DNA of 64,000 nt from Alphaproteobacteria bacterium HGW-Alphaproteobacteria-7. GTDB lineage: Bacteria; Pseudomonadota; Alphaproteobacteria; Sphingomonadales; Sphingomonadaceae. The stretch is from NCBI GenBank assembly GCA_002842735.1, contig PHEB01000007.1:1-64000 (forward strand), given 5' to 3'. This document shows, piece after piece, positions 1-64,000 of the stretch. The notes beneath the pieces are model-generated. The model was not told where the DNA came from. It was given only the letters and a program-made list of their open reading frames with translations, and did not search any database. Within the stretch, counting starts at the first letter, position 1, and each line of letters starts with the position of its first letter. Position numbers and translations under genes: made by a program.

Positions 1-45
1 CCGGTTCTTCTGTTTCGATAAGTTGAACCATCACAAAGGGATATA

Positions 46-97
46 TAGTGGATTGACTCCGATTTTCCGGGAACGGAATGTCGGAGTCAATCCACTA
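46..97. repeat. Long perfect inverted repeat (17-bp arms)
   Basis: Positions 46-62 and 81-97 are exact reverse complements (17 bp). The 18-nt centre can pair further through TTCC (65-68) and GGAA (75-78), leaving a six-base loop. No T-run follows on either side, so a classic intrinsic terminator is not clear. It lies downstream of the HxlR gene (minus strand) and may separate it from a gene beyond the left edge. A palindromic repeat element or a Rho-type 3' end is equally possible. Confidence 0.75.
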
Positions 98-161
98 GCC
101 CATTGGATAGCCCGAAGGCACCCGCGCAGGCACCGCTATCGTCGGATTATCGGGTGGCCGA

Positions 162-716
162 TCAACGCGCCGCAGCGGCCTTGGCTGCGGCCAGATCGAC
201 CACGTCGCCCTTGCCCAGACCTGTGCCGAGAGTCGCCACCGAGCCATCGGCACGCAGCCCGAGGTTTTCAGGGCGCACCAGCCAAAGATCTTGCGGGCCA
301 AGAATGCGGCCATCATGCGCGAGGATCGACACCGGGCCGATCGGCAGGCGATCGCGTTCGTCAACCAGCACTGGGTCTTCGAACACCTGTTCGCTGCCGT
401 ATTTCTGCCCCCACTGGCGCAGCGCCAGCATCGCGGGCAGCAGGTCGAGCCCCTTTTCAGTCAGCCGATATTCGATCTTGCGGCGATCATCGGCGCAGGG
501 TTCGCGTTTCAGAATGCCATGTTCAACCAGCTTGGCCAAGCGGTTGGAAAGGATGTTGCGGGCAATGCCGAGTTCACTCAGAAATTCCTCGAAGTGCTTG
601 AGACCGTTGAAACTCGCGCGCAGAATCATGAACGACCAGCGCTCACCCATCACTTCCAGCGCCTGCGGCAGCCCGCATTCGATCAGATCGCGCAGTGGTT
701 CTCTCAAGTCGCCCAT
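162..716 (-). CDS. HxlR-family winged-helix transcriptional regulator
   Basis: This 184-residue cytoplasmic DNA-binding protein has an HxlR/MarR-like winged helix in its first ~100 residues: a GERWSFMILR first helix, the recognition helix around ARNILSNRLAKLVEHGIL, and the wing DDRRKIEYRLTEKG. HxlR members are usually 100-130 residues. The extra ~70 C-terminal residues resemble the C-terminal extension seen in some alphaproteobacterial members and carry no motif I recognise. The gene is divergent from the small secreted protein at 925, and the shared intergenic region holds palindromes that could be its operators. Many HxlR proteins sense reactive aldehydes or redox signals, but the ligand here is unknown. 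Confidence 0.85.
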   Translation of the reverse strand: MGDLREPLRDLIECGLPQALEVMGERWSFMILRASFNGLKHFEEFLSELGIARNILSNRLAKLVEHGILKREPCADDRRKIEYRLTEKGLDLLPAMLALRQWGQKYGSEQVFEDPVLVDERDRLPIGPVSILAHDGRILGPQDLWLVRPENLGLRADGSVATLGTGLGKGDVVDLAAAKAAAAR

Positions 717-790
717 GCTTCGTGTTCCTTGCCATCTTCAGGAGGTGTGTAACCGCTTTTCAGAGATGTCACAAAAAATTTCATTTTCCA

Positions 791-848
791 GTTGCAACAA
801 GCAACCTAAATATATAAGTAGCGAATAGCAACTAGTTTCGAATCGAAA
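791..848. promoter_or_regulatory. Two palindromes in divergent intergenic region (possible HxlR operators)
   Basis: GTTGC-AACAA-GCAAC lies at 791-805 and TTTCGA-A-TCGAAA at 836-848. A further TTGCGTTGCAA stretch follows at 851-861. They sit between the divergent HxlR gene and the gene at 925. This is the expected place for autoregulatory winged-helix binding sites. Binding is inferred only from position and symmetry. Confidence 0.4.
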
Positions 849-924
849 TGTTGCGTTGCAAAATAGCGGCGCAGACGCCAAAGCACCAACGCCCCAAGGG
901 CACAAAAACAAAAGGATTACCCCG

Positions 925-1266
925 ATGACCAACACCCTCTCTGTTCCCCGCACCGGCAAGCTCGCCATCCTCGCCACCGCGCTGCTGTATACCGGCGTAA
1001 GCTTTGGCTTTGCCACTGCAACCCCGGTAAATGCAGCAGGCAACGCCTATTACACCGCCACCCTTGCTGCGCCGATCAGTGAAAATCGCGCGGTCGCCGG
1101 CGGCGTCGCCTGGGCGTGCAAAGACAACACCTGCGTCGCGAACAAGGCAAGCGCCCGCCCGTTGCGGGTTTGCCGCGGCCTCAACCGCAAATTCGGTGAA
1201 GTCGCGGCCTTCAAGGTCGATGGCGAAGACCTGGCGGCCGACGAACTGGCGAAGTGCAACGGCTGA
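925..1266 (+). CDS. Small secreted CC_3452-family protein
   Basis: This 113-residue protein has an N-terminal signal peptide (hydrophobic LAILATALLYTGVSFGFA, then an Ala-rich cleavage region near residue 37). The mature part has the pattern seen in sphingomonad CC_3452-family proteins: YYTATLAAP near its start, then W-x-C-x-x-x-x-C, an R-x-C and a final ELAKCN. The four spaced cysteines probably form disulfides in the periplasm. The ATG at 925 is preferred to an upstream in-frame ATG because AAAGGA lies 8 nt before it and the signal peptide starts there. Function is unknown. A strong intrinsic terminator follows at 1330. Confidence 0.8.
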   Translation: MTNTLSVPRTGKLAILATALLYTGVSFGFATATPVNAAGNAYYTATLAAPISENRAVAGGVAWACKDNTCVANKASARPLRVCRGLNRKFGEVAAFKVDGEDLAADELAKCNG

Positions 1267-1329
1267 TCTGGTTGCAGAATTGATCTCTCTCCGCGCCCGG
1301 CACCTCTCCAGCCTGCGCGGATATCCCGG

Positions 1330-1387
1330 CCCCCGGCACGCGCTATCCCCAATTGGCGCGTGACCGGGGGTTCGTTTTTCCCGTTTT
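1330..1387 (+). terminator. Intrinsic terminator after the CC_3452-family gene
   Basis: CCCCCGG-C-ACGCGC (1330-1343) pairs with GCGCGT-GA-CCGGGGG (1356-1370), giving a 13-bp GC-rich stem with a small bulge and a 12-nt loop. TTCGTTTTTCCCGTTTT follows at once, so this is a typical Rho-independent terminator on the plus strand. Confidence 0.8.
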
Positions 1388-1447
1388 GCGCTCACCCATC
1401 CGGGCGAGCGTCTTCGGCGTCGTTGCAGCGCCTTGCTTGAGTGGTTG

Positions 1448-2050
1448 TCAGAGCAGTCCAGCCCCGGTCAGTGCGCTTTCAAGGGTTGCCGCATCGGTGA
1501 AGAGGTGGGCATCCCAGCCGCGCGCCTTGGCGGCGGCGATGTTGTCGGGGTTGTCGTCGGTGAAAAACAGCGCATCGCCGCTTCGCCCGCTGCGCATTTC
1601 GGTGATTTCGTAAATGCGCGGATCGGGCTTGGCGACTTTTTCGATCCCCGAAACGACGATGTCATTGAACAGGTCGAAAATCGGCTGAGTCGGGCGGAAT
1701 ATCTGCCACAACTCGTCGCCGAAATTGGTCAGGCAGAACAACGGGACGCCAGTGGCTGCCAAGCGCCGCACTAACTCATGCGACCCAGCGACCGGGCCCG
1801 GAACGGTTTCGTTAAAACGCGCTGCGTAGGCGCGGATGAGCATTTCATATTGCGGAAATACAGCGATGCGCTCAGCCACCATATCGGCTAGCGCCCGCCC
1901 GCGATCATGACCGAAATGCCATTCCTCGGTTACGACATTGGCGAGGAACCAATCGAGTTCACCCCGGTCATCGATCAGCTTTTCGAACAAGGCGCGCAAT
2001 TGCCACTGGAACAGCACCCGCCCGACATCGAACACCACGGCTTTCTGCAC
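1448..2050 (-). CDS. HAD-family phosphatase (YihX-like)
   Basis: This is a haloacid dehalogenase superfamily hydrolase of about 200 residues. Motif I is VVFDVGRVLF, with the nucleophile Asp followed by Gly as in the YihX sugar-phosphatase group, instead of DxD. Later motifs are FCLTNFGDELW (Ser/Thr motif II region), the Lys in VSGIEKVAKPDPRIY (motif III) and FFTDDNPDNI (motif IV acids). An upstream GTG at 2059 also keeps the frame, but GAGGA touches it. The GTG at 2050 has the same GAGGAG at proper 8-nt spacing, so it is chosen. The likely substrate is a small phosphorylated sugar, unproven. Confidence 0.85.
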   Translation of the reverse strand: MQKAVVFDVGRVLFQWQLRALFEKLIDDRGELDWFLANVVTEEWHFGHDRGRALADMVAERIAVFPQYEMLIRAYAARFNETVPGPVAGSHELVRRLAATGVPLFCLTNFGDELWQIFRPTQPIFDLFNDIVVSGIEKVAKPDPRIYEITEMRSGRSGDALFFTDDNPDNIAAAKARGWDAHLFTDAATLESALTGAGLL

Positions 2051-2072
2051 GTCATCCACTCCTCAAACGATC

Positions 2073-2104
2073 ACGGCCCGCGCTCCGGTGAGGAGGCGGG
2101 CCGT
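2073..2104 (-). terminator. Hairpin downstream of rpmJ
   Basis: ACGGCCCGC (2073-2081) and GCGGGCCGT (2096-2104) form a perfect 9-bp stem. On the minus strand it follows the rpmJ stop and is trailed only by GATCGTTTG, a weak T-tract. It separates rpmJ from the HAD gene. Confidence 0.5.
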
Positions 2105-2148
2105 TGATTGTTCCGGCTACCGCATCGGGCAGCCGCACCGCGAATCGC

Positions 2149-2274
2149 TTAGCCCTGACGAGCCTTGAAGCGACGGTCGGTCTTGTTGATGACATAGGTG
2201 CGCCCACGGCGACGGATCACGCGGTTATCGCGGTGGCGGCCCTTGAGCGACTTGAGGCTGTTGACGATCTTCAT
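2149..2274 (-). CDS. rpmJ: 50S ribosomal protein L36
   Basis: This 41-residue basic protein begins [18 protein letters not shown] and ends RRFKARQG, the full length of the alphaproteobacterial L36. It is the zinc-free form: none of the Cys/His ligands of the 37-residue C+ type is present. It binds 23S rRNA in the large subunit. A hairpin follows its stop at 2104-2073, so it is probably a single-gene unit between galE and the HAD gene. Confidence 0.95.
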
Positions 2275-2376
2275 GGCTCTCGGCTTTCAAATGGAAAGCG
2301 CGCCGGATCAGGCCCGACGCGCGGAAATTGAAGCGTGCCGTTAGCGGCAGAGGTGTCCCGCGTCAATGCGCTTGCG

Positions 2377-3402
2377 TCACGCCCCTACTCTCAAATCGGA
2401 CAATTTGCGCTCCCACGCCAGCGCATGGGAAATGATCGTGTCGAGCTTGGCGTGCTGCGGCTGCCAACCGAGCGTCCGTTTCAGCCGCGAAGGATTGGAT
2501 ATCAGCGAATCGGGATCGCCTGCACGCCGCCCCTCAATCTGGCGATGGAGTTTGCGATTCGTCACGCGATCGACTGCATCTAACACCTCGTTGACCGAAA
2601 AACCCCGGCCATAGCCGCAATTCATCGTCAGCGAACGCGCAGGATCTGCCATCAGCGCCTCCAGCGTGAGCACATGGGCGGCGGCCAGATCGCTGACATG
2701 GATGTAATCGCGCACGCCGGTGCCATCGGGCGTCGAATAATCGGTGCCGAACACGGCGACCGATTCGCGCAGGCCCAGCGCCGCTTCGATGGCCACCTTG
2801 ATCAGATGCGTGGCGCCTGCCGTCGATTGTCCGCTGCGCGCCTGCGGATCGGCGCCTGCAACATTGAAATAGCGCAGCACCCCGCAATTGATCGGATGCG
2901 CGGCGGCAACATCGGCCAGCATCTGTTCGGTCATCAGCTTTGACCAGCCATAGGGGTTGATCGGGCGCTGCGGCGTGTCTTCACACACCGCCGCAACATC
3001 GGGGATGCCATAGACCGCTGCGGTCGAGGAAAAGATGAAATGCGGCACGCCTGCCGCCACCGCCGATTCGATCAGCGTGCGGCTTTTCGCGGTGTTATTG
3101 TGATAATATTTGAGCGGGTCAGCGACACTTTCGGGCACGATGATCGATCCGGCAAAGTGCATGATCGCACCGCGCCCCTTGCCCAGGCCCTGTTCGGCAA
3201 AGATGCGCGCCAGCAGGCCAGCATCGGCAATATCGCCTTCATACATCGGCACGCCATCGGGAATGGCGAAACGAAAGCCGGTCGAAAGATTGTCGATCAC
3301 CGCCACCGGCCAGCCCGCGTCTTTCAGCGCGAGCACCGCATGGCTGCCAATATAGCCCGCACCGCCAGTCACGAGCACGCAAGGTTTGTTCTGCGATATC
3401 AT
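2377..3402 (-). CDS. galE: UDP-glucose 4-epimerase
   Basis: This 341-residue short-chain dehydrogenase/reductase-type epimerase interconverts UDP-glucose and UDP-galactose in the cytoplasm. The NAD-binding TGGAGYIGS is at residues 12-20, the catalytic triad members are Ser126 (FSSTAAVYG), Tyr151 and Lys155 (PYGWSK), and the NFYNVAGA-like region appears as LRYFNVAGAD. A GTG 18 nt further upstream keeps the frame, but AGGGG lies 9 nt before the ATG at 3402, so 3402 is chosen. It is monocistronic as far as visible and probably serves surface polysaccharide synthesis. Confidence 0.95.
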   Translation of the reverse strand: MISQNKPCVLVTGGAGYIGSHAVLALKDAGWPVAVIDNLSTGFRFAIPDGVPMYEGDIADAGLLARIFAEQGLGKGRGAIMHFAGSIIVPESVADPLKYYHNNTAKSRTLIESAVAAGVPHFIFSSTAAVYGIPDVAAVCEDTPQRPINPYGWSKLMTEQMLADVAAAHPINCGVLRYFNVAGADPQARSGQSTAGATHLIKVAIEAALGLRESVAVFGTDYSTPDGTGVRDYIHVSDLAAAHVLTLEALMADPARSLTMNCGYGRGFSVNEVLDAVDRVTNRKLHRQIEGRRAGDPDSLISNPSRLKRTLGWQPQHAKLDTIISHALAWERKLSDLRVGA

Positions 3403-3520
3403 GGGAAGTGCCCCTATCACAAAGATCGCTTAGAAAACGTCAACCTTTTAAACGGCACAGCGCCCCTGTGCACATTGATGCGCCGACTCTATATAGACGG
3501 CGCTATAGAAGGAATTCGCC

Positions 3521-4153
3521 ATGTCCCCATTCCGCTTGCTTGCCCCTGTCACTGTTGCCGCTGCACTGGCGCTGTCGGCCTGCGCGACTACGCCCTATAC
3601 TGGCCCGGTCGAAGTTACCCGTTTTGTCGCCCCGGCAACAGAGCGCGCCGCGCTGGGCCAGGGGACGATTGCGATCAACTTTCCCGATGAAATCAGTAAC
3701 GAAGGTGCACGCCGCGCGTTTGCCGCTGCGGTCAGCGCAGAACTCGCGGCACTGGGTTATACCGTGACCGCCGGCCCGGCAGATCAGACCGCCGCCATCC
3801 GCACCAGCCGCAACCCGATAACAGCGACAGTTGAAAACAATCGCGGCCCGGTCAGCGTCGGGGTCGGCGGGCAGACTGGCAGCTACGGATCGGGTGTCGG
3901 CCTTGGCGTTGGCCTCAATCTGGGCGGCGGGCGCGAAGACGCCACGGCCATTACCGAACTTTCGGTGCGCATCACCCAAGGTAACAATGCCACCTTGTGG
4001 GAAGGCCGCGCGCAAATCGCGACAGGGGTGAAGTCGCCTTATTCGCAGGTGGATGCCAGCGCCTCTGCGCTCGCCGCGGCCTTGTTCAAGGACTTCCCCG
4101 GTGGCAATGGCGAGACCGTGATGATCGACGTCAAGAAGCTTCAGGGAAATTGA
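3521..4153 (+). CDS. DUF4136-like outer-membrane lipoprotein
   Basis: This 210-residue predicted lipoprotein has a signal segment ending in the lipobox LSAC (Cys20). The body resembles the DUF4136 fold: a conserved start after the lipobox (VEVTRF), an [13 protein letters not shown] helix, a glycine-rich [20 protein letters not shown] stretch and a C-terminal [17 protein letters not shown]. Function is unknown. The stop overlaps the next start by one base (TGATG), so it is translationally coupled to the M14 carboxypeptidase. Confidence 0.75.
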
Positions 4154-5292
4154 TGAGCCAGATGTTTATTGATGCCGCCTTCGACAGCGGCAATATTGAC
4201 GTGATCGGGATCGAGGGGCGCACTGCGCGGCTCGCGATCCGGCGTGATAATGCCTCAGACTTCTTCCAGTGGTTCCATTTCCGCGTCTGCGCCAGCGCGG
4301 GCGAGGAAGTGGTGCTCAAGCTGACCGGGCTGAACGCTAGCGCCTATCCCGGCGGCTGGCCCGATTATAACGCCTGCGTCAGCGAAGATCGCGATTATTG
4401 GGCGCGCGCGGAGAGCACCTATGACCCGGACGAGGATGGCGGGACGCTGACCATCCGCTATTTGCCCGCATCAGACGTGTGCTGGTTCGCGTATTTTGCG
4501 CCTTATTCGATGGAGCGGCATCACGATCTGATCGCTGAAACGGCCTCATGCGAGGGCGTCGATCTGGTGCGATTGGGCACCACGCTGGATGGCCAGCCGA
4601 TCGATTGCCTGGAAATGGGCGAAGGCGATGTGCAGGTGTGGCTCTACGCCCGCCAGCATCCGGGCGAGACGCAGGCCGAATGGTGGATCGAAGGCGCGCT
4701 GGAATGCCTGACCGATCCCGCCGATCCGGTGGCGCGGGCGCTGCGCAAGGCGTGCCGCATCCATATCGTGCCCAATTGCAACCCCGATGGTTCACGGCGC
4801 GGGCATTTGCGAACCAATGCGGTTGGGGCCAACCTGAACCGCGAATGGGCTGACCCGACGCCGGAACGCGCGCCTGAAGTGCTCGCAATCCGCAATCGGA
4901 TGGATGCAACCGGTGTCGACTTCGCGATGGATGTCCACGCCGACGAGGCGATCCCGGCGGTGTTTCTGGCCGGATTTGAAGGCATCCCCGCATGGACCGA
5001 GGCGCAGGGCGAAGGCTATTACCGCTATCAGCGCATCCTTGACCGCCGCACGCCGGATTTCCAGACCAAGCTCGGTTATCCCAAAGCCGCAGCGGGCCGC
5101 GCCAATCTGTCGATGAGCACCAATCAGGTCGCGCAGCGGTTCGGCGCGGTCGCGATGACGCTGGAGATGCCCTACAAGGACTTGGCCGATTTTCCTGAGC
5201 CTGAGCAGGGCTGGAGCCCCGAACGCTGCAAATTGCTGGGCCGCGAATGCATGGCGGCGCTGGTCGAATGGCTGGAGACACGCGCGGGCTGA
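4153..5292 (+). CDS. M14-family zinc carboxypeptidase (cytosolic carboxypeptidase type)
   Basis: This 379-residue protein has an N-terminal beta-sandwich typical of cytosolic carboxypeptidases (residues ~5-125), followed by the M14 domain. Visible active-site residues are zinc ligands His169 and Glu172 in RQHPGE and His262 in DVHADE, substrate-binding NLNRE at 228-231, and catalytic Glu338 in LEMPYK. There is no signal peptide, so it should act in the cytoplasm. Eukaryotic relatives remove C-terminal glutamates from tubulin. The bacterial substrate is not known. AGGGA precedes the ATG, and the open frame further upstream is an artefact of the overlapping lipoprotein gene. Confidence 0.88.
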
Positions 5293-5357
5293 TGCGTTTC
5301 ACTCCCCGTTCAGCCAGCCCTGTGTTATAGTTTGCCATAAATTACAGGGGAGTCGAA

Positions 5358-6062
5358 ATGGTGCAGCACAACCTTTGGGATCGTCGCCGGATCATGCTGG
5401 GGCTTGCCGCAGTATCTTTGGCCGGTATGATGCCCTCCGGTGCCCATGCGCAGGGCGTGTTTGGCAAACGCAAGGGCAAGGGGCTCGGCCTGTCGTCAAT
5501 CCTCGGTAACGCGACGGACAATGCGCTTGATACCCTAGCGCAGCCCGGCGCATTTTATGATGATGAGGCGATCCGTATCGGCCTGCCGTTGGTTGGCAAG
5601 CTGGGCGGGGGCGGCGGTCTGCTGGGATCGGTGATAGGCGCGGGCAACCGGCTGGGCGTGCTTGATGGCCTGACCCGCGGCATAAATGATGCCGCCGGGG
5701 TTGCTGCCGGAGAGGCGAAACCGATCTTTCGCGAAGCAATTGACGGCCTGTCCTTCACCGATGCGCCCGACATCATACGTGAGGATGACGGCGGCACGCA
5801 GTATCTGCGTCGCAGTGCGACCGATCGGCTGCATGAACGGCTGGAACCGCTGGTCGACACGGCGCTGGATCAGGCCGGGATTTACCGCCAGTTTGATAGC
5901 CTGGCCGATCAGCACAGCTTTATCCGCAGTGCCGGATTGAACCGCCAGAGCATCAATCGTTCGGTCACGGATCAGGGGCTGGACGGGATTTTCGCCTATA
6001 TCGCCAATGAAGAACGCGGCTTTCGCAAGAACCCGCTCAAAGGTCTGGGCGGAGTGTTTTGA
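5358..6062 (+). CDS. Exported DUF4197 protein (Tat-type signal)
   Basis: This 234-residue protein has an N-terminal DRRRIMLGLAAVSLAGMM segment and a cleavage site near AHAQ, so it looks like a twin-arginine signal. The body matches DUF4197: a long helical region, the LGLPLVGKLGG-like segment, and a C-terminal ALDGIFAYIANEERGFRKNP that resembles the 'ALDGLF.mia.eE..IR.nP' hallmark. The protein is expected in the periplasm. No enzymatic function is known. GGGGAG lies 8 nt before the ATG. Confidence 0.85.
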   Translation: MVQHNLWDRRRIMLGLAAVSLAGMMPSGAHAQGVFGKRKGKGLGLSSILGNATDNALDTLAQPGAFYDDEAIRIGLPLVGKLGGGGGLLGSVIGAGNRLGVLDGLTRGINDAAGVAAGEAKPIFREAIDGLSFTDAPDIIREDDGGTQYLRRSATDRLHERLEPLVDTALDQAGIYRQFDSLADQHSFIRSAGLNRQSINRSVTDQGLDGIFAYIANEERGFRKNPLKGLGGVF

Positions 6063-6070
6063 TACGGCGA

Positions 6071-6496
6071 TCAGGCGAGGTGGTTTGGCCCGAAGGCATG
6101 GGGCAGTAACGTGGATAGCGTTACGCGCCGCACGTCCGCCTCGCTCACGCACAGAACCAACGGATCGGTCGCTCCCAACGCGGCGACTTCGTTCAAGACC
6201 TGACGGCAGCGCCCGCAAGGGGTGATCGGTTCGGTCCCTGCCTTGAGGCCCACCACCGCCACCGCGACCAATCCACCGCGCCGCCCTTCGCCCAACGCCT
6301 TGGCAACCGCGACCGTTTCGGCGCATAGGGCGAGGCCGTAGCTCGCGTTTTCGACGTTGCAGCCGGTCACTATCGCGCCGTCATCGAACAGCAACGCCGC
6401 GCCCACCGGATAATCGGAATAGGGCGCGTAGGCGTGCTCGGCGGCGGCGATTGCGGCGCTGATTAGCGCCTGTTGCTGCACATTATCCAGGGTCAT
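6071..6496 (-). CDS. cdd: Cytidine deaminase
   Basis: This 141-residue zinc enzyme deaminates cytidine and deoxycytidine in pyrimidine salvage. The zinc site is intact: Cys58 and catalytic Glu60 (LCAETVA), and Cys94/Cys97 (PCGRCRQ). The substrate-binding NVENASYG motif is at 47-54. The ATG at 6496 overlaps the stop of the upstream GH25-like gene by 4 nt (ATGA). The open frame continuing upstream of 6496 is only the shadow of that gene. Confidence 0.95.
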   Translation of the reverse strand: MTLDNVQQQALISAAIAAAEHAYAPYSDYPVGAALLFDDGAIVTGCNVENASYGLALCAETVAVAKALGEGRRGGLVAVAVVGLKAGTEPITPCGRCRQVLNEVAALGATDPLVLCVSEADVRRVTLSTLLPHAFGPNHLA

Positions 6497-7215
6497 TTCT
6501 GCACCACCACCCATTCGACCGGCTCCTCGCTCGCCGCGCTCACCAACGCGCTGTTGGCGCTCCATAGCAGCCACGGTCGGCCCGCATAGTCCGGTCGCGC
6601 CCGGTCGCGCGCCAACCACAGATCGCGGGTCAGCGCGGTGGCGGTGTTGTGGCGTTGCTCGAACGCGCGGCTCAGTTTGAGGATCACCGGCTTGCCCGCG
6701 TGGGTTTCAATCTGATTGATCAGCGTCATCAGCTCGCTTTCCACCGCTGCATCGCTGACCTTGGGGCTGCACCCGTCGGCCAACCGGGTGAGGCCAATCG
6801 CAGGCGGCAGCAGGTCAGGATCGCGCGGCACCATCTGCGCAAACACGCCGCTTTGCAGATCGGCCGGAGCGCAGGGGTCGAAATTCAGCACCACTCCCAC
6901 CTTCAGATCGGCGGCCCGCGCACGCCGAAACTGGTCGGCAAAGCTGCCGGGGGCGTCTGGCAGCGGATCATGCACCAGCGGCAGATAGACGAATTGCGCG
7001 CCGATCGCTTTCAGCGTGGCAAACTTCACCTCGGCCCCGCCCACCGGCGCAAGCGCACCCTGTTCGGGATAGAGCGCCTCGTCCGGGCGCCATTCGCGCA
7101 TGTCCCACCAAAGCCACGCAGCAAAGGCGAGCGCGACCAACGCAGCCAAGGCGCCGATCCGCAATAGCCAGCGACGCGGTGTCTTTCGTCCGGAAGTCTT
7201 GCGCCCGCGCGCCAT
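6493..7215 (-). CDS. GH25-like membrane-anchored protein, catalytic residues apparently lost
   Basis: This 240-residue protein has a basic N-terminus and one membrane helix (about residues 19-38), then a GH25 (lysozyme) fold facing the periplasm. It aligns with GH25 at the start of the barrel (KFATLKAIGAQFVYL) and at the LPP segment before the active site. However, the usual D-V-S-x-x-Q-G reads ALYPEQG and the usual LPP-x-x-D-V-E reads LPPAIGLT. All three key acids are therefore absent, and it is probably a non-catalytic wall-binding protein. It starts 10 nt after the UPF0262 gene and overlaps cdd. Confidence 0.7.
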   Translation of the reverse strand: MARGRKTSGRKTPRRWLLRIGALAALVALAFAAWLWWDMREWRPDEALYPEQGALAPVGGAEVKFATLKAIGAQFVYLPLVHDPLPDAPGSFADQFRRARAADLKVGVVLNFDPCAPADLQSGVFAQMVPRDPDLLPPAIGLTRLADGCSPKVSDAAVESELMTLINQIETHAGKPVILKLSRAFEQRHNTATALTRDLWLARDRARPDYAGRPWLLWSANSALVSAASEEPVEWVVVQK

Positions 7216-7225
7216 GATGTGCCTG

Positions 7226-7753
7226 TCAGCCCTTGATGTGCAGCACGCAGATCAGCGTGAACAAGCGGCGGGCGGTGGCGAAATCTGTTTCGACCTTGCC
7301 CTCCAACCGTTCCAGAAGAAGTTCCGCTGCACCATTGTGGATTCCGCGTCTGGCCATGTCGATGGTTTCAATCTCGGTCGGGGTCGCCTTGCGGATTGCT
7401 TGGTAATAGCTGTCGCAGATCGCAAAATATTCGCGGATCGGGCGGCGGAACCGGGCCATGCCGATCAGCAGCGTTTCCAGCAGCGTGCCCGCAGTATCGC
7501 TGATATCCATCGCCAGCCGCCCATCGGTCACCGAAAGGTGGAGGTGATAGGGGCCAGCCCCCCCACGCTCGACCGCGCGCACCGGTTTGAAGGTGTTTTC
7601 TTCGATCAGGTCATAAATCGCCACACGGCGTTCCTGTTCGACATCGGCGTTGCGCCACAGGATCGTCGCTTCGTCGAGCGTCACCTGCGCAATACGATAC
7701 GCCCCCGCAGCAGCAGGTGACAGGGGCAGGGAATCGCGCGGCAGATCGGCCAT
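7226..7753 (-). CDS. UPF0262 family protein
   Basis: This 175-residue cytoplasmic protein belongs to the alphaproteobacterial UPF0262 family. Recognisable segments are ERRVAIYDLIEENTF near residues 40-55, the YHLHLSVTDGRLAMDI strand, the FRRPIREYFAICDSYYQAI helix and the GIHNGAAELLLERLEGK segment before a C-terminal LFTLICVLHIKG. The family has no assigned function and is often found near housekeeping genes. It leads a three-gene minus-strand operon with the GH25-like gene and cdd. Confidence 0.88.
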   Translation of the reverse strand: MADLPRDSLPLSPAAAGAYRIAQVTLDEATILWRNADVEQERRVAIYDLIEENTFKPVRAVERGGAGPYHLHLSVTDGRLAMDISDTAGTLLETLLIGMARFRRPIREYFAICDSYYQAIRKATPTEIETIDMARRGIHNGAAELLLERLEGKVETDFATARRLFTLICVLHIKG

Positions 7754-7889
7754 AGACCCTGCCTTCGCAGATGCAGGGGCTGCACTTCAAGCACTTCGGT
7801 AAACTCTCCCCGCTATCCACAGCATGAGAAATAAATATTGGCAGCGATCACCCTTGCGTGATGGGGGGCGTGAGGCGCATCAGACCGCC

Positions 7890-9422
7890 ATGATCGAACC
7901 TGCAAAAGTCACCAGAATCAACGTCGCCCCCGGTGAAGGCACCGGCGATGCCGACAGTCCGATGCGCAAGCTGCCCTATAATCTCGAAGCCGAGGCTGCA
8001 TTTCTCGGCGCGGTGCTGATCGACAACCGGGTGATCGAAGAATTGCAGGTGCCGATCCGGCCCGAACATTTCTTTGAAGCCCTGCACCAACGCATTTATG
8101 AACGCGTGCTGGTGCTGATCGAACGCAACACCACTGCATCGCCGGTAACGCTGCGCCCCTATTTCGAAGCGGACGAGGCGCTTAAGGATTTGGGCGGCAC
8201 ATCCTATCTGGCGCAGCTTACCGCCAGCGGGGCCGGGCTGCTTGCCCCGCGCGAACTGGCGCAGCAGATTTACGATCTGGCCTTGCTGCGCGAGCTGGTG
8301 AGCGTCGGGCGCGGTCTGGTCGAAGGCGCGCTTGACACCTCGCAGGACACCTCGCCGATGGATCGCATCGCGCAGGCCGAAGCCGATCTGTTCCGGGTGG
8401 CCGAAGGCGCGGCGACCGGGCGCGAGGCAGCAACCTTCCGCGATGCGGCGGTGCAGGCGATCAAGATGGCCGAAGCCGCGATGAATTCAGGCGGCGGCTT
8501 GTCCGGCAAGACCACCGGCCTTGAAACAATCGACCGCAAGACCTCGGGCCTGCACAATTCCGATCTTGTGATCCTCGCCGGGCGACCGGGCATGGGCAAG
8601 ACCTCGCTCGCCACCAACATCGCCTTCAATTGCGCGGAAAAGCATCTTGAATGGCAGCGCGACGGCGGCGAATTCAACTACGGCGCGCCGGTCGCATTTT
8701 TCAGCCTGGAAATGAGCGCGGATCAGCTCGCCACCCGTATCCTGGCCGAACAGGCCGAGATTTCGTCAGAAAACCTGCGCAGCGGCAAGCTCAGCCGCGA
8801 AGATTTCCAGAAACTGTCTTATGCCAGCCAGCGGCTCGCAGAATTGCCGCTGTATATTGATGATACCCCGGCGCTGACCATCGCAGCGCTGCGCACCCGC
8901 GCGCGGCGGATGAAGCGGCGGCATGACGTCGGGCTGATCGTGGTCGATTATCTGCAACTGCTGCAAGGGTCAGGCCGCGCCAATGACAACCGCGTCAATG
9001 AAATCTCCGAAATCAGCCGCGGGCTGAAAACGCTGGCCAAGGAATTGCAGGTGCCGGTGATCGCGCTGTCTCAGCTTTCCCGCGCAGTCGAGAGCCGCGA
9101 GGACAAGCGCCCGCAGCTGTCCGACCTGCGCGAATCCGGTTCGATCGAGCAGGATGCGGACATGGTGTGGTTCATCTTCCGCTCGGATTATTACCACATG
9201 CTGGTGAAGCCCGACATGCCCGACGGCAGCAGCACGCCAGACGTTCAGGAAAAATACCGGTCGTGGGAGGAAAAATACGAACAGATGGTGGGCAAGGCGA
9301 CGCTGATCGTCGCCAAACAGCGCCACGGTTCGACCGGAAATGTCCCGCTGCATTTCCAGAGCGACATCACCAAGTTCACCTCGCCCAATTACAAGGATTA
9401 CTCGGATTACGGCTTCGAGTGA
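7890..9422 (+). CDS. dnaB: Replicative DNA helicase DnaB
   Basis: This 510-residue hexameric 5'-3' helicase unwinds DNA at the replication fork and interacts with primase. The N-terminal DnaB domain (LPYNLEAEAAFLGAVLID) is followed by a linker and the RecA-like C-terminal domain with Walker A GRPGMGKTS (about residues 231-239), Walker B VVDYLQLL, and the sensor/arginine region SREDKRPQLSDLRESG and DADMVWFIFR. An open frame extends 22 codons upstream to 7824, but the ATG at 7890 matches the normal N-terminus, with GTGAGG upstream. It is divergent from the UPF0262 operon. Confidence 0.96.
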   Translation: MIEPAKVTRINVAPGEGTGDADSPMRKLPYNLEAEAAFLGAVLIDNRVIEELQVPIRPEHFFEALHQRIYERVLVLIERNTTASPVTLRPYFEADEALKDLGGTSYLAQLTASGAGLLAPRELAQQIYDLALLRELVSVGRGLVEGALDTSQDTSPMDRIAQAEADLFRVAEGAATGREAATFRDAAVQAIKMAEAAMNSGGGLSGKTTGLETIDRKTSGLHNSDLVILAGRPGMGKTSLATNIAFNCAEKHLEWQRDGGEFNYGAPVAFFSLEMSADQLATRILAEQAEISSENLRSGKLSREDFQKLSYASQRLAELPLYIDDTPALTIAALRTRARRMKRRHDVGLIVVDYLQLLQGSGRANDNRVNEISEISRGLKTLAKELQVPVIALSQLSRAVESREDKRPQLSDLRESGSIEQDADMVWFIFRSDYYHMLVKPDMPDGSSTPDVQEKYRSWEEKYEQMVGKATLIVAKQRHGSTGNVPLHFQSDITKFTSPNYKDYSDYGFE

Positions 9423-9443
9423 GGTTGGGCACCTGACCCTCGA

Positions 9444-10310
9444 CTAACGGAACAGCCGACCAGCCACCGCGTCAAGCTTCGCCATGACTGCGGGATCGTG
9501 TTCGTCAGGCGCGGTAATGATCGCGTCGTCCAGAGCGGTGTCGATTGGGGAGGCCGCGCGCTTTTTCGGCAGGGCCGCGATGAAATTCTTCACCATCGCA
9601 TGGGCGAGCGCGCCGTTCGCCTGCATCTGCGCAACAACTTGCGCAACATCAACAGCCTCTCCGTCTCGCCAGCAATCATAATCGGTGATCATGCCAACCA
9701 GAGCATAGGGCAGTTCAGCCTCCCGCGCGAGTTTGGCTTCGGGCATCGCGGTCATGCCGATCACGTCGGCACCCCATTGGCGGTACATCCGGCTTTCGGC
9801 GCGGGTGGAAAATTGCGGGCCCTCGATGGCGAGATAGGTTGCGCCGACCGCAACCTTGCCTTTGGCCTTGGCAACGGCCTTCGCCGCCATTTCTGACAGG
9901 CGCGGGCAGACCGGATCGGCCATCGACACGTGGGTAACGAACCCGCTGGTGTAAAAGGTGCTGGGGCGGTGCACCGTCCGGTCGATGAATTGTTCAACCA
10001 CGGCGAAGCGCCCCGGCTCCAGTTCTTCACGCAGGCTGCCAACTGCGGACACCGCCAGAATATCAGTGCAGCCCGCCCGCTTCAGCGCATCGATATTGGC
10101 GCGCGAATTGAGTTCGGTCGGGCTGATCGGGTGCCCGCGTCCGTGGCGGGGGAGAAAGCGCACCTTCACCTCGCCAATCCGTCCGCACAGGATCTCGTCC
10201 GAGGGTTCCCCCCACGGCGTATCAATCGCAATCCACTGCGCGTCCTCGATGCCGTCCATGGCATAGAGGCCCGATCCGCCGATGATCCCGATGCACCATT
10301 CGCTGGCCAT
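9444..10310 (-). CDS. mtnP: S-methyl-5'-thioadenosine phosphorylase
   Basis: This 288-residue enzyme of the PNP/MTAP family cleaves methylthioadenosine to adenine and 5-methylthioribose-1-phosphate in methionine salvage. Visible motifs are GIIGGSGLY at residues 8-16 (phosphate loop), LPRHGRGH, the NSRANIDALK segment, the EGPQFSTRAES signature and MTAMPEAKLAREAELPYA. The length is normal for the family and ends in a short helical tail. It is convergent with dnaB, with only 21 nt between stops. Confidence 0.93.
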   Translation of the reverse strand: MASEWCIGIIGGSGLYAMDGIEDAQWIAIDTPWGEPSDEILCGRIGEVKVRFLPRHGRGHPISPTELNSRANIDALKRAGCTDILAVSAVGSLREELEPGRFAVVEQFIDRTVHRPSTFYTSGFVTHVSMADPVCPRLSEMAAKAVAKAKGKVAVGATYLAIEGPQFSTRAESRMYRQWGADVIGMTAMPEAKLAREAELPYALVGMITDYDCWRDGEAVDVAQVVAQMQANGALAHAMVKNFIAALPKKRAASPIDTALDDAIITAPDEHDPAVMAKLDAVAGRLFR

Positions 10311-10346
10311 GCCTGCTGCCTGTCCTTTGCTAGACCTAGGGTGGGC

Positions 10347-11051
10347 TTAGGTCAGGTCGAAGCGGGTCGGCAAGGCCTTGCGGATCATCTTTTCCGCCGC
10401 CGCGTAAGGCCCGGCAATCGAAGGGCGCGCTTGCATCGCAGCAAAATGCGCGGCGAGCGCGGGCCACTTGTCCAGCGGCGTTTCCGCTACCAGTGAAACC
10501 TGCATTAGCACGGCCGCCACGGAAATGTCGGCAATCGACAGCGCGTTGCCCGCGAAAAATTCGCGCCCGTCCAGCCGGGCTTCGAACCCGTCGAAAATCG
10601 GCGGCAGTTGATTGGCCCAGGTATCGCGCGCCTTTTCGAGATCAGGCTCCTGCCCTTTGCTCACCGCGAAAAAGATCGGACGGAAGATGCCCATCCCGCC
10701 TGCCATTGCCAACGAGGTATCGGCATATTCTTCGATGAACAATGCCTCGCCCAAAGCCATCGGCGCGTCCGGATAAAGCGCGGGATCAGGATGCTTGCGT
10801 TCGATCATCGCGCAGATCGCGCTGGAATCCGCGATCGTGCCCGCGACGCCTTCTTCGGCCACGGAACGATCGCGCAGCACCGGAATGCGCTTCATCGGCG
10901 AGATATCCATGAACCACTGCGGCGGATCGAAAACGTTGACCGCCTCAACCTCGTAATCCACGCCCTTTTCGATGCATACAGCCGCTACCTTGCGCACAAA
11001 CGGCGAAACCGGGCTACCATAGATGACCAGATCGGGACGGGAATCACTCAT
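10347..11051 (-). CDS. Glutathione S-transferase family protein
   Basis: This 234-residue cytosolic GST has an N-terminal thioredoxin-like domain (VIYGSPVSPFVRKV, with the glutathione-contacting PVL at residues 52-54 and DSSAICAMIE) and an all-helical C-terminal domain with the N-capping SIADISVAA motif. The ATG at 11051 follows AAGGAGA at good spacing. The open frame further upstream is not supported. The substrate class cannot be told. It is divergent from the aldehyde dehydrogenase, and the two may share control of detoxification, which is inference. Confidence 0.88.
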   Translation of the reverse strand: MSDSRPDLVIYGSPVSPFVRKVAAVCIEKGVDYEVEAVNVFDPPQWFMDISPMKRIPVLRDRSVAEEGVAGTIADSSAICAMIERKHPDPALYPDAPMALGEALFIEEYADTSLAMAGGMGIFRPIFFAVSKGQEPDLEKARDTWANQLPPIFDGFEARLDGREFFAGNALSIADISVAAVLMQVSLVAETPLDKWPALAAHFAAMQARPSIAGPYAAAEKMIRKALPTRFDLT

Positions 11052-11224
11052 GAGGCTCTCCTTGAAGGCATGTTTGCGGCCTTCCATAAGCCCCGCCCGC
11101 AATAGCGCAATCGCCAAGCGACCCGCTTGGCCAATGGGCAAAGCAGCGATTGCATTTTGCAACGCAACGCACCACCTTGAGCCTGCGAAAAACGACTCCC
11201 TGATAGGACGAGAGAGGAACAATC

Positions 11225-12652
11225 ATGGTCACCCAGTACAAGAACCTTATCGGCGGCAAGATGGTCGCAACCGACCGGATGCTCGATGTGGTCAACCCGG
11301 CCACCGAACAGGTGATCGGGCAGGTGCCTGCCTGCGGCCAGGCCGAGCTTGACCAAGCGGTTGCCGCCGCGCGCGCCGCGTTCAAGACGTGGAAGAATAC
11401 CCCCATCGAAGAACGCCGCGCCGCGATCATGGCGATTTCCGGCGCGATCAAGGAAAATGCCGAGGAACTCTATCGCCTACTGACAGCCGAACAGGGCAAG
11501 CCGCACGATCAGGCCAAGGGCGAAATCTACGGCGCTGCCGGGTTGATCGCAGCGCAATCGACGCTGTCGCTTGACGACGAGATCAACGAAGACAGCGAGG
11601 CACGCCTCAGCCGCACCCGCCGCGTGCCGGTGGGCGTGGTCGCGGGCATTGTGCCGTGGAACTTCCCGGTGATGATGGCGGTTCAGAAAATCGCGCCCGC
11701 GATGCTGTCGGGCTGCACGATTGTGCTCAAGCCTTCGCCCTTCACCCCGCTCACCACCCTGCGCATCGCCGAACTGATCGCGGACAAGGTGCCTGCGGGC
11801 GTGGTCAACATCATCACGGGTGAGGATTCGCTTGGGCCCCTGATGACCTCGCACCCCGATATCGACAAGATCACCTTCACCGGATCGACCGCGACCGGCA
11901 AGAAGATCATGGAAGGCGCGAGCGCCGACCTCAAGCGCATCACGCTGGAACTCGGCGGCAATGACGCGTCAATCGTGCTGCCCGATGCCGATCCCAAGAA
12001 GGTCGCCGAACAGCTGTTCTGGTCGAGCTTTTCCAACGCCGGCCAGATCTGCGTCGCGGCCAAGCGCGTCTATATCCACGAGGATATCTATGACGAGCTT
12101 TCGGCGGCGATTGTCGAATATGCCAAGACCGTGACCGTGGGTGACGGCGCGCAGCAGGGCACGGGCGTCGGCCCGATCCAGAACAAGAAGCAGTTTGATC
12201 GCGTGGTTGAGCTGATCGAGGATGCCAAGGACAATGGCTACAAGTTCCTGCTCGGCGGGAATGTCGATCCGTCCGGCACCGGCTACTTCGTGCCGCTGAC
12301 CATCATCGACAACCCGCCCGAAGACGCGCGGATCGTGGCCGAGGAACAGTTCGGCCCTGTCATGCCGCTGATGAAGTTCTCGACCGAAGAAGAAGTCATC
12401 GCGCGCGCCAATGCGTCCGAATACGGGTTGGCTGGCGCGGTTTGGACCGGCAATCCCGACAAGGGCGTAGAGATCGCCGAACAGCTCGAAACCGGAACGG
12501 TGTGGGTCAACGAATACCTTCACCTGTCGCCCTTCGCGCCGTTTGGCGGCCACAAGCAGTCCGGCTTTGGCGCCGAATACGGCAAGGAAGGCCTGAAGGA
12601 ATTCACCTATTCGCAGGTGATCACCGTGAAAAAGGACAAGGTGCCTGCTTGA
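11225..12652 (+). CDS. NAD(P)-dependent aldehyde dehydrogenase
   Basis: This 475-residue ALDH-superfamily enzyme oxidises an aldehyde to the acid. It shows the PWNFPVMM coenzyme segment, KPSPFTPL, the GSTATGKK Rossmann loop, general base Glu242 in LELGGN, catalytic Cys276 in GQICVAAKR, and EEQFGPVMP. It is closest in look to the succinate-semialdehyde/aldehyde dehydrogenase branch, but the exact substrate is not readable. GAGGAAC precedes the ATG. The M48 protease gene follows 45 nt after the stop. Confidence 0.92.
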   Translation: MVTQYKNLIGGKMVATDRMLDVVNPATEQVIGQVPACGQAELDQAVAAARAAFKTWKNTPIEERRAAIMAISGAIKENAEELYRLLTAEQGKPHDQAKGEIYGAAGLIAAQSTLSLDDEINEDSEARLSRTRRVPVGVVAGIVPWNFPVMMAVQKIAPAMLSGCTIVLKPSPFTPLTTLRIAELIADKVPAGVVNIITGEDSLGPLMTSHPDIDKITFTGSTATGKKIMEGASADLKRITLELGGNDASIVLPDADPKKVAEQLFWSSFSNAGQICVAAKRVYIHEDIYDELSAAIVEYAKTVTVGDGAQQGTGVGPIQNKKQFDRVVELIEDAKDNGYKFLLGGNVDPSGTGYFVPLTIIDNPPEDARIVAEEQFGPVMPLMKFSTEEEVIARANASEYGLAGAVWTGNPDKGVEIAEQLETGTVWVNEYLHLSPFAPFGGHKQSGFGAEYGKEGLKEFTYSQVITVKKDKVPA

Positions 12653-12697
12653 TCGCAGCCGGTTTGGTGGGCATTGTGCGGCCAAGGGAGGATGATA

Positions 12698-13480
12698 ATG
12701 GGTAAACACATCAGACTTTTGGCCGCAATTTCACCGATGCTCGCCGCCGCAGGACTGGTGGGTGCGACACTGCTTGCACCCACCAGTCCTGCCCATTCGC
12801 AAAGCCTTGGCGACATCATGGGCTCGGCAAAGAAGGTCGCGCAGGCCGCGACCGTCTCGGACGAAGAAATTGTCGTTTATTTCGGGCAAATGTCCGATGA
12901 AATGGACCGCCAGAATTCGCTCGCCCCGGCGAACAATCCCTATGCCGTGCGGCTCGCCAAACTGACGCAGGGGCTGGACAGCTATGATGGGCTGGATCTC
13001 GATATTCAGGCCTACCTGATGGACGACGTGAACGCCTTTGCGATGGGCGATGGCACGGTGCGGGTCTATTCCGGGCTGATGGACGCAATGACAGATGATG
13101 AAGTGCGCTGCGTCATCGGCCATGAAATCGGCCATGTGAAGCTGGAGCACGGGCAAAAACGGCTCAAGCGCGCGCTGCAACAGGATGCTGCGCTAAGCGT
13201 CGCCGGAACGGCCAGCGGCGGAGTGCGGCAGATCGCCAATTCCCAATTGGGCGGGCTGGTGCAGAACGTGGTGTATGCCCAGCATTCGCAGAAGGCGGAA
13301 ACCCAGTCGGATGATTACGCGTTGGGCTTCATGGCGGCCAATGGTTACAACCTGCAAGGCTGCCCTTCGGCGATGGACAAGCTGGCGGCACTGGGCGGCG
13401 GAGGCGGCGGAATTGCGCTGCTGCAAACCCACCCCGATCCGGCCAAGCGCGCCAAGCGGATGCGCAAGCAGATCGAGTGA
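12698..13480 (+). CDS. Secreted M48-family metalloprotease
   Basis: This 260-residue protein has a signal peptide (residues 1-34, ending PAHSQ), then a Zn-peptidase M48 domain with HEIGH at 142-146 and a third-ligand helix around AETQSDDYALGFM (Glu). It is expected in the periplasm, like BepA/LoiP types that monitor outer-membrane proteins. It lacks a TPR tail. AGGGAGGA precedes the ATG at 12698, and two in-frame ATGs slightly upstream fit the ribosome site less well. The stop overlaps the following GTG start by 4 nt. Confidence 0.9.
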   Translation: MGKHIRLLAAISPMLAAAGLVGATLLAPTSPAHSQSLGDIMGSAKKVAQAATVSDEEIVVYFGQMSDEMDRQNSLAPANNPYAVRLAKLTQGLDSYDGLDLDIQAYLMDDVNAFAMGDGTVRVYSGLMDAMTDDEVRCVIGHEIGHVKLEHGQKRLKRALQQDAALSVAGTASGGVRQIANSQLGGLVQNVVYAQHSQKAETQSDDYALGFMAANGYNLQGCPSAMDKLAALGGGGGGIALLQTHPDPAKRAKRMRKQIE

Positions 13481-14820
13481 TTGATAGCGACACGTTGCGC
13501 GAAGGCCTGCGCCGGGTGTGCACCCGCGCCAGCCTTGGCGCGCTGACGGGCGATCCGCAGCGCTTGACCGGCGGGGCGGTGATGGAAAGCTGGCGGTTTG
13601 TGGCGGACGACAGCGCCTACGTGTTGCGCCGCGCACCCAGCCTCGCCTTTATGGAGGCGCGGCCTTATGGGCATTCGACCGAGGCGGCGCTGATCGAGGC
13701 GGCGCGGTTAGCGGACGTGACCGCGCCGGAAATGGTGGCAGTGCTGGAGCCGGAGGACGGCCTTGGTTCAGGCTTCATCATGCGCGCTTTGCCGGGAACG
13801 GCTGATCCCAAGGTTATTCTGGGGTGCGACGATCCGGCGGGGTTGCTGCGGCAGGCGGCGCGCGATCTGGCGCGCATCCATTCGCTTCGGCAGGCGGACG
13901 TGCCGGATGGCGTGCCGGTGATGGATACCCGCGCAGGCATAGCCGACCTCAAGGCGCAGTTCATCGAGGCGGGCGGGGATCGCCCGATTATTGCGCTTGG
14001 GCTGAAGTGGCTGGAGGACAACTGCCCGCCGCCGGTCGAACCCGTCCTCAACCACGGCGATTACCGGATGGGCAATCTGCTGGTGGAAGGATCGCGGCTC
14101 ACCGGCGTGCTCGATTGGGAGCTTGCCCATTTCGGCGACCCGCACGAAGACTTGGCCTTTGGCTGCATGGCGGTGTGGCGCTTCGCCCGGTATGATCGCC
14201 CGGCGCTGGGGCTGGGGAGTCTTGAGGATTACATCGCCGCTTACGAAGCGGAGAGCGGCACCCAAGTCGATCCCGCGCGCTTCCGCTTCTGGACGATCTA
14301 CCGCACCGTCTGGTGGGCGCTCGGCTGCCTCAAGATGGCGGCGCAATGGCGCAGCGGCGCGGACCGGATGTTGGAGCGCGTAGTGATATCGCGCCGGACG
14401 AGCGAGCAGGAGCTCGATTTGCTGCTGCTGCTGGAAGGCGATGCGCCGGAAGCGGAGCGGGCGCGGCCACTCGAAGAACCGATAACCATCGGACTTGGCC
14501 AAGGCGAGGCAGACTCCGGTGAGATAGCCACCGCCATCGCCGAATGGCTGGCGGGTCTGAAAGACAAGCTTTCGGGACACGATTTGTTCCAGCTCGCGGT
14601 CGCTCGCAACGCGCTCGGCATCGTCTCGCGCGACAGTCGCAGCGTTACGTTGCTTGAGGATAGCCAGCTTGCAGCGGATATCCTGTCGGGTGCCACCGCT
14701 TTGGCCTCAATTGGTTTGCTCGCCAGACTACGCCGTGATGCGCTCGACAAGCTTGCTATCGATGTGCCGAAATACCCCGCACTCGCCCATGCGCGCAAAA
14801 AATGGACCGGAGAGCAATAA
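13477..14820 (+). CDS. Phosphotransferase (APH-fold) fused to DUF6285
   Basis: This 447-residue protein has residues ~15-330 as an aminoglycoside-phosphotransferase-type kinase fold, with catalytic Asp195 and Asn200 in HGDYRMGN and the metal-binding Asp213 in LDWELAHFGDP. It matches the kinase part of ACAD10/ACAD11. Residues ~345-447 look like DUF6285 (AIAEWLAGLKDKL, then FQLAVARNALGIVSRDS), which is often a separate small gene in such operons. Start is GTG in a GTGA overlap with the protease gene. With the following acyl-CoA dehydrogenase it probably phosphorylates a 4-hydroxyacyl-CoA before dehydrogenation or elimination, as ACAD11 does. Confidence 0.85.
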   Translation: MIDSDTLREGLRRVCTRASLGALTGDPQRLTGGAVMESWRFVADDSAYVLRRAPSLAFMEARPYGHSTEAALIEAARLADVTAPEMVAVLEPEDGLGSGFIMRALPGTADPKVILGCDDPAGLLRQAARDLARIHSLRQADVPDGVPVMDTRAGIADLKAQFIEAGGDRPIIALGLKWLEDNCPPPVEPVLNHGDYRMGNLLVEGSRLTGVLDWELAHFGDPHEDLAFGCMAVWRFARYDRPALGLGSLEDYIAAYEAESGTQVDPARFRFWTIYRTVWWALGCLKMAAQWRSGADRMLERVVISRRTSEQELDLLLLLEGDAPEAERARPLEEPITIGLGQGEADSGEIATAIAEWLAGLKDKLSGHDLFQLAVARNALGIVSRDSRSVTLLEDSQLAADILSGATALASIGLLARLRRDALDKLAIDVPKYPALAHARKKWTGEQ

Positions 14821-16106
14821 TGGACTTTGCCATCCCCGCCGACCTGCAAGCCTATCTCGACGAACTCGACGCCTTCATCGCCGCCGAGATCAAGCCTTTG
14901 GAAGCGCAGGACGACAACATCCGCTTCTTCGACCACCGCCGCGAATATGCGCGGACGGACTTTGAAGCGGGCGGGCTGCCCCGGCACGAGTGGGAAGAAC
15001 TGCTCAAGGAAGCCACCCGCCGCGCCGACAAGGCGGGCCATTGGCGCTTCTCCGCGCCCAAGCGTTATGGCGGCAAGGACGGCAGCAACCTCTGGATGGC
15101 GGTGATCCGCGAGCATTTTGCGCGGGCTGGGCTGGGCCTGCACAATGACTTGCAGAACGAACATTCCATCGTCGGCAATTTCCCCTTCGTCGCCATGTTC
15201 GACCAGTGGGGGACCGAGGAACAGAAGCAGGAATTCATCCTCGGCGGGTTTGAACGCACCCGCCGCGTCGCCTTTGGCCTCACCGAACCCGACCACGGAT
15301 CGGACGCCACTCACATGGAAACCGTCGCCGTGCGCGAGACCCGCGACGGCGTGGACGGCTGGCGGATTGATGGCGAAAAAATGTGGATCACCGGCATGCA
15401 CGTCGCCACCCACTGCGCGATGTTCGCACGCACTTCCGGCCAAGCGGGGGATGCAAGCGGGATCACCTGCTTCCTCGTCCCCAATCCCACCCCCGGCCTC
15501 GAAATCGAGGAGTGGATGTGGACGTTCAATATGCCCACCGACCACCCGCGCCTCAGCGTCACCAATGTCTGGGTGCCCGACAGCGCGATCCTCGGCGTGG
15601 AAGGCCGGGGCCTCGCGCTGGCGCAAAGCTTCGTCCACCAGAACCGCATCCGCCAAGCTGCGAGCAGCTGCGGCGCGGCGCTGTATTGCATCGACGAAAG
15701 CGTGAAATATGCGCGGGAACGCAAGCCCTTCGGTGAGGAGCTGGCCCGCAATCAGGCGATCCAGTTCCCCTTGGTGGAGCTGGCGACGCAGGCGGAAATG
15801 CTGCGGCTGCTGATTTTCAAAACCGCGTGGGAGATGGACAATATGCCCCATAAAGAGATCGAGCGAACGATCAGCGACAAGGTATCGATGTGCAATTACT
15901 GGGCGAACCGGCTGGTATGCGAAGCCGCCGATAGGGCGATGCAGGTGCACGGCGGCATCGGCTATTCGCGCCACAAGCCGTTCGAACACATTTATCGCCA
16001 CCACCGCCGCTACCGGATCACCGAAGGCAGCGAGGAGATCCAGATGCGCAAGGTGGGGGCCTACCTATTCGGCTATCTCGGGCCGAAGCGGGGGATGTTT
16101 TCATGA
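14820..16106 (+). CDS. Acyl-CoA dehydrogenase family protein
   Basis: This 428-residue FAD flavoenzyme with the ACAD10/11-like C-terminal half carries the FGLTEPDHGSDATHM FAD/substrate segment, the KMWITGMHVATHC segment, the RKPFGEELARNQAIQFPL helix and the terminal VHGGIGYSRHKPFEHIYRHHRRYRITEGSEEIQ signature region. The start overlaps the kinase stop by one base (TAATG) with GGAGAG upstream, so kinase and dehydrogenase are made together. The pair suggests beta-oxidation-like breakdown of hydroxy acids. Confidence 0.92.
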   Translation: MDFAIPADLQAYLDELDAFIAAEIKPLEAQDDNIRFFDHRREYARTDFEAGGLPRHEWEELLKEATRRADKAGHWRFSAPKRYGGKDGSNLWMAVIREHFARAGLGLHNDLQNEHSIVGNFPFVAMFDQWGTEEQKQEFILGGFERTRRVAFGLTEPDHGSDATHMETVAVRETRDGVDGWRIDGEKMWITGMHVATHCAMFARTSGQAGDASGITCFLVPNPTPGLEIEEWMWTFNMPTDHPRLSVTNVWVPDSAILGVEGRGLALAQSFVHQNRIRQAASSCGAALYCIDESVKYARERKPFGEELARNQAIQFPLVELATQAEMLRLLIFKTAWEMDNMPHKEIERTISDKVSMCNYWANRLVCEAADRAMQVHGGIGYSRHKPFEHIYRHHRRYRITEGSEEIQMRKVGAYLFGYLGPKRGMFS

Positions 16107-16639
16107 TAACGCATTACGGACTTAATTGGTCAGAACGTGACGTCTTCTGGGGTCGGCCGAGAAAATCGGGCCAACTTTTGGGACGAGCAAGGACCCCACT
16201 CGGACGTCGAGGAGCGCCATCTAAAACTGAGCTTAGCGCCGCCATCGATTACCGCGACTTTGCAGGTGTGTATTGCTTGTACGGTGAGGGAAAGCTGCTT
16301 TACATTGGCGAAGCTGGCTTAAATCAGGGGACAACAAGGAACCTTTTTCAACGTCTAAAGGAGCATCGGAAAGGTGCGCTGGCTGGGCGTTGGGAAACTT
16401 TCTCTTGGTTCGGAAGAGCAAATTGCGATGGCGATTCGTCAATCAGGTCATCGCTTTCATTGGTGGAGGCAATTTCAATCGCGATCATTAATCCGGGTTT
16501 CAATAAACAATCAGGTAGCTTCTCTGGGGCAACGCAAGTCTATCAGGTTCCGCACATTGAGGCTGAGGGCGATTTGGATACCAAGCTAGCTCGCCTAGCC
16601 GAAGCCATCAAATTGTTGTCGCAAGCTCCCAAACCCTAG
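16103..16639 (+). CDS. GIY-YIG nuclease-like protein
   Basis: This 178-residue protein has a GIY-YIG core: GVYCLYGEGKLLYIGEAG (residues ~55-72) with the two tyrosines, and the LFQRLKEHRKG helix carrying the conserved Arg. A Glu (LVEAISIAI) downstream could complete the metal site. The family cuts DNA in repair, homing or restriction. The role here is unknown. It overlaps the acyl-CoA dehydrogenase stop by 4 nt (ATGA) but has visibly lower GC and different codon use, which suggests a recent insertion into the operon end. Confidence 0.75.
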   Translation: MITHYGLNWSERDVFWGRPRKSGQLLGRARTPLGRRGAPSKTELSAAIDYRDFAGVYCLYGEGKLLYIGEAGLNQGTTRNLFQRLKEHRKGALAGRWETFSWFGRANCDGDSSIRSSLSLVEAISIAIINPGFNKQSGSFSGATQVYQVPHIEAEGDLDTKLARLAEAIKLLSQAPKP

Positions 16640-16690
16640 CAATATCCTTACGCGCCGCTAGTCTCCCGTTCCAACAGAGGAGACATTTTC

Positions 16691-19600
16691 ATGCGCCATA
16701 TCGCCGCCGCCCTGCTCGCCGGGGCCGCCTGCATTGCCACTCCGCTTGCGGCTCAGAGCAAGAAAGCTCCGAAGGCCGAAGCAAGCTGGAGCGTTGAAGC
16801 ACCCAAGGGTGCCACCATCAAGCAGGTGCCGATCCGCACCGACGAAGGCACGTGGATGGACGTGGACGTGTCGCCCGATGGGCAGACGCTCGCCTTCACG
16901 CTTTTGGGCGATATCTACACCATGCCGATTTCGGGCGGCACGCCCAAGCGGATTGCCGATGGCCTTGCATGGGACGTTCACCCGCGCTTCTCCCCCGATG
17001 GCACCCGCATCGCCTTCACCTCGGATCGCGGCGGCGGGGATAATATCTGGGTGATGAACGCCGATGGCAGCGACAAGCGGCAGGTGACCAAGGAGGATTT
17101 CCGCCTGCTCAACCAGCCCGCATGGTCGCCCGACGGACGGTTTATTGCTGCGAAAAAGCATTTCACCACCGGGCGATCACTCGGCACCGGTGAAATCTGG
17201 CTCTACCACGTCAGCGGCGGCGGCGGGGTGCAGGTCGTCGAACGCGCGAACGAGGCCTTGCAGAAGGAATTGGGCGAGCCGGTGTTCGCCCCCGATGGCA
17301 GCGCAATCTACTACACCCGCAACACCACGGGCGGTAACATCTTCGAATACGCGCAGGATTCGCAAAGCGGCATCTTCGCGATCGAACGCCACGATCTTGC
17401 CACCGGCGAAGTGACCACCGCCGTCAGCGGCTATGGCGGCGCGGTGCGGCCTGCGCCTTCGCCCGATGGCACGGAACTGGCTTTCGTCCGGCGGGACAAG
17501 GATCAGAGCCAGCTGTGGGTCAAAGACCTCGCCAGCGGGCGTGAACGGATGATCTACGGCCAGCTTGACATGGACGTGCAGGAAACCTGGGCAGTCACCG
17601 GGGTCTATCCCAATATCGACTGGCTGCCCGACAGCAGCGGGATCGTGTTCTGGGCGGGCGGGAAACTCAACCGCGTGGCCCGCGACGGGAGCGGTCATGC
17701 GGTGATCCCCTTCACGGTCAACGACACGCGCGGGGTGGCCGATGCGCCGCACCCGGTGATCGACGTTGCGCCTGATAGCTTCACCACCACCATGCCGCGC
17801 TTTGCCACGCTGTCACCCGATGGCAGCCGCGTGGTGTTTGAAAGCCTTGGGCGGCTCTACAGCAAATCCGCGCGGGGGCGTGATGCGCCTGCGCCGTTGA
17901 CCGGCGACCCGGCGGACGTGGTGGAAGCCTTCCCCGCGTTCAGCCGCGACGGCAGCCAATTGGCCTATGTGCGCTGGAATGATGCCAGCTTGGGCGAAAT
18001 CATCCTAGCCGATGCCAGCGGGCAAAACCGCCGCGTGCTGACCGGGCCGGGGCATTTCGGCAATATCGCCTTCTCGCCCGATGGCAGCATGATCGCCTTT
18101 GAAAAGCGCGAAGGCGGATACCTGACCGCGCCCGATTTTTCCGAGAACGCCGGGATTTATGTGATGCCCGTCAGCGGCGGGGAACCGCGCCTGGTCAGCC
18201 GAAGCGGCGGCAATCCGCAATGGGGCGCAGCCTCCGACCGGTTGTTCATGCTGGCACGCGACGGCGGCAAGCTGGCGCTGGTTTCGACCGACCTCAATGG
18301 TGAGGCCAAACGCGTCCACGCCAAGGGCGAACTCGCCAATGACGTGCGGATCGCGCCCGATGGACGAACCATCGCCTTCCGCCAGAATTACGAGGTGTTT
18401 GCGATGCCGCTGATCCCCGGCGGCAAGCCGGTCGATGTCAGCGAAAAGGGCGGCCCGCTGCCCGTCACCAAGGTCAGCACCGGGGGTGCGGATTACCTCG
18501 GCTGGGCCAATGGCGGCGCGACTTTGTTCTGGTCAATCGGGCCGAGCCTGCAAAGCGCGCAGGTCAGCGATTTCTTCGCCGCCGCGCCCAAGGCGGATGG
18601 CGATACGGCCAAGCCCATCACCCCGCCGACCACCGGCATTGCGCTGGGCGTGACGGTGCAGGCGGCCAAACCAACCGGCACCACCGTCATCACCGGGGCG
18701 CGGGTGCTCACGATGAAGGCTGGCCTTGGCGCGGATGATGCGGGCGTGATCGAAAATGGCATGATCGTTATCGAAGGCGACCGGATTACGGGCGTGCACG
18801 ATGCCACGGTGGTCAAGATGGCCTTCCCCGAAGGCACGCGGATGATCGACGCCAGCGGCAAGACCATCATGCCCGGTCTGGTTGATGCCCATGCCCACGG
18901 GCCTTACGGGGTTGGCGATCTGATCCCGCAGCAGAACTGGACGCTGTTGCAGGATCTGGCGATGGGCGTGACCACCGTGCACAACCCGTCAAGCCAGGCG
19001 AGCACCGTGTTCGCCGCTGCCGAACGCCAGCGCGCCGGGCTGACGCTGGCCCCGCGCATCTTCTCGACCGGAGAGATTATTTACGGGGCCAAGGCACCCG
19101 GCGTCTATGCCCGGATCGACAGCTACGACGATGCGCTGGCCCACGTGCGCCGGATCAAGGCGCAGGGCGGCATCTCGGTCAAGAACTACAACCAGCCCCG
19201 GCGCGAACAGCGCCAGATGGTCGCCCGCGCGGCGGCGGCGGAAAACATGCTGGTGGTGGCCGAAGGCGGATCGCTGTTCGGGATGGACATGAACCTCGTC
19301 GCGGATGGCAATTCGACCCTTGAACACAATGTGCCGGTGGATGTGTTCTACGAAGACGTGTTGCAGTTCTTCGGCCAGTCGAACAGCAATTACACGCCCA
19401 CGCTGGTGGTCACCTATGGCGGGCTGGCGGGCGATCCCTATTGGCGCCAGGCGATGGACGTGTTCGATCACCCGCTGATGATCCACACCCCGCCCAAGGC
19501 GCTGCTCGCGGAAAATGGTCGCCGGGTAAAAGCGCCAGATTGGGCTTTCGTCGATGACAACAACGCCCGCGAGGCGCGCAAACTGGCGCAGCGCGGGGTG

Positions 19601-20008
19601 AAGGTCAGCATCGGTGCGCATGGCCAGCAGGCAGGCATCGGCGCGCATTGGGAATTGTGGAGCTTCGCGCGCGGCGGGATGAGCGCGGTGGAAGCGTTGA
19701 AGGCAGGCACCATCACCTCGGCGCAATCGCTCGGCATGGCCAAAGACATTGGCAGCATCGAGGTGGGCAAGCTGGCCGACCTCGTGATCCTGTCCGACGA
19801 CCCTTCGCAGGACATCGCCCATTCGGACAATATCGAACAGGTAATGCTCGGCGGGCGGTTGTATGACGCCGCGACGTTGAACGAGGTCGGCACCGGCACC
19901 GCCACGCGGCAACCCTATTGGTGGGAAGCCCATGGCGGCAAAGGCGCGGGCGGGTCCGAGCACGCGACGCATGAAGGCCGGGGCCATGCCGATGGGGATG
20001 CGGGGTAA
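16691..20008 (+). CDS. TolB-like propeller plus amidohydrolase protein
   Basis: This 1105-residue exported protein has a signal peptide (residues 1-21, ending PLAAQ), then a beta-propeller of PD40/TolB-type repeats (about 50-640, many copies of F-S-P-D-G-x-x-I-A-F), then a metal-dependent amidohydrolase domain (about 665-1080). The amidohydrolase shows GLVDAHAHGP for the first two His ligands near residue 733, a Lys in ISVKNYNQ, His in LEHNVPV and IGAHGQQAG, and the closing GKLADLVIL strand. Relatives are called tricorn-like or imidazolonepropionase-related. The substrate is probably a peptide or cyclic amide, unproven. AGAGGAGAC precedes the ATG. Confidence 0.88.
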   Translation: MRHIAAALLAGAACIATPLAAQSKKAPKAEASWSVEAPKGATIKQVPIRTDEGTWMDVDVSPDGQTLAFTLLGDIYTMPISGGTPKRIADGLAWDVHPRFSPDGTRIAFTSDRGGGDNIWVMNADGSDKRQVTKEDFRLLNQPAWSPDGRFIAAKKHFTTGRSLGTGEIWLYHVSGGGGVQVVERANEALQKELGEPVFAPDGSAIYYTRNTTGGNIFEYAQDSQSGIFAIERHDLATGEVTTAVSGYGGAVRPAPSPDGTELAFVRRDKDQSQLWVKDLASGRERMIYGQLDMDVQETWAVTGVYPNIDWLPDSSGIVFWAGGKLNRVARDGSGHAVIPFTVNDTRGVADAPHPVIDVAPDSFTTTMPRFATLSPDGSRVVFESLGRLYSKSARGRDAPAPLTGDPADVVEAFPAFSRDGSQLAYVRWNDASLGEIILADASGQNRRVLTGPGHFGNIAFSPDGSMIAFEKREGGYLTAPDFSENAGIYVMPVSGGEPRLVSRSGGNPQWGAASDRLFMLARDGGKLALVSTDLNGEAKRVHAKGELANDVRIAPDGRTIAFRQNYEVFAMPLIPGGKPVDVSEKGGPLPVTKVSTGGADYLGWANGGATLFWSIGPSLQSAQVSDFFAAAPKADGDTAKPITPPTTGIALGVTVQAAKPTGTTVITGARVLTMKAGLGADDAGVIENGMIVIEGDRITGVHDATVVKMAFPEGTRMIDASGKTIMPGLVDAHAHGPYGVGDLIPQQNWTLLQDLAMGVTTVHNPSSQASTVFAAAERQRAGLTLAPRIFSTGEIIYGAKAPGVYARIDSYDDALAHVRRIKAQGGISVKNYNQPRREQRQMVARAAAAENMLVVAEGGSLFGMDMNLVADGNSTLEHNVPVDVFYEDVLQFFGQSNSNYTPTLVVTYGGLAGDPYWRQAMDVFDHPLMIHTPPKALLAENGRRVKAPDWAFVDDNNAREARKLAQRGVKVSIGAHGQQAGIGAHWELWSFARGGMSAVEALKAGTITSAQSLGMAKDIGSIEVGKLADLVILSDDPSQDIAHSDNIEQVMLGGRLYDAATLNEVGTGTATRQPYWWEAHGGKGAGGSEHATHEGRGHADGDAG

Positions 20009-20034
20009 AAGCTCTACCGCGTAGCGGCTAATGG

Positions 20035-20114
20035 GTTCGCGCCAAGCCGCCAAGTCACCAAGAGAAGGTGCGTGCCGTGAACTGGGCGTCCCATCTTGGC
20101 GGCTTGGCGCGAAC
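20035..20114. repeat. 20-bp perfect inverted repeat with 8-nt CCAAG periodicity
   Basis: Positions 20035-20054 and 20095-20114 are exact reverse complements over 20 bp with a 40-nt loop. Within the left arm and loop, CCAAG recurs every 8 nt (20042, 20050, 20058). The loop itself has CACC/GGTG arms. It lies in the 309-nt space between two genes whose 3' ends face each other (amidohydrolase and fliA). The rest, 20115-20317, shows nothing I can name. Confidence 0.85.
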
Positions 20115-20317
20115 TGCAAAATTGCCTGCGGCGCGACCGCGATGCCGCAACCCTCTGAAAACTTTCCTACGCCCGCGCTTCCCGATACCATCGCCGAGAT
20201 GACCCACCGCGACCGCCTTTTCCAGTACCCTGAAATGCGGCGCCGCGGGGGTGATTTTTCCTTCCTGGACAGTGTAACCTGTGTCTCCAACACCGGCGGT
20301 GGCAGCGTATCGGTTCG

Positions 20318-21052
20318 CTACCCCGCTTCCATCAGCGCGCGCAGGTCTTTCAACGCCTTGGCGCGCAGCTGGTGGACGCGCGGCACGCTGACTTCCAATA
20401 CGGCGGCGATTTCGGTGAGGTTCAATTCCTCGACGAAGAACAGCTGCAACACCAGTTTCAGCCGGTCGGGCAATTGGATCATCGCCTCCACCAACCGATC
20501 TCGGTCTTCGGCGGCGCATAGTGCCTCAAACGGATCGGGATCGTCGCTGGCAAAGGCGAGGCTGGTTTCGTCATAGGCATCGTCGATCGGGGTGAGCCTG
20601 ACGCCCGATGCTTCGATGGCGAGCAGTTCGGCATCGCTCACCGCCATTGCGCGGGCCAGTTCGGCGCGGCTCGGCTCGCGCCCCAACTGGCCGCGCAAGG
20701 CGGCGAGTGCGCGGTCATATCCGGCGCGTTTGGTGCGTGCAGTGCGGCTGTCATGCGCGACACGGCGCACTTCATCCAGCATCGCGCCGCGCACCCGGAT
20801 CTTGGCATAGGCGGCAAAGCCATCCTCGGTCGGGCCATTGTGACGCTGCGCACATTCGGTCAGCGCAAGGATCCCGGCCTGCACCAGATCCTCGATCTCC
20901 AGCCCTTCGCGCCCGTTGCCGTTGATGTGCCACGCGGCGCGGCGCACCAGCGGCATGAACCGGCGCACCCGGTCTTCGACCACGGCGCGCGATACAGCAT
21001 AGGGCGCAACGTGAGGGCGGGCAGATGCAAACGCGGCGTGGTCATGTTTCAT
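20318..21052 (-). CDS. fliA: Flagellar sigma-28 factor FliA
   Basis: This 244-residue sigma-70 family factor directs RNA polymerase to late flagellar promoters. Region 2 is seen at RRFMPLVRRAAWHI and EIEDLVQAGILALTECAQRH, region 3 around residues 115-150, and the region 4 helix-turn-helix at LNLTEIAAVLEVSVPRVHQLRAKALKDLR. The ATG overlaps the flhA stop by 4 nt (ATGA), so it is translated with flhA. Its anti-sigma partner FlgM is encoded 3.6 kb away at 24665. Confidence 0.94.
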   Translation of the reverse strand: MKHDHAAFASARPHVAPYAVSRAVVEDRVRRFMPLVRRAAWHINGNGREGLEIEDLVQAGILALTECAQRHNGPTEDGFAAYAKIRVRGAMLDEVRRVAHDSRTARTKRAGYDRALAALRGQLGREPSRAELARAMAVSDAELLAIEASGVRLTPIDDAYDETSLAFASDDPDPFEALCAAEDRDRLVEAMIQLPDRLKLVLQLFFVEELNLTEIAAVLEVSVPRVHQLRAKALKDLRALMEAG

Positions 21053-23202
21053 GCGGCCAGTTCCTGTGTCTGGGGAGCGGTCAGCGCCGGGGTGTCATCC
21101 GCCGCGCCGATCACGCCGACCACCGCAATCGGCTGGGTCGCAGGCAGTTCGGCAATCGACAGGACGAGACAGCGCGGCGCGCGCGGCTTGAGCAAAGCGG
21201 CAAGCGCGCGGCGCGCCGGGGGTTGCACGATCAGGGCAATTGCTGCGCCCTGTTCGTCGGCGATGCGGTTGACCTCGCGCATGATCATCCCGCCGCAATC
21301 AGGCTCGATCAGCGGTTGGCCGGTGGCCGGATCAATCATCCCGCCGAGGATCGCGCTTTCCAGCCCGGCATCCAGCGTCACCACCTTCAACGGCTCGCCC
21401 GGCGCGGCAATGCGCGCGGTCAGCCGGCCGCCCAGATCGGCGCGCACCGCGTCGACCACCGCGTCGAATTCAGGGTTCTTCTGCAAAGCCAGCGCCATGG
21501 ACGTGAACAACGGCTGCGGGTGGGCCAGCCCGATCCCGTCGGCCACCAGTGCGCGCAAGATGCGGGTCAGCGCGGCCAAGGGCAGCGGATCGGGATGCAC
21601 CGCCTCCACCAGCGCGGGGGCCCGCGATTTCAAGCCATCGACCCATTCGCGCACTTCGTCGGGGCCAAGCAATTGGTGCGCTTCGGCCAGCAGCGCCTGA
21701 TTGGCGTGGGTGGCGATAACGGTTGAGGGGTCGACCACCAGAAACCCTTCGGCAACCGCATGATCGCGCGCAGACGCCGCGATCCACAGTGCAGGGCAAT
21801 CAAAGCTGGGATCGCGGGTCGCCTCTCCCGTCAATCCGTGGCCTGCGCGCACATCGCCCGCGTCAATCGCCAGCAGCTTGCCGGGACGAATATTGCCGCG
21901 CGCCGCGCTTACGCCGCCGATCAGCACCGCGTAATCCTGCGCAGACAGATCGAGCGAATCGCGGATCCGGAACTGCGGCAGGACAAAGCCGAGATCGCGC
22001 GACAATTGCTTGCGGATGCCGGTGATGCGGGTGATCAGCGGTGATCCTTGCGCGGCATCGACCAGCCCGACGAGGCCATAACCCAGCTCAATCGTCACCA
22101 GCGTGGCATCGCTGACATCAGCCAGCGCGATATGATCGGGGGCGACCTCTTCGGCGGGCGCTGCGGGCGGCGGCGGCGCGGCGGCGCGGCGTTTCAATTG
22201 CCACCAGATGGTCGCTGCGATTGCGGCGCCGGGCAGGAAGATCATCTGCGGCATGGCGGGTACAACCCCGACCGCGCCCAGGATCAGCGCCACCGGCAAC
22301 CACCCGCGCGGATCGGCGAATTGTCCGCCAATTTGCCCCGCCAGATCGCGCTGATCGGATACGCGGGTGACAATCGCTGCCGCCGCAATCGACAGCAGCA
22401 GCGATGGCACCTGCGCCACCAGCGCATCACCCACCGCCAGCGTGATATAGACCTCGCCCGCCTCGCCTGCAGAAAGCCCGTGGCTGATCATCCCGACCGC
22501 GAAACCGCCGATGATGTTGACGCCGAGGATCAGCAGCGCCGCCACCGCATCGCCCTTCACGAATTTGGAGGCACCATCCATCGAACCGTAGAAATCGGCT
22601 TCGACGCTGACTTCACGGCGGCGTTCGCGCGCTTCGTCGGCGGTGACGAGGCCGGCGGCGATATCGGCATCGATCGCCATCTGCTTGCCCGGCAGTGCAT
22701 CAAGCACGAAGCGGGCGGAAACTTCGGACACCCGGCCCGCGCCCTTGGTGATCACGATCATGTTGATGATCATCAGGATCGCGAACACGAACAGACCGAC
22801 CGCGAAATTGCCGCCGACCAGAAACGCGGCGAAGCTTTCGATCACCTCGCCCGCCGCCGCGCCGCCTTCGTGGCCACCCACCAGCACCACCCGGGTCGAT
22901 GCGACGTTGAGCGCCAGCCGCAGCAGGGTTGCGAACAGCAGCACGCTGGGAAAGGACGAGAAATCGAGCGGGCGCTTGGCGTTGAGCGCCACCATCAGCA
23001 CCGCAATCGAAATCGCGATATTGAGCACGAAGAAGATGTCGAGCAGCAGCGCCGGGATCGGTAGCACCATCAGCGCCAGCAGCGCGAAGATGCCGACCGG
23101 CAAAACCATCGCGGCAGGCATGGCGGCAAGGCGGGCCATCGGCCCGGTGGGGGTTGCGGTCAACGCGCTCACAGCCCCCCCACTCACAGTCCCCCCGTTC
23201 AC
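21049..23202 (-). CDS. flhA: Flagellar export-gate protein FlhA
   Basis: This 717-residue inner-membrane core component of the flagellar type III secretion gate has an N-terminal half with about eight membrane helices and conserved LRLALNVASTRVVL. The FHIPEP-loop region has FVLDALPGKQMAIDADI and RRREVSVEADFYGSMDGASKFVKGDA. The C-terminal half is the cytoplasmic substrate/chaperone-docking domain. The GTG start at 23202 overlaps the transglycosylase stop (GTGA). Two more in-frame GTGs sit inside near-repeats of GTGA-x-x-GGGGGG just downstream, so the exact start is uncertain. Confidence 0.95.
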   Translation of the reverse strand: MNGGTVSGGAVSALTATPTGPMARLAAMPAAMVLPVGIFALLALMVLPIPALLLDIFFVLNIAISIAVLMVALNAKRPLDFSSFPSVLLFATLLRLALNVASTRVVLVGGHEGGAAAGEVIESFAAFLVGGNFAVGLFVFAILMIINMIVITKGAGRVSEVSARFVLDALPGKQMAIDADIAAGLVTADEARERRREVSVEADFYGSMDGASKFVKGDAVAALLILGVNIIGGFAVGMISHGLSAGEAGEVYITLAVGDALVAQVPSLLLSIAAAAIVTRVSDQRDLAGQIGGQFADPRGWLPVALILGAVGVVPAMPQMIFLPGAAIAATIWWQLKRRAAAPPPPAAPAEEVAPDHIALADVSDATLVTIELGYGLVGLVDAAQGSPLITRITGIRKQLSRDLGFVLPQFRIRDSLDLSAQDYAVLIGGVSAARGNIRPGKLLAIDAGDVRAGHGLTGEATRDPSFDCPALWIAASARDHAVAEGFLVVDPSTVIATHANQALLAEAHQLLGPDEVREWVDGLKSRAPALVEAVHPDPLPLAALTRILRALVADGIGLAHPQPLFTSMALALQKNPEFDAVVDAVRADLGGRLTARIAAPGEPLKVVTLDAGLESAILGGMIDPATGQPLIEPDCGGMIMREVNRIADEQGAAIALIVQPPARRALAALLKPRAPRCLVLSIAELPATQPIAVVGVIGAADDTPALTAPQTQELAA

Positions 23203-24206
23203 AGGCCGAACGCCTTCAACGTGCCATAGGCGCGGCGCACCTGCGCGGGTGCGGTGGCCAGATCACCGCCAAAGGCCGCGCCCAGCACCTGCGACATGGC
23301 AGCGCGCCGCGATGCGCGCGGCAGCGGGGGTGGCGATGCTTGCGAGAGGGGCGATGGCAGGCCGGGGCCGCGCGCGCCATCATCAGCGATGATCGTGGGC
23401 GCGTGGGTGATGCCGCGGGCGGCGGGTAGATGATCGGCGCGGGCAAAGTGCGCCGCCTGCCCATCGCTGGCGCGGCTGAGCGCGCGGTTCAATTTGCCTT
23501 CGATCACGTCCATCACCTGTGCCAGACTGCGCGGCGCGCCATCGTTGTTGTAAAAAATCGCGCGGTTGGCTGCGGCGGGCCGCGCGAACAGCGCGGGCGC
23601 GCTCTGGCCGGGATCAGCCTGCATTTCCGAAAGGAACCGTCCGGCTCCGTCTGCTCCAAGAAAATGGGCAAGATAGAGCTCACCGTGGCTGGGCTGGCGG
23701 CCAAGAATCGGCATCAGATGCGCGCGGTTGTCCTCAGCCAGGCCCGCCGCCATCAGCGATGCAACCTGCGGATCATTGCGCAATGCCAGGATCGCTGACC
23801 GCCGCGCCGGATCGGCAACTTTGGCACCGTCCGAAAGCGTCAGCGTAATCTCGTTCGCCAATGCGCCCAGGCCAAACCGCTCACCGTGTTTCTTGACCGT
23901 GCCCAGCCATGTGCTGTCGATGAACTGGTACAACCCGGTTGCGCTCGACGTGGCGGCGCGCGCGGCGGGATCAAGCGAGGATTCAACTTCCGCCTGCGCG
24001 AGCAGGTAGTTGAAATCAACGCTGGTGGCGCGCGCTGCATTGGCAATCGCGGCTTCGACCGGAGTATCGGGCTGGGCGCTTGCAATCGGGCGCGCAGCGG
24101 GAACCAGACGGCCATCGCGCGCGGCCTGATGGGAGCGCGCGGCGGTTTCGAACCCGACGCGGATTGATCCTGCCGGAAGGCTAATGGATGAAGACGACTG
24201 GCTCAC
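23199..24206 (-). CDS. Flagellar-locus lytic transglycosylase (SLT domain, SltF-like)
   Basis: This 335-residue protein carries a transglycosylase SLT domain at about residues 55-190: catalytic Glu in QAEVESSLDP, then ATGLYQFIDSTWL, and later HGELYLAHFLGADGAGRFL. The C-terminal third is Pro/Ala-rich. By position it should open peptidoglycan for the flagellar rod, like alphaproteobacterial SltF, since FlgJ in this cluster (33619) has only the rod-binding part. No clear cleavable signal is visible, so export may go through the flagellar system. It is first gene of the sltF-flhA-fliA operon behind a sigma-54 promoter. Confidence 0.82.
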   Translation of the reverse strand: MSQSSSSISLPAGSIRVGFETAARSHQAARDGRLVPAARPIASAQPDTPVEAAIANAARATSVDFNYLLAQAEVESSLDPAARAATSSATGLYQFIDSTWLGTVKKHGERFGLGALANEITLTLSDGAKVADPARRSAILALRNDPQVASLMAAGLAEDNRAHLMPILGRQPSHGELYLAHFLGADGAGRFLSEMQADPGQSAPALFARPAAANRAIFYNNDGAPRSLAQVMDVIEGKLNRALSRASDGQAAHFARADHLPAARGITHAPTIIADDGARGPGLPSPLSQASPPPLPRASRRAAMSQVLGAAFGGDLATAPAQVRRAYGTLKAFGL

Positions 24207-24262
24207 GCACCCTCTGCCCGATCGGTAGCGCCGCAGGGGGCGACGCTTTCAGGCAGAGCATC

Positions 24263-24278
24263 TGCAAAGGCCGTGCCA
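24263..24278 (-). promoter_or_regulatory. Sigma-54 promoter of the sltF-flhA-fliA operon
   Basis: Read on the minus strand, this is TGGCACG-GCCT-TTGCA, a full match to the sigma-54 consensus. GG is at 24277/24276 and GC at 24265/24264, with the required 10 nt between. The predicted start is near 24252, giving a leader of about 45 nt before the gene at 24206. Confidence 0.85.
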
Positions 24279-24309
24279 GAATGCGGCGGCACGCCTTAGG
24301 TAAGAATCC

Positions 24310-24660
24310 TCAGGCGCGGGCAGGCGTATAGGTTACGCGGTTCATTCCGCGCTGGCCGCCCAATGCTTCAATCCGCGCCGCGACGTTGGCGGCCAGCAGG
24401 TTGCGCACCCGGCGGTTGACGTCGTTCAATTGGTGCGCGGTTTCAGCCAGGCTGCGGGTCTCGCTGTCAAGCGCCTGCGCGCCGATTGCGGCGATCGCAT
24501 CGCACAAGCCTTCCTTGTCACGCGCTGCGCAGATCAGGTCATCGGCATCGAGCGCGGCAAGCGCTTGCCGTTCGCGTTCGAGCACGGCAATCATCTGCCG
24601 CAGACTTGCGGCGAGCGCGCCGTTATCGGCTGGGGCCGCGCGGGTCATGGTTTCAGCCAT
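24310..24660 (-). CDS. flgN: FlgN-family flagellar export chaperone
   Basis: This 116-residue protein is predicted mainly helical, with a long LRQMIAVLERERQALAALDADDL segment and an LNDVNRRVRNLLAANVAARIEAL helix ending VTYTPARA. This is the usual layout of FlgN, which escorts the hook-filament junction proteins FlgK and FlgL to the export gate. It follows flgM by 4 nt. Sequence is weakly conserved in this family, so the call rests on length, helical pattern and position. Confidence 0.75.
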   Translation of the reverse strand: MAETMTRAAPADNGALAASLRQMIAVLERERQALAALDADDLICAARDKEGLCDAIAAIGAQALDSETRSLAETAHQLNDVNRRVRNLLAANVAARIEALGGQRGMNRVTYTPARA

Positions 24661-24664
24661 CGGA

Positions 24665-24964
24665 TCAATTCCGATCCGGCAGCGACAGGCTGACCTGCGC
24701 GGCGATCATCGCGTCGGCGATCTTGGCTGGCACCAGCGGATATGATCCATCGCGCAGCGCATTGCGGATTTCCTGCACCCGCTCGGCATCGACCGGCGGG
24801 GTGGCCGCATCAGCTGCGGCGCTGACTTCAACGCTGATCCCGGCAACCGGGGCCTTACCCGGGTTGGCGGTGGGCGCGCGCGCTTCGATCTGCGCGTGAT
24901 CGCCCGTCGCCAAGGCGCGGACTGGGTTGATACCGGGCAATTTGCTCAGTTCGACAGAGGGCAT
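24665..24964 (-). CDS. flgM: Anti-sigma-28 factor FlgM
   Basis: This 99-residue small protein has a disordered Ala/Pro-rich N-terminal part and the conserved C-terminal sigma-binding region VDAERVQEIRNALRDGSYPLVPAKIADAMI. FlgM holds FliA inactive until it is exported through the finished hook. AAGGACA lies 8 nt before the ATG. The cognate fliA is in the opposite end of this locus. Confidence 0.9.
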   Translation of the reverse strand: MPSVELSKLPGINPVRALATGDHAQIEARAPTANPGKAPVAGISVEVSAAADAATPPVDAERVQEIRNALRDGSYPLVPAKIADAMIAAQVSLSLPDRN

Positions 24965-24997
24965 GACAGATGTCCTTCTTGGGTTCCTGTTAGCCAG

Positions 24998-25021
24998 AAC
25001 GGCGCGACGGGAATGAGTTTA
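24998..25021 (-). promoter_or_regulatory. Possible sigma-28 promoter before flgM
   Basis: On the minus strand TAAA (25021-25018) is followed after 14 nt by GCCGTT (25003-24998), close to the FliA pattern TAAA-N15-GCCGATAA. It lies 34 nt before the flgM start. The spacing is one base short and the second box is incomplete, so it is only a candidate. Confidence 0.3.
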
Positions 25022-25041
25022 AGGGGGCGTTAAAGCGTGCC

Positions 25042-25590
25042 TCAGTTGGCCGGGATGACGGCAAGGCCGGGGCGTTCGATACGCGCGCGCAGGGGTTCGG
25101 CCTTGCGCGCGGTGCGCACGAAGATCCAGTCGCCCACCGCGCCGCCTTCGATCGCCTCGCCCGATTGCTGCACCGAAAATCCGCGCCCGCGCACCATGAT
25201 GGTCAGCGCATCGCCGCGCTTGATAGCCGGCAGGGCAGGCTTGTCAGCCGCGCCGGGTGCGGCGTTGACAGCGACGAAAATCCGCCAGCTGTTCGGCCCG
25301 GCGCATTCCACCCGCACCGCGCTGCGGGCCGGGCTGTGCCAGTCAACCGTGAGCGGTGCGGCGCACGCCGCAAGCTGCAAGCGCCGGTCGGCGGCCATGC
25401 GCGGCCCGCCGGGCTGGCCAATTTCCGACCCGGTAAAGGCAATCACCGCGCGATCAATCGCCGCCGGATCAGTAAGGCCGCTGGCATGCGCTGGCGGATC
25501 GCACAGCGGCAGCAGGATCGGCAGGACAAGCGGGCTGAACCGCCAGCTGCCAAGCCACGAAAATTCAGGCCGGGGAAAGGTCGTGTTCAC
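25042..25590 (-). CDS. flgA: Flagellar P-ring assembly chaperone FlgA
   Basis: This is a 182-residue periplasmic chaperone for FlgI polymerisation. It has an N-terminal membrane/signal segment (LVLPILLPLCDPPAHA), then the SAF-like domain with PAIKRGDALTIMVRGRGFSVQQSGEAIEGGAVGDWIFVR, typical of FlgA C-termini. In-frame codons run up to 25671, but AAGGAG stands 7 nt before the GTG at 25590 and the sigma-54 promoter lies inside the longer frame, so the GTG is chosen. It leads the flgA-flgM-flgN block. Confidence 0.88.
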   Translation of the reverse strand: MNTTFPRPEFSWLGSWRFSPLVLPILLPLCDPPAHASGLTDPAAIDRAVIAFTGSEIGQPGGPRMAADRRLQLAACAAPLTVDWHSPARSAVRVECAGPNSWRIFVAVNAAPGAADKPALPAIKRGDALTIMVRGRGFSVQQSGEAIEGGAVGDWIFVRTARKAEPLRARIERPGLAVIPAN

Positions 25591-25659
25591 GCGGGTTCTC
25601 CTTGTCATATGCACGAATGATACCGGTTGATGTCCGGTCGGTTGCAGAGCCACGTCGAA

Positions 25660-25676
25660 TGCAAAGGCCATGCCAA
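25660..25676 (-). promoter_or_regulatory. Sigma-54 promoter of flgA
   Basis: The minus strand reads TTGGCATG-GCCT-TTGCA. It differs from consensus only at one position (T for C). GG is at 25674/25673 and GC at 25662/25661, with 10 nt between. The predicted start is near 25649, leaving a leader of about 60 nt before the GTG at 25590. Confidence 0.8.
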
Positions 25677-25736
25677 GCCCGCACGACGCTGATTAAATCC
25701 GTCTGAAGGGCCAGGCTTACGCATTCACCCGCAGTG

Positions 25737-25762
25737 GTCAGGCGGCTCAAATTAAGCCTGAC
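25737..25762. promoter_or_regulatory. Hairpin/palindrome between flgA and the diguanylate cyclase
   Basis: GTCAGGC (25737-25743) and GCCTGAC (25756-25762) form a 7-bp palindrome. A second overlapping pair is CAGGCTTA (25712-25719) with TAAGCCTG (25753-25760). It lies about 90-110 nt upstream of the predicted flgA start, where a sigma-54 activator would bind, and also just before the cyclase gene at 25781. Confidence 0.35.
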
Positions 25763-25780
25763 GCGTTAGGGCGAGCGGCA

Positions 25781-26887
25781 ATGCAAACTGCTGTGATTGT
25801 GACCGACAATATGCCTTTTCCCGCTCGATTCCGATCCCGACCTGCCCGCGCTTTCACCGCGCAGGCCGCCGCGCAGGCGGTTTCTGCGCCGGGCACGCGC
25901 GCCGAAGAAGCCCGCCGTGCGCTGCTGGAACGGATTGCCGATTTCATCACCCGGCATGATCTGACAGTGACCGCGCCCAACCTCGCAACCATATGCGGTG
26001 GATTGTCCGGATCGCACCCCGAACTGGCACAGGCCTTTGCTGCGCGCGAAATCGCGGGTGAGCCAATCGACCAGCGCTGGCTGGATACGCTGGCGCGGCT
26101 CAATCCCGATGGCGGCACCCGCATTGCCGAGCTTGAAACGCTGATGGACAAGCTTGAATATGGGTTGATGCGGTTCGCGCAGGCTGCGCGTTCGGCGCAG
26201 ACCGAAACCAGCGACCATCGCGATGCATTGGGTGAACAGATCGAAGCGATGGCATCACCCAGCGACATTGCGCAGGTGCTTGATCTGTCACGCGCGATGC
26301 TGGCCCGGATTGAACAGGTTGAGGCCGCGATGGCGCGCAGCCAGGCAGAAACCGAACAACTGCGCGAAAATCTCGCCAAGGCGCGGATGGAGGCGGATGT
26401 CGATCACCTGACCCATTTGCCCAATCGCCGGGCGTTTGAACGGCGCTTGGTCTCGGCCGCAACCGAAGCGCGGGCCAAGGGCGAACCGCTGAGCCTTGCG
26501 TTTTGTGATCTCGATCATTTCAAGGCGATCAATGATCGCCATGGGCATGAGGCTGGTGATCGGGTGCTGTGCACAATGGCATCGGGCCTGATCGAATATG
26601 CTGGCGACAACTTTTTTGTCGCGCGCCACGGCGGCGAGGAGTTCGTGCTGCTGTTCTATGGTCTGGATAAGGAAGCAGCCCGGCAGCGGCTTGATGCGCT
26701 GCGTGCTGCGCAGGCTGCGCGCCAACTGCTCAACCGCGAAACGGGCAAACCGTTCGGGCGGATCACCTTTTCCGCCGGGGTCGCCGAAGTGACCGAGGAT
26801 GCCGACAATCGCAGCGCGCTCGCCCGCGCTGACGCCGCATTATATCGCGCCAAGCAGGAAGGGCGCAATCGGGTGGTGGTAGGCTAG
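25781..26887 (+). CDS. GGDEF-domain diguanylate cyclase
   Basis: This 368-residue soluble protein has an N-terminal helical region (to ~190) with a coiled-coil-like stretch (RIEQVEAAMARSQAETEQLRENL), followed by a complete GGDEF domain. It shows DHLTHLPNRRAFERRL, the metal-binding Asp in FCDLDHFKAINDRHGHEAGD and the signature RHGGEEF near residues 282-288. It should make cyclic di-GMP. No RxxD inhibitory site is evident before the signature. The place inside the flagellar locus suggests control of motility versus surface life. Confidence 0.9.
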   Translation: MQTAVIVTDNMPFPARFRSRPARAFTAQAAAQAVSAPGTRAEEARRALLERIADFITRHDLTVTAPNLATICGGLSGSHPELAQAFAAREIAGEPIDQRWLDTLARLNPDGGTRIAELETLMDKLEYGLMRFAQAARSAQTETSDHRDALGEQIEAMASPSDIAQVLDLSRAMLARIEQVEAAMARSQAETEQLRENLAKARMEADVDHLTHLPNRRAFERRLVSAATEARAKGEPLSLAFCDLDHFKAINDRHGHEAGDRVLCTMASGLIEYAGDNFFVARHGGEEFVLLFYGLDKEAARQRLDALRAAQAARQLLNRETGKPFGRITFSAGVAEVTEDADNRSALARADAALYRAKQEGRNRVVVG

Positions 26888-26922
26888 GGTCAGGACCTGC
26901 ACTTGCCCCGTCCTGCGACCGG

Positions 26923-27399
26923 TCAGGATGACAATTCCCCCGCATCCGGTGCCTGGGCAACGATTTCATCATAGGCGAGACTGGCGTAAAGTTCGCCGCG
27001 CGTGCCCGCTGTTATGATGGTGCGCACCGCCACGCCGCTCGCCTGCGCGTCTTCGGCCAAAGCGGAAGCTGCATCCCACGCCGCCGCTTCGTCGCCGGGA
27101 AGGTAGCGGGCAAACACTGTCAGTGTCGCCCGCGGATCGCGCGGCTGGGCGGCGAGCCATTCGGACAGGCTCGGCCCGTCCGCAACCGGACGGAACAGCG
27201 CCTGTGCATTGGCGATTTCGGGTGAGTATGTGTGGCGCATATCCTTTTCGCGCGCATCACGACCGGCAAGCCTGCGTTCGGCCTCGGCTTCGGCGGCAGG
27301 CAGGGCCGACAGCGTCAGCAGAAACAGGATCAGCGCCAGATCGGCCAGAATCAGCTGCCAGCCCGGGCCCGCGCGGTTATATTCTGCTGCGCGGATCAT
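26923..27399 (-). CDS. ExbD/MotB-like small membrane protein
   Basis: This 158-residue protein has one membrane helix (LILADLALILFLLTLSALPA, residues ~16-35) near its N-terminus, preceded by a short cytoplasmic part and followed by a periplasmic domain. The helix carries one acid (Asp in ADLALIL), as in ExbD/TolR/MotB stator subunits, but there is no OmpA-type peptidoglycan domain. The ATG at 27399 overlaps the stop of the ExbB-like gene by 4 nt. It is convergent with the cyclase gene. Identification rests on topology and partner more than on sequence. Confidence 0.6.
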   Translation of the reverse strand: MIRAAEYNRAGPGWQLILADLALILFLLTLSALPAAEAEAERRLAGRDAREKDMRHTYSPEIANAQALFRPVADGPSLSEWLAAQPRDPRATLTVFARYLPGDEAAAWDAASALAEDAQASGVAVRTIITAGTRGELYASLAYDEIVAQAPDAGELSS

Positions 27400-28070
27400 G
27401 CCACACCTCGCAGTTGCGCGCGCCGGACTTGCGCCAGGGTGGCGGCCTTCGCGATCTGATCGATGAACCATTCAGCCAGCGCCTCTCGCGCGCTTTCGTT
27501 GCGGGCAGCGCGGCGAGTGATTGCGGTTGCCAGCGGAAAGCACAGCAAATGCGCCAGCAGCGCGCCATACAGCGTCGACAGCACGGCGGTGGAAATCGCC
27601 TGCATCGTCAGCCGGACGGTATCACCCCCGACTATCGGAGCCAGCTGGGTGAAGGCATAAAGCGTCCCGATCAATCCGAACACCGGCGCCAGTTCGCCGG
27701 CCCAGGCAAACACCTGCGCCGCGTTGGTCTGCTGCGCCGCGTCGATTGCGCGCTGCGTCCGCCGCGCGGTGTGCAGCGATTCAAGCGTGCCGTGGCGCAG
27801 ATAGGCGTCAAGCATCAACCCAAGGCTGCGATCAGGCGGAAGCGCCGGATTGGCGCGGTGCGAACCATCGCGCTGGATTTCAGTGAGCGCGAGCGCGAGC
27901 GCCCTGCGGTTGGTTTCGGGATTGAACCCGCGCCGCACCAACCCGCCCGCCTGTCGCAGTGCCGCACCAAAGTCGCGCCATCCGCATCGCGCAGCGCAAG
28001 CGAGCGCGGTGCCCGTTACAACAACGCCAAGCGCCCCTGGGTCGAACAGAGACATGATTGTGTTCGGCAT
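27396..28070 (-). CDS. MotA/TolQ/ExbB-like proton-channel protein
   Basis: This 224-residue protein has an N-terminal membrane helix, a cytoplasmic stretch, and two C-terminal helices around AWAGELAPVFGLIGTLYAFTQL and AISTAVLSTLYGALLAHLLCFPLA, the standard MotA/TolQ/ExbB channel signature. The ATG at 28070 has AAGGGG upstream and is preferred to the frame start at 28094. With the downstream ExbD-like gene it forms a second stator-type pair in a locus that already has classical motA-motB (36227-38087). Confidence 0.75.
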   Translation of the reverse strand: MPNTIMSLFDPGALGVVVTGTALACAARCGWRDFGAALRQAGGLVRRGFNPETNRRALALALTEIQRDGSHRANPALPPDRSLGLMLDAYLRHGTLESLHTARRTQRAIDAAQQTNAAQVFAWAGELAPVFGLIGTLYAFTQLAPIVGGDTVRLTMQAISTAVLSTLYGALLAHLLCFPLATAITRRAARNESAREALAEWFIDQIAKAATLAQVRRAQLRGVA

Positions 28071-28166
28071 GAGGGCCCCTTTGCTCGCGGTCATTCACAG
28101 GACGGCGCGCAGCAGCGCGGATTAAGCCCGCAGCGGCAGCGGCTTGCCCACCGGGAACCGGCAGGG

Positions 28167-28184
28167 GCGGCAAGGGCTTGCCGC
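28167..28184. promoter_or_regulatory. Palindrome upstream of the flgB sigma-54 promoter
   Basis: GCGGCAAG-GG-CTTGCCGC is a perfect 8-bp palindrome. It ends 42 nt before the -24 box, that is about 70-86 nt before the predicted start. A partial copy, CGGCTTGCC, lies at 28139-28147. This is the usual place for a sigma-54 enhancer-binding protein such as FlbD/FleQ. Confidence 0.5.
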
Positions 28185-28226
28185 TGGCCGCGTCCTGCCG
28201 CCGCTCGCACGCCCACTAAAGGCATT

Positions 28227-28244
28227 TGGCACGCTTCCTGCTTC
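28227..28244 (+). promoter_or_regulatory. Sigma-54 promoter of the flgB operon
   Basis: TGGCACG-CTTC-CTGCTTC matches the sigma-54 consensus except C for T at one place. GG is at 28228-28229 and GC at 28240-28241, with 10 nt between. The predicted start is about 28253, giving a leader of about 31 nt before flgB. Confidence 0.82.
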
Positions 28245-28283
28245 AGTCCGTTGCAAACCACTGCGCGACAGGAGGAAGGCCAA

Positions 28284-28634
28284 GTGAACGAAGGATTTTT
28301 CGGCATTCATGGCGCGGCGCTGACCTTGCGGTCAGAACGCATGGGCGTGATTGCATCCAACATCGCCAATGCCGCCACCCCCGGTTACAAGGCGCGCGAC
28401 ATTGATTTCAACGCCGCGCTTGATGCCCGGATGGCAGCGTTGCGCGGTGAACCCGGCGATCCGCGCGCCGGAATGGTGTGGCGCACGCCGACCATGCCAT
28501 CATTGGACGGCAACACGGTTGAACTCAGCCGCGAACAGGTTGCCTTTGCCGAAAACGCCATGGCCTACAGCGCCACGCTCAGCTTCGTGCAGGGCAGGGT
28601 CAACAACATCACCCGCGCGTTGAAGGGTGAATGA
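28284..28634 (+). CDS. flgB: Flagellar basal-body rod protein FlgB
   Basis: This is a 116-residue proximal rod protein. It shows the rod-family N-terminal motif RSERMGVIASNIANAATPGYKARDIDF and a C-terminal AMAYSATLSFVQGRVNNITRALKGE helix, the two parts that form the coiled-coil core. The GTG at 28284 is preceded by GGAGGAAGG. It opens the long plus-strand operon and overlaps flgC by 4 nt. Confidence 0.93.
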   Translation: MNEGFFGIHGAALTLRSERMGVIASNIANAATPGYKARDIDFNAALDARMAALRGEPGDPRAGMVWRTPTMPSLDGNTVELSREQVAFAENAMAYSATLSFVQGRVNNITRALKGE

Positions 28635-29047
28635 CCATGCCTGAACAACCCCCCATGACGCTGTTTTCGATGACCACCCGCGCGATGCAGGCGCAGATGG
28701 TGCGGATGAACGCGGCGACATCCAACCTCGCCAATGCGGGATCGGTTTCCTCCACCGAAGCCGGTGCCTATCGCCCGATCCGTGCGGTTTTTGCGGTCGA
28801 GCTTGATCGCGCATCCGGCCTCGCCGGGGTCACGACGACCGGGCTTGTCCGCGCCGAAACCGCCGCAACAAAACGTTATGATCCGGGCCACCCGCTCGCC
28901 GATGCCGATGGCAACGTGTTCGAAGCCCCGGTCGATGAAACCGCCGAAATGGTCGAGATCATGGAAAGCGCGCGCCAGTACCAAAACCTGGTGCAGGCGC
29001 TGCAGACCGCCAAGCAGTTGATGCTCGAAACCCTGAGGAGCCAGTGA
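28631..29047 (+). CDS. flgC: Flagellar basal-body rod protein FlgC
   Basis: This 138-residue proximal rod protein has the ANLANAGSVSS N-terminal rod motif, the middle segment YDPGHPLADADGNVFEAPVDETAEMVEIMESARQYQNLV diagnostic of FlgC, and a terminal LQTAKQLMLETLRSQ helix. It starts in a 4-nt overlap with flgB and ends in a 4-nt overlap with flgD. Confidence 0.94.
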   Translation: MTMPEQPPMTLFSMTTRAMQAQMVRMNAATSNLANAGSVSSTEAGAYRPIRAVFAVELDRASGLAGVTTTGLVRAETAATKRYDPGHPLADADGNVFEAPVDETAEMVEIMESARQYQNLVQALQTAKQLMLETLRSQ

Positions 29048-29361
29048 TGACTACCACCAATACCATAAACCCAGCCGCGCAACCGACGCTTGACCGGCTC
29101 AACACATCATCGCGGCTCAGCGGGAACGGGTTGGAAACGCTTGATCAGGGCGATTTCCTGCGGCTGCTGACCACGCAGCTGACCTTTCAGGATCCGCTTG
29201 CCCCGGCCAACAACGAAGCAATGCTGGCGCAGATGGCGCAGTTTTCTTCGCTCGCGGCGACCACCGAAAGTTCGGCCACGCTCGAAGCGATTTCGGCCAA
29301 GCTCGACCGGCTGATCGCCGCGCAGGAAGCCGCGCTGCAACCCGCCACCCCGCAACCCTGA
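29044..29361 (+). CDS. flgD: Short FlgD-type hook-cap protein
   Basis: This 105-residue protein has the conserved FlgD N-terminal segment GDFLRLLTTQLTFQDPLAPANNEAMLAQMAQFSSLAA. Usual FlgD proteins are about 220 residues, with FnIII- and tudor-like domains after residue 90. Here the reading frame ends at residue 105, just after the coiled-coil region, so only the export/assembly segment remains. No frameshifted remnant follows, since flgE begins 30 nt later. It may act as a minimal scaffolding cap. Confidence 0.85.
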   Translation: MMTTTNTINPAAQPTLDRLNTSSRLSGNGLETLDQGDFLRLLTTQLTFQDPLAPANNEAMLAQMAQFSSLAATTESSATLEAISAKLDRLIAAQEAALQPATPQP

Positions 29362-29391
29362 CCCCTTCCCCAAGCAGAGGAATATAAGCCC

Positions 29392-30204
29392 ATGTCATTC
29401 TTTACTTCCCTAAGCGGCCTCAAGAACGCCGAAATGGACCTGCGGGTGATCTCGCACAACATCGCCAACGCCGAAACGGCTGGCTTCAAGAAAAGCTCGG
29501 CGCAGTTTGCCGATCTGGTCGCCAGCGGATCGGCCACCGACCCGCGCCGCACCGCCGGGATCGGCGCAACGGTGTCAGCGATCACGCAGGATTTCGCGCT
29601 CGGCCCGCTTGAACAGACCGGCCGCAGCCTTGATCTGGCGATTGATGGCGATGGCTTTTTTGCGCTTGCCAATCCGGTGTCGGGCGATGTCAGCTTTACC
29701 CGCAACGGCAATTTCCGCCTGACTGCCACGGGCGAAATGCAGGATGCAACCGGCAACGTGCTGCAAGCGTTTCCGGTCGATGCCGCCGGGAACCCGACTT
29801 CGACCACCCCCGGTAATGTGATCGTGCCGCTGACCAACGGCGCCGGATCGGCGCTGGCCAATGTCACGATCAATAGTCGCGGGATCGTCAACGCGGCCTA
29901 TGCCGACGGCACCACTGATCCAATAGGGCAGATTGCGCTCGCCACCTTTGCCGCGCCCAGCGGGCTGCGAGCGATCGGCCAGACCAAGTGGCAGGCATCG
30001 GGCGATTCTGGTGCGCCGGTGTTCGGCAATCCCGGCATCGGCAATAATGGCGAAATGATCAGCGGCGCGCTCGAACGCTCGAACGTCGATCTGGCTGAAG
30101 AGATGGTGGCGCTGCTGTCTGCGCAACGCAATTTCCAGGCCAACGCCCGCGCAATCGATACCGCCACCCAGATTTCCCAGACCGTTCTGAACCTGCGGCA
30201 GTAA
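29392..30204 (+). CDS. flgE: Flagellar hook protein FlgE (short form)
   Basis: This 270-residue protein has a standard rod/hook N-terminus (LSGLKNAEMDLRVISHNIANAETAGFKKSSAQF), the SLDLAIDGDGFFAL motif and the C-terminal ALERSNVDLAEEMVALLSAQRNFQANARAI helix. Most FlgE proteins have over 400 residues. This one lacks most of the outer D2-type domain, so the hook would be thin. By order after flgD it is the hook protein, although its size is close to that of FlgF/FlgG. AGAGGAA precedes the ATG. Confidence 0.85.
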   Translation: MSFFTSLSGLKNAEMDLRVISHNIANAETAGFKKSSAQFADLVASGSATDPRRTAGIGATVSAITQDFALGPLEQTGRSLDLAIDGDGFFALANPVSGDVSFTRNGNFRLTATGEMQDATGNVLQAFPVDAAGNPTSTTPGNVIVPLTNGAGSALANVTINSRGIVNAAYADGTTDPIGQIALATFAAPSGLRAIGQTKWQASGDSGAPVFGNPGIGNNGEMISGALERSNVDLAEEMVALLSAQRNFQANARAIDTATQISQTVLNLRQ

Positions 30205-30207
30205 ATC

Positions 30208-30966
30208 GTGGACCGGATGATCTACACCGCGCTGACCGCGATGAACGCGGCGATGGACCGGCAGCGGACGGTGGCGAACAACCTCGCCAACGCGTCAACG
30301 CCGGGCTTTCGCCAGGAAGTCTTCGCGGTCACACCGGCGACGCTCAAGGACGGTTCGCTGGAAGCCCGCGCCATGGCGCGCGGCAATGTGCGCGGCGCGG
30401 ATATGACGGCGGCGCGGGTGGTGCCGACTGGCAATCCAATGGACGTCGCGCTCGAAGGCAAGGCGTTGCTGGCCTATCAGGCGCCCGATCGGCAGGGCGA
30501 GGTTTATTCGCGCCGCGGCGATCTCAGGGTTGCTGCATCCGGCGTAATCGAAAACGGCGAAGGCCTTGCGGTGTTGGGTGAAGGCGGAACGCCGATCACG
30601 GTGCCGCCGGGGTTCAGCATCGCGATTGCCGCCGATGGAGTGATCCTCGCCAGCGATCCGGGCGACCCCAATGCCCAGCCCGAACCGATCGACCGGTTGC
30701 GGCTGGTCAATCCCGAAGGCAGCCCGCTCGCCAAGGGGATCGACAGCTTTCTCAAAGTGCCGGGCGTCAATGGCGCAAACGGTGTCTTGCCGCCCGATCT
30801 GACCGCGCGGCTGACCACCGGCGCGCTGGAACAATCCAATGTCGAAACCGCCGATACGCTGGTGCAGATGATCGAAGCCCAGCGTGCCTTTGAACAGCGC
30901 GCCCGGATCATCCGCACCGCAGGCGAGCTTGATGAAGCCTCCAGCGGCCTGATGTCGCTGCGCTGA
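30208..30966 (+). CDS. flgF: Flagellar basal-body rod protein FlgF
   Basis: This 252-residue proximal rod protein begins MDRMIYTALTAMNAAMDRQRTVANNLANASTPGFR, typical of FlgF, and ends with ALEQSNVETADTLVQMIEAQRAFEQRARIIRT. The GTG at 30208 gives the family's usual MDR-x-IY start. An ATG three codons later is the alternative. It follows flgE by only 3 nt. Confidence 0.93.
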   Translation: MDRMIYTALTAMNAAMDRQRTVANNLANASTPGFRQEVFAVTPATLKDGSLEARAMARGNVRGADMTAARVVPTGNPMDVALEGKALLAYQAPDRQGEVYSRRGDLRVAASGVIENGEGLAVLGEGGTPITVPPGFSIAIAADGVILASDPGDPNAQPEPIDRLRLVNPEGSPLAKGIDSFLKVPGVNGANGVLPPDLTARLTTGALEQSNVETADTLVQMIEAQRAFEQRARIIRTAGELDEASSGLMSLR

Positions 30967-30990
30967 ACCGTTTTACAGGAGACCTGACCA

Positions 30991-31782
30991 ATGCCCACTT
31001 CAGCCCTTCACGTCGCCCGCACCGGGCTTGAGGCGCAGGATGCGCGGATGCGTGTTATCGCCAACAACCTCGCCAATATCGGCACCACCGCGTTCAAACG
31101 CGACCGCGCAGATTTTGCGACGCTGGCCTATCAGGAACAGCGCGTCGCCGGGCAGCAATCGACCGGGCAGACGGCCTATGCGGTCGGCCTGAACCTTGGC
31201 ACCGGGGTGCAGGTGCAGGGCACCAGCCGGATCGAGGCGCAAGGCACGCTCAATACCACCGGCAATGCGTTCGACGTGGCGCTTGACGGGCCGGGCTATT
31301 TCCAGGTGGAGCTGCCGCCGGGCGGCCAGGTCGGCTTTACCCGCGCGGGCAATTTCACGCTCTCGGCCGATGGCACGTTGATCACATCGCAGGGCTATGC
31401 GGTGCAGCCAGCATTGCAGGTGCCAGCAGGCGCGCAGTCGATCGCCATTTCCCCCGATGGCACTGTCAGCGCGATCACCCCCGGCAATTCCGAACCGACG
31501 CTGCTGGGTCAGCTCAGCATCGCCAGCTTCGTCAACCCGGCGGGCCTGCGCGCGATTGGCGACAACTTCCTGCTGGAAACCGCTGCCAGCGGCCCGGCCG
31601 AAATCGGCGCTGCAGGAGAGAACGGGCGCGGTCAGCTGCGGCAAGGTATGCTCGAAGCATCCAACGTCAACGTGGTCGAAGAACTGGTCGAAATGATCGA
31701 GGCCCAGCGCGCTTACGAAATCAATTCCAAGATGGTCAGCGCAGTCGACGAGATGCTGCGCAACGCCAACCAGACATTGTGA
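30991..31782 (+). CDS. flgG: Flagellar distal rod protein FlgG
   Basis: This 263-residue distal rod protein has the N-terminal ARTGLEAQDARMRVIANNLANIGTTAFKRDRADF and the FlgG-specific segment LAYQEQRVAGQQ. It also shows the TGNAFDVALDGPGYFQVELP core and the C-terminal LEASNVNVVEELVEMIEAQRAYEINSKMVSA. AGGAGA precedes the ATG. The stop overlaps the GTG of the flgH frame. Confidence 0.95.
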   Translation: MPTSALHVARTGLEAQDARMRVIANNLANIGTTAFKRDRADFATLAYQEQRVAGQQSTGQTAYAVGLNLGTGVQVQGTSRIEAQGTLNTTGNAFDVALDGPGYFQVELPPGGQVGFTRAGNFTLSADGTLITSQGYAVQPALQVPAGAQSIAISPDGTVSAITPGNSEPTLLGQLSIASFVNPAGLRAIGDNFLLETAASGPAEIGAAGENGRGQLRQGMLEASNVNVVEELVEMIEAQRAYEINSKMVSAVDEMLRNANQTL

Positions 31783-32501
31783 GACAGATGATGAAGGGTC
31801 GAACCCTGTTCCTCGCCGCGCCGCTGGTGCTGTCCGCATGCATGGGTGCAGGTGGCAGTGGCCCGCAGCCGGGCTTTGCCGCGCCGCCCCCACCGGGCGT
31901 TGCAATCACGACTGCCACCACAGGCGATCCCTTCGCCATTGCTCCGCCGCAGCCCCAACGGGTAAGCGCAGGCGCGATCTTTCAGACCGGGCAGGGTTAT
32001 GCGGGTCTGGTTACCGGCACCCGCGCGCGTGCGCTGGGCGATATGGTGACGATCATTCTGGTCGAAGCGACCACCACCAACAAAAGCACAACCGGGCGCA
32101 CCAACCGCGAAGGCAGCTTCGGAATCACTCCGCCAACTTCTGGCCCGCTCGATTTTCTCAACCCCAATGCCCTTAAAGCTGCGGCCGAAGGGTCGTTCAC
32201 AGGAGCGGGCAATGCTGCGCAGCAAAGCCGCCTGAACGGTGCGGTCGCGGTGACTATCGCCGCAATCTACCCCAACGGCACCGCCGAAGTGGTCGGAGAA
32301 AAGCAGATGATGTTCAGCCAGGGCGAGGAATGGGTGCAGTTCGCAGGGCGCATCCGGCTGGTCGATATCGACGGCGATAACCGCCTTGCCTCGTCGCAGG
32401 TCGCCAATGCGCGGATGATCTATTCGGGCAAGGGCGCAGTGCAACAGGCCAGCCGTCCGGGCTGGCTCAGCCGGTTTTTCGGCATGATTTCGCCGTTCTG
32501 A
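31779..32501 (+). CDS. flgH: Flagellar L-ring lipoprotein FlgH
   Basis: This outer-membrane lipoprotein forms the L ring around the rod. The lipobox LSAC is followed by MGAGG, the mature part contains LGDMVTIILVEATTTNKST and the C-terminal SGRIRLVDID-like VQFAGRIRLVDIDGDNRLASSQVANARMIYSGKGAV. The longest start is a GTG (31779) overlapping the flgG stop. ATGs at 31788 and 31791 are equally plausible and give a cleaner signal peptide. It is 240 residues from the GTG. Confidence 0.94.
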   Translation: MRQMMKGRTLFLAAPLVLSACMGAGGSGPQPGFAAPPPPGVAITTATTGDPFAIAPPQPQRVSAGAIFQTGQGYAGLVTGTRARALGDMVTIILVEATTTNKSTTGRTNREGSFGITPPTSGPLDFLNPNALKAAAEGSFTGAGNAAQQSRLNGAVAVTIAAIYPNGTAEVVGEKQMMFSQGEEWVQFAGRIRLVDIDGDNRLASSQVANARMIYSGKGAVQQASRPGWLSRFFGMISPF

Positions 32502-32515
32502 TGGGGAGCCTGACC

Positions 32516-33622
32516 ATGTCCAATCTCACCCGATTACTGCCGCTGCTACTGGCACTGCTGGCGGCGTTCGCTCCTGCCCCGGCACTGGCTGAACGCATCC
32601 GCGATCTCGGCCAGTTCGAAGGGCTGCGTGCCAACCAGCTCACTGGCTATGGCGTGGTTGTCGGCCTGCAAGGCACCGGCGACAACAACCTTGCCTATGT
32701 TACCGAAGCGATGCGCGGCGTTTCCGGACGCCTCGGCCTGCCGTTGCCGCCCGGCGTCAGTCCGACGCTGCGCAACGCGGCTGCTGTGATCGTGACGGCT
32801 GAATTGCCGGCCTTTGCCAAGCCAGGGCAGCGTATCGACATTACCGTTTCGACCCTTGGCCAGTCGTCTTCGCTGCGCGGCGGGGCGCTGATCCTCACCC
32901 CGCTATACGGCGCGGACGGGCAGATTTACGCCATGGCGCAGGGCAATGTTGCGGTGGGCGGGCTGGGCGTGACCGGGCGCGATGGTTCGCAGGTGACCGT
33001 CAATGTCGCTACCGTGGGGCGGATTGCCGATGGTGCCAGCGTTGAACGCGCGGTCGCCACCGGGTTCGACCGTGCTGGCCCGCTGCGCTTCAACCTCCAC
33101 AAGTCGGACTTTCTCACCGCCGCGCGCGTGCGCGATGCGATCAACAGCCGCTATCCGGGCATTGCCACCATCGCAGACGGGGTGAGCATCGAACTCGCCT
33201 TGCCCGATGGCAATGACCTGCGATCCGCCGTCATGGCCGAGATCGAGATGCTGGGCGTGACCCCGGCCCCGGTCGCAGCCAAAGTGATCATCAACAGCCG
33301 CACCGGCACGGTCGTGATCAACGACGCGGTGCGCCTGTCGCCCGCCGCCGTCAGTCACGGCAAGCTTGTGATCCGGATCGAGGAAAACCCCGCCGTGATC
33401 CAGCCCGCCCCATTTTCACGCGGCGAAACCGCGGTGGAGGAAGCGACCGATATTACGGTTGAGGAACGATCGGACCGGGTGGCCTATATGCCCGGCGCGG
33501 CGTCCTTGTCCGAAATTGTCGATGCGCTGAACCTGCTGGGGGTGGGAGCGTCCGATCTGGCCGTGATCCTCGAAAGTCTCAAGCAGGCAGGCGCCCTGCA
33601 AGCTGAAATGATCGTGTTGTGA
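32516..33622 (+). CDS. flgI: Flagellar P-ring protein FlgI
   Basis: This 368-residue periplasmic ring protein has a cleavable signal (LLALLAAFAPAPALA). The mature N-terminus ERIRDLGQFEGLRANQLTGYGVVVGLQGTGDN and the C-terminal EIVDALNLLGVGASDLAVILESLKQAGALQAEMIVL are strongly conserved. An ATG at 32501 overlaps the flgH stop, but GGGGAG lies between it and the ATG at 32516, so 32516 is chosen. Its folding partner FlgA is encoded at 25042. Confidence 0.96.
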   Translation: MSNLTRLLPLLLALLAAFAPAPALAERIRDLGQFEGLRANQLTGYGVVVGLQGTGDNNLAYVTEAMRGVSGRLGLPLPPGVSPTLRNAAAVIVTAELPAFAKPGQRIDITVSTLGQSSSLRGGALILTPLYGADGQIYAMAQGNVAVGGLGVTGRDGSQVTVNVATVGRIADGASVERAVATGFDRAGPLRFNLHKSDFLTAARVRDAINSRYPGIATIADGVSIELALPDGNDLRSAVMAEIEMLGVTPAPVAAKVIINSRTGTVVINDAVRLSPAAVSHGKLVIRIEENPAVIQPAPFSRGETAVEEATDITVEERSDRVAYMPGAASLSEIVDALNLLGVGASDLAVILESLKQAGALQAEMIVL

Positions 33623-33939
33623 CCGGCCCAATTGCCCCCCAAGGGCCGGTTGCCCCCCGCAGCCCGGCCGCTGCTCCGGCCCTCTCCCCGGAGCACGCCG
33701 AGCTGCGCAAGGCGGCGGAGGGGTTCGAGGCGATCATGCTGCGCCGGATGCTTGCCACCGCGCGCGCATCAAGCTTTGCCGAGGATACCCCGCTGACCGG
33801 CGGCGGGATGCAACAGTTCCAGACAATGCGCGACGAACACTTCGCCGATATCGCCGCCAAAACCGGTGCCTTCGGGTTTGCACGCAGTATCGAGGCGCAG
33901 CTTACGCAACACCTTTCAGAGCAAGGGGGTAGCCGATGA
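33619..33939 (+). CDS. flgJ: FlgJ-type rod-binding protein without muramidase domain
   Basis: This 106-residue protein consists of only the FlgJ N-terminal rod-binding domain: ELRKAAEGFEAIMLRRMLATAR and MQQFQTMRDEHFADIAAKTGAFGFARSIEAQL. It helps the rod form. The peptidoglycan-cutting function that enterobacterial FlgJ carries is probably supplied by the transglycosylase at 23199. The GTG start overlaps flgI, and the stop overlaps flgK by 4 nt. Confidence 0.9.
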   Translation: MTGPIAPQGPVAPRSPAAAPALSPEHAELRKAAEGFEAIMLRRMLATARASSFAEDTPLTGGGMQQFQTMRDEHFADIAAKTGAFGFARSIEAQLTQHLSEQGGSR

Positions 33940-35276
33940 CGAGCGCAATCTTCACCATCGGACGCAGCGGCCTTTCCGTGGCCCGCGCCAGCATCGAGCT
34001 GACCGCGCAGAACATCGCCAATGCCGCCAATGCCGATTATTCGCGCCGCACCCTGTCTCAGGGCGAGCTGGTGATGACCGGGTCGATCGGGATCAATGCC
34101 GCGGATTCGCTTGGCGGGGTGCGCCCCGGCGTGATCGAACGCGCCGAAAGTGCGCTGGTGCAGCGTCAGGCGCGCGATGCGTCGTCCGCGCTGGCCGCTG
34201 CCGAGGCGGAGTTTTCCGCGATGCGTGATGCCGAAAGTGCGATTGAAAATTCGGGGGTGTTTACCGGCCTGGTCGATTTCGAGGCCGCGCTGACCCGGCT
34301 GGAAGCCAACCCGCTTGAACCAGCCTTGCGGGTGCCTGTGCTGGAAAGCGCACGGCAGCTGGCAGGCAATTTCGCGATTGCCAGTGCCACGCTCGCCAAC
34401 ACCCGCAGTCTGGTGCAGGGCGAGGCGAATGCCGAAGTGCTCACCGTCAACGAACTGGCGGCCGACTTGGCCGAGATCAACCGCGATCTGGTGGGCACGC
34501 GCGAAGGCACAGCAGGGCGTGCGGCGCTGCTCGATGCGCGCGACAAGGCGCTGCGCGGCCTTGCCGAACAATTTGCGATCACTCCCACAATCAACGCCAA
34601 TGGCACCGTTGATGTCACGTTGAACGGCACGCCGCCGCTTGCGCTGGTTACTGGCGGGGTGGCGGACAGCGTCGGCATCAGCGTTGCTGCTGATGGCACG
34701 CTGGCGTTTGCGGTTGGCGGGGTCAGCTTTGCCCCCGGCGGCGGGGCGATGGCGGGCCGCGCTGCGGCGCTCAGCCAGATGGCGGATCTGCAAAACGGGC
34801 TCGATACGCTTGCCGTTTCGCTCATCACCATTGCCAATAGCGCGCAGGCCAATGGCGTCGGCACCGATGGAACGCCGGGCCAGCCACTATTTGCCGGAAC
34901 CGGCGCGGCTGATCTTATGATGGTGCTTGGTTCGGCAAACGGGCTTGCCACCGCGCCTGCCGGATCGCCTGCGGGCAGCCGCGACACTGGCAATCTTGCC
35001 GCGCTGATCGGCGCGCTTGGGGCGGCAACCGGCCCGTCTGCCGGAGCCGATGCCCTGCTGCTAAACCTGTCGAGCCGGGTCGCCGCGCTGGAAACCCGGC
35101 GTGATGGGTTGGGCGTGGTCGCCGCCAGCGCCGAGGCTGAACTGCTGCGCGAAACCGGGGTCGATCTGGATGATGAGGCCGCCAATCTCGTCCGCCTGCA
35201 ACAGGCATTTGAAGCCAACAGCCGGGTGATCCAGGTCGCCGCCGACCTGTTCGATACGATTTTGGCGTTGCGGTAA
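33936..35276 (+). CDS. flgK: Hook-associated protein 1 FlgK
   Basis: This 446-residue hook-filament junction protein shows the N-terminal GRSGLSVARASIELTAQNIANAANADYSRRTL, the long helical region with LTVNELAADLAEINRDLV, and the C-terminal ANLVRLQQAFEANSRVIQVAADLFDTILALR. It is somewhat shorter than enterobacterial FlgK. It is exported with the help of FlgN (24310). Confidence 0.93.
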   Translation: MTSAIFTIGRSGLSVARASIELTAQNIANAANADYSRRTLSQGELVMTGSIGINAADSLGGVRPGVIERAESALVQRQARDASSALAAAEAEFSAMRDAESAIENSGVFTGLVDFEAALTRLEANPLEPALRVPVLESARQLAGNFAIASATLANTRSLVQGEANAEVLTVNELAADLAEINRDLVGTREGTAGRAALLDARDKALRGLAEQFAITPTINANGTVDVTLNGTPPLALVTGGVADSVGISVAADGTLAFAVGGVSFAPGGGAMAGRAAALSQMADLQNGLDTLAVSLITIANSAQANGVGTDGTPGQPLFAGTGAADLMMVLGSANGLATAPAGSPAGSRDTGNLAALIGALGAATGPSAGADALLLNLSSRVAALETRRDGLGVVAASAEAELLRETGVDLDDEAANLVRLQQAFEANSRVIQVAADLFDTILALR

Positions 35277-35290
35277 GGGGAGCAAGAGGC

Positions 35291-36211
35291 ATGAGCTTTG
35301 TCAGCAATTCCACCGGTTCGTTCTTCAACCGATCACTCGCCCAGATGGCGGATTTGCGCGCGGGTATCGAACGCGCCCGCACCCAGATTGCCACCGGCAA
35401 CAAGATCGAGCGCGGATCGGACGATCCCGTTGCCGCCGCACAGCTGCGCAACGTTGCCCGGCGCGAACGGCTTGCCAGCGTCGAAGGCGATAATACCGCG
35501 CGGCTGGGGCAGGACATCAGCTCGGCCTCGCAAGAGGTCGAAGCGGTCAAATCGCTGCTCCAGCGCGCGCGTGAACTGGCGGTGCAGGCCGCCAACACCC
35601 CGACCGGGGCTGATGGACGGCAGGCGATTGCATTTGAACTGGAACAGCTCACCGAAGAACTGTTTTCGCGCGCCAATGGCACTGCGCTGACAGGCGAACC
35701 GTTGTTTGCGGGCCTGTCATCCGACGCGGCGTTCACCCGCGATGCGGCAGGCAATGTCACCTATATCGGCACGCCCACCAGCGGCGTGGTGCCAGTTGCG
35801 CCGGGCACCGCGATTGAACGCGGCCTGCCGGGCAATGAAGTTTTCGAATTCGATCTCGGCGGCACCCCGTCAAGCGCCTTTGCGGTGCTGAGCGGGCTGG
35901 CGTCGGCGCTTAACGGCGGCTCGCCCGATCCGGCGGGTGCGGCGCTGGCGGCGATTGATGGGATCGACGCCGCGCTCGATACGGCGAACCGCGCGCAGAC
36001 CATTCTCGGCACGCGGCTCGCGTGGGTCGAACAGGTGCAGCAGCAACAGGGAACCCGCAGCATCGAACTGGCCGAACGCCGTTCAAGAGTGGGTGATACG
36101 GACATCGCCGAAGCCATCGCGCGGCTCCAGCAATCGCTGACCGCGCTCGAAGCGAGCCAGGCGGCATTTGCCCGCATCAGTTCGCTGTCGCTGTTCAACG
36201 CGCTGCGCTGA
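35291..36211 (+). CDS. flgL: Hook-associated protein 3 FlgL
   Basis: This 306-residue flagellin-family junction protein has an N-terminal helix with IERARTQIATGNKIERGSDDPVAAAQLRNVARRE, the LLQRARELAVQAANTPTGADGRQAIA segment typical of FlgL, and the C-terminal SRVGDTDIAEAIARLQQSLTALEASQAAFARISSLSLFNAL helix. GGGGAGCAAGAGG precedes the ATG. No flagellin gene follows; motAB do. Confidence 0.93.
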   Translation: MSFVSNSTGSFFNRSLAQMADLRAGIERARTQIATGNKIERGSDDPVAAAQLRNVARRERLASVEGDNTARLGQDISSASQEVEAVKSLLQRARELAVQAANTPTGADGRQAIAFELEQLTEELFSRANGTALTGEPLFAGLSSDAAFTRDAAGNVTYIGTPTSGVVPVAPGTAIERGLPGNEVFEFDLGGTPSSAFAVLSGLASALNGGSPDPAGAALAAIDGIDAALDTANRAQTILGTRLAWVEQVQQQQGTRSIELAERRSRVGDTDIAEAIARLQQSLTALEASQAAFARISSLSLFNALR

Positions 36212-36226
36212 CAGGAGCCCTGACCC

Positions 36227-37090
36227 GTGTTTGTTGCAATCGGAATTGTCGTGCTGCTGGTGATGGTGTTCGGCGGGTTCATGCTCGCTGGCGGCGCCAT
36301 GGGGCCGGTATTGAAAGCCGCCCCGCTCGAATTCATGATCATCGGCGGCGCGGCGTTGGGCGCGACGCTGATCGGCAATTCGATGCACGCGATCAAATTG
36401 CTCGGCGGGGGGTTGGGCAAGGTGTTCAAAGGCCCGAAATACACCCACGAAGATCACATTGACGCGATCGCGCTGACCAGCAAGCTGATGAAGCTGCTGC
36501 GATCCGAAGGTGCAGTGGCGTTGGAAAGCCACGTTACCGAACCGGGCAGCTCCACCATCTTCAGCGAATACCCTCGCTTGCAAAGCGATCCGGTCGTGAC
36601 CGGGATGATCTGCGATCCGCTGACCTTGCTGGTGGTGTCGTCGGGCACGCTCGATACCCATGCGGTCGAGGAAGTGATCGATAGCGCGATCAAGACCCAG
36701 CTGCACGAAATGAGCGAGCCTGAGCATATGATCCAGTCGCTGGCCGATGCCTTGCCCGCGCTGGGGATCGTCGCGGCGGTGCTGGGCATCATCAAGACGA
36801 TGGGCGCGATCAACGAACCGCCTGAAATCCTCGGCAAGATGATTGGCAGCGCGCTGGTCGGGACGTTTCTGGGGGTGCTGCTGGCCTATGGGTTCGCCTC
36901 GCCATTGGGTGCGCGGCTCAAGCAGATCAACAGCCATGATCAGCAGATCTTCTATTCGATCAAGCAGGTGATCATCGCATCCTTGCACGGCTATCCGCAG
37001 CCCTTGGTGCTCGAAGCCGCGCGTTCGGGCCTGCCGCCTGCACATCGCCCGAAATTGACCGATCTGCTCGACATGATGCGAGGGCGGTAA
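36227..37090 (+). CDS. motA: Flagellar motor stator protein MotA
   Basis: This 287-residue inner-membrane proton-channel subunit has four membrane helices. It shows FVAIGIVVLLVMVFGGFMLAGG, LEFMIIGGAALGATLIGN, then a large cytoplasmic loop (~75-180), and ALPALGIVAAVLGIIKTMG with the conserved channel Pro. The GSALVGTFLGVLLAYGFASPLG helix follows. The GTG start has AGGAG 10 nt upstream. It forms 4:2-5:2 complexes with MotB. Confidence 0.95.
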   Translation: MFVAIGIVVLLVMVFGGFMLAGGAMGPVLKAAPLEFMIIGGAALGATLIGNSMHAIKLLGGGLGKVFKGPKYTHEDHIDAIALTSKLMKLLRSEGAVALESHVTEPGSSTIFSEYPRLQSDPVVTGMICDPLTLLVVSSGTLDTHAVEEVIDSAIKTQLHEMSEPEHMIQSLADALPALGIVAAVLGIIKTMGAINEPPEILGKMIGSALVGTFLGVLLAYGFASPLGARLKQINSHDQQIFYSIKQVIIASLHGYPQPLVLEAARSGLPPAHRPKLTDLLDMMRGR

Positions 37091-37091
37091 G

Positions 37092-38087
37092 GTGGCCGAG
37101 GCTGACCCCAAAATGCTGACCCCGGCCCAGCACATCCCGGCACCGATCATCATCAAGCGGATCACCATCCAGGAAGCCGGACACCACGGCGGCGCGTGGA
37201 AGGTTGCCTATGCCGATTTCGTGACCGCGATGATGGCGTTTTTCCTGCTGCTGTGGCTGCTCGGCGCGACCGAGGAGAAACAGCGCAAGGGGATCGCCGA
37301 TTATTTCTCCCCCACGCTGGTCAAGATGCGCAAGGAAAGCGCGGGCTCTGATGGGATGCTGGGCGGATCGTCGCTTACCGATGTGGATAATTATCCTAAT
37401 GCAATGGGCCAAACTGGCACGCGTTCGATCACCATTCCGCGCGGCGTTACCGGTGGCCCGGTCGAAGGCGGTGGGCGCGGTGAGCTCGATTCCGACAAGC
37501 TCAAGGAACTGCGCGACAAGATTGAAAAGAAACTGGTGCAGCGCCGCCAGTTGTCACACCTCGCGCGGCAGGTGCGGGTGATGCGCGCACCCGAAGGCAT
37601 TCGCATCGATCTGATGGATGATGCCGATTTTTCGATGTTCGAACTGGGCACCACCATCCTCACAAAGGATGCACGCGGGCTGCTTGAAGTGATGGGCGAA
37701 ACGTTACGGGATGAAAACGCGTCGCTGATCCTGCGTGGTCACACCGATTCGCTGCCTTGGCGCAGCGGGGTTGCGGCCAATAACTGGTCGCTGTCCACCG
37801 GGCGGGCCGAGGCGACCCGGCAAGCGCTCGTGCTGAGCGGGGTGCCAATGCCGCGGATTGCGCGGATTGAAGGCGTCGCCGATACTGAACCGCTGATCGC
37901 GGATAATCCTGCGGATCCGCGCAACCGCCGGATTTCGTTGCTGCTGCTTGATAATCGCGCCGCTTCGAAACCGGCGCGCACCGGGCCGGTGGGTAAGCCG
38001 ATCTTCAAGGCACCTCCGGTCACTGCCGCCAGCGCCTCAACCCGCAACGAAGCGCCCGCGCGTGCGGTTGGCAATGGCAACCAGTGA
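37092..38087 (+). CDS. motB: Flagellar motor stator protein MotB
   Basis: This 331-residue protein has a cytoplasmic N-terminus, one membrane helix with the proton-carrying Asp ([23 protein letters not shown]), a plug segment and a C-terminal OmpA-like peptidoglycan-binding domain. That domain shows [31 protein letters not shown] and [12 protein letters not shown]. The last 51 bases overlap the 3' end of the opposite-strand acr3 gene. The start is GTG, one base after the motA stop. Confidence 0.95.
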
Positions 38088-39107
38088 CAACATCACCGGC
38101 ACTTCGACCAACACGCCAACCACCGTAGCCAGCGCCGCGCCGCTGCCCAATCCGAACAGGCCGATCGCCACGGCGACCGCCAGTTCAAAAAAGTTCGACG
38201 TGCCGATCAATGCGCAGGGCGCGGCGATGGCGTGGGGCACCTGCCACACCTTGGCCCAGCCATAGGCGATGAAGAATATGCCATAGCTCTGGATGATGAT
38301 CGGCACCGCGATCAACGCCACCAGCAGCGGGCGGGTGACAATGGTTTCGGCCTGAAATCCGAACAACACAAGCACGGTGGCAAGCAGGCCGATCACCGAC
38401 AGCGGCTTTATCCGCCCGGTGAAGTCCGCCACCGCAGCCTCGTTTCCGTCGTGGTTGGCGAGCAGCCGTTGGCGCACGAACGCCCCTGCGACAAGCGGCA
38501 CCACGACATATAGCGCGACCGACAGCAGCAGCGTTTCCCACGGCACGGAAATGCTGGTCACGCCCAGCAACAACGCGACAATCGGGGCAAAGGCAACGAT
38601 CATGATGAGATCATTCGCGGCGACCTGCACCAGCGTATAGGCCGGATCGCCCTTGGTCAGCTGCGACCACACGAACACCATCGCAGTGCACGGGGCCGCG
38701 CCCAGCAGGATCAGCCCGGCGATATATTGCTGTGCATCGGCGGGCGCGATCAGATCGGCAAACACGATTTCGAAGAACAACACGCCCAGTGCGGCCATGC
38801 TGAACGGTTTGATCAGCCAGTTGACTGCCAGCGTGATGATCAGCCCCTTTGGCTTGTCGCCCGCGCGCCGCACCGCACCAAAATCGACCGCGACCATCAT
38901 CGGGAAGATCATCGCCCAGATCAGCACCGCGACCACCAGATTGACCGAGGCATATTCAAGCGCCGCGAGCGACGCGAAGGCGCCCGGCACAGCATTGCCC
39001 AGCGCAACCCCGGCCAGGATCGCAGCGCCCACCCAGGCACTCAGCCATTTTTCGAATAGGCCCAGCCCGGCGGCTGCGGGCCCGGTATCGGCGGTGATGG
39101 TGTTCAT
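38037..39107 (-). CDS. acr3: Arsenite efflux permease Acr3
   Basis: This 356-residue, ten-helix inner-membrane protein exports As(III). The Acr3 signature Cys is present in [15 protein letters not shown] (helix 4) and the essential Glu in [18 protein letters not shown] (helix 9). GAGGAG lies upstream of the ATG at 39107, which overlaps the arsR stop by 4 nt (ATGA). Its last 16 codons are antisense to the end of motB. Confidence 0.92.
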
Positions 39108-39445
39108 GGAATTATCGGCTCCTCGCACGAATCCGGCGTGGATAGAGCGACCGAGCAATCCTCACCGCCGCAGCAATTTTCGGTGAGGTAACCCATCAGC
39201 GCGTTCATCGCGCCGTAGTCCGCTGAATAGATGATCGACCGGCTTGCGCGTCGCTGTGTCACCAGCCCGGCATGGGCGAGTTGGGCGAGGTGAAAGCTCA
39301 TTGATGACGCAGGAACGCCGATCCGGTCGGCCAGCACGCCCGCAGGAATGCCTTGCGCGCCAGCCTGCACCAGCAACCGGAACGCGGCGAGCCGATGTTC
39401 CTGCGCCAAAGCGGCGAGCGCGCGGATGACATGATCGGGTTGCAT
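39104..39445 (-). CDS. arsR: ArsR/SmtB-family arsenic-responsive repressor
   Basis: This 113-residue winged-helix repressor has the DNA-binding core [35 protein letters not shown] and a C-terminal metalloid-binding site ENCCGGEDC. The vicinal Cys pair plus third Cys is the layout of the C-terminal-site type of ArsR found with Acr3, with another Cys in the last ten residues. GGAGGA precedes the ATG. It should repress arsR-acr3 through the operator at 39461 until arsenite binds. Confidence 0.92.
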
Positions 39446-39460
39446 GGAAATCCTCCAATA

Positions 39461-39486
39461 ATTCGATAAAAATGAAAATATCGAAT
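39461..39486. promoter_or_regulatory. ArsR operator
   Basis: ATTCGATA (39461-39468) and TATCGAAT (39479-39486) form an 8-bp palindrome with a 10-nt AT-rich spacer, 16-41 nt before the arsR start. The sequence resembles known ArsR sites with ATTCGA/TCGAAT half-sites and would block the promoter. Confidence 0.65.
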
Positions 39487-39924
39487 AATGGATCGGAGAT
39501 CAAGCGCCCGCAAATGCTGAGTGACGGGTTGGCGGGCTGTCCCACAGGACGTGAAGTGGCCATCTTGCCGAGGTGTTCCGCCTGACGCAGCACGCCCCGC
39601 TTTCCAACGAGCGCGGCACCCGCAAACAAAATTATGTTTTCGAGAGAGACTGTTTGGTGCGCGACGCAGTCCGTAGCGAACCTGCCTCTTGCGCAGATTC
39701 CTTGAAACGCAGGGAATCTACAGGGAAATTGAAAGTTTTCGGCTGAATTTCATGTACGGCAGCAACTGAGACCCGCAGAAATCTACGGCATTCAGGCTGA
39801 AATTCCTTGGTTCGTGAAACAGGGAATTTGCTCGCGCAAGCAATGAATAAATTTAACGGTAATGCTCGGTGCGCTGTCACAGACCCTCAAGTCCGCAGCC
39901 GCTTTCTTCTAGGCGATCAGACGG
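39487..39924. other. Gene-free stretch with repeated CAGGGAAT motif
   Basis: No convincing gene is seen. CAGGGAAT or CAGGGAAAT occurs at 39710, 39721 and 39820, with related GAAATCTACGG and GAATTTC words between, over 39700-39835. An 82-codon minus-strand frame (39632-39880) crosses it but has no coding character. From memory, intergenic stretches rich in this AGGGAATT word recur in many alphaproteobacteria near mobile or foreign DNA. This piece sits exactly at the left edge of the low-GC island. Confidence 0.45.
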
Positions 39925-41487
39925 TTAACTACCTGGCTGCGAATAAGGAGCGTTTGCGAAAAGTTGGCGCTGCCACGCGCGTGGATCATCTTCGACACGA
40001 GTTGCGACGTCGAAAATCATTGTAGAGCGTCGTTCAAATTCATACTGCGGCCAAGCGGACTTCCCGGTGATGTATGGGATACCACTCTTTGCGAAGGCGA
40101 CGAAATAGTCCTGTAACGTGTTCGACATCTGGCGCACCGTAAAATCATTGCCCGTACCCGCGCCTGGCGCATCGAATGTTCCGAACACCAAGGGAACGTC
40201 GATACTATGAAAAGCTCCTCTGCGAGGGTCTGCGCGGGACGTGAAGTCAACCTGGTAAAGCCAGACTGGCTTGCCAGCCCTTGCCCGCGCTTCAGCGACT
40301 TCAAGTTGCCCCCGCCAGCTACGACCGGCAGTAGTTGCCATGAAGTAAATGTCTGCCGGAGACGCGTCAGGGAGGCGCCTACGATATTCTGCCACGATCC
40401 ATTCGGGCAGAATGTCGACTGGCAGTTCCGCACCGATTCTACCCGCCACATTGTGCCAGCTCATATCGCGAACGAAGGCGGCGTCGGGGTCAACAAATGC
40501 GCGCATCTCATCATGTGCGTTGCCAGTCATCATGGGAACCAGAAGCGAGCCAGGGTGCGCATCCGGCCAGAAGGGGTGACGCAGCAGTGTCTTCTGATCA
40601 AGCACCGGGCCAAAATATATAGCCCCACCCAACACCGGGTCGATCGCATTGAGTCCTTCAAGTAAGTGATCAACTGGCATCGAAAGCAATGGCCATAAAT
40701 TTTGTTCAGACACGCCGAGGTGTGAAAGGTAGGCACGCGTCCGTTGGGTCGCATTCAGCGGCCCGGATACGGTCACCTGCTGTCCACTCATCGTCACCGC
40801 GCGGTGAATGAGACCCGCAGTGGTCGGCATGGCTAGAAGTGTACTGACCTTACCGCCCCCACCCGAGTCTCCGAACGCCATGATCCGTTGCGGATCCCCG
40901 CCGAATGAGGCAATGTTCTCGTTCACCCAATTCAACGCCAATGCCAGATCCAATTGCCCCGCGTTACCGCTGTCGGGGAAGTGCCCATTGAGCCGTGCAA
41001 GATAAAGGTAGCCAAACACATTGAGGCGATGATTGACCGTCACCACGACGACGCTGCGCTCCGCTAGCTTCGCACCATCGCTTACCGGATCGGTTCCGCT
41101 GCCAAAAGCGTACGCTCCGCCGTGAAAATAGACTACGACTGGAAGTCTCGCATCTTCATTCGCGATCGGTGTCCATACGTTTAGGAACAGACAGTCCTCC
41201 GATTGCGGCTGCCGTTTCCCAAGCTGCGGAGCGGCGGGTCCAAACGCGGTCGCTCGAACCGGTTCATTGTGTATGACCTCACGGATTGGTGCCATGAAAC
41301 GCGATGCCCAACCGTAGCGAATCCCCAGAAACTGCCCAACGCCGCTGTTTAAACGCATCCCGATGAAACGGCCCGCCCGGCAATCAACTGTCGGTGTAAC
41401 AGGTTTGCCGTATACCGTGCTGGCGACGGTAGCCCCTATACTGCCTGCGACGAACGCACGTCTGGTCACTCCACGAACCTTGGTCAT
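39925..41487 (-). CDS. Tat-exported type-B carboxylesterase
   Basis: This 520-residue alpha/beta-hydrolase of the carboxylesterase/lipase type B family has a twin-arginine signal (VTRRAFVAGSIGATVAS). It then shows EDCLFLNVWTP, the oxyanion HGGAYAFGSG and the nucleophile Ser in FGDSGGGGKVS (commonly GESAGG). The acid is likely near GNAHDEMRAF and the His is in GAFHSIDVPLVFGTF. It should hydrolyse esters in the periplasm. The ATG overlaps the LysR stop by 4 nt, making it the last gene of the leftward island operon. Confidence 0.88.
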   Translation of the reverse strand: MTKVRGVTRRAFVAGSIGATVASTVYGKPVTPTVDCRAGRFIGMRLNSGVGQFLGIRYGWASRFMAPIREVIHNEPVRATAFGPAAPQLGKRQPQSEDCLFLNVWTPIANEDARLPVVVYFHGGAYAFGSGTDPVSDGAKLAERSVVVVTVNHRLNVFGYLYLARLNGHFPDSGNAGQLDLALALNWVNENIASFGGDPQRIMAFGDSGGGGKVSTLLAMPTTAGLIHRAVTMSGQQVTVSGPLNATQRTRAYLSHLGVSEQNLWPLLSMPVDHLLEGLNAIDPVLGGAIYFGPVLDQKTLLRHPFWPDAHPGSLLVPMMTGNAHDEMRAFVDPDAAFVRDMSWHNVAGRIGAELPVDILPEWIVAEYRRRLPDASPADIYFMATTAGRSWRGQLEVAEARARAGKPVWLYQVDFTSRADPRRGAFHSIDVPLVFGTFDAPGAGTGNDFTVRQMSNTLQDYFVAFAKSGIPYITGKSAWPQYEFERRSTMIFDVATRVEDDPRAWQRQLFANAPYSQPGS

Positions 41488-42380
41488 TTGATTGCCATTC
41501 GATCTTCGGGCCTGATGCTGCTCGCCCGCGCCTCTTCCAACAATGCATGCACAAGCCGCAGCCGAATCGTTCCACGCGACCAAACCACGCCAATCCGGCG
41601 CCCAATTTCGTGTGTGGGCAAAGGCAGGCGCGCGACCGAGATACCCTCAGGCCAAGGTGGCGACCAGTCCGGTACGATGGATACGCCAAGTCCACGATCG
41701 ACCATAACGGCGATGGCGTTGAGAGCGTTCAGCTCAAACCTTTCTCGCGGAACGATGCCGTTTTGGCGCAGATACTCGTCGGCGTGCCGACCGCCCCATA
41801 GTTTGCGATCATACCGGATCAGCGGTTCGTTAGCGAGCAGGTGATGTGGGTTCAAGTGGGCCAAATGCGCGGGTGCAAGCACGATAAGCGGCTCCTCGTG
41901 CAATAAGGTCCAATCGCATGTTTTAGGCAATGGAAATGGCGCTTCAAGGACGAAGGCGGCGTCAAGGTTTCCAGCTTCAACTTCACCGTAGAGCTGAACC
42001 GAGGTTCCGGATTGGATATGAACATTGATATCTGGAAACCGCACACTGACGCGTGCAAGGATTTCTGGCAGCATGCCTGTCAGCGGCGTCGTGCAGGCAC
42101 CAAGCCGCAGTTCACCGCTGATCCCAGCGTCGTTGGCGATGCTTTTAAGATCGTTCGCATCACGCACGAGTTGCCGCGCGTGGCATAGGATCCGGCCACC
42201 CTGCTCGGTCATTCGCACGGTCCGCCCAACCCGGACTATCAGCGGCGCGCCAAGGTCCCTCTCCAGCGCCTGAAGCTGTTGGGCGATCGCAGAGGGGCTG
42301 ACATTGAGCAGGCGCGACGCCGCAGCCATCGATCCCTGATCCACGACCGCAACGAAGGTTCGGAGAAAATTGATGTCTAT
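41484..42380 (-). CDS. LysR-family regulator of the island, apparent ATA start
   Basis: This is a LysR-type regulator of 298 residues if read from the ATA at 42380. The winged helix reads DINFLRTFVAVVDQGSMAAASRLLNVSPSAIAQQLQALERDLG and is followed by a periplasmic-binding-protein-like effector domain. No ATG, GTG or TTG exists at the family's usual start. The codon in the Met position is ATA, overlapping the transporter's TAG, with GGAG 8 nt upstream. The first ordinary start codon (GTG at 42344) would remove most of helix 1. The effector may be a dicarboxylic acid, which is inference. Confidence 0.82.
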   Translation of the reverse strand: MDINFLRTFVAVVDQGSMAAASRLLNVSPSAIAQQLQALERDLGAPLIVRVGRTVRMTEQGGRILCHARQLVRDANDLKSIANDAGISGELRLGACTTPLTGMLPEILARVSVRFPDINVHIQSGTSVQLYGEVEAGNLDAAFVLEAPFPLPKTCDWTLLHEEPLIVLAPAHLAHLNPHHLLANEPLIRYDRKLWGGRHADEYLRQNGIVPRERFELNALNAIAVMVDRGLGVSIVPDWSPPWPEGISVARLPLPTHEIGRRIGVVWSRGTIRLRLVHALLEEARASSIRPEDRMAIK

Positions 42381-44773
42381 GCGAGGCGCTCCACTTCGAT
42401 ATCAGGCCGGGACCGCTTGTCGTAGATCGTTAATCCGTTAAGTTGTTCTGGTCTCGGCGCGGGGAAGAGGTAACTGGCGATATATCCGATTGTGATCGAT
42501 GCCGCGATAGCGATCGCGAGGTAGAAAAAGGGGTGAACAAGGCTGAAGAACCAGCACACTATCGTCAGCACGGTAGCCGCTATGATACCAATCGCGGTTC
42601 CTTGCCAATTGGCCCGCTTGGTAAACATTCCTAGCGAGTAGGCCCCAGCAAAACTCCCGCCAAAGAGGCCGAAGAGCTCGATCGTCAGGTCAAGCAGCGA
42701 ACGCACGTCGAGGCGCGAAAGAATCATGGCAAGGGCGATCCCGACAGCCCCAATTAGCACCGTCATCCACTCGGCGAAACGTACTGACTCTTTCTGAGTG
42801 GGAGCTGAGCTACGGAACTTTTCATAGAAATCTACAGACAACAGCGTGGCGACAGAATTAATTATCCCTGCCATCGTGCCCATGGCTGCCGCGAAGAGGC
42901 CTGCAATGATGACACCGGTGATTCCGTGTGGAAGCTCGGTGCCAATAAACGCCGGGAACACCGCATCCACTGGAAGCATGGGATCTAGCCGACCGGGATT
43001 GGCGTGATAGTAGGCGAATAGAGTGGTTCCAATGATATAGAATATGAAGCCCGCAGGCAGCAGGATCAATGCGAAAAACCACACGGATCGGCCCGCTTCT
43101 CTCTCATCCGCCGTTGATAGCACACGCTGCATCAAAACCTGATCCTTGGGGAATGTTAGCACTGTGTCGAATCCATACAGGATTATGAAGCCCCAGAGCG
43201 TAGGCGTGGTAAAGTCGAAGCTTACGTTAACCATCTTCATTTTGTCGAATTGCATGGCAGTATCGTAGATTTGACTGGCGCCAACTGTGTAGATAATAAA
43301 ACCAATTGCGAAGAACGCTCCGCCAAACAACACGATTACTTGGAAAACATCCGTCCAGACGACTGCTTTCATACCTCCCAGCGCGGTGTAAATGATGGTG
43401 CAAACGCCGATAACCAAGATCCAGAAAATCACGCTAGTGCCTGTTATTGTGCTGATCGCGAGCGCTGGCAAGAACAGGACAATGCCCATTCGCCCACCAA
43501 CGTGCATCATGATTGCCATCGCCGAAGACAGCATCCGAATGGTAGGGTGGAACCGCGTTTCGAGATAACCGAACACTGAAACCAAGTTCAGCCTACGGAA
43601 CATTGGAACAATGAAAATTGCGACCGCGATAAGTGCAAAGACTGAAACCACCTTGCCCATCATATACTGCCAATCGGTATCGAACGCTTTGGAAGGTATG
43701 GCGAGGTAGCTGATCGAGCTTGTGTTGGCAGCGAACATACTGATCCCGACCGCCCAAAATGGGATCGTGCGTGATCCCAGGAAGAACTCGCTAGTAGATC
43801 CCAGCCGCGCGTGACGCCAGAAATAGAAACCGATCACCAGCATTCCGACGAGGTACGCGGTGATAATCGACCAATCCAACCAGCCCAGCCCGCGGCGCTG
43901 ATATTCCAGTTGCAGCTGATTGGCTATAAGGGAGCTGTCGTGCTGTGTCAGCGTGATTATGCCGTTGCGGTAGGCGGTCGTTGCCGCCTCGTTGGGAACG
44001 ACCGCCGCTATTGTCGACCAGGCATCCGTGATCGTGTTATATGTCAGCAGGCTGCGGTTAGACGGCCCTTGCGCAAGGTAGAGCAGGCCGGCTTGGCCGA
44101 TTGACTGCGTGGTGCCGACGACGGCAAGCGGCGGAGGCGTTCGCGCTTCCCACCCGGTCTTTGCCGTCCAGTGCCACTGCCGCTGCACATTTTCATGCGT
44201 TGTGGTCAGATAGAGTGCTCCGCCTTGTTCGGCGAGTGTCGTCGGGGTGCCTGAGGTGGGCGCGGGCTCTACGTTCCAACCAAGTGTTTCGGTCAATAGC
44301 GATAAATTGAAAAGGCTCATCTCGCCGCGCGCGTTGACCCCGACGAGAGAGATGAGATCGTTGCGGAAAACTAACTTGGATTTGGTTAAATCTCGTGGCA
44401 GCGAAGGCAGGATCCGGACGGCTAACCGGTCTCCGGTGCGGAAGGCGAGAAAAAGCTGGCCATCACGAGCCGCAACGATCGCGCGAGTACCATCACCCGC
44501 CACATCGATCACATCAGCGTCAAGAAGCGCTTGCGCCTCCAATGGCTTCCACTCGCCATCATCCTGTTCCTGAATAACGGCTCTACCCCCTTGAACAATG
44601 ACGGGGCGATTATCGAGTACCATTAAAACCGGTGTCGAACCGTTGGCGAGAAGCGGCGGCAGTGCCTGCGTCTTTAGACCTGTAATATTCTCTTCGCTTG
44701 CATAAGCGGGCCCGGCAAGCACTGCCAGCCAAACTCCTAATGCGCAGAGAGCTAGGCTAAAGCCTTTAGTCAT
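42377..44773 (-). CDS. Sodium:solute symporter with N-terminal periplasmic propeller-like domain
   Basis: This 798-residue protein has a signal peptide (1-25, ending PAYAS), a ~270-residue extracytoplasmic region rich in beta-strand repeats (GGALYLTTTHENVQRQWHW, NRSLLTYNTITDAWSTI) and then a complete SSS-family transporter of ~13 helices. Transporter motifs include FFLGSRTIPFWAVGISMFAANTSSISYLAIPSKAF and TALGGMKAVVWTDVFQ. SSS proteins with kelch-type ectodomains are known beside sialic-acid genes. Here the partners point to another solute. It overlaps both neighbours (ATGA with the lyase). Confidence 0.85.
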   Translation of the reverse strand: MTKGFSLALCALGVWLAVLAGPAYASEENITGLKTQALPPLLANGSTPVLMVLDNRPVIVQGGRAVIQEQDDGEWKPLEAQALLDADVIDVAGDGTRAIVAARDGQLFLAFRTGDRLAVRILPSLPRDLTKSKLVFRNDLISLVGVNARGEMSLFNLSLLTETLGWNVEPAPTSGTPTTLAEQGGALYLTTTHENVQRQWHWTAKTGWEARTPPPLAVVGTTQSIGQAGLLYLAQGPSNRSLLTYNTITDAWSTIAAVVPNEAATTAYRNGIITLTQHDSSLIANQLQLEYQRRGLGWLDWSIITAYLVGMLVIGFYFWRHARLGSTSEFFLGSRTIPFWAVGISMFAANTSSISYLAIPSKAFDTDWQYMMGKVVSVFALIAVAIFIVPMFRRLNLVSVFGYLETRFHPTIRMLSSAMAIMMHVGGRMGIVLFLPALAISTITGTSVIFWILVIGVCTIIYTALGGMKAVVWTDVFQVIVLFGGAFFAIGFIIYTVGASQIYDTAMQFDKMKMVNVSFDFTTPTLWGFIILYGFDTVLTFPKDQVLMQRVLSTADEREAGRSVWFFALILLPAGFIFYIIGTTLFAYYHANPGRLDPMLPVDAVFPAFIGTELPHGITGVIIAGLFAAAMGTMAGIINSVATLLSVDFYEKFRSSAPTQKESVRFAEWMTVLIGAVGIALAMILSRLDVRSLLDLTIELFGLFGGSFAGAYSLGMFTKRANWQGTAIGIIAATVLTIVCWFFSLVHPFFYLAIAIAASITIGYIASYLFPAPRPEQLNGLTIYDKRSRPDIEVERLA

Positions 44774-45594
44774 AAATCATGTTCCCCGGCTGCACTCAAA
44801 GTAGAACGAGCCTGTTCGATTTGAGGCCGGTCGACTATTTTGCCTTCAAAGGCGAAAGCTCCGTGCCCTCGTTTTGCGGCACTCTCGGCCGCTTCAAGCA
44901 GTCGCCGAGCGTCCTCGATAGCGCCGGTTCGGTCGAACACGTTGTTGATGATTGACACTTGCCGGGGGTGTATGCAGCTTTTGCCGAGAAAGCCCATGTC
45001 ACGAGCCAGGACAGCTTCGGCCCGGAAACCAACCTCGTCTGTGATATCAGGCCATGCCCCATCATATGCGAAGCAGCCCGCCTCCCCGGCGGCCAAACGT
45101 ATTTGCCAAAGCGCCTCGAAGACCGGGCGCTGATCACCACGCACGATGCCGAGCGGGGCGAATAGATCGTTAAGGCCAGCCTGAAGGCCTATAACCTTTG
45201 GATGGGCAGCGGCGATCTCTGCGGCGCGGCGCAGGCCTCGCGGCGTTTCGACATTCACCAAGAGCGAGGCTGACGTCAGGGCGGCGACCGCTCGCACATC
45301 ATCAGAGTTTTCCGCCTTTGGCACGTTGACAAGGATTTTTGTGCATTGGGGTAAGGCGGCAAGATCATCATGCCCGAATGGAGTGCCAAGTGCGTTGATG
45401 CGAACGATGAGAGTTTTATTGGTCGCTCGGACTGCATCGCTTTTGAGAAACGCCACCAACCGGCCACGCGCGTCTGCCTTACCATCCGGCGGTACCGAAT
45501 CTTCCAGATCAAAAGAGATCGCATCAGCTTCGCTGGCAACCGCCTTGGTGAAGAGATCAGGGCGCGCGCAGGGCACGAAAAGTTTACTACGCAT
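44770..45594 (-). CDS. CitE/HpcH-type acyl-CoA lyase
   Basis: This 274-residue protein is a TIM-barrel enzyme of the citrate-lyase-beta/malyl-CoA lyase family. It shows RSKLFVPCARPDLF, the metal/CoA site ISFDLEDSVPPDGKADAR, VRINALGTPFGHDDL, the Glu in LLVNVETPRGL and IGLQAGLNDLFAPLG, and the C-terminal GKSCIHPRQVSIIN. Such enzymes cleave malyl-, methylmalyl- or citramalyl-CoA to acetyl- or propionyl-CoA plus a 2-oxoacid. The ATG at 45594 has AAGGAGAGG upstream. With the CoA-transferase at 52944 it could activate and split a hydroxy-dicarboxylate. Confidence 0.88.
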   Translation of the reverse strand: MRSKLFVPCARPDLFTKAVASEADAISFDLEDSVPPDGKADARGRLVAFLKSDAVRATNKTLIVRINALGTPFGHDDLAALPQCTKILVNVPKAENSDDVRAVAALTSASLLVNVETPRGLRRAAEIAAAHPKVIGLQAGLNDLFAPLGIVRGDQRPVFEALWQIRLAAGEAGCFAYDGAWPDITDEVGFRAEAVLARDMGFLGKSCIHPRQVSIINNVFDRTGAIEDARRLLEAAESAAKRGHGAFAFEGKIVDRPQIEQARSTLSAAGEHDL

Positions 45595-45791
45595 CACCAC
45601 CTCTCCTTGAGATAAACGACTTTTTGCCGATCCTGATATCAGAAGAAAGCATTTCTCGCGTTTGCGCGCTAGAGGAGCCCCCCTAAAGCGCACTGAAAAC
45701 AGAAAAAGCGTGGTGTGAACGCAGGCCCGCCCTATTGGACCGTGAATGCGAGAACCGTATCACTTGGTTCATAACATGGGAGGGGATTACT
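45595..45791. promoter_or_regulatory. Divergent control region of the catabolic island
   Basis: This 197-nt space separates the leftward lyase operon from the rightward TonB-receptor operon. It is where the LysR regulator would bind. A small palindrome AGAAA-GCA-TTTCT lies at 45644-45656. AGGGGATT precedes the receptor ATG. No single promoter can be assigned with confidence. Confidence 0.4.
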
Positions 45792-48014
45792 ATGAGGAAT
45801 TTTGCTCACGTAAAGCTGTTCGCGTTACTGCTTGGTACGACTTCGACTGCTGCGCTGGCAGGACACGAATCCGACCTGCAGACAACGAAGCCGACCAATA
45901 CGCAGCAAGCATCAACGGTTACACAAGACAGTCCAGCGCCGTTGGCCACACCCGACGAGCAAGATGCGCAAAGTCGCTCCATTATCGTCACTGGTAGCCG
46001 CACCCCCCGGGCTGTAGACAAGATCGCAGGGGCGGTTACCGTCATCACTTCTGCCGACGTCCAGCGTTCGCTTGCGCTGACCGAAGACAGTACTGCAGTT
46101 TTGGCCAAGACGGTCCCAGGCTATTCAGAATCCAGTCAGACATTGAACACGCTGGGCGAGACAATGCGTGGCCGCGTCGCGCTCTATCTGTTTGACGGCA
46201 TTCCTCAGTCGACCCCACTGCGCAATGGGAGCCGAAACGCGGCCTTTACCGATATGTCCACCATCGAGCGGATTGAGGTTATTGGCGGAGCCTCTGCATC
46301 TGAAGGCATCGGCGCGGAGGGCGGTGTTATCAACTACATTTCCCGTCGGGCGACCCAACCCGGCCTACATGTCAACCTTGGAGGTCGGCTGGGCACACAG
46401 TTTCGGGACGACAGTGGAATATGGGGTATCAAGGGTGATGTCGCTTACAAAGGGAGCGGTGTCGACTTTTTTGCAGCCGGTGCTTACGTTGATCGCGGCA
46501 TAACCTACGATGCCAACGGGCGACGCATCGGCATGTCGGCTTCGAGTTCGCTGTCTGACTCTGTTCAGAAAAACTTGTTTGTCAAAGTTGGCACCGATTT
46601 TGGCGCGGGCGATACGCAGCGGCTTGAGTTGACCGCCAACTGGTTCAGACTCAAAGGCAAGGCCAACTATCACTGGGTTGCCGGCGATCGCGCTTTAGGC
46701 ATCCCGGATACCGCCGAACCTGGCCCTCAGTTGATCGACGGGGTCGATGTCCTTCGTCCAGACTTTAACGATTTTAAGCAGACGGCGCTCAAATATAGTA
46801 ATGAAGATGTCTTTGGTGGCACCCTGATTACCACTGTGTACGCAGCACGGCAGGCAATGCGCTTCCCGGGTGACAATGGCGCGAGTCGACAGGACCCGCA
46901 GATTGCTCCGCTGGGCACGCTGGTCGATCAGTCGGAGGTGCTGTCAAAGAAATACGGCCTGCTCACCTCGTTCTCGCGGCCAGATTTCCTGATCGATGAT
47001 CTCTTGCTGCGAATCGGTGTCGATGCAGTGCATGATCAGACTCAACAGCGCCTCGCGCTCACCGACCGTGTCTGGGTTCCGCCGATGAACTACGACAGCA
47101 TCGGCCCGTACATCCAAATGTCATGGGACATTGGGCCGGTTACGCTCTCGGGCGGAGCGCGGCATGAAAACGGGCAAGTTCAAGTTGACGATTATGTCAC
47201 CACATTTTTCCGGAACAGTGTAGCAGTTGAGGGTGGAAAGCTTAAATATTCGAATACATTGCCGAATGTTGGCCTTGTAACGCGTCTTGGTGCTGGTTTT
47301 TCAGTTTTTGGATCCTACTCAAAGGGCTTCACGCTGCCCAACCTCGGCATCCCTTTGCGGAATATAAACACGCCCGGGCAAAGTGTGGAAGGCATCGTCG
47401 ATCTTAAGGCGGTAATCTTCGACAACAAGGAGATTGGTGCGAACTGGCGTGGTCGCCGGGGTAGTGTGGGCGTTTCAGCCTATCGATCCTTCTCCAAGCT
47501 CGGTTCAAGCTTGGCTGTTGATCCTGTAACGCAGGACTTCGTTCTGAACCGGCGACCAGTTAGGATCACTGGCATTGACGCCACCGCCGAACTACGGGCG
47601 ACCGACTGGTTTCGGTTCAATGGGGTATACAGCCATGTCAAAGGTCGAACGACATCGGGGAACAATGTTCTGACGCCGGTTGAGACGCCCCTCGGGATCA
47701 CAAACATCCCACTGGACAAGTTGGTTGTGAGTGGAACGTTTACACCTACCGATGCGCTTTCATTTACAATCGGAATGGACACAACGTTTGATCGCGCACA
47801 GGCGGGATCCTCCCCGCCAGAAGACATTGAGGGCCGTACCCTGTTCGATCTTACCGCCAAATATCGGATCGAGAACGCTGGCACTGTTACACTTGGTGTC
47901 GAAAATCTGTTCAATGAATTTTACTTCCTAGCATTCTCCCAGATCGATTTTTTCCAGAACTACTTTGCCGGCCGCGGGCGAACCGTTTCGTTGCAGTTCC
48001 GAACCGATTTCTAA
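45792..48014 (+). CDS. TonB-dependent outer-membrane receptor
   Basis: This 740-residue protein has a signal peptide ending TAALA and a linker. The plug domain follows, with IIVTGSRTPRAVDKIAGAVTVIT (TonB box/plug start), LYLFDGIPQ and IERIEVIGGASASEGIGAEGGVINYISRRA. A ~550-residue beta-barrel ends VSLQFRTDF with the expected terminal Phe. It energises uptake of a large or scarce ligand. The ATG at 45792 is chosen over 45735 because AGGGGATT and the signal peptide start there. GC is clearly lower than in the core genes. Confidence 0.93.
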   Translation: MRNFAHVKLFALLLGTTSTAALAGHESDLQTTKPTNTQQASTVTQDSPAPLATPDEQDAQSRSIIVTGSRTPRAVDKIAGAVTVITSADVQRSLALTEDSTAVLAKTVPGYSESSQTLNTLGETMRGRVALYLFDGIPQSTPLRNGSRNAAFTDMSTIERIEVIGGASASEGIGAEGGVINYISRRATQPGLHVNLGGRLGTQFRDDSGIWGIKGDVAYKGSGVDFFAAGAYVDRGITYDANGRRIGMSASSSLSDSVQKNLFVKVGTDFGAGDTQRLELTANWFRLKGKANYHWVAGDRALGIPDTAEPGPQLIDGVDVLRPDFNDFKQTALKYSNEDVFGGTLITTVYAARQAMRFPGDNGASRQDPQIAPLGTLVDQSEVLSKKYGLLTSFSRPDFLIDDLLLRIGVDAVHDQTQQRLALTDRVWVPPMNYDSIGPYIQMSWDIGPVTLSGGARHENGQVQVDDYVTTFFRNSVAVEGGKLKYSNTLPNVGLVTRLGAGFSVFGSYSKGFTLPNLGIPLRNINTPGQSVEGIVDLKAVIFDNKEIGANWRGRRGSVGVSAYRSFSKLGSSLAVDPVTQDFVLNRRPVRITGIDATAELRATDWFRFNGVYSHVKGRTTSGNNVLTPVETPLGITNIPLDKLVVSGTFTPTDALSFTIGMDTTFDRAQAGSSPPEDIEGRTLFDLTAKYRIENAGTVTLGVENLFNEFYFLAFSQIDFFQNYFAGRGRTVSLQFRTDF

Positions 48015-48046
48015 GAACTGCGAGAATCTGATCAAGGGGAGCCGGG

Positions 48047-49003
48047 GTGACTGAAGGCAAAGCCAATAGCCAAATCATGATCGCCGGCTCCGCCAACGTT
48101 GATTTCGTCGTTCGCGCACCGAATATTCCCGCACCGGGTGAAACGGTGCTCGGCAGCGATCTAATGATTGTTCCGGGTGGCAAGGGCGCAAACCAAGCTG
48201 TCGCCTGCGCTCTTGCTGGTGGCGTTTTGACAAGCATGGTAGCGGCCATCGGGAACGATTCCCTCGCCGGGATTGTCGCGAACTCCCTGTCATCGGCAGG
48301 TGTGCATTTACACCGTGTGGAATCAGAACGTTCAACCGGCGTGGCTCTGATTACGGTGTCTGAACAAGCCGAGAATGCAATCACCGTAGCTCCCGGCGCT
48401 AATGCTGACCTATCGCCGACTGATCTGCCGGATCTTTCCGATATCGAATGGTTGGTCGTTCAACTCGAAACACCGATAGAAACCGTTACCGCGTTCGCCC
48501 GCGCAGCGAAGATTGCAGGCGTCAAAGTGTTGCTCAATGCTGCTCCAGCTAGAGAAATTCCTGCTGCTCTTTTACAGGCTGCCGATGTCGTTGTAGTCAA
48601 TGAGCCTGAGCTGTCTGTCGTCGCTGGGATCGACGGCTCGATTGCCGCTCAACTGCAACGGGTCGGCGTTTCATGCGCCGTGGTGACACTTGGGGGGCGA
48701 GGCTGTTGCGCGTTTGTAGACGGGCGCTGGGTTCTTCAACCCGCATTTACCGTTGAGCCAGTTGACACAACGGCGGCGGGCGATACTTTCGTCGGCGTTC
48801 TGGCTGCGGTATTGTCACAAAATCATTCTATAGAGGCGGCATTACGCCTAGCTGCGGCCGCCGCGGCCCTAACAACCACCCGCGCGGGTGCCCAATCAAG
48901 CATTCCCAAAGCTGCCGAGGTCATCGCTTTCGCTGCTGACGGCCCTTGCGGAGAGCGGCAGCCCCTGATGCAATATTGCGGTCTTTCTACTATAAATGCT
49001 TGA
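48047..49003 (+). CDS. rbsK: PfkB-family carbohydrate kinase (ribokinase-like)
   Basis: This 318-residue cytoplasmic sugar kinase shows the first PfkB signature GGKGANQAVACALAGG with its ribose-contacting residues and the PAPGETVLG start. It also has the VLNAAPAREIP and VNEPEL segments typical of ribokinases, and the second signature DTTAAGDTFVGVLAAVL with catalytic Asp. It should phosphorylate a furanose such as ribose or a similar pentose. GTG start with AAGGGGAGCC upstream. The C-terminus (LMQYCGLSTINA) overlaps the next frame. Confidence 0.86.
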   Translation: MTEGKANSQIMIAGSANVDFVVRAPNIPAPGETVLGSDLMIVPGGKGANQAVACALAGGVLTSMVAAIGNDSLAGIVANSLSSAGVHLHRVESERSTGVALITVSEQAENAITVAPGANADLSPTDLPDLSDIEWLVVQLETPIETVTAFARAAKIAGVKVLLNAAPAREIPAALLQAADVVVVNEPELSVVAGIDGSIAAQLQRVGVSCAVVTLGGRGCCAFVDGRWVLQPAFTVEPVDTTAAGDTFVGVLAAVLSQNHSIEAALRLAAAAAALTTTRAGAQSSIPKAAEVIAFAADGPCGERQPLMQYCGLSTINA

Positions 49004-51152
49004 GATCTTCGTTCCTATGACCTCACCCCATCGAACCACCAGTGACATCAAGTTTAGCCATGCGCTGACTGGGCCTTACTTGCCAACGCCAGGCAAGGCT
49101 CCAGGATGGCCTTTCACCGCGATGGCACCGTGGAAGATCGATGTCGACGCAGCCGTTGATGAATGGGTTAGGGGTCTTGTCGAGTGGCGTCATGAGCATC
49201 TGATTCGTATAGGCTTTGACGACGCACTCTACCGTGAACCCGCGCTCCAATGGGCGCAATCGAATTTCGTCCATGCGTTAGCGATGGTCGAAGACCGTTA
49301 CTTTTTCGATGTTGATGCCGGGGAATATACGGTCAATCGCTATCTCGACGATCTCGAAGCCCGTTACGGTGGGATCGACAGTGTGCTCATTTGGTATATC
49401 TATCCCAATATCGGGATAGATGACCGCAACCAATTTGATTTGGCTAAGGCGTTACCTGGTGGTATTCTGGCACTAAAGCGGGTGGTCGCAGATTTTCACG
49501 CTCGCGGGGTTAAGGTGTTTCTTCCGACAATGCCGTGGGATAACGGCACGCGCGAAGACACGGCTTCCGATTGGGATCGAATGGCCGATCTTGTCGCCGA
49601 AACTGGTGCTGATGGAATAAACGGTGACACCTATTCCGGCGTGCCGCGCGCATTTCATACCGCCTGTGAAGCGCGGGGAACAAAGGTCATTCTTCAGCCA
49701 GAATCGACCGCGCAGGCAGGGGACCATCACCTGTCGTGGAACTTGCAGAGTTGGAGCAAGCGCATACCTGATGAGACAATTCCAACAGTTGTTAAGCTTA
49801 AGTGGCTAGAGCCGCGTCATATCATTAACATCGAAAATCGCTGGAGCCGAAACCGTACCAACGATCTGCAGCACGCATTCTTCAATGGTATCGGCTACGT
49901 TGCGTGGGAAAACGTGTTCGGATTTGTCAATCTCTTCACTGAGCGCGATGCCGAAACCCTGCGCCGCGTGGCGACGGTGCAGCGCCAGTTTTGCGTTGAA
50001 CTTACGGGGGCGGATTGGCACCCCTATGAGCGGACGTTGCAGAACGGTGTTTTTGCAAGCCGTTGGCCAGGCGCTGGCCGCACGCTGTGGACACTGATTA
50101 ACCGGCAAGAGTACACGATTGGTGGCGAGCAATTAGCCGTGCCACACACAGGTGGCACAGTGTACTACGATGTCTGGGGCGGAATGCGTATCGAACCGCG
50201 AATCGAAGATGGTCGCGCAATTCTTGGCACTGAATTGGACGGCAACGGTTTCGGAGCCTTTCTGGCCGACACGACGGGCGGAGATCTCAGCAATTTTCTA
50301 GCGCAGATGCGCGATTTTTCAAAACAGCCCTTGTCCGCATACTCGAACGAATGGACGGCTGCCCGCCAAGAGCTCGTCCCAGTCAAACCGACACCCAAGT
50401 ATGAGAATGCACCTGAGGGGATGGTTGCCATTCCCGCCGCATTGTTTGATTTTAAGGTTCGCGGCTTGGTGATCGAAGGCTACGCCCAAGCTGGTGTTGA
50501 TGTTCAATACCCGTGGGAGACCGAGCCCCGGCGCGACCATCGCCATCGTATCGATATTCCTGCCTTCGCTATTGATCGCCACCCGGTTACAAACGCGCAA
50601 TTCAAAGAATTTATCGAAGCAAGTGGTTACGCACCGCACGACCAACAAAGCTTTCTGTCGCACTGGATCGATGGCGCACCTCCCTCGGGTTGGGATGATT
50701 GTCCCGTAACATGGGTCGCGATGGATGACGCGCAGGCTTATGCAAGCTGGGCTGGTAAAAGGCTCCCGCGCGAGTGGGAATGGCAATATGCGGCGCAGGG
50801 CTCCGATGGACGGCGCTATCCGTGGGGCAATCATTGGCGTGATGACAATGCGCCCAATGCCAGCATGAAGCGCCGAATGGCTCGCCCACCCGTAATTGGC
50901 CGCCACCCTAGCGGTGCAAGCCCATTCGGAGTCGAAGATCTCGTCGGCACCATATGGCAATGGACCGACGAATACCGGGATGAACATGTGCGTGCCGCCG
51001 TGTTACGCGGTGGCAATGCCTATCAGCCGCAAACATCTCATTGGTATTTCCCCCAAGCCTACGCGCTCGACGAGCACGGCAAGTACTTATTAATGGCGCC
51101 GGCAAAGGACCGCTCGGCAGGAATCGGGTTTCGCTGTGTCGTTGATCTGTGA
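48996..51152 (+). CDS. TIM-barrel glycosidase-like protein fused to a SUMF1/FGE-like domain
   Basis: This is a protein of up to 718 residues (ATG at 48996; an ATG at 49017 is the alternative). Residues ~40-450 look like a (beta/alpha)8 glycoside-hydrolase-type domain with strand-end acids in LIWYIYPNIGIDDRNQ, FLPTMPWDNGTREDT, ADGINGDTYSGVP and ILQPESTAQ, followed by a beta-domain. Residues ~470-718 match the SUMF1 fold: IDRHPVTNAQFKEFI, WAGKRLPREWEWQYAA, YPWGN, GTIWQWTDEYRDE and GIGFRC. The copper-binding Cys pair of true formylglycine-generating enzymes is missing, so that activity is unlikely. No signal peptide. I do not recognise the family of the N-terminal part. Confidence 0.7.
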   Translation: MLEIFVPMTSPHRTTSDIKFSHALTGPYLPTPGKAPGWPFTAMAPWKIDVDAAVDEWVRGLVEWRHEHLIRIGFDDALYREPALQWAQSNFVHALAMVEDRYFFDVDAGEYTVNRYLDDLEARYGGIDSVLIWYIYPNIGIDDRNQFDLAKALPGGILALKRVVADFHARGVKVFLPTMPWDNGTREDTASDWDRMADLVAETGADGINGDTYSGVPRAFHTACEARGTKVILQPESTAQAGDHHLSWNLQSWSKRIPDETIPTVVKLKWLEPRHIINIENRWSRNRTNDLQHAFFNGIGYVAWENVFGFVNLFTERDAETLRRVATVQRQFCVELTGADWHPYERTLQNGVFASRWPGAGRTLWTLINRQEYTIGGEQLAVPHTGGTVYYDVWGGMRIEPRIEDGRAILGTELDGNGFGAFLADTTGGDLSNFLAQMRDFSKQPLSAYSNEWTAARQELVPVKPTPKYENAPEGMVAIPAALFDFKVRGLVIEGYAQAGVDVQYPWETEPRRDHRHRIDIPAFAIDRHPVTNAQFKEFIEASGYAPHDQQSFLSHWIDGAPPSGWDDCPVTWVAMDDAQAYASWAGKRLPREWEWQYAAQGSDGRRYPWGNHWRDDNAPNASMKRRMARPPVIGRHPSGASPFGVEDLVGTIWQWTDEYRDEHVRAAVLRGGNAYQPQTSHWYFPQAYALDEHGKYLLMAPAKDRSAGIGFRCVVDL

Positions 51153-51156
51153 CGCC

Positions 51157-52947
51157 ATGCGCTTCGCGCCGCTTGGATCGGTAGCTCTTGGGGGCCTATT
51201 GGGTGAGGCCGTCGAGGCCAACCGGACTGGTCGGTTGCGCACATTTATCGTCAATGAAACGAGCGAGGCAATTGCAATCTTCGCCCGTGATCGCGCCCAA
51301 GCGAACGTGCAGGGCGATTGGTATGGCGAACATGCTGGGAAATGGCTTCTTGCCGCCGTCAAAGCCGCCAAACGTATCGATGACGCGGAGCTTTTGGGAC
51401 GGGCAAGGCGGGTCGCCGACTGGTTGATCGATCAGCAAGAAGCAGATGGGTATTTGGGTACCTATGCGCCTTCCCGCCGTTTCATGCGCCGTCAGCCGCC
51501 CAAACCGCCGAGCTGGGATGGGGCGCCGGCGGAACGGACGTGGGATATCTGGAACCACAGCTACCTCGTCCTTGGCTTCCTTGAACTGCACACTGCAACG
51601 ACTGATGCGCGGTATCTTCAGGCAGCGCGCGCGATCGGCGATCTATGTCTTAACACGCTTACAAAGGGACAGATTGCGATTACCGAACTTGGCAACCACT
51701 TTGGCTTGTCTGCATCGGTTTTGCTCGATCCTGCCGTGGAATTGCATCTCGCTACTGGCGAACAGGATTATCTCGATCTTGCGTTGTTGATAGTGGATCA
51801 AATCGAGCGAGAACCGGGCAACCGTATGTTCAGTCAGGCACTCGATGGGGTGGATCCGTCGGCAATTGCCACCGGGAAAGCCTATCAGTTGCTGTGGAAC
51901 ATGGTTGGTGTGGCCAAGCTTTATCGTGTAACTGGCGATGGGCGGTTTCTTACGGCTACGCTAAACATCTGGCAGGCAGTGCGCGATCACCACCTGACCC
52001 TTGGCGGGGGGCCATGGGGGGGCGTGGCACATCGGTCACGCGAGGTATTCAACCCGGTGGGCACCTTCGACCCACAAGCTTATGTCGAAACCTGTTCGAC
52101 GATGGCATGGATCCAACTCAATCGCGAATTGCTTCGCATCCTTGGCGAGGCACGCTTCGCGGAAGAAATTGAGCGCAGTGCGTATAATGACCTCCTCGGG
52201 GCGCAGGCTCCGAACGGCGAGGACTGGTGTTATTACAGCTTTCCCAACGGGAAGCGGGTGCACACGACCTACTGGCGCTGCTGCAAGTCGAGCGGTGCGG
52301 TCGCTTTGGAAGAGCTGTCATCGTTGGCATATGCCGTGACCAAAGGCGGTGAGATCGCAATAAACCTGCTTGGGCCATCAACAGCACATATCGATGTGCC
52401 GGGAGTGGGCCAAGTTTGCATCGTCCAAACCACCGCTTACCCGTTTGATGGCGAAATCAAGATCGCAATGCAGCAGTCGGGTGTATCCGTGCCTCTCCTC
52501 ATTCGTGTGCCCGAATGGGCAGAGGGAGCCGTCATAAAGCAGACGGGCACCGCACTCATTCCCGGCACATATGCCCGGATCGAAACTGCGGGTGATATCA
52601 CCATCACCCTACCCATGGTGCCAAGACATCATCGGCGGGAAGCCCATAATGTGCAGCAGTCGTTGGCACCCGATGGCTCGCCGGTCGAGCAGGAGGTCAT
52701 GCGCCACGCCTATGCTGCGATCACCCGAGGCCCGCTGGTCTATGCGACCCGCCTGGTTGATGGGTATAAACCAGTCGAGACCATCAGGCCCGCTGCCTCC
52801 GCGCTGTCAATGGCCGATGACGATGTTGTGCTCTCGCTCCAGGACCGATCGCCGATCATCTTTGAACCATATTTCCGAGCCGGCGGCCGACACCACGGAA
52901 GCTGGCGTTTGACGTGGCTGCGTCTGCCGCCCGAGGAAGTCGCATGA
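51157..52947 (+). CDS. GH127-type beta-L-arabinofuranosidase family protein
   Basis: This 596-residue protein has an (alpha/alpha)6 barrel followed by beta-sandwich domains. The zinc-thiolate site of GH127 is visible: Glu311 and Cys313 in VETCST, and the CC pair Cys375-Cys376 in YWRCCKSSG, the first of which is the nucleophile in the characterised HypBA1. Glu296 (REVF) is placed like the acid/base Glu. It has no signal peptide, so it acts in the cytoplasm. It should release a terminal furanosyl sugar, probably arabinose-like. The ATG at 51157 follows the previous stop by 4 nt. An in-frame GTG at 51136 would overlap it. Confidence 0.87.
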   Translation: MRFAPLGSVALGGLLGEAVEANRTGRLRTFIVNETSEAIAIFARDRAQANVQGDWYGEHAGKWLLAAVKAAKRIDDAELLGRARRVADWLIDQQEADGYLGTYAPSRRFMRRQPPKPPSWDGAPAERTWDIWNHSYLVLGFLELHTATTDARYLQAARAIGDLCLNTLTKGQIAITELGNHFGLSASVLLDPAVELHLATGEQDYLDLALLIVDQIEREPGNRMFSQALDGVDPSAIATGKAYQLLWNMVGVAKLYRVTGDGRFLTATLNIWQAVRDHHLTLGGGPWGGVAHRSREVFNPVGTFDPQAYVETCSTMAWIQLNRELLRILGEARFAEEIERSAYNDLLGAQAPNGEDWCYYSFPNGKRVHTTYWRCCKSSGAVALEELSSLAYAVTKGGEIAINLLGPSTAHIDVPGVGQVCIVQTTAYPFDGEIKIAMQQSGVSVPLLIRVPEWAEGAVIKQTGTALIPGTYARIETAGDITITLPMVPRHHRREAHNVQQSLAPDGSPVEQEVMRHAYAAITRGPLVYATRLVDGYKPVETIRPAASALSMADDDVVLSLQDRSPIIFEPYFRAGGRHHGSWRLTWLRLPPEEVA

Positions 52948-54107
52948 GCGCATTCCGCAACCCGAAGCGAGAGGGCCCCTCGGGGCCGCTCAGCGGCATT
53001 AAAGTGCTCGACCTCAGCGCTTATATTGCCGGTCCTTATGGTTGCACACTGCTGGCCGACCAGGGAGCCGATGTCATCAAGGTCGAGCCCCCATCGGGCG
53101 ATAACTTGCGCCTATACCCCTCGACGCTCAATGGAGAGAACCGTGCCTTCCTTGGCGTCAACCGGTCTAAAAAGGGCGTAGTGCTAGATCTTAAGGCAAC
53201 CGACGACCGACAAATCCTTCTGGGGCTAGTGGAGGAAGCCGATGTTCTGGTGCATAATTTCCGACCGGGTGTGCCGGGGCGGCTGGGGATCGATTATGCC
53301 TCGCTGGCTGAGCTTAACCCCCGCCTGATCTACTGTGCGGTTACGGGCTATGGTGAAGATGGCCCCTTAGCCGGGCGCGCTGGTTATGACCAAGTTCTTC
53401 AGGCGATGACCGGAATGTGCGTGTTGCAAGGCAGGTCCGACGGACCTCCAGAGCTGACTTACGGTTCGCCAGTAGACTACTATGCCGCCTCATTGGTCGC
53501 GGCCGGAGTCGCATCGGCGCTATATGAGCGGGAGCGCAGCAACAGGGGTCAATACGTCGGAGTGTCGTTGCTTCGCAGCGCGCTGGCGATGCAGTCTGCT
53601 CGCATGGTGAAGGGGCCGGGTGAGCGTCATGATATCTCACGCGATATGCGATCTGGCGGCATCACTGGCCTGCACCCGACCGCCGACGGTTGGCTATACC
53701 TGTCAGCAAATACCCCGCACTTTTGGAGCGCCTTGTGCGAACGCACGGACCTTCCCGAACTCGCGGACGACCCCAGCTATGACAGCGTAAAGAAGCGAGC
53801 GGAGCGGGCTGAAGAGCTTGTCGCACGTTTGCGCGCTAAACTACTTCTCCGATCAGCTGAGGAGTGGGAGACTCTGCTGGCCGATGCAGTACCTTGTTCG
53901 GTCGTGCGCAGGGTCGAGGATATGTTTAACCACCCTCAGGTTGTCGCTGAAGGCCTGATGGCTGAAATTTCCCACCCGATACTTGGCAGCTACAAGGGAG
54001 TGGCACACCCGATCAAATATTCGCGAACGCCTGGGCCATTGCCGTTCGCCGCACCTCTCCTTGATGAGGATCGTTCGGAAATCAAGGGTCGCGATATGAG
54101 CAACTGA
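52944..54107 (+). CDS. CaiB/BaiF-family CoA-transferase
   Basis: This 387-residue family III CoA-transferase shows GIKVLDLSAYIAGPYGCTLLADQGADVIKVEPPSGD, FLGVNRSKKGVVLDLK and NPRLIYCAVTGYGEDGPLAGRAGYD. The catalytic Asp lies in GSPVDYYAASLVAAGVASALYERE, and the C-terminal SHPILGSYKGVAHPIKYSRTPG is typical. It swaps CoA between a donor such as succinyl-CoA and a carboxylic acid. The ATG overlaps the GH127 stop by 4 nt. In itaconate, citramalate and malate pathways such a transferase works with a CitE lyase, here encoded at 44770. Confidence 0.9.
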   Translation: MSAFRNPKREGPSGPLSGIKVLDLSAYIAGPYGCTLLADQGADVIKVEPPSGDNLRLYPSTLNGENRAFLGVNRSKKGVVLDLKATDDRQILLGLVEEADVLVHNFRPGVPGRLGIDYASLAELNPRLIYCAVTGYGEDGPLAGRAGYDQVLQAMTGMCVLQGRSDGPPELTYGSPVDYYAASLVAAGVASALYERERSNRGQYVGVSLLRSALAMQSARMVKGPGERHDISRDMRSGGITGLHPTADGWLYLSANTPHFWSALCERTDLPELADDPSYDSVKKRAERAEELVARLRAKLLLRSAEEWETLLADAVPCSVVRRVEDMFNHPQVVAEGLMAEISHPILGSYKGVAHPIKYSRTPGPLPFAAPLLDEDRSEIKGRDMSN

Positions 54108-54133
54108 TCGCCTGCACGGCCACCTGAACAACT

Positions 54134-54151
54134 GACCGGCTGAAGCCGGTC
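54134..54151. terminator. Hairpin after the CoA-transferase gene
   Basis: GACCGGCT-GA-AGCCGGTC is a perfect palindrome, in practice a 7-bp stem with a TGAA tetraloop, 27 nt after the stop of the last island gene. No T-run follows, so it may stabilise the mRNA end or mark Rho-dependent termination. The rest up to 54344 has no gene I can support. Confidence 0.45.
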
Positions 54152-54344
54152 GTCTAATAGCGGGGCGGATCGCGCATGTTTTTTGTTGGCGGCGGCCATC
54201 GCGCGATGGATCAAGGATGCCAGTGTTGGGAGCATGGACGTCTTCGCAGTCAACATGTGCCGCTGCATTGTCCGTCGTCAGAACATTTGGCGCGGCGGTG
54301 GTTTTCGATGTATTGATAGGGAAGGGAAAAACGGGGGCGGCGCA

Positions 54345-56321
54345 ATGGTGGGCAGGATTGACGCTGACGAGACGCGGAGCGGGCAACGCCCGTCGGTTTT
54401 CGTCAGCTATTCGCGCGTCGATCTCGACCGCTCGCGTCCGGTCATCACGCTGCTTGAGGCTGCGGGTTTCGACGTGTGGTGGGATGGCAGGCTCGAAGGC
54501 GGTGAAAACTACCTTGTCACCACCGAAACGGCACTTGAGTCCGCTGATTGCGTGGTGGTGCTGTGGTCGCAACAGTCAGTCGTCTCGCACTGGGTCCGCG
54601 ACGAGGCCCAGCGCGGACGCGAGCGCGGATGCCTCGTGCCGCTATCGCTCGATGGCACCATGGCCCCGCTGGGTTTTCGCCAGTTCCAGTTGCTCGACAT
54701 CGCGGGTTGGTCGGGTGATCCGGCGGCGCAAGACGCGCAGCGCATCCTTGTGGCGGTGCGTTCCAAGTCAGGCCAATCCACACCCGGCCCTGCGCCCGTA
54801 TCCCCGCTGGCGGTTGCGGCCATTCCCGCCAGCGGCCCTGTGCTGTCGCGGCGGGCCGCGCTGATTGGCGGAACGGGACTTGCCGGAGCGGCGGCGATCA
54901 CTGCGGGCTGGGCCATCGGCCTGTTCACCCCGGCTGCGGCTGGCGCGGTGTCGATGGTGGTTCTGCCCTTTTCCAATCTGACCGGAGACAAGAGCAAGGC
55001 GTGGTTTTCCGACGGCCTATCGAATGAACTGCGCGCGGTGCTGGTGCGCAACCCGCGGCTCAAGGTCGCTGCGCCAACGTCTTCCAGCGCGATCGCGGGC
55101 GAGGACGAATTCGCCATTGGCCGTAAACTTGGTGTCGATCATATCCTGCGCGGCAGCGTGCAGCGCGATTCGGAACAGATGCGCGTTTCGGCCGAGCTGG
55201 TCGAGATCAATGGCGGGCTGGTGCGCTGGGCCGAAAGCTATGACCGCGCGGTAGAGGACGTGTTCGCGCTCCAGTCGGAAATCGCCGAAACCGTGGCCAC
55301 GTCGCTGGTGGCCACCGTGGCTTCGGACGATGAACTGAAGACCAGTATCGCGGCCCAGCGCGATGTCGGCGGAACCGAGAATATCGCCGCGTTCGAAGCT
55401 TTCCTGCGGGGTCATGCGCTTTATGATCTGTCTGCCGGGGCAGCGACAGACCGGGCGGCGCTGATCCAGTTCGAAGCCGCGATCGCCGAAGATCCAAACT
55501 TTGCCGCAGCCCACGCCATGCGATCGACGATGCTTGCAGCGATCGCCAATAATGCCGCCAGCGATGGCGAGGAATCGCGCAAGCTGTTTTCTGATGCCAT
55601 TGCCGCAGCCGAACAATCGCTTGCGCTCGAACAGCGCCTCGCGCGGGGACATCTCGCGCTTGGCTTTGCGCTCGCCAATGGCCAGCTCAAACCGGGAGCG
55701 GCATTGCCGCACTATCAGGCCGCCGAGCGCCTTGCCCCCGGCGATGCCGATGTGCTGCGCGCAGCGGCGAGTTTTCATGCCTATGGCACCGACCGCGCGC
55801 TTGCCGTGCGGATGATCGCGCAGGTGCTCGAACTCGATCCCCTCAATGCGCGGGCGTTCCGCACGGCCGGGTATATTACCCTGTTTGCACGCGATTATGC
55901 CAGCGTGATCAAGCATATGCAGGGCGCGCTCGAACTCAATCCCAGCATTGCAAGCGCGCAGTTCGCCATGGCCATCGCGCGCCTGTTGCAGGGCGATGCA
56001 GCGGGCGCGCTGGTCGCTGCGAAGGCGGAGCAGGGGAAGGCCTATGCCCTCACCGCTATCGCGATTGCCTCGCACCGGCTTGGCGATGCGGCAGGATCGG
56101 ACGCGGCGCTTGCATCGCTGGTGGCCGAATACGCGGACAGCCGATACCAGCGGGCGCAGGTGCATGCGCAGCGCGGTGAGGCGGATAAGGCGCTGGCGCT
56201 TCTGGAAAAAGCCTTGAGTGCGACCGATCCGGGTCTGTTGTGGGCACCGAACGACCCGTTGCTCGATCCGCTGAGGGGAGAGCGGCGGTTTGATGAATTG
56301 CTTTTGCAGCTAACCTCGTGA
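54345..56321 (+). CDS. TIR-domain membrane protein with TolB-like and TPR regions
   Basis: This is a 658-residue protein. Residues ~15-125 form a TIR domain (PSVFVSYSRVDLDRS, AAGFDVWWDGRLEGGENY, ADCVVVLWSQQSVVSHWVRDEA), with Glu87 in the position of the NADase catalytic Glu. One membrane helix follows at ~171-195. Then comes a TolB/FlgO-like domain (VVLPFSNLTGDKSKAWFSDGLSNEL...LRGSVQRDSEQMRVSAELVE), as in CadC- and cyclase-linked proteins, and TPR repeats to the end. The topology puts TIR inside and TPR outside. The ATG at 54345 is chosen because the TIR domain begins there. It could be a signalling enzyme or a scaffold. Confidence 0.82.
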   Translation: MVGRIDADETRSGQRPSVFVSYSRVDLDRSRPVITLLEAAGFDVWWDGRLEGGENYLVTTETALESADCVVVLWSQQSVVSHWVRDEAQRGRERGCLVPLSLDGTMAPLGFRQFQLLDIAGWSGDPAAQDAQRILVAVRSKSGQSTPGPAPVSPLAVAAIPASGPVLSRRAALIGGTGLAGAAAITAGWAIGLFTPAAAGAVSMVVLPFSNLTGDKSKAWFSDGLSNELRAVLVRNPRLKVAAPTSSSAIAGEDEFAIGRKLGVDHILRGSVQRDSEQMRVSAELVEINGGLVRWAESYDRAVEDVFALQSEIAETVATSLVATVASDDELKTSIAAQRDVGGTENIAAFEAFLRGHALYDLSAGAATDRAALIQFEAAIAEDPNFAAAHAMRSTMLAAIANNAASDGEESRKLFSDAIAAAEQSLALEQRLARGHLALGFALANGQLKPGAALPHYQAAERLAPGDADVLRAAASFHAYGTDRALAVRMIAQVLELDPLNARAFRTAGYITLFARDYASVIKHMQGALELNPSIASAQFAMAIARLLQGDAAGALVAAKAEQGKAYALTAIAIASHRLGDAAGSDAALASLVAEYADSRYQRAQVHAQRGEADKALALLEKALSATDPGLLWAPNDPLLDPLRGERRFDELLLQLTS

Positions 56322-56364
56322 TAGCTCTCTGCCGCCCATCCGGGGCAATCGAGGGGGAAATACC

Positions 56365-56625
56365 ATGAAGAAGATCATGACTGCCGCCGTCCTGGCCGGC
56401 GCCGCGTTGGGGCTGGCTGCATGCAACGGCGAAACGACCGAGCCCGCGGCCGAAGATGTGGCCGAAGAAACCGGCACGGCAGAAGGTGACGTCGTGACTG
56501 ACGAAACCATGACAGACGAAGACGCTGCGGCGCTTGAGGCGGCGGCCGCTGCTGCCGAAGGAACCGAAACCAACAGCAATCCGATCGGCCCAGCCGCGTC
56601 ATCGGCGGACGGCGCCGCTGAGTAA
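56365..56625 (+). CDS. Small acidic lipoprotein
   Basis: This 86-residue protein has a lipoprotein signal (MKKIMTAAVLAGAALGLAAC, lipobox LAAC with Cys20). The mature part is almost only Glu, Asp, Ala and Thr, so it is disordered and strongly acidic. No domain is recognisable. GAGGGGGAA lies before the ATG. It follows the TIR gene by 43 nt on the same strand and may be co-transcribed. Confidence 0.75.
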   Translation: MKKIMTAAVLAGAALGLAACNGETTEPAAEDVAEETGTAEGDVVTDETMTDEDAAALEAAAAAAEGTETNSNPIGPAASSADGAAE

Positions 56626-56638
56626 CGTTCAACTTTGT

Positions 56639-56663
56639 GCGGCCTGGCGTGCTGCCGGGCCGC
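56639..56663. terminator. Hairpin between convergent genes
   Basis: GCGGCCTGGC (56639-56648) pairs with GCCGGGCCGC (56654-56663) over 10 bp with one G-T wobble and a 5-nt loop. It sits between the lipoprotein stop and the protease stop. No T-tract is present on either side, so its efficiency as a terminator is doubtful. Confidence 0.4.
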
Positions 56664-56669
56664 GCAAGG

Positions 56670-58837
56670 CTACCGTCGCCGCGCGGGCGTGCGGCCGGCC
56701 ATGACGTCAGCGATCCATTCGCTTACCTTTGCCACGCGCGTGTAACGGCTGGGAACCCCGGTCGATCCGCATTTCTCACCGGCGCTGACCACCCCGATCA
56801 CCGTGGGAATGCGGCGCTCGTCGTCATAGGAGATGAGCGGGCCGCCGCTGTCCCCATCGCAGGCCTGCGAGCGGTCGGGCGCTGCCGCGCACAGCACGGC
56901 ATTGAGCAGTGATCCGCGGAACTCGGTGCGCTGCGTGCAGGCCTCGGGATCTTCCAGGTGCATCCTTGCGCCGCGCAGATGATCGCTCGATTGGCCCCTG
57001 AACTCGGTCAGCCCCCAGCCATAGGTATAGACCGGCATCCCGGCATTGATCTCGCGTTCTTCAAGCGGCAGCGGATCGATCCGGATGCGGGCGATGGCAT
57101 TGGTTTCCGCGCCTTTCTCTCCCGCGCGCGGGTCGAACCGGATCAGCGCAATATCAAAGGCGCGGCTCGGCTGGTGGTAGCGGGGATGCGCCACGGCGCG
57201 CAGGATCGGGTAGCTGACCCCCTCGTCGGCCTGCGGGTTATAGACCCCCAGCCGGATGCGGTGCCCTGATCCGATCAAGGACTTGCCGTCCTTGTCCGTG
57301 ATGCAATGGGCTGCGGTGAGGACCCAGCCCTCAGCGATCAGCGACCCGCCGCACGCCACCCGCTGTCCGGGTGCGAGGTTTTGCCCACCCATCTGGGCCG
57401 GTCGCCACAGCAACGCCTGCCACGGTGCCTGCCCCGGACGGAGCTGATAACCTCTGCTGATCCGGCGCACTGGATCGCAGAGGGTATCGAGATAGACCGC
57501 GCCGCGGAAATTCACCGACGAATATCGGCAAGGATCGAAGCGAGCATTCTCCGCCTCGATTGCCAGCGATTCCGCCACCCGGCGGGCCTCTTCGGCCGGG
57601 TCGGTCGGCTCGGTCGGCGGGCCAAAGCGGTCGTCCGCTGCCAGCAGCGGCGCTTCCGGATCGGACCCGGCGCGCTTGTACAATTCGTCGCAGAGCCTGG
57701 GCAGGCCGCGTTCGCACGCGTCAACAAGCAAGGCGTAGCCGCGCGCGCGATCTTCCGACAGACGGTTTTCGTCTGTCAGGCGCAGGCCGAGAGTCACGCA
57801 ATCGCCTTCGATGCCGCTATTACAGCCGATGGCATACCACTGTTCCGCCCGGGCCGCAGCTTCGGGTGAGGGGTCGATGAGCGCCATGAGCGCCGCATCG
57901 CGGCAAACCTCGCTCTCGCCCCCCTCGCACGCTATCCCGAGAAGCCTCAATCCTTCGGCTGGGGAATGCAGCGGTGACCATTCCGCAGTGTAAATCCGCC
58001 CGAGTGCGGCGCAATCGGCCATGCCCCCGTTTGCACAACTGGCGGATAAGGCGGGCCGGTCGCGGATCTGCTGCGCTATGGTGCAAAAATCGGGATCGCG
58101 CGCGCAGGCCCGGTCGAACAGGGCTTGCGCCTCGCCCCGGTGTTCTGGCGGCCCGCGACCCTCGGCGAATACCGCCCTGCCGAGCGTCTGGCAGGCAAAG
58201 GCCGCCCCTGCAGTGCAGCCGTGATTGAACGCGTTGCGCAGTTCAGGCGTCAAATCCTCTGTCTTGTTAGCGTAGCGCCCGCCCAACAGGTCGCAGGACT
58301 GGAGGTCCCCTGCGCGGCAATCGTTTATGCGCGATTGCAGTTCTTCGGCGTGTTCGTTCTTGGCGGCGATAATGTCTGCCAGCGCGTCACAGGCCTCAGA
58401 CGCGCCGAGCGTGCAGCCGCGCCGCAGCGCGATCATGCCTTCGTCCTGCGCGCCGGTATTGTCGACCATTCGCAGTTGCGCGCCCAGTGCAAAGCAGCCC
58501 TCCGCCTGGCCGCCGTTGCAGGCCTGACGGAACAGCAATTCGGCCACCGGGCGATTCTGCGGCCTGCCCGCACCATCCCGGTATGCCCGGCCCAACGCGG
58601 CGCATCTGGTGAGGTCGCCCGCATCGCAGGCGGCTTCGGCCCGCGCGGCTTCGGCCTCATCGCGTGCGCGCTCCGCCTCCGGTCGGTCCGGATCAGCACG
58701 GTACCAACCTTCGCTGCTTGAGGGATATACCAACCTTCGCTGCTTGAGGGATAATCGTGCGCCACCTGCGTCTGCGCCGCTGCGGGAACCGCCAGCGCCA
58801 GCAACGCGCCCATCACTATCGCAATCCGTCCGATCAC
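56670..58837 (-). pseudogene. Sel1-repeat/trypsin-like serine protease, frameshifted by a 26-bp tandem duplication
   Basis: Removing one duplicate copy gives a 713-residue exported protein. It would have a signal peptide from the ATG at 58837 (IAIVMGALLALAVPAAAQ), then Cys-rich Sel1-like repeats (~residues 50-400, repeated C-x-x-G-x-x-x-x-C), then a trypsin-fold domain. That domain has the triad His in LTAAHC, Asp in DIALIRF and Ser in GDSGGP intact. As assembled, the signal peptide frame runs into an unrelated frame just after SSSEGWY and stops at 58433. The protease frame is open upstream only through non-homologous sequence (to 58931) without a signal peptide. Confidence 0.85.
58702..58753. 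repeat. Exact 26-bp tandem duplication
   Basis: Positions 58702-58727 and 58728-58753 are identical over 26 bp with no spacer. The unit begins TACCAACCTTCGCTGC and ends GAGGGATA. Because 26 is not divisible by three, the second copy shifts the frame of the protease gene just downstream of its signal peptide. One copy restores it exactly (the join reads SSSEGWY-RADPDRPEAER). Confidence 0.97.
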
Positions 58838-58988
58838 CGCACGCCCCCCACTTCCCCGACGGAATAATGCGCCTTCCTGCGCGTCCCGTCAAACCGGGGG
58901 CAGGCGCGCATCGCCCCTTGTAAGCGTGCAAAACTACACGTTAAGGTTGCCCCATCCGGCCTGTCCGGCAAAGAAGGACAGACCGCCT

Positions 58989-60968
58989 ATGCCCTCCTCG
59001 CCATTTGCAGATCCCGACGCCGAATGGCAGCCGCGTCTTGCGCTGGGGGTCACCGGCCACCGCGCCACCAATCCTGCATTTTCCGCGAATAGCGCAGCGA
59101 TCACGGATGCGCTGGCCGGTCTGTTCGCACGGATCGAGGGGATCGCGGCAGGCCTTCGCGGCAATCAGGGCGCGGTGCGACTGCACAGCCTGCTGGTTGA
59201 CGGCACCGATCAGGTGGCTGGCGAACTGGCGCTGGCGCGCGGGTGGGAACTGGTGGTGCCGATGCCGTTCGGGGCCGATCTCAACCTTGCGATCAACGCC
59301 CATCCGACGACCCCGGCCGATGCCGCCGCGCTATGCCGTGGGCAGCCGGCCGCCGATCCGCAGGTGGAGGCGCATGCCGCTGCAATCCGGTCGATCACGG
59401 CGCGCGCGCATCTGTTCGAACTGGCCGATCGCGATGCGCAGATTGAAACGCTGTTGCTGGCGACCCTCACCAACCCGCAAGACCGCGACGCGGCCCGCTC
59501 CTATGAGGCGCTTGTTTCGGGCAATGTCGCGCTCGCCGGGCGGGTGATGATCGAACGCACCGATCTTGTGGTCGCGGTGTGGGATGGCAAGATCGCCAAT
59601 CTGCCGGGCGGCACCGGCCACACGATCATCAGCGCGCTGGAAATGGGCACCCCGGTGTTGCTGATCGATCCGACCGCGCCGCAAGAATGGTCGATCCTGA
59701 CCCGGCCAGAGGAGCTTGGGCATCCCGAACGCAACAACGCCCCCGATGCGGTGCGACAGGCGCGGCTTGAGGCGACCATTCGCGCCGCGATGGTGGCGCA
59801 AGGTTGGCACCCGCAGGGGCCAAGGCGCGAACACTGGCGCGCCCGCTCCAGCTTCGCCTTCAGTCTCTATCGCCTGATCGAGCGGGTGTTTGGCGAAGGC
59901 ACCCTGATCCCCGGCCGGATGCGGATCGAATACGAGGCACCCGATGCCATCAGCACCGGCAGTGCAGCCGGTTTGCTGGCGGCGGCTGAGGCGGCACCGG
60001 GCGCAGACCCTCTGCTCGTAGCGCGGCTGCGCGGAGTGTTGCTGCCCATGTTCGCCCGGGCTGATGGCATCGCCAGCCGTCTTTCCGATGCCTATCGCAG
60101 CGGCATGTGCGTCAACTTCGTGCTCGCCGCGTTGGCTGTGATCATCGGCCTTGCCTTCTACCCGTTCGGCCTCGCGGAGGTGAAATGGGTGTTTGCTTCG
60201 GCCGAACTGCTGCTGCTGGCGGGGATTCTGGTCATCACGCTTGCCGGATCGCGCCTTGGCTGGCACCGGCGCTGGTTCGAAATGCGGCGGGTTGCCGAAT
60301 ATCTGCGTCATGCGCCCGGCCTGCTGCTGCTCGGCGTGTCACGCCCGACGGGGCGCTGGCCACGAAAAGGCGGGCGTGGGCACGAAGCCGAATGGCCCGA
60401 ACATTTCGCTCGCCACGCGCTGCGTGAAGCCGGTCTGCCCCGCATACGTCTGACCCGCGCCTATCTGCGCGCCTGCCTTGAAGGAGTAGTGCTTCCCCAT
60501 GTCGCGGCCCAGCGCGCCTATCATGAGGTCAAGGCCGCGCGGCTGGAGCGCGTTCACCACCGGCTTGACCGGTTGGCGGGGGCCAGCTTTCTGCTCGCGG
60601 TAATTTCGGTTCTGGCCTATCTGCTGCTCAAATCCGCGGGACTCGCGGGCGCGGCACCCACAGCCTGGGCGAGCGACCTTTCGCCGCTCTTCACCTTCTT
60701 TGGCGTCGCTTTGCCGACCCTCGGCGCGAATATCGCCGGGGTGCGCTATTTCGGCGATTTCGAGCGGTTCGGGGCGATTTCGCGCGCGGCGGCGGAACGG
60801 TTGGGTGAGGTCGAAACGCGCATCGGGTTGCTGTTGTCGGGCACCGACACGGCGCTCAGCTATGAAGCCGCCGCCGAACTCCTGCACGCGGTGGATGATG
60901 CGGTGGTGGGTGAAATCGAAAGCTGGCAGGCCGTTTTCGGCGCGAAGCACCTTGCGCTTCCGGCCTGA
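58989..60968 (+). CDS. SLOG-domain protein with four membrane helices
   Basis: This is a 659-residue protein. The N-terminal ~275 residues form a Rossmann-like SLOG domain: LGVTGHR at residues 19-25, LVDGTDQVAGELALARG, RTDLVVAVWDGK at 190-201 and GGTGHTIISALEMGTPVLLID at 207-227. The C-terminal half has two pairs of helices (~374-392 and 401-419; ~530-548 and 565-585) flanked by basic helical stretches, resembling the SLOG-associated two-helix membrane effectors (SLATT type). Such proteins are predicted to sense a nucleotide and disturb the membrane. The ATG at 58989 has AAGGAC upstream. It is divergent from the protease gene. Confidence 0.75.
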   Translation: MPSSPFADPDAEWQPRLALGVTGHRATNPAFSANSAAITDALAGLFARIEGIAAGLRGNQGAVRLHSLLVDGTDQVAGELALARGWELVVPMPFGADLNLAINAHPTTPADAAALCRGQPAADPQVEAHAAAIRSITARAHLFELADRDAQIETLLLATLTNPQDRDAARSYEALVSGNVALAGRVMIERTDLVVAVWDGKIANLPGGTGHTIISALEMGTPVLLIDPTAPQEWSILTRPEELGHPERNNAPDAVRQARLEATIRAAMVAQGWHPQGPRREHWRARSSFAFSLYRLIERVFGEGTLIPGRMRIEYEAPDAISTGSAAGLLAAAEAAPGADPLLVARLRGVLLPMFARADGIASRLSDAYRSGMCVNFVLAALAVIIGLAFYPFGLAEVKWVFASAELLLLAGILVITLAGSRLGWHRRWFEMRRVAEYLRHAPGLLLLGVSRPTGRWPRKGGRGHEAEWPEHFARHALREAGLPRIRLTRAYLRACLEGVVLPHVAAQRAYHEVKAARLERVHHRLDRLAGASFLLAVISVLAYLLLKSAGLAGAAPTAWASDLSPLFTFFGVALPTLGANIAGVRYFGDFERFGAISRAAAERLGEVETRIGLLLSGTDTALSYEAAAELLHAVDDAVVGEIESWQAVFGAKHLALPA

Positions 60969-60995
60969 TCCCGGCGGCTCGCACCCGAAGCGCAA

Positions 60996-61433
60996 GAATC
61001 ATGCGCCCGCGCGTGCAAAAGATTCACGGTTGGATTCGAATGATTCAATCACCATATTTTTCTTCACAGATTCGATTTGGGGGTTGCGCGACGCGCGACT
61101 CAAGCTTGCTCCACGCGTCGCGTGGTCGCGGGCCTCGATCAGACCCGCCCAATCGCAATTTCAGGGTTAATTGCCCGTTGACGGGATTCGCTGTCTGATT
61201 CATCATCTAGTGGTTCGGTGCAAATCGGACCCCCAAACCTTGGTGAACACCCCGCCGCTCTGATCAGAGCACAAGGGAGAGGATTCGCTTCGGTCAAAGG
61301 GTTTTGATGCGCGTCAAAATGCGATCAACAGGTGCGACAACAGGCCCGTTCAGGGATCACCCTGTTGGCAAGTCTGTGGACCGGCCGGTATAGAACAGAA
61401 TTGGAACATAGCCCTTGCGGGGGCTGCCGATTC
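60996..61433. promoter_or_regulatory. GANTC-rich control region of nrdAB
   Basis: Ten GANTC sites lie at 60996, 61021, 61033, 61042, 61069, 61097, 61185, 61197, 61282 and 61429. By simple composition one or two would be expected in 438 nt. GANTC is the target of the cell-cycle methylase CcrM in alphaproteobacteria. A short palindrome CCACGCG-T-CGCGTGG is at 61111-61125. No gene is seen between 60968 and 61455. Confidence 0.65.
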
Positions 61434-61454
61434 GGGGGACAAGTGGGGCAACAG

Positions 61455-63506
61455 ATGGATTTCAAAGCGAGCGATAATGTGCCGGGTGATGTGGTGAACG
61501 AATTGGATGCAGGCACGCCTGCCGAGGCACAAGCGGGGGCCGAGATGTCCGCAGGGGATGAAAAGGCTGTGACCATGGACAAGGCGGATGCCGGATCGGA
61601 AGAACTCATCGCCGCCAAGGCTGGCGAAGCGCTGGCCGGGGCGCTCGCGCAAGCTGGGGCCGAAGCGGCGAAGGGTGCTACCGACAGCAAGAAGGTAAAC
61701 GCCCGCCGCTTTACCGTCGTCACCGATGCATCGCGCGATGCCCGGCTGACCGATTTCGGCAAGGACACGCTGACCGATCGCTATCTGCTGCCCGGTGAGA
61801 ATTATCAGGATCTGTTCGCGCGCGTGGCCGATGCCTATGCCGATGATCAGGCCCACGCCCAGCGGCTGTATGACTACATCTCGAAATTGTGGTTCATGCC
61901 CGCCACTCCGGTGCTGTCAAACGGCGGCACCCACCGCGGCTTGCCGATTTCGTGCTATCTGAACTCGGTTTCGGACAGCCTCGAAGGGATCGTCAACACC
62001 TGGAACGAAAACGTCTGGCTTGCCAGCAAGGGCGGCGGGATCGGCACCTATTGGGGCAATGTCCGCGGGATTGGTGAGCCGGTTGGCCTCAACGGCAAGA
62101 CCAGCGGGATCATCCCGTTTGTGCGCGTCATGGACAGCCTGACGCTGGCGATTTCGCAAGGGTCGCTGCGGCGCGGTTCGGCGGCGTGCTATCTTGATGT
62201 CAGCCACCCGGAAATCGAAGAGTTCCTCGAAATCCGCAAGCCCAGCGGCGATTTCAACCGTAAGGCATTGAACCTGCACCACGGCGTGCTGCTGACCGAT
62301 GAATTCATGGAAGCGGTGCGTGACGGGGCCGAATTTGACCTCAAATCGCCCAAGACCGGCGAAGTGCGCGCCACCGTGGATGCGCGCTCGCTGTTCCAGA
62401 AGCTGGTCGAAACCCGGCTGGCCACGGGTGAACCTTACATCGTGTTCTCCGACACGGTGAACCGCATGATGCCCAAGCATCACCGCGATCTGGGGCTGAA
62501 AGTTTCAACCTCGAACCTGTGCAGCGAAATCACCCTGCCGACCGGGATCGATCACCTCGGCAATGACCGCACAGCGGTGTGCTGTCTGTCGTCGCTGAAC
62601 CTGGAAACCTGGGACGAATGGAACGGCGACAAGCAGTTCATTGAAGACGTGATGCGCTTCCTCGACAACGTGCTGCAGGATTATATCGACCGCGCGCCCG
62701 ACGAAATGGCCCGCGCCAAATATTCTGCCGCGCGCGAACGTTCGGTGGGCCTCGGTGTGATGGGCTTCCACTCCTTCCTGCAGGCCAAGGGCATGGCGTT
62801 CGAAAGCGCGATGGCCAAGGCGATCAACCTGAAGATGTTCAAGCACATCCACGCCAAGGCATCCGAGGCATCAATGCTGCTCGCGCAGGAACGCGGGCCG
62901 TGCCCCGATGCCGCCGACATGGGCGCGATGGAGCGGTTTAGCTGCAAGATGGCCATCGCGCCGACCGCGTCGATCAGCATCATCTGCGGTGGCACGTCAG
63001 CCTGTATCGAGCCGATCCCGGCCAATATCTACACCCACAAGACGCTGTCGGGCAGCTTCATCGTCAAGAACCCCTATCTTGAGAAATTGCTCGAGAAGAA
63101 GTCGAAAAACTCGACCAATGTCTGGAACTCGATCCTTGAACGCGGTGGCAGCGTTCAGCACCTCGATTTCCTCACGCCCGAGGAAAAGGCGGTTTACAAG
63201 ACCAGCTTTGAGATAGACCAGCGCTGGCTGCTCGAATTCGCGGCGGATCGCACGCCCTATATCGATCAGGCGCAGTCGCTGAACCTGTTCATCCCGGCCG
63301 ATGTCGACAAGTGGGATCTGATGATGCTGCATTTTCAGGCGTGGGAACGCGGGATCAAATCGCTCTATTACCTGCGTTCCAAAAGCGTGCAGCGGGCCGG
63401 GTTCGTCGGCGGGGTGGAGGCGGATAACACCAGCGAACTCGCCCGTATCGAACTCGCCGCCGCCGACGGCCCGACCGATTACGAAGAATGCTTAAGCTGC
63501 CAATAG
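61455..63506 (+). CDS. nrdA: Class Ia ribonucleoside-diphosphate reductase, alpha subunit
   Basis: This 683-residue large subunit makes deoxynucleotides. Active-site cysteines are seen in GLPISCYLNSV, NLCSEITLPTG and AVCCLSSLN, the radical-transfer Tyr pair is probably in KSLYYLRS, and the C-terminal redox pair is in EECLSCQ. The catalytic domain begins at RRFTVVTD (~residue 85) without an ATP cone, so overall dATP inhibition may be absent. Residues 1-80 are an Ala/Glu/Asp-rich low-complexity extension. The ATG at 61455 is chosen from GTGGGG upstream and the lack of coding look before it. Confidence 0.95.
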   Translation: MDFKASDNVPGDVVNELDAGTPAEAQAGAEMSAGDEKAVTMDKADAGSEELIAAKAGEALAGALAQAGAEAAKGATDSKKVNARRFTVVTDASRDARLTDFGKDTLTDRYLLPGENYQDLFARVADAYADDQAHAQRLYDYISKLWFMPATPVLSNGGTHRGLPISCYLNSVSDSLEGIVNTWNENVWLASKGGGIGTYWGNVRGIGEPVGLNGKTSGIIPFVRVMDSLTLAISQGSLRRGSAACYLDVSHPEIEEFLEIRKPSGDFNRKALNLHHGVLLTDEFMEAVRDGAEFDLKSPKTGEVRATVDARSLFQKLVETRLATGEPYIVFSDTVNRMMPKHHRDLGLKVSTSNLCSEITLPTGIDHLGNDRTAVCCLSSLNLETWDEWNGDKQFIEDVMRFLDNVLQDYIDRAPDEMARAKYSAARERSVGLGVMGFHSFLQAKGMAFESAMAKAINLKMFKHIHAKASEASMLLAQERGPCPDAADMGAMERFSCKMAIAPTASISIICGGTSACIEPIPANIYTHKTLSGSFIVKNPYLEKLLEKKSKNSTNVWNSILERGGSVQHLDFLTPEEKAVYKTSFEIDQRWLLEFAADRTPYIDQAQSLNLFIPADVDKWDLMMLHFQAWERGIKSLYYLRSKSVQRAGFVGGVEADNTSELARIELAAADGPTDYEECLSCQ

Positions 63507-63576
63507 GCGCGTCCGAATCCGCCGCCTCGCGCGGCCCATTATCTGATATACTGATTCCCTAGCCGGAGATTCCGCC

Positions 63577-64000
63577 ATGTCGCTGCTCGAAGCCCGCTCC
63601 ACCTACAAACCGTTCGAATATCCCTGGGCCTATGATTTCTGGAAGCGCCAGCAACAGATCCACTGGATGCCCGAAGAAGTGCCGCTGGGCGAAGATTGCC
63701 GCGACTGGGCGCAGAAGATCACCGAGAACGAGCGCAACCTGCTCACCCAGATTTTCCGCTTCTTCACCCAGGCCGATGTCGAGGTGCAGAACTGCTATCA
63801 CGAAAATTACGGCCGGGTGTTCAAGCCGACCGAGATCAAGATGATGCTGGCGGCGTTTTCCAACATGGAAACGGTGCACATCGCGGCGTACTCGCACCTG
63901 CTCGACACCATCGGGATGCCCGAAAGCGAATACAGCGCCTTCCTCGAATATGAGGAAATGAAGGACAAGCACGATTTCCTCAATCAGTTCGGGGTCGATA
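63577..64000 (+). CDS. nrdB: Ribonucleoside-diphosphate reductase beta subunit (5' part)
   Basis: This is the first 141 residues of the diiron-tyrosyl radical subunit, cut by the window edge. It begins MSLLEARSTYKPFEYPWAYDFWKRQQQ, with no N-terminal ATP cone either. Metal-ligand regions are visible as ENERNLLTQIFRFFTQADVEVQNCY and NMETVHIAAYSHLLDTIG (E-x-x-H). GGAG lies 10 nt before the ATG. The gap to nrdA is 70 nt, so the two are likely one operon. Confidence 0.94.
   Translation, partial: MSLLEARSTYKPFEYPWAYDFWKRQQQIHWMPEEVPLGEDCRDWAQKITENERNLLTQIFRFFTQADVEVQNCYHENYGRVFKPTEIKMMLAAFSNMETVHIAAYSHLLDTIGMPESEYSAFLEYEEMKDKHDFLNQFGVD

Follow-up and report, generated by a model that had tools for sequence, protein, structure and literature searches.

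The window considered here, a 64,000 nt stretch of DNA lying on contig 15 of an Erythrobacter-like draft genome (2.66 Mb, 39 contigs), harbours a cluster of three genes between positions 54345 and 60968, in which a protease gene sits between a TIR–TPR gene and a divergent SLATT-like gene. The TIR–TPR gene, at 54345–56321 on the plus strand (the start being approximate), is an open frame for which Pfam and profile searches return a TIR_2 domain together with TPRs. The SLATT-like gene, at 58926–60968 on the plus strand, is also an open frame and encodes a protein similar to the SLATT/DUF4231 families (SLATT_1, E 4.3e-6), with scores below the curated cut-offs for both (SLATT_1, 26.7 bits versus 41 in NCBIfam; DUF4231, 19 versus 24.7 in Pfam); judging by motif, its N-terminus is presumably SLOG-like. 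An 86 aa lipoprotein-like frame (56365–56625) lies between the TIR–TPR and protease genes, and has matches in the loci of five relatives. We know of no function for the three-gene cluster.

The protease gene is read from the minus strand and comprises, in order, a promoter-like site, a GTG start at 58837, a 28-codon signal-peptide segment, two copies of a 26 bp unit and a further 676 codons. The promoter-like site (TTGACG-17-CATTAT, 58864–58892) was located by a motif scan, with one such site found against 0.1 expected in shuffled sequences, and a resembling sequence is present at the same place in three aligned relatives. The GTG and signal-peptide segment occupy 58754–58837, ahead of the duplication, and a closely similar signal peptide is found in G007, the nearest relative and a metagenome bin, where it is in frame with the part that follows. 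Copy 1 of the repeated unit, in reading order, spans 58728–58753, and copy 2 spans 58702–58727. The remainder of the gene (56670–58701, 676 codons and a stop) appears to encode Cys-rich, Sel1-like helical repeats followed by an S1 protease domain, and is open in a frame other than that of the signal peptide.

Reading of the frames bears out the original prediction that the gene is frameshifted after its signal peptide. The frame opened by the GTG in this two-copy allele closes at 58433, giving a product of 134 aa (58433–58837, minus strand) with no Pfam match at E 0.01, and the repeat/protease frame, in which a hydrophobicity-plus-cleavage rule picks out no signal peptide, stays open down to 56670. 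The TTG at 58931, from which a 753 aa frame can be read, lies upstream of the promoter-like site and is unlikely to mark the start of the gene. The TGA of the 134 aa frame overlaps an ATG (58434–58436) that is in frame with the protease, forming an ATGA at 58436–58433, which is possibly a weak re-initiation site whose product would lack the signal peptide.

An exact tandem duplication

The two 26 bp units (58702–58727 and 58728–58753) are adjacent and identical, and so form the exact tandem repeat that had been claimed. Identity between the copies ends at the unit edges, with 0 extra bases on either side, and so, by this criterion, the event was not guided by a short repeat already in place. 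Within the window, 58702–58753 is the top tandem repeat according to TRF, with a score of 104 compared to 53 for the runner-up, and ten simulated 64 kb first-order Markov sequences contained no exact tandem repeats with a unit of at least 12 bp. A scan of the window and 20 further stretches of the same genome (450,887 of 2,659,576 bases, or 17 %) revealed just two other exact tandems with units of at least 20 bp, one of 22 bp and one of 24 bp, the latter being a multiple of a 12 bp unit. A genome-wide expansion of repeats was thus not seen in the scanned 17 %, and is rejected. The 22 bp tandem (L057:102–146) is situated near a contig end, before a 362 aa minus-strand frame, and falls outside the nearest long frames. 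As RNA, a single 26 bp copy folds weakly (−3.9 kcal/mol, with no shuffled comparison), which is uninformative.

Among the relatives aligned, the additional copy is confined to the window. An alignment of the 5′ region places the 26 bp insertion in the window alone, with G007, Erythrobacter sanguineus and Erythrobacter fulvus, the three nearest relatives aligned, each carrying one copy. One match to the protease protein was found within the window's own genome. Beyond it, the protein is 88 % identical over 473 residues to that of a metagenome bin, HGW-Alphaproteobacteria-14, and amongst named relatives displays 69 % identity in E. sanguineus, 68 % in E. fulvus and 41 % in Erythrobacter ramosus. 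Using 56673–58670, corresponding to a 666 aa piece of the gene remainder, 48 matching places were identified in 40 of 114 genus genomes (E ≤1e-60), three of which have one stop within the match. Of these places, 37 were read as DNA for the presence of a signal peptide, using the hydrophobicity-plus-cleavage rule, and 36 have one in frame with the protease; the sole exception is the window. A motif check of the same 37 loci found no Asp motif in L002 or L007, and no Ser motif in L002, L009 or L073.

The encoded protease

The C-terminal domain is readily assigned. Pfam returns a Trypsin match at E 3.9e-40, and a Foldseek search with a structure model of the protein has a best E of 1.0e-14, with the 50 matches listed being, by title, S1 proteases or complexes containing them. 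Across 27 aligned sequences, among them that of the window, His455 shows no variation and Asp506 and Ser608 hardly any, hence both the fold and the His-Asp-Ser triad of an S1 (chymotrypsin-fold) serine protease are present. Six residues before the catalytic Ser, at what we take to be position 189 of the S1 pocket (an Asp in trypsin specificity), there is a nearly invariant Gln602, and this Asp is absent; as such, 'trypsin' names the fold of this protein rather than its cleavage specificity.

The N-terminal region is less sharply defined. The structure model, built with the same number of sequences (27; mean pLDDT 79.6, pTM 0.55), shows helical residues from 1 to 336, followed by the protease, with block pLDDT values of 79–97 for residues 1–300. 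As the listed Foldseek matches are all of S1 type, the helical region is not identified by that listing. With Pfam Sel1 at E 0.01, the window protein is unmatched, and 11 of the 27 aligned sequences are matched; the alignment also contains invariant Cys pairs spaced by 7–8 residues. From these two features, we infer that the helical region is probably Sel1-like. Accordingly, of the earlier description of a Sel1–trypsin protein with an intact catalytic triad, the triad stands, being conserved throughout most of the alignment, and the Sel1 assignment holds in part.

Variation of the protease gene is also seen elsewhere. In G007, which has one copy of the unit, the DNA diverges from that of the window at L033:6419, after the region of the catalytic His, and continues into new sequence that may be the tail of an HNH-type gene. 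This bin has no TIR–TPR match at E 1e-60; what remains is a match of 54 bases to sequence directly upstream of where TIR–TPR is assumed to start. The breakpoint may be a true truncation or a chimeric join of the bin. In E. fulvus, two adjacent Sel1-protease genes lie within the cluster (L031:2389–6965), indicating that gain of a second protease gene occurs alongside loss.

Selective constraint and age

The frame downstream of the duplication still looks constrained. Nei–Gojobori dN/dS for the protease is 0.27 between the window and G007 (473 codons), similar to the 0.26–0.36 of the other five pairs, including 0.31 for the intact pair of E. fulvus and E. sanguineus. For the SLATT-like gene, the corresponding value between the window and G007 is 0.16. 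On the window branch, parsimony assigns 28 synonymous and 18 non-synonymous changes to the protease, versus 25 and 12 to the SLATT-like gene (p = 0.65), and two such comparisons of counts reveal no difference between the genes (p = 1.0 and 0.65). This lack of relaxed selection fits a recent event, and means that the notion of the protease being perhaps less needed in the small clade of the window and G007 draws solely on G007. On the branch of G007, there is a tendency for the protease to have a greater share of non-synonymous changes (p = 0.055 and 0.17).

Under neutrality, the entire window branch would be expected to accumulate approximately 6.4 nonsense changes, and the two copies to differ at about 5.6 positions; none of either is observed. 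This places the loss, as a crude 95 % bound that assumes a clock and takes half of the pairwise dS as branch length, within the last quarter of the branch. That the duplication is recent, one of the two options originally drawn from the identity of the copies, is well supported.

Origin of the duplication and alternative readings

We consider it quite probable that a one-off 26 bp tandem duplication recently inactivated a secreted Sel1-like/S1 protease belonging to a conserved three-gene cluster. By default, the duplication would have arisen through an error of replication or repair, and, by placing the signal peptide out of frame, would have left an allele that is effectively null with respect to secretion. 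Collapse to a single copy should be possible in principle, at low frequency, as in any tandem duplication. With regard to more specific origins, Ku-type end joining is unlikely, as no match to a Ku gene was found in the window's genome by a search that matched 1 of 14 control genomes (Bacillus subtilis). A transposon footprint is rejected, because the 21-base core of the unit is unique in the genome and Pfam searches of nearby genes found no transposase; a target-site duplication of 26 bp would, in addition, be unusual. As to a plasmid origin, 56670–58950 is unmatched in a plasmid collection, one which may omit the window's own record.

The original prediction went further, proposing that RecA-independent slippage between the repeats could act as an on/off switch. 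On such a reading, one-copy (on) and two-copy (off) alleles would interconvert often enough for both to persist in the population, under selection. This proposal was not supported, and we judge it improbable. Identical adjacent copies are prone to slippage deletion and thus provide a substrate for it, the frame downstream of the duplication is open, and copy number does alter the frame, as in phase-variable loci, given that 26 is not a multiple of 3. Comparable duplications in pneumococcal capsule genes are, moreover, reported as reversible phase variation in the excerpts considered of PMC4022640 and PMC4243769. However, the site has exactly 2.0 copies rather than a many-copy hypermutable tract, there is no repeat tract in any of the three aligned relatives, and the zero flanking microhomology makes the forward step look like an ordinary rare mutation. 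Frame is also not regained by a third copy, with neither 26 nor 52 added bp being a multiple of 3; expansion would need to reach four copies (78 bp) for this, and hence a balanced switch is not what the site provides. Lastly, the assembly holds a single allele, with no one-copy version of the unit core found elsewhere and no second site for the 21-base core when up to 2 mismatches are allowed.

That the second copy is an artefact of assembly or sequencing, with the living strain having one copy, seems quite improbable. The genome is a draft in 39 contigs, which lends the idea some credence, but short-read assemblers tend to collapse short tandem copies more often than they create them, and few exact duplications of this kind occur in the scanned 17 % of the assembly. 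It is possible that a culture artefact, or a mixed population with one and two copies, lies behind the two-copy allele. Production of a shorter, non-secreted protein with a cytoplasmic role, via re-initiation at 58436–58433 or another internal start, is very unlikely, for whilst the stop of the 134 aa frame overlaps an in-frame ATG whose Met is kept in G007, both E. fulvus and E. sanguineus have Leu in its place, and the many invariant cysteines, alongside a signal peptide in 36 other loci, suggest that the protein would probably not fold correctly in the cytoplasm. The finding is most likely a null allele of recent origin, ordinary and of a known sort.

Conservation and genomic context of the cluster

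Searches of the 114 genus genomes find the SLATT-like gene in 57 (E 1e-40), the TIR–TPR gene in 58 (E 1e-60) and the protease domain in 56 (E 1e-8). Presence is close to all-or-none, with 53 genomes possessing all three genes, 53 possessing none and 8 having one or two. Fisher tests for each pair of genes return p < 1e-22, values that are not true probabilities as the species are related, and some of the genomes are incomplete. In the 53 genomes with a complete set, the three genes are on one contig, within ~9 kb, and 39 of these 53 share the order and orientation of the window. The full 666 aa piece is matched at E 1e-60 in 39 of the 53; the remaining 14 match by the protease domain alone, at 30–38 % identity.

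With regard to the surroundings of the cluster, the neighbouring gene in the window is of nrdA type, as we name it from its sequence, and is present in 109 of the 114 genomes. The SLATT-like and nrdA genes are found together on one contig in 24 of the 57 SLATT-bearing genomes, the other 33 not being judgeable. The distance between them is less than 10 kb in three (the window, G007 and G088), 120–210 kb in eight and greater in 13; the placement in the eight could be one old site held in several species. On the TIR side, the neighbours differ, being a CoA-transferase III gene in the window, an AMP-binding enzyme in E. fulvus and an M24 peptidase in E. sanguineus. In the latter species, a gene for a phage-type integrase (L032:996–2225) additionally flanks the cluster at its SLATT end.

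Three nrdA regions without the cluster were compared to the window, from G117, which has no cluster match, and from G011 and G084, which have the cluster elsewhere. At the right edge, similarity to these regions begins at 60984–60991, past the stop of the SLATT-like gene at 60968, and a sharp edge of similarity is thus apparent at 60969–60991. On the left, window positions 38001–54400 have no counterpart in the three nrdA stretches, and no full empty site was found among them. The differing neighbours and the nrdA edge together indicate that the cluster sits in several contexts.

Outside of the genus, 298 genomes from other genera of the family yielded 41 SLATT-like matches. For 16 of these loci, mostly the strongest, the surroundings contain both TIR–TPR and protease matches in 10, TIR–TPR alone in one and neither in five, the out-of-genus protease matches being weak (27–31 % identity).

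A search of PADLOC-DB returned no strong, full-length defence model for the cluster proteins, with matches that are weak and partial: LmuA for the protease (E 0.0017), SAVED_TIR for the TIR part of the TIR protein (E 1.3e-6) and DrmC for the SLATT-like protein (E 0.016). Assignment to a known anti-phage defence system is rejected on this basis. Among the matches listed by a literature search, in which coverage of subscription papers is low, no paper on the cluster or the gene was evident from a title or the start of an abstract.

Comparison with described systems and significance

The best precedent for the mutation is provided by pneumococcal capsule genes, with duplications in the type 3 locus (Waite et al. 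2001) and in cap8E and tts (Waite et al. 2003), as cited in PMC4022640 and PMC4243769. As those excerpts describe them, the likeness lies in a gene being switched off by a tandem duplication within its coding region, and one of the two citing papers contrasts capsule duplication with irreversible loss, implying reversion. Whilst phase variation and more than one duplication are described there, the present case is one allele. Tandem repeats also act as copy-number switches in the small repeats of Salmonella mutL (PMC2955026) and in promoters of Mycobacterium tuberculosis (PMC12817950), where, as here, a change in the number of adjacent repeats alters gene function. In the parts of those papers drawn upon, however, variation is found within populations or among isolates, as opposed to one genome with two copies and three relatives with one.

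With respect to the protein, an S1 protease with Sel1 repeats is known from Pelodictyon luteolum (YP_374752.1), the one protein listed for the order Tryp-(Sel1)6 in the section consulted of PMC2605481. It shares with the present protein the joining of a trypsin-family domain to Sel1 repeats, but in the present protein the protease comes after the repeats, and 40 of the 114 genus genomes contain full-length relatives. For the cluster as a whole, the closest parallel is with predicted NTP-dependent conflict systems that have TIR, SLATT and trypsin-like components, and in which SLATT is predicted to be a nucleotide-responsive, pore-forming effector (PMC7159879, in extract). The same kinds of domain occur together in both cases, although those systems, as outlined there, have NTPase cores, and none was recognized in the present cluster, whose protease has a signal peptide.

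On these grounds, we infer that the cluster may act in conflict. A broader and more tentative proposal, which we regard as possible but rather doubtful, is that a TIR–TPR protein, a SLATT-like membrane protein and an exported Cys-rich repeat protease constitute an undescribed three-gene system, inherited nearly all-or-none in different chromosomal contexts, and directed against phages or neighbouring cells in conflicts. The protease would then be costly or dispensable enough to be lost, through the duplication in the window and through truncation in its sister lineage, with the duplication leaving a route back.

The duplication itself carries a caution, in that a perfect tandem copy is a sign of recency and not of a switch. 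The cluster matters more than the mutation, as domains linked to nucleotide signalling and immunity occur together across the genus, and in part beyond it, with one of the proteins being exported. In this context, the broken protease of the window is a natural variant with which to ask whether the remaining cluster works without it.
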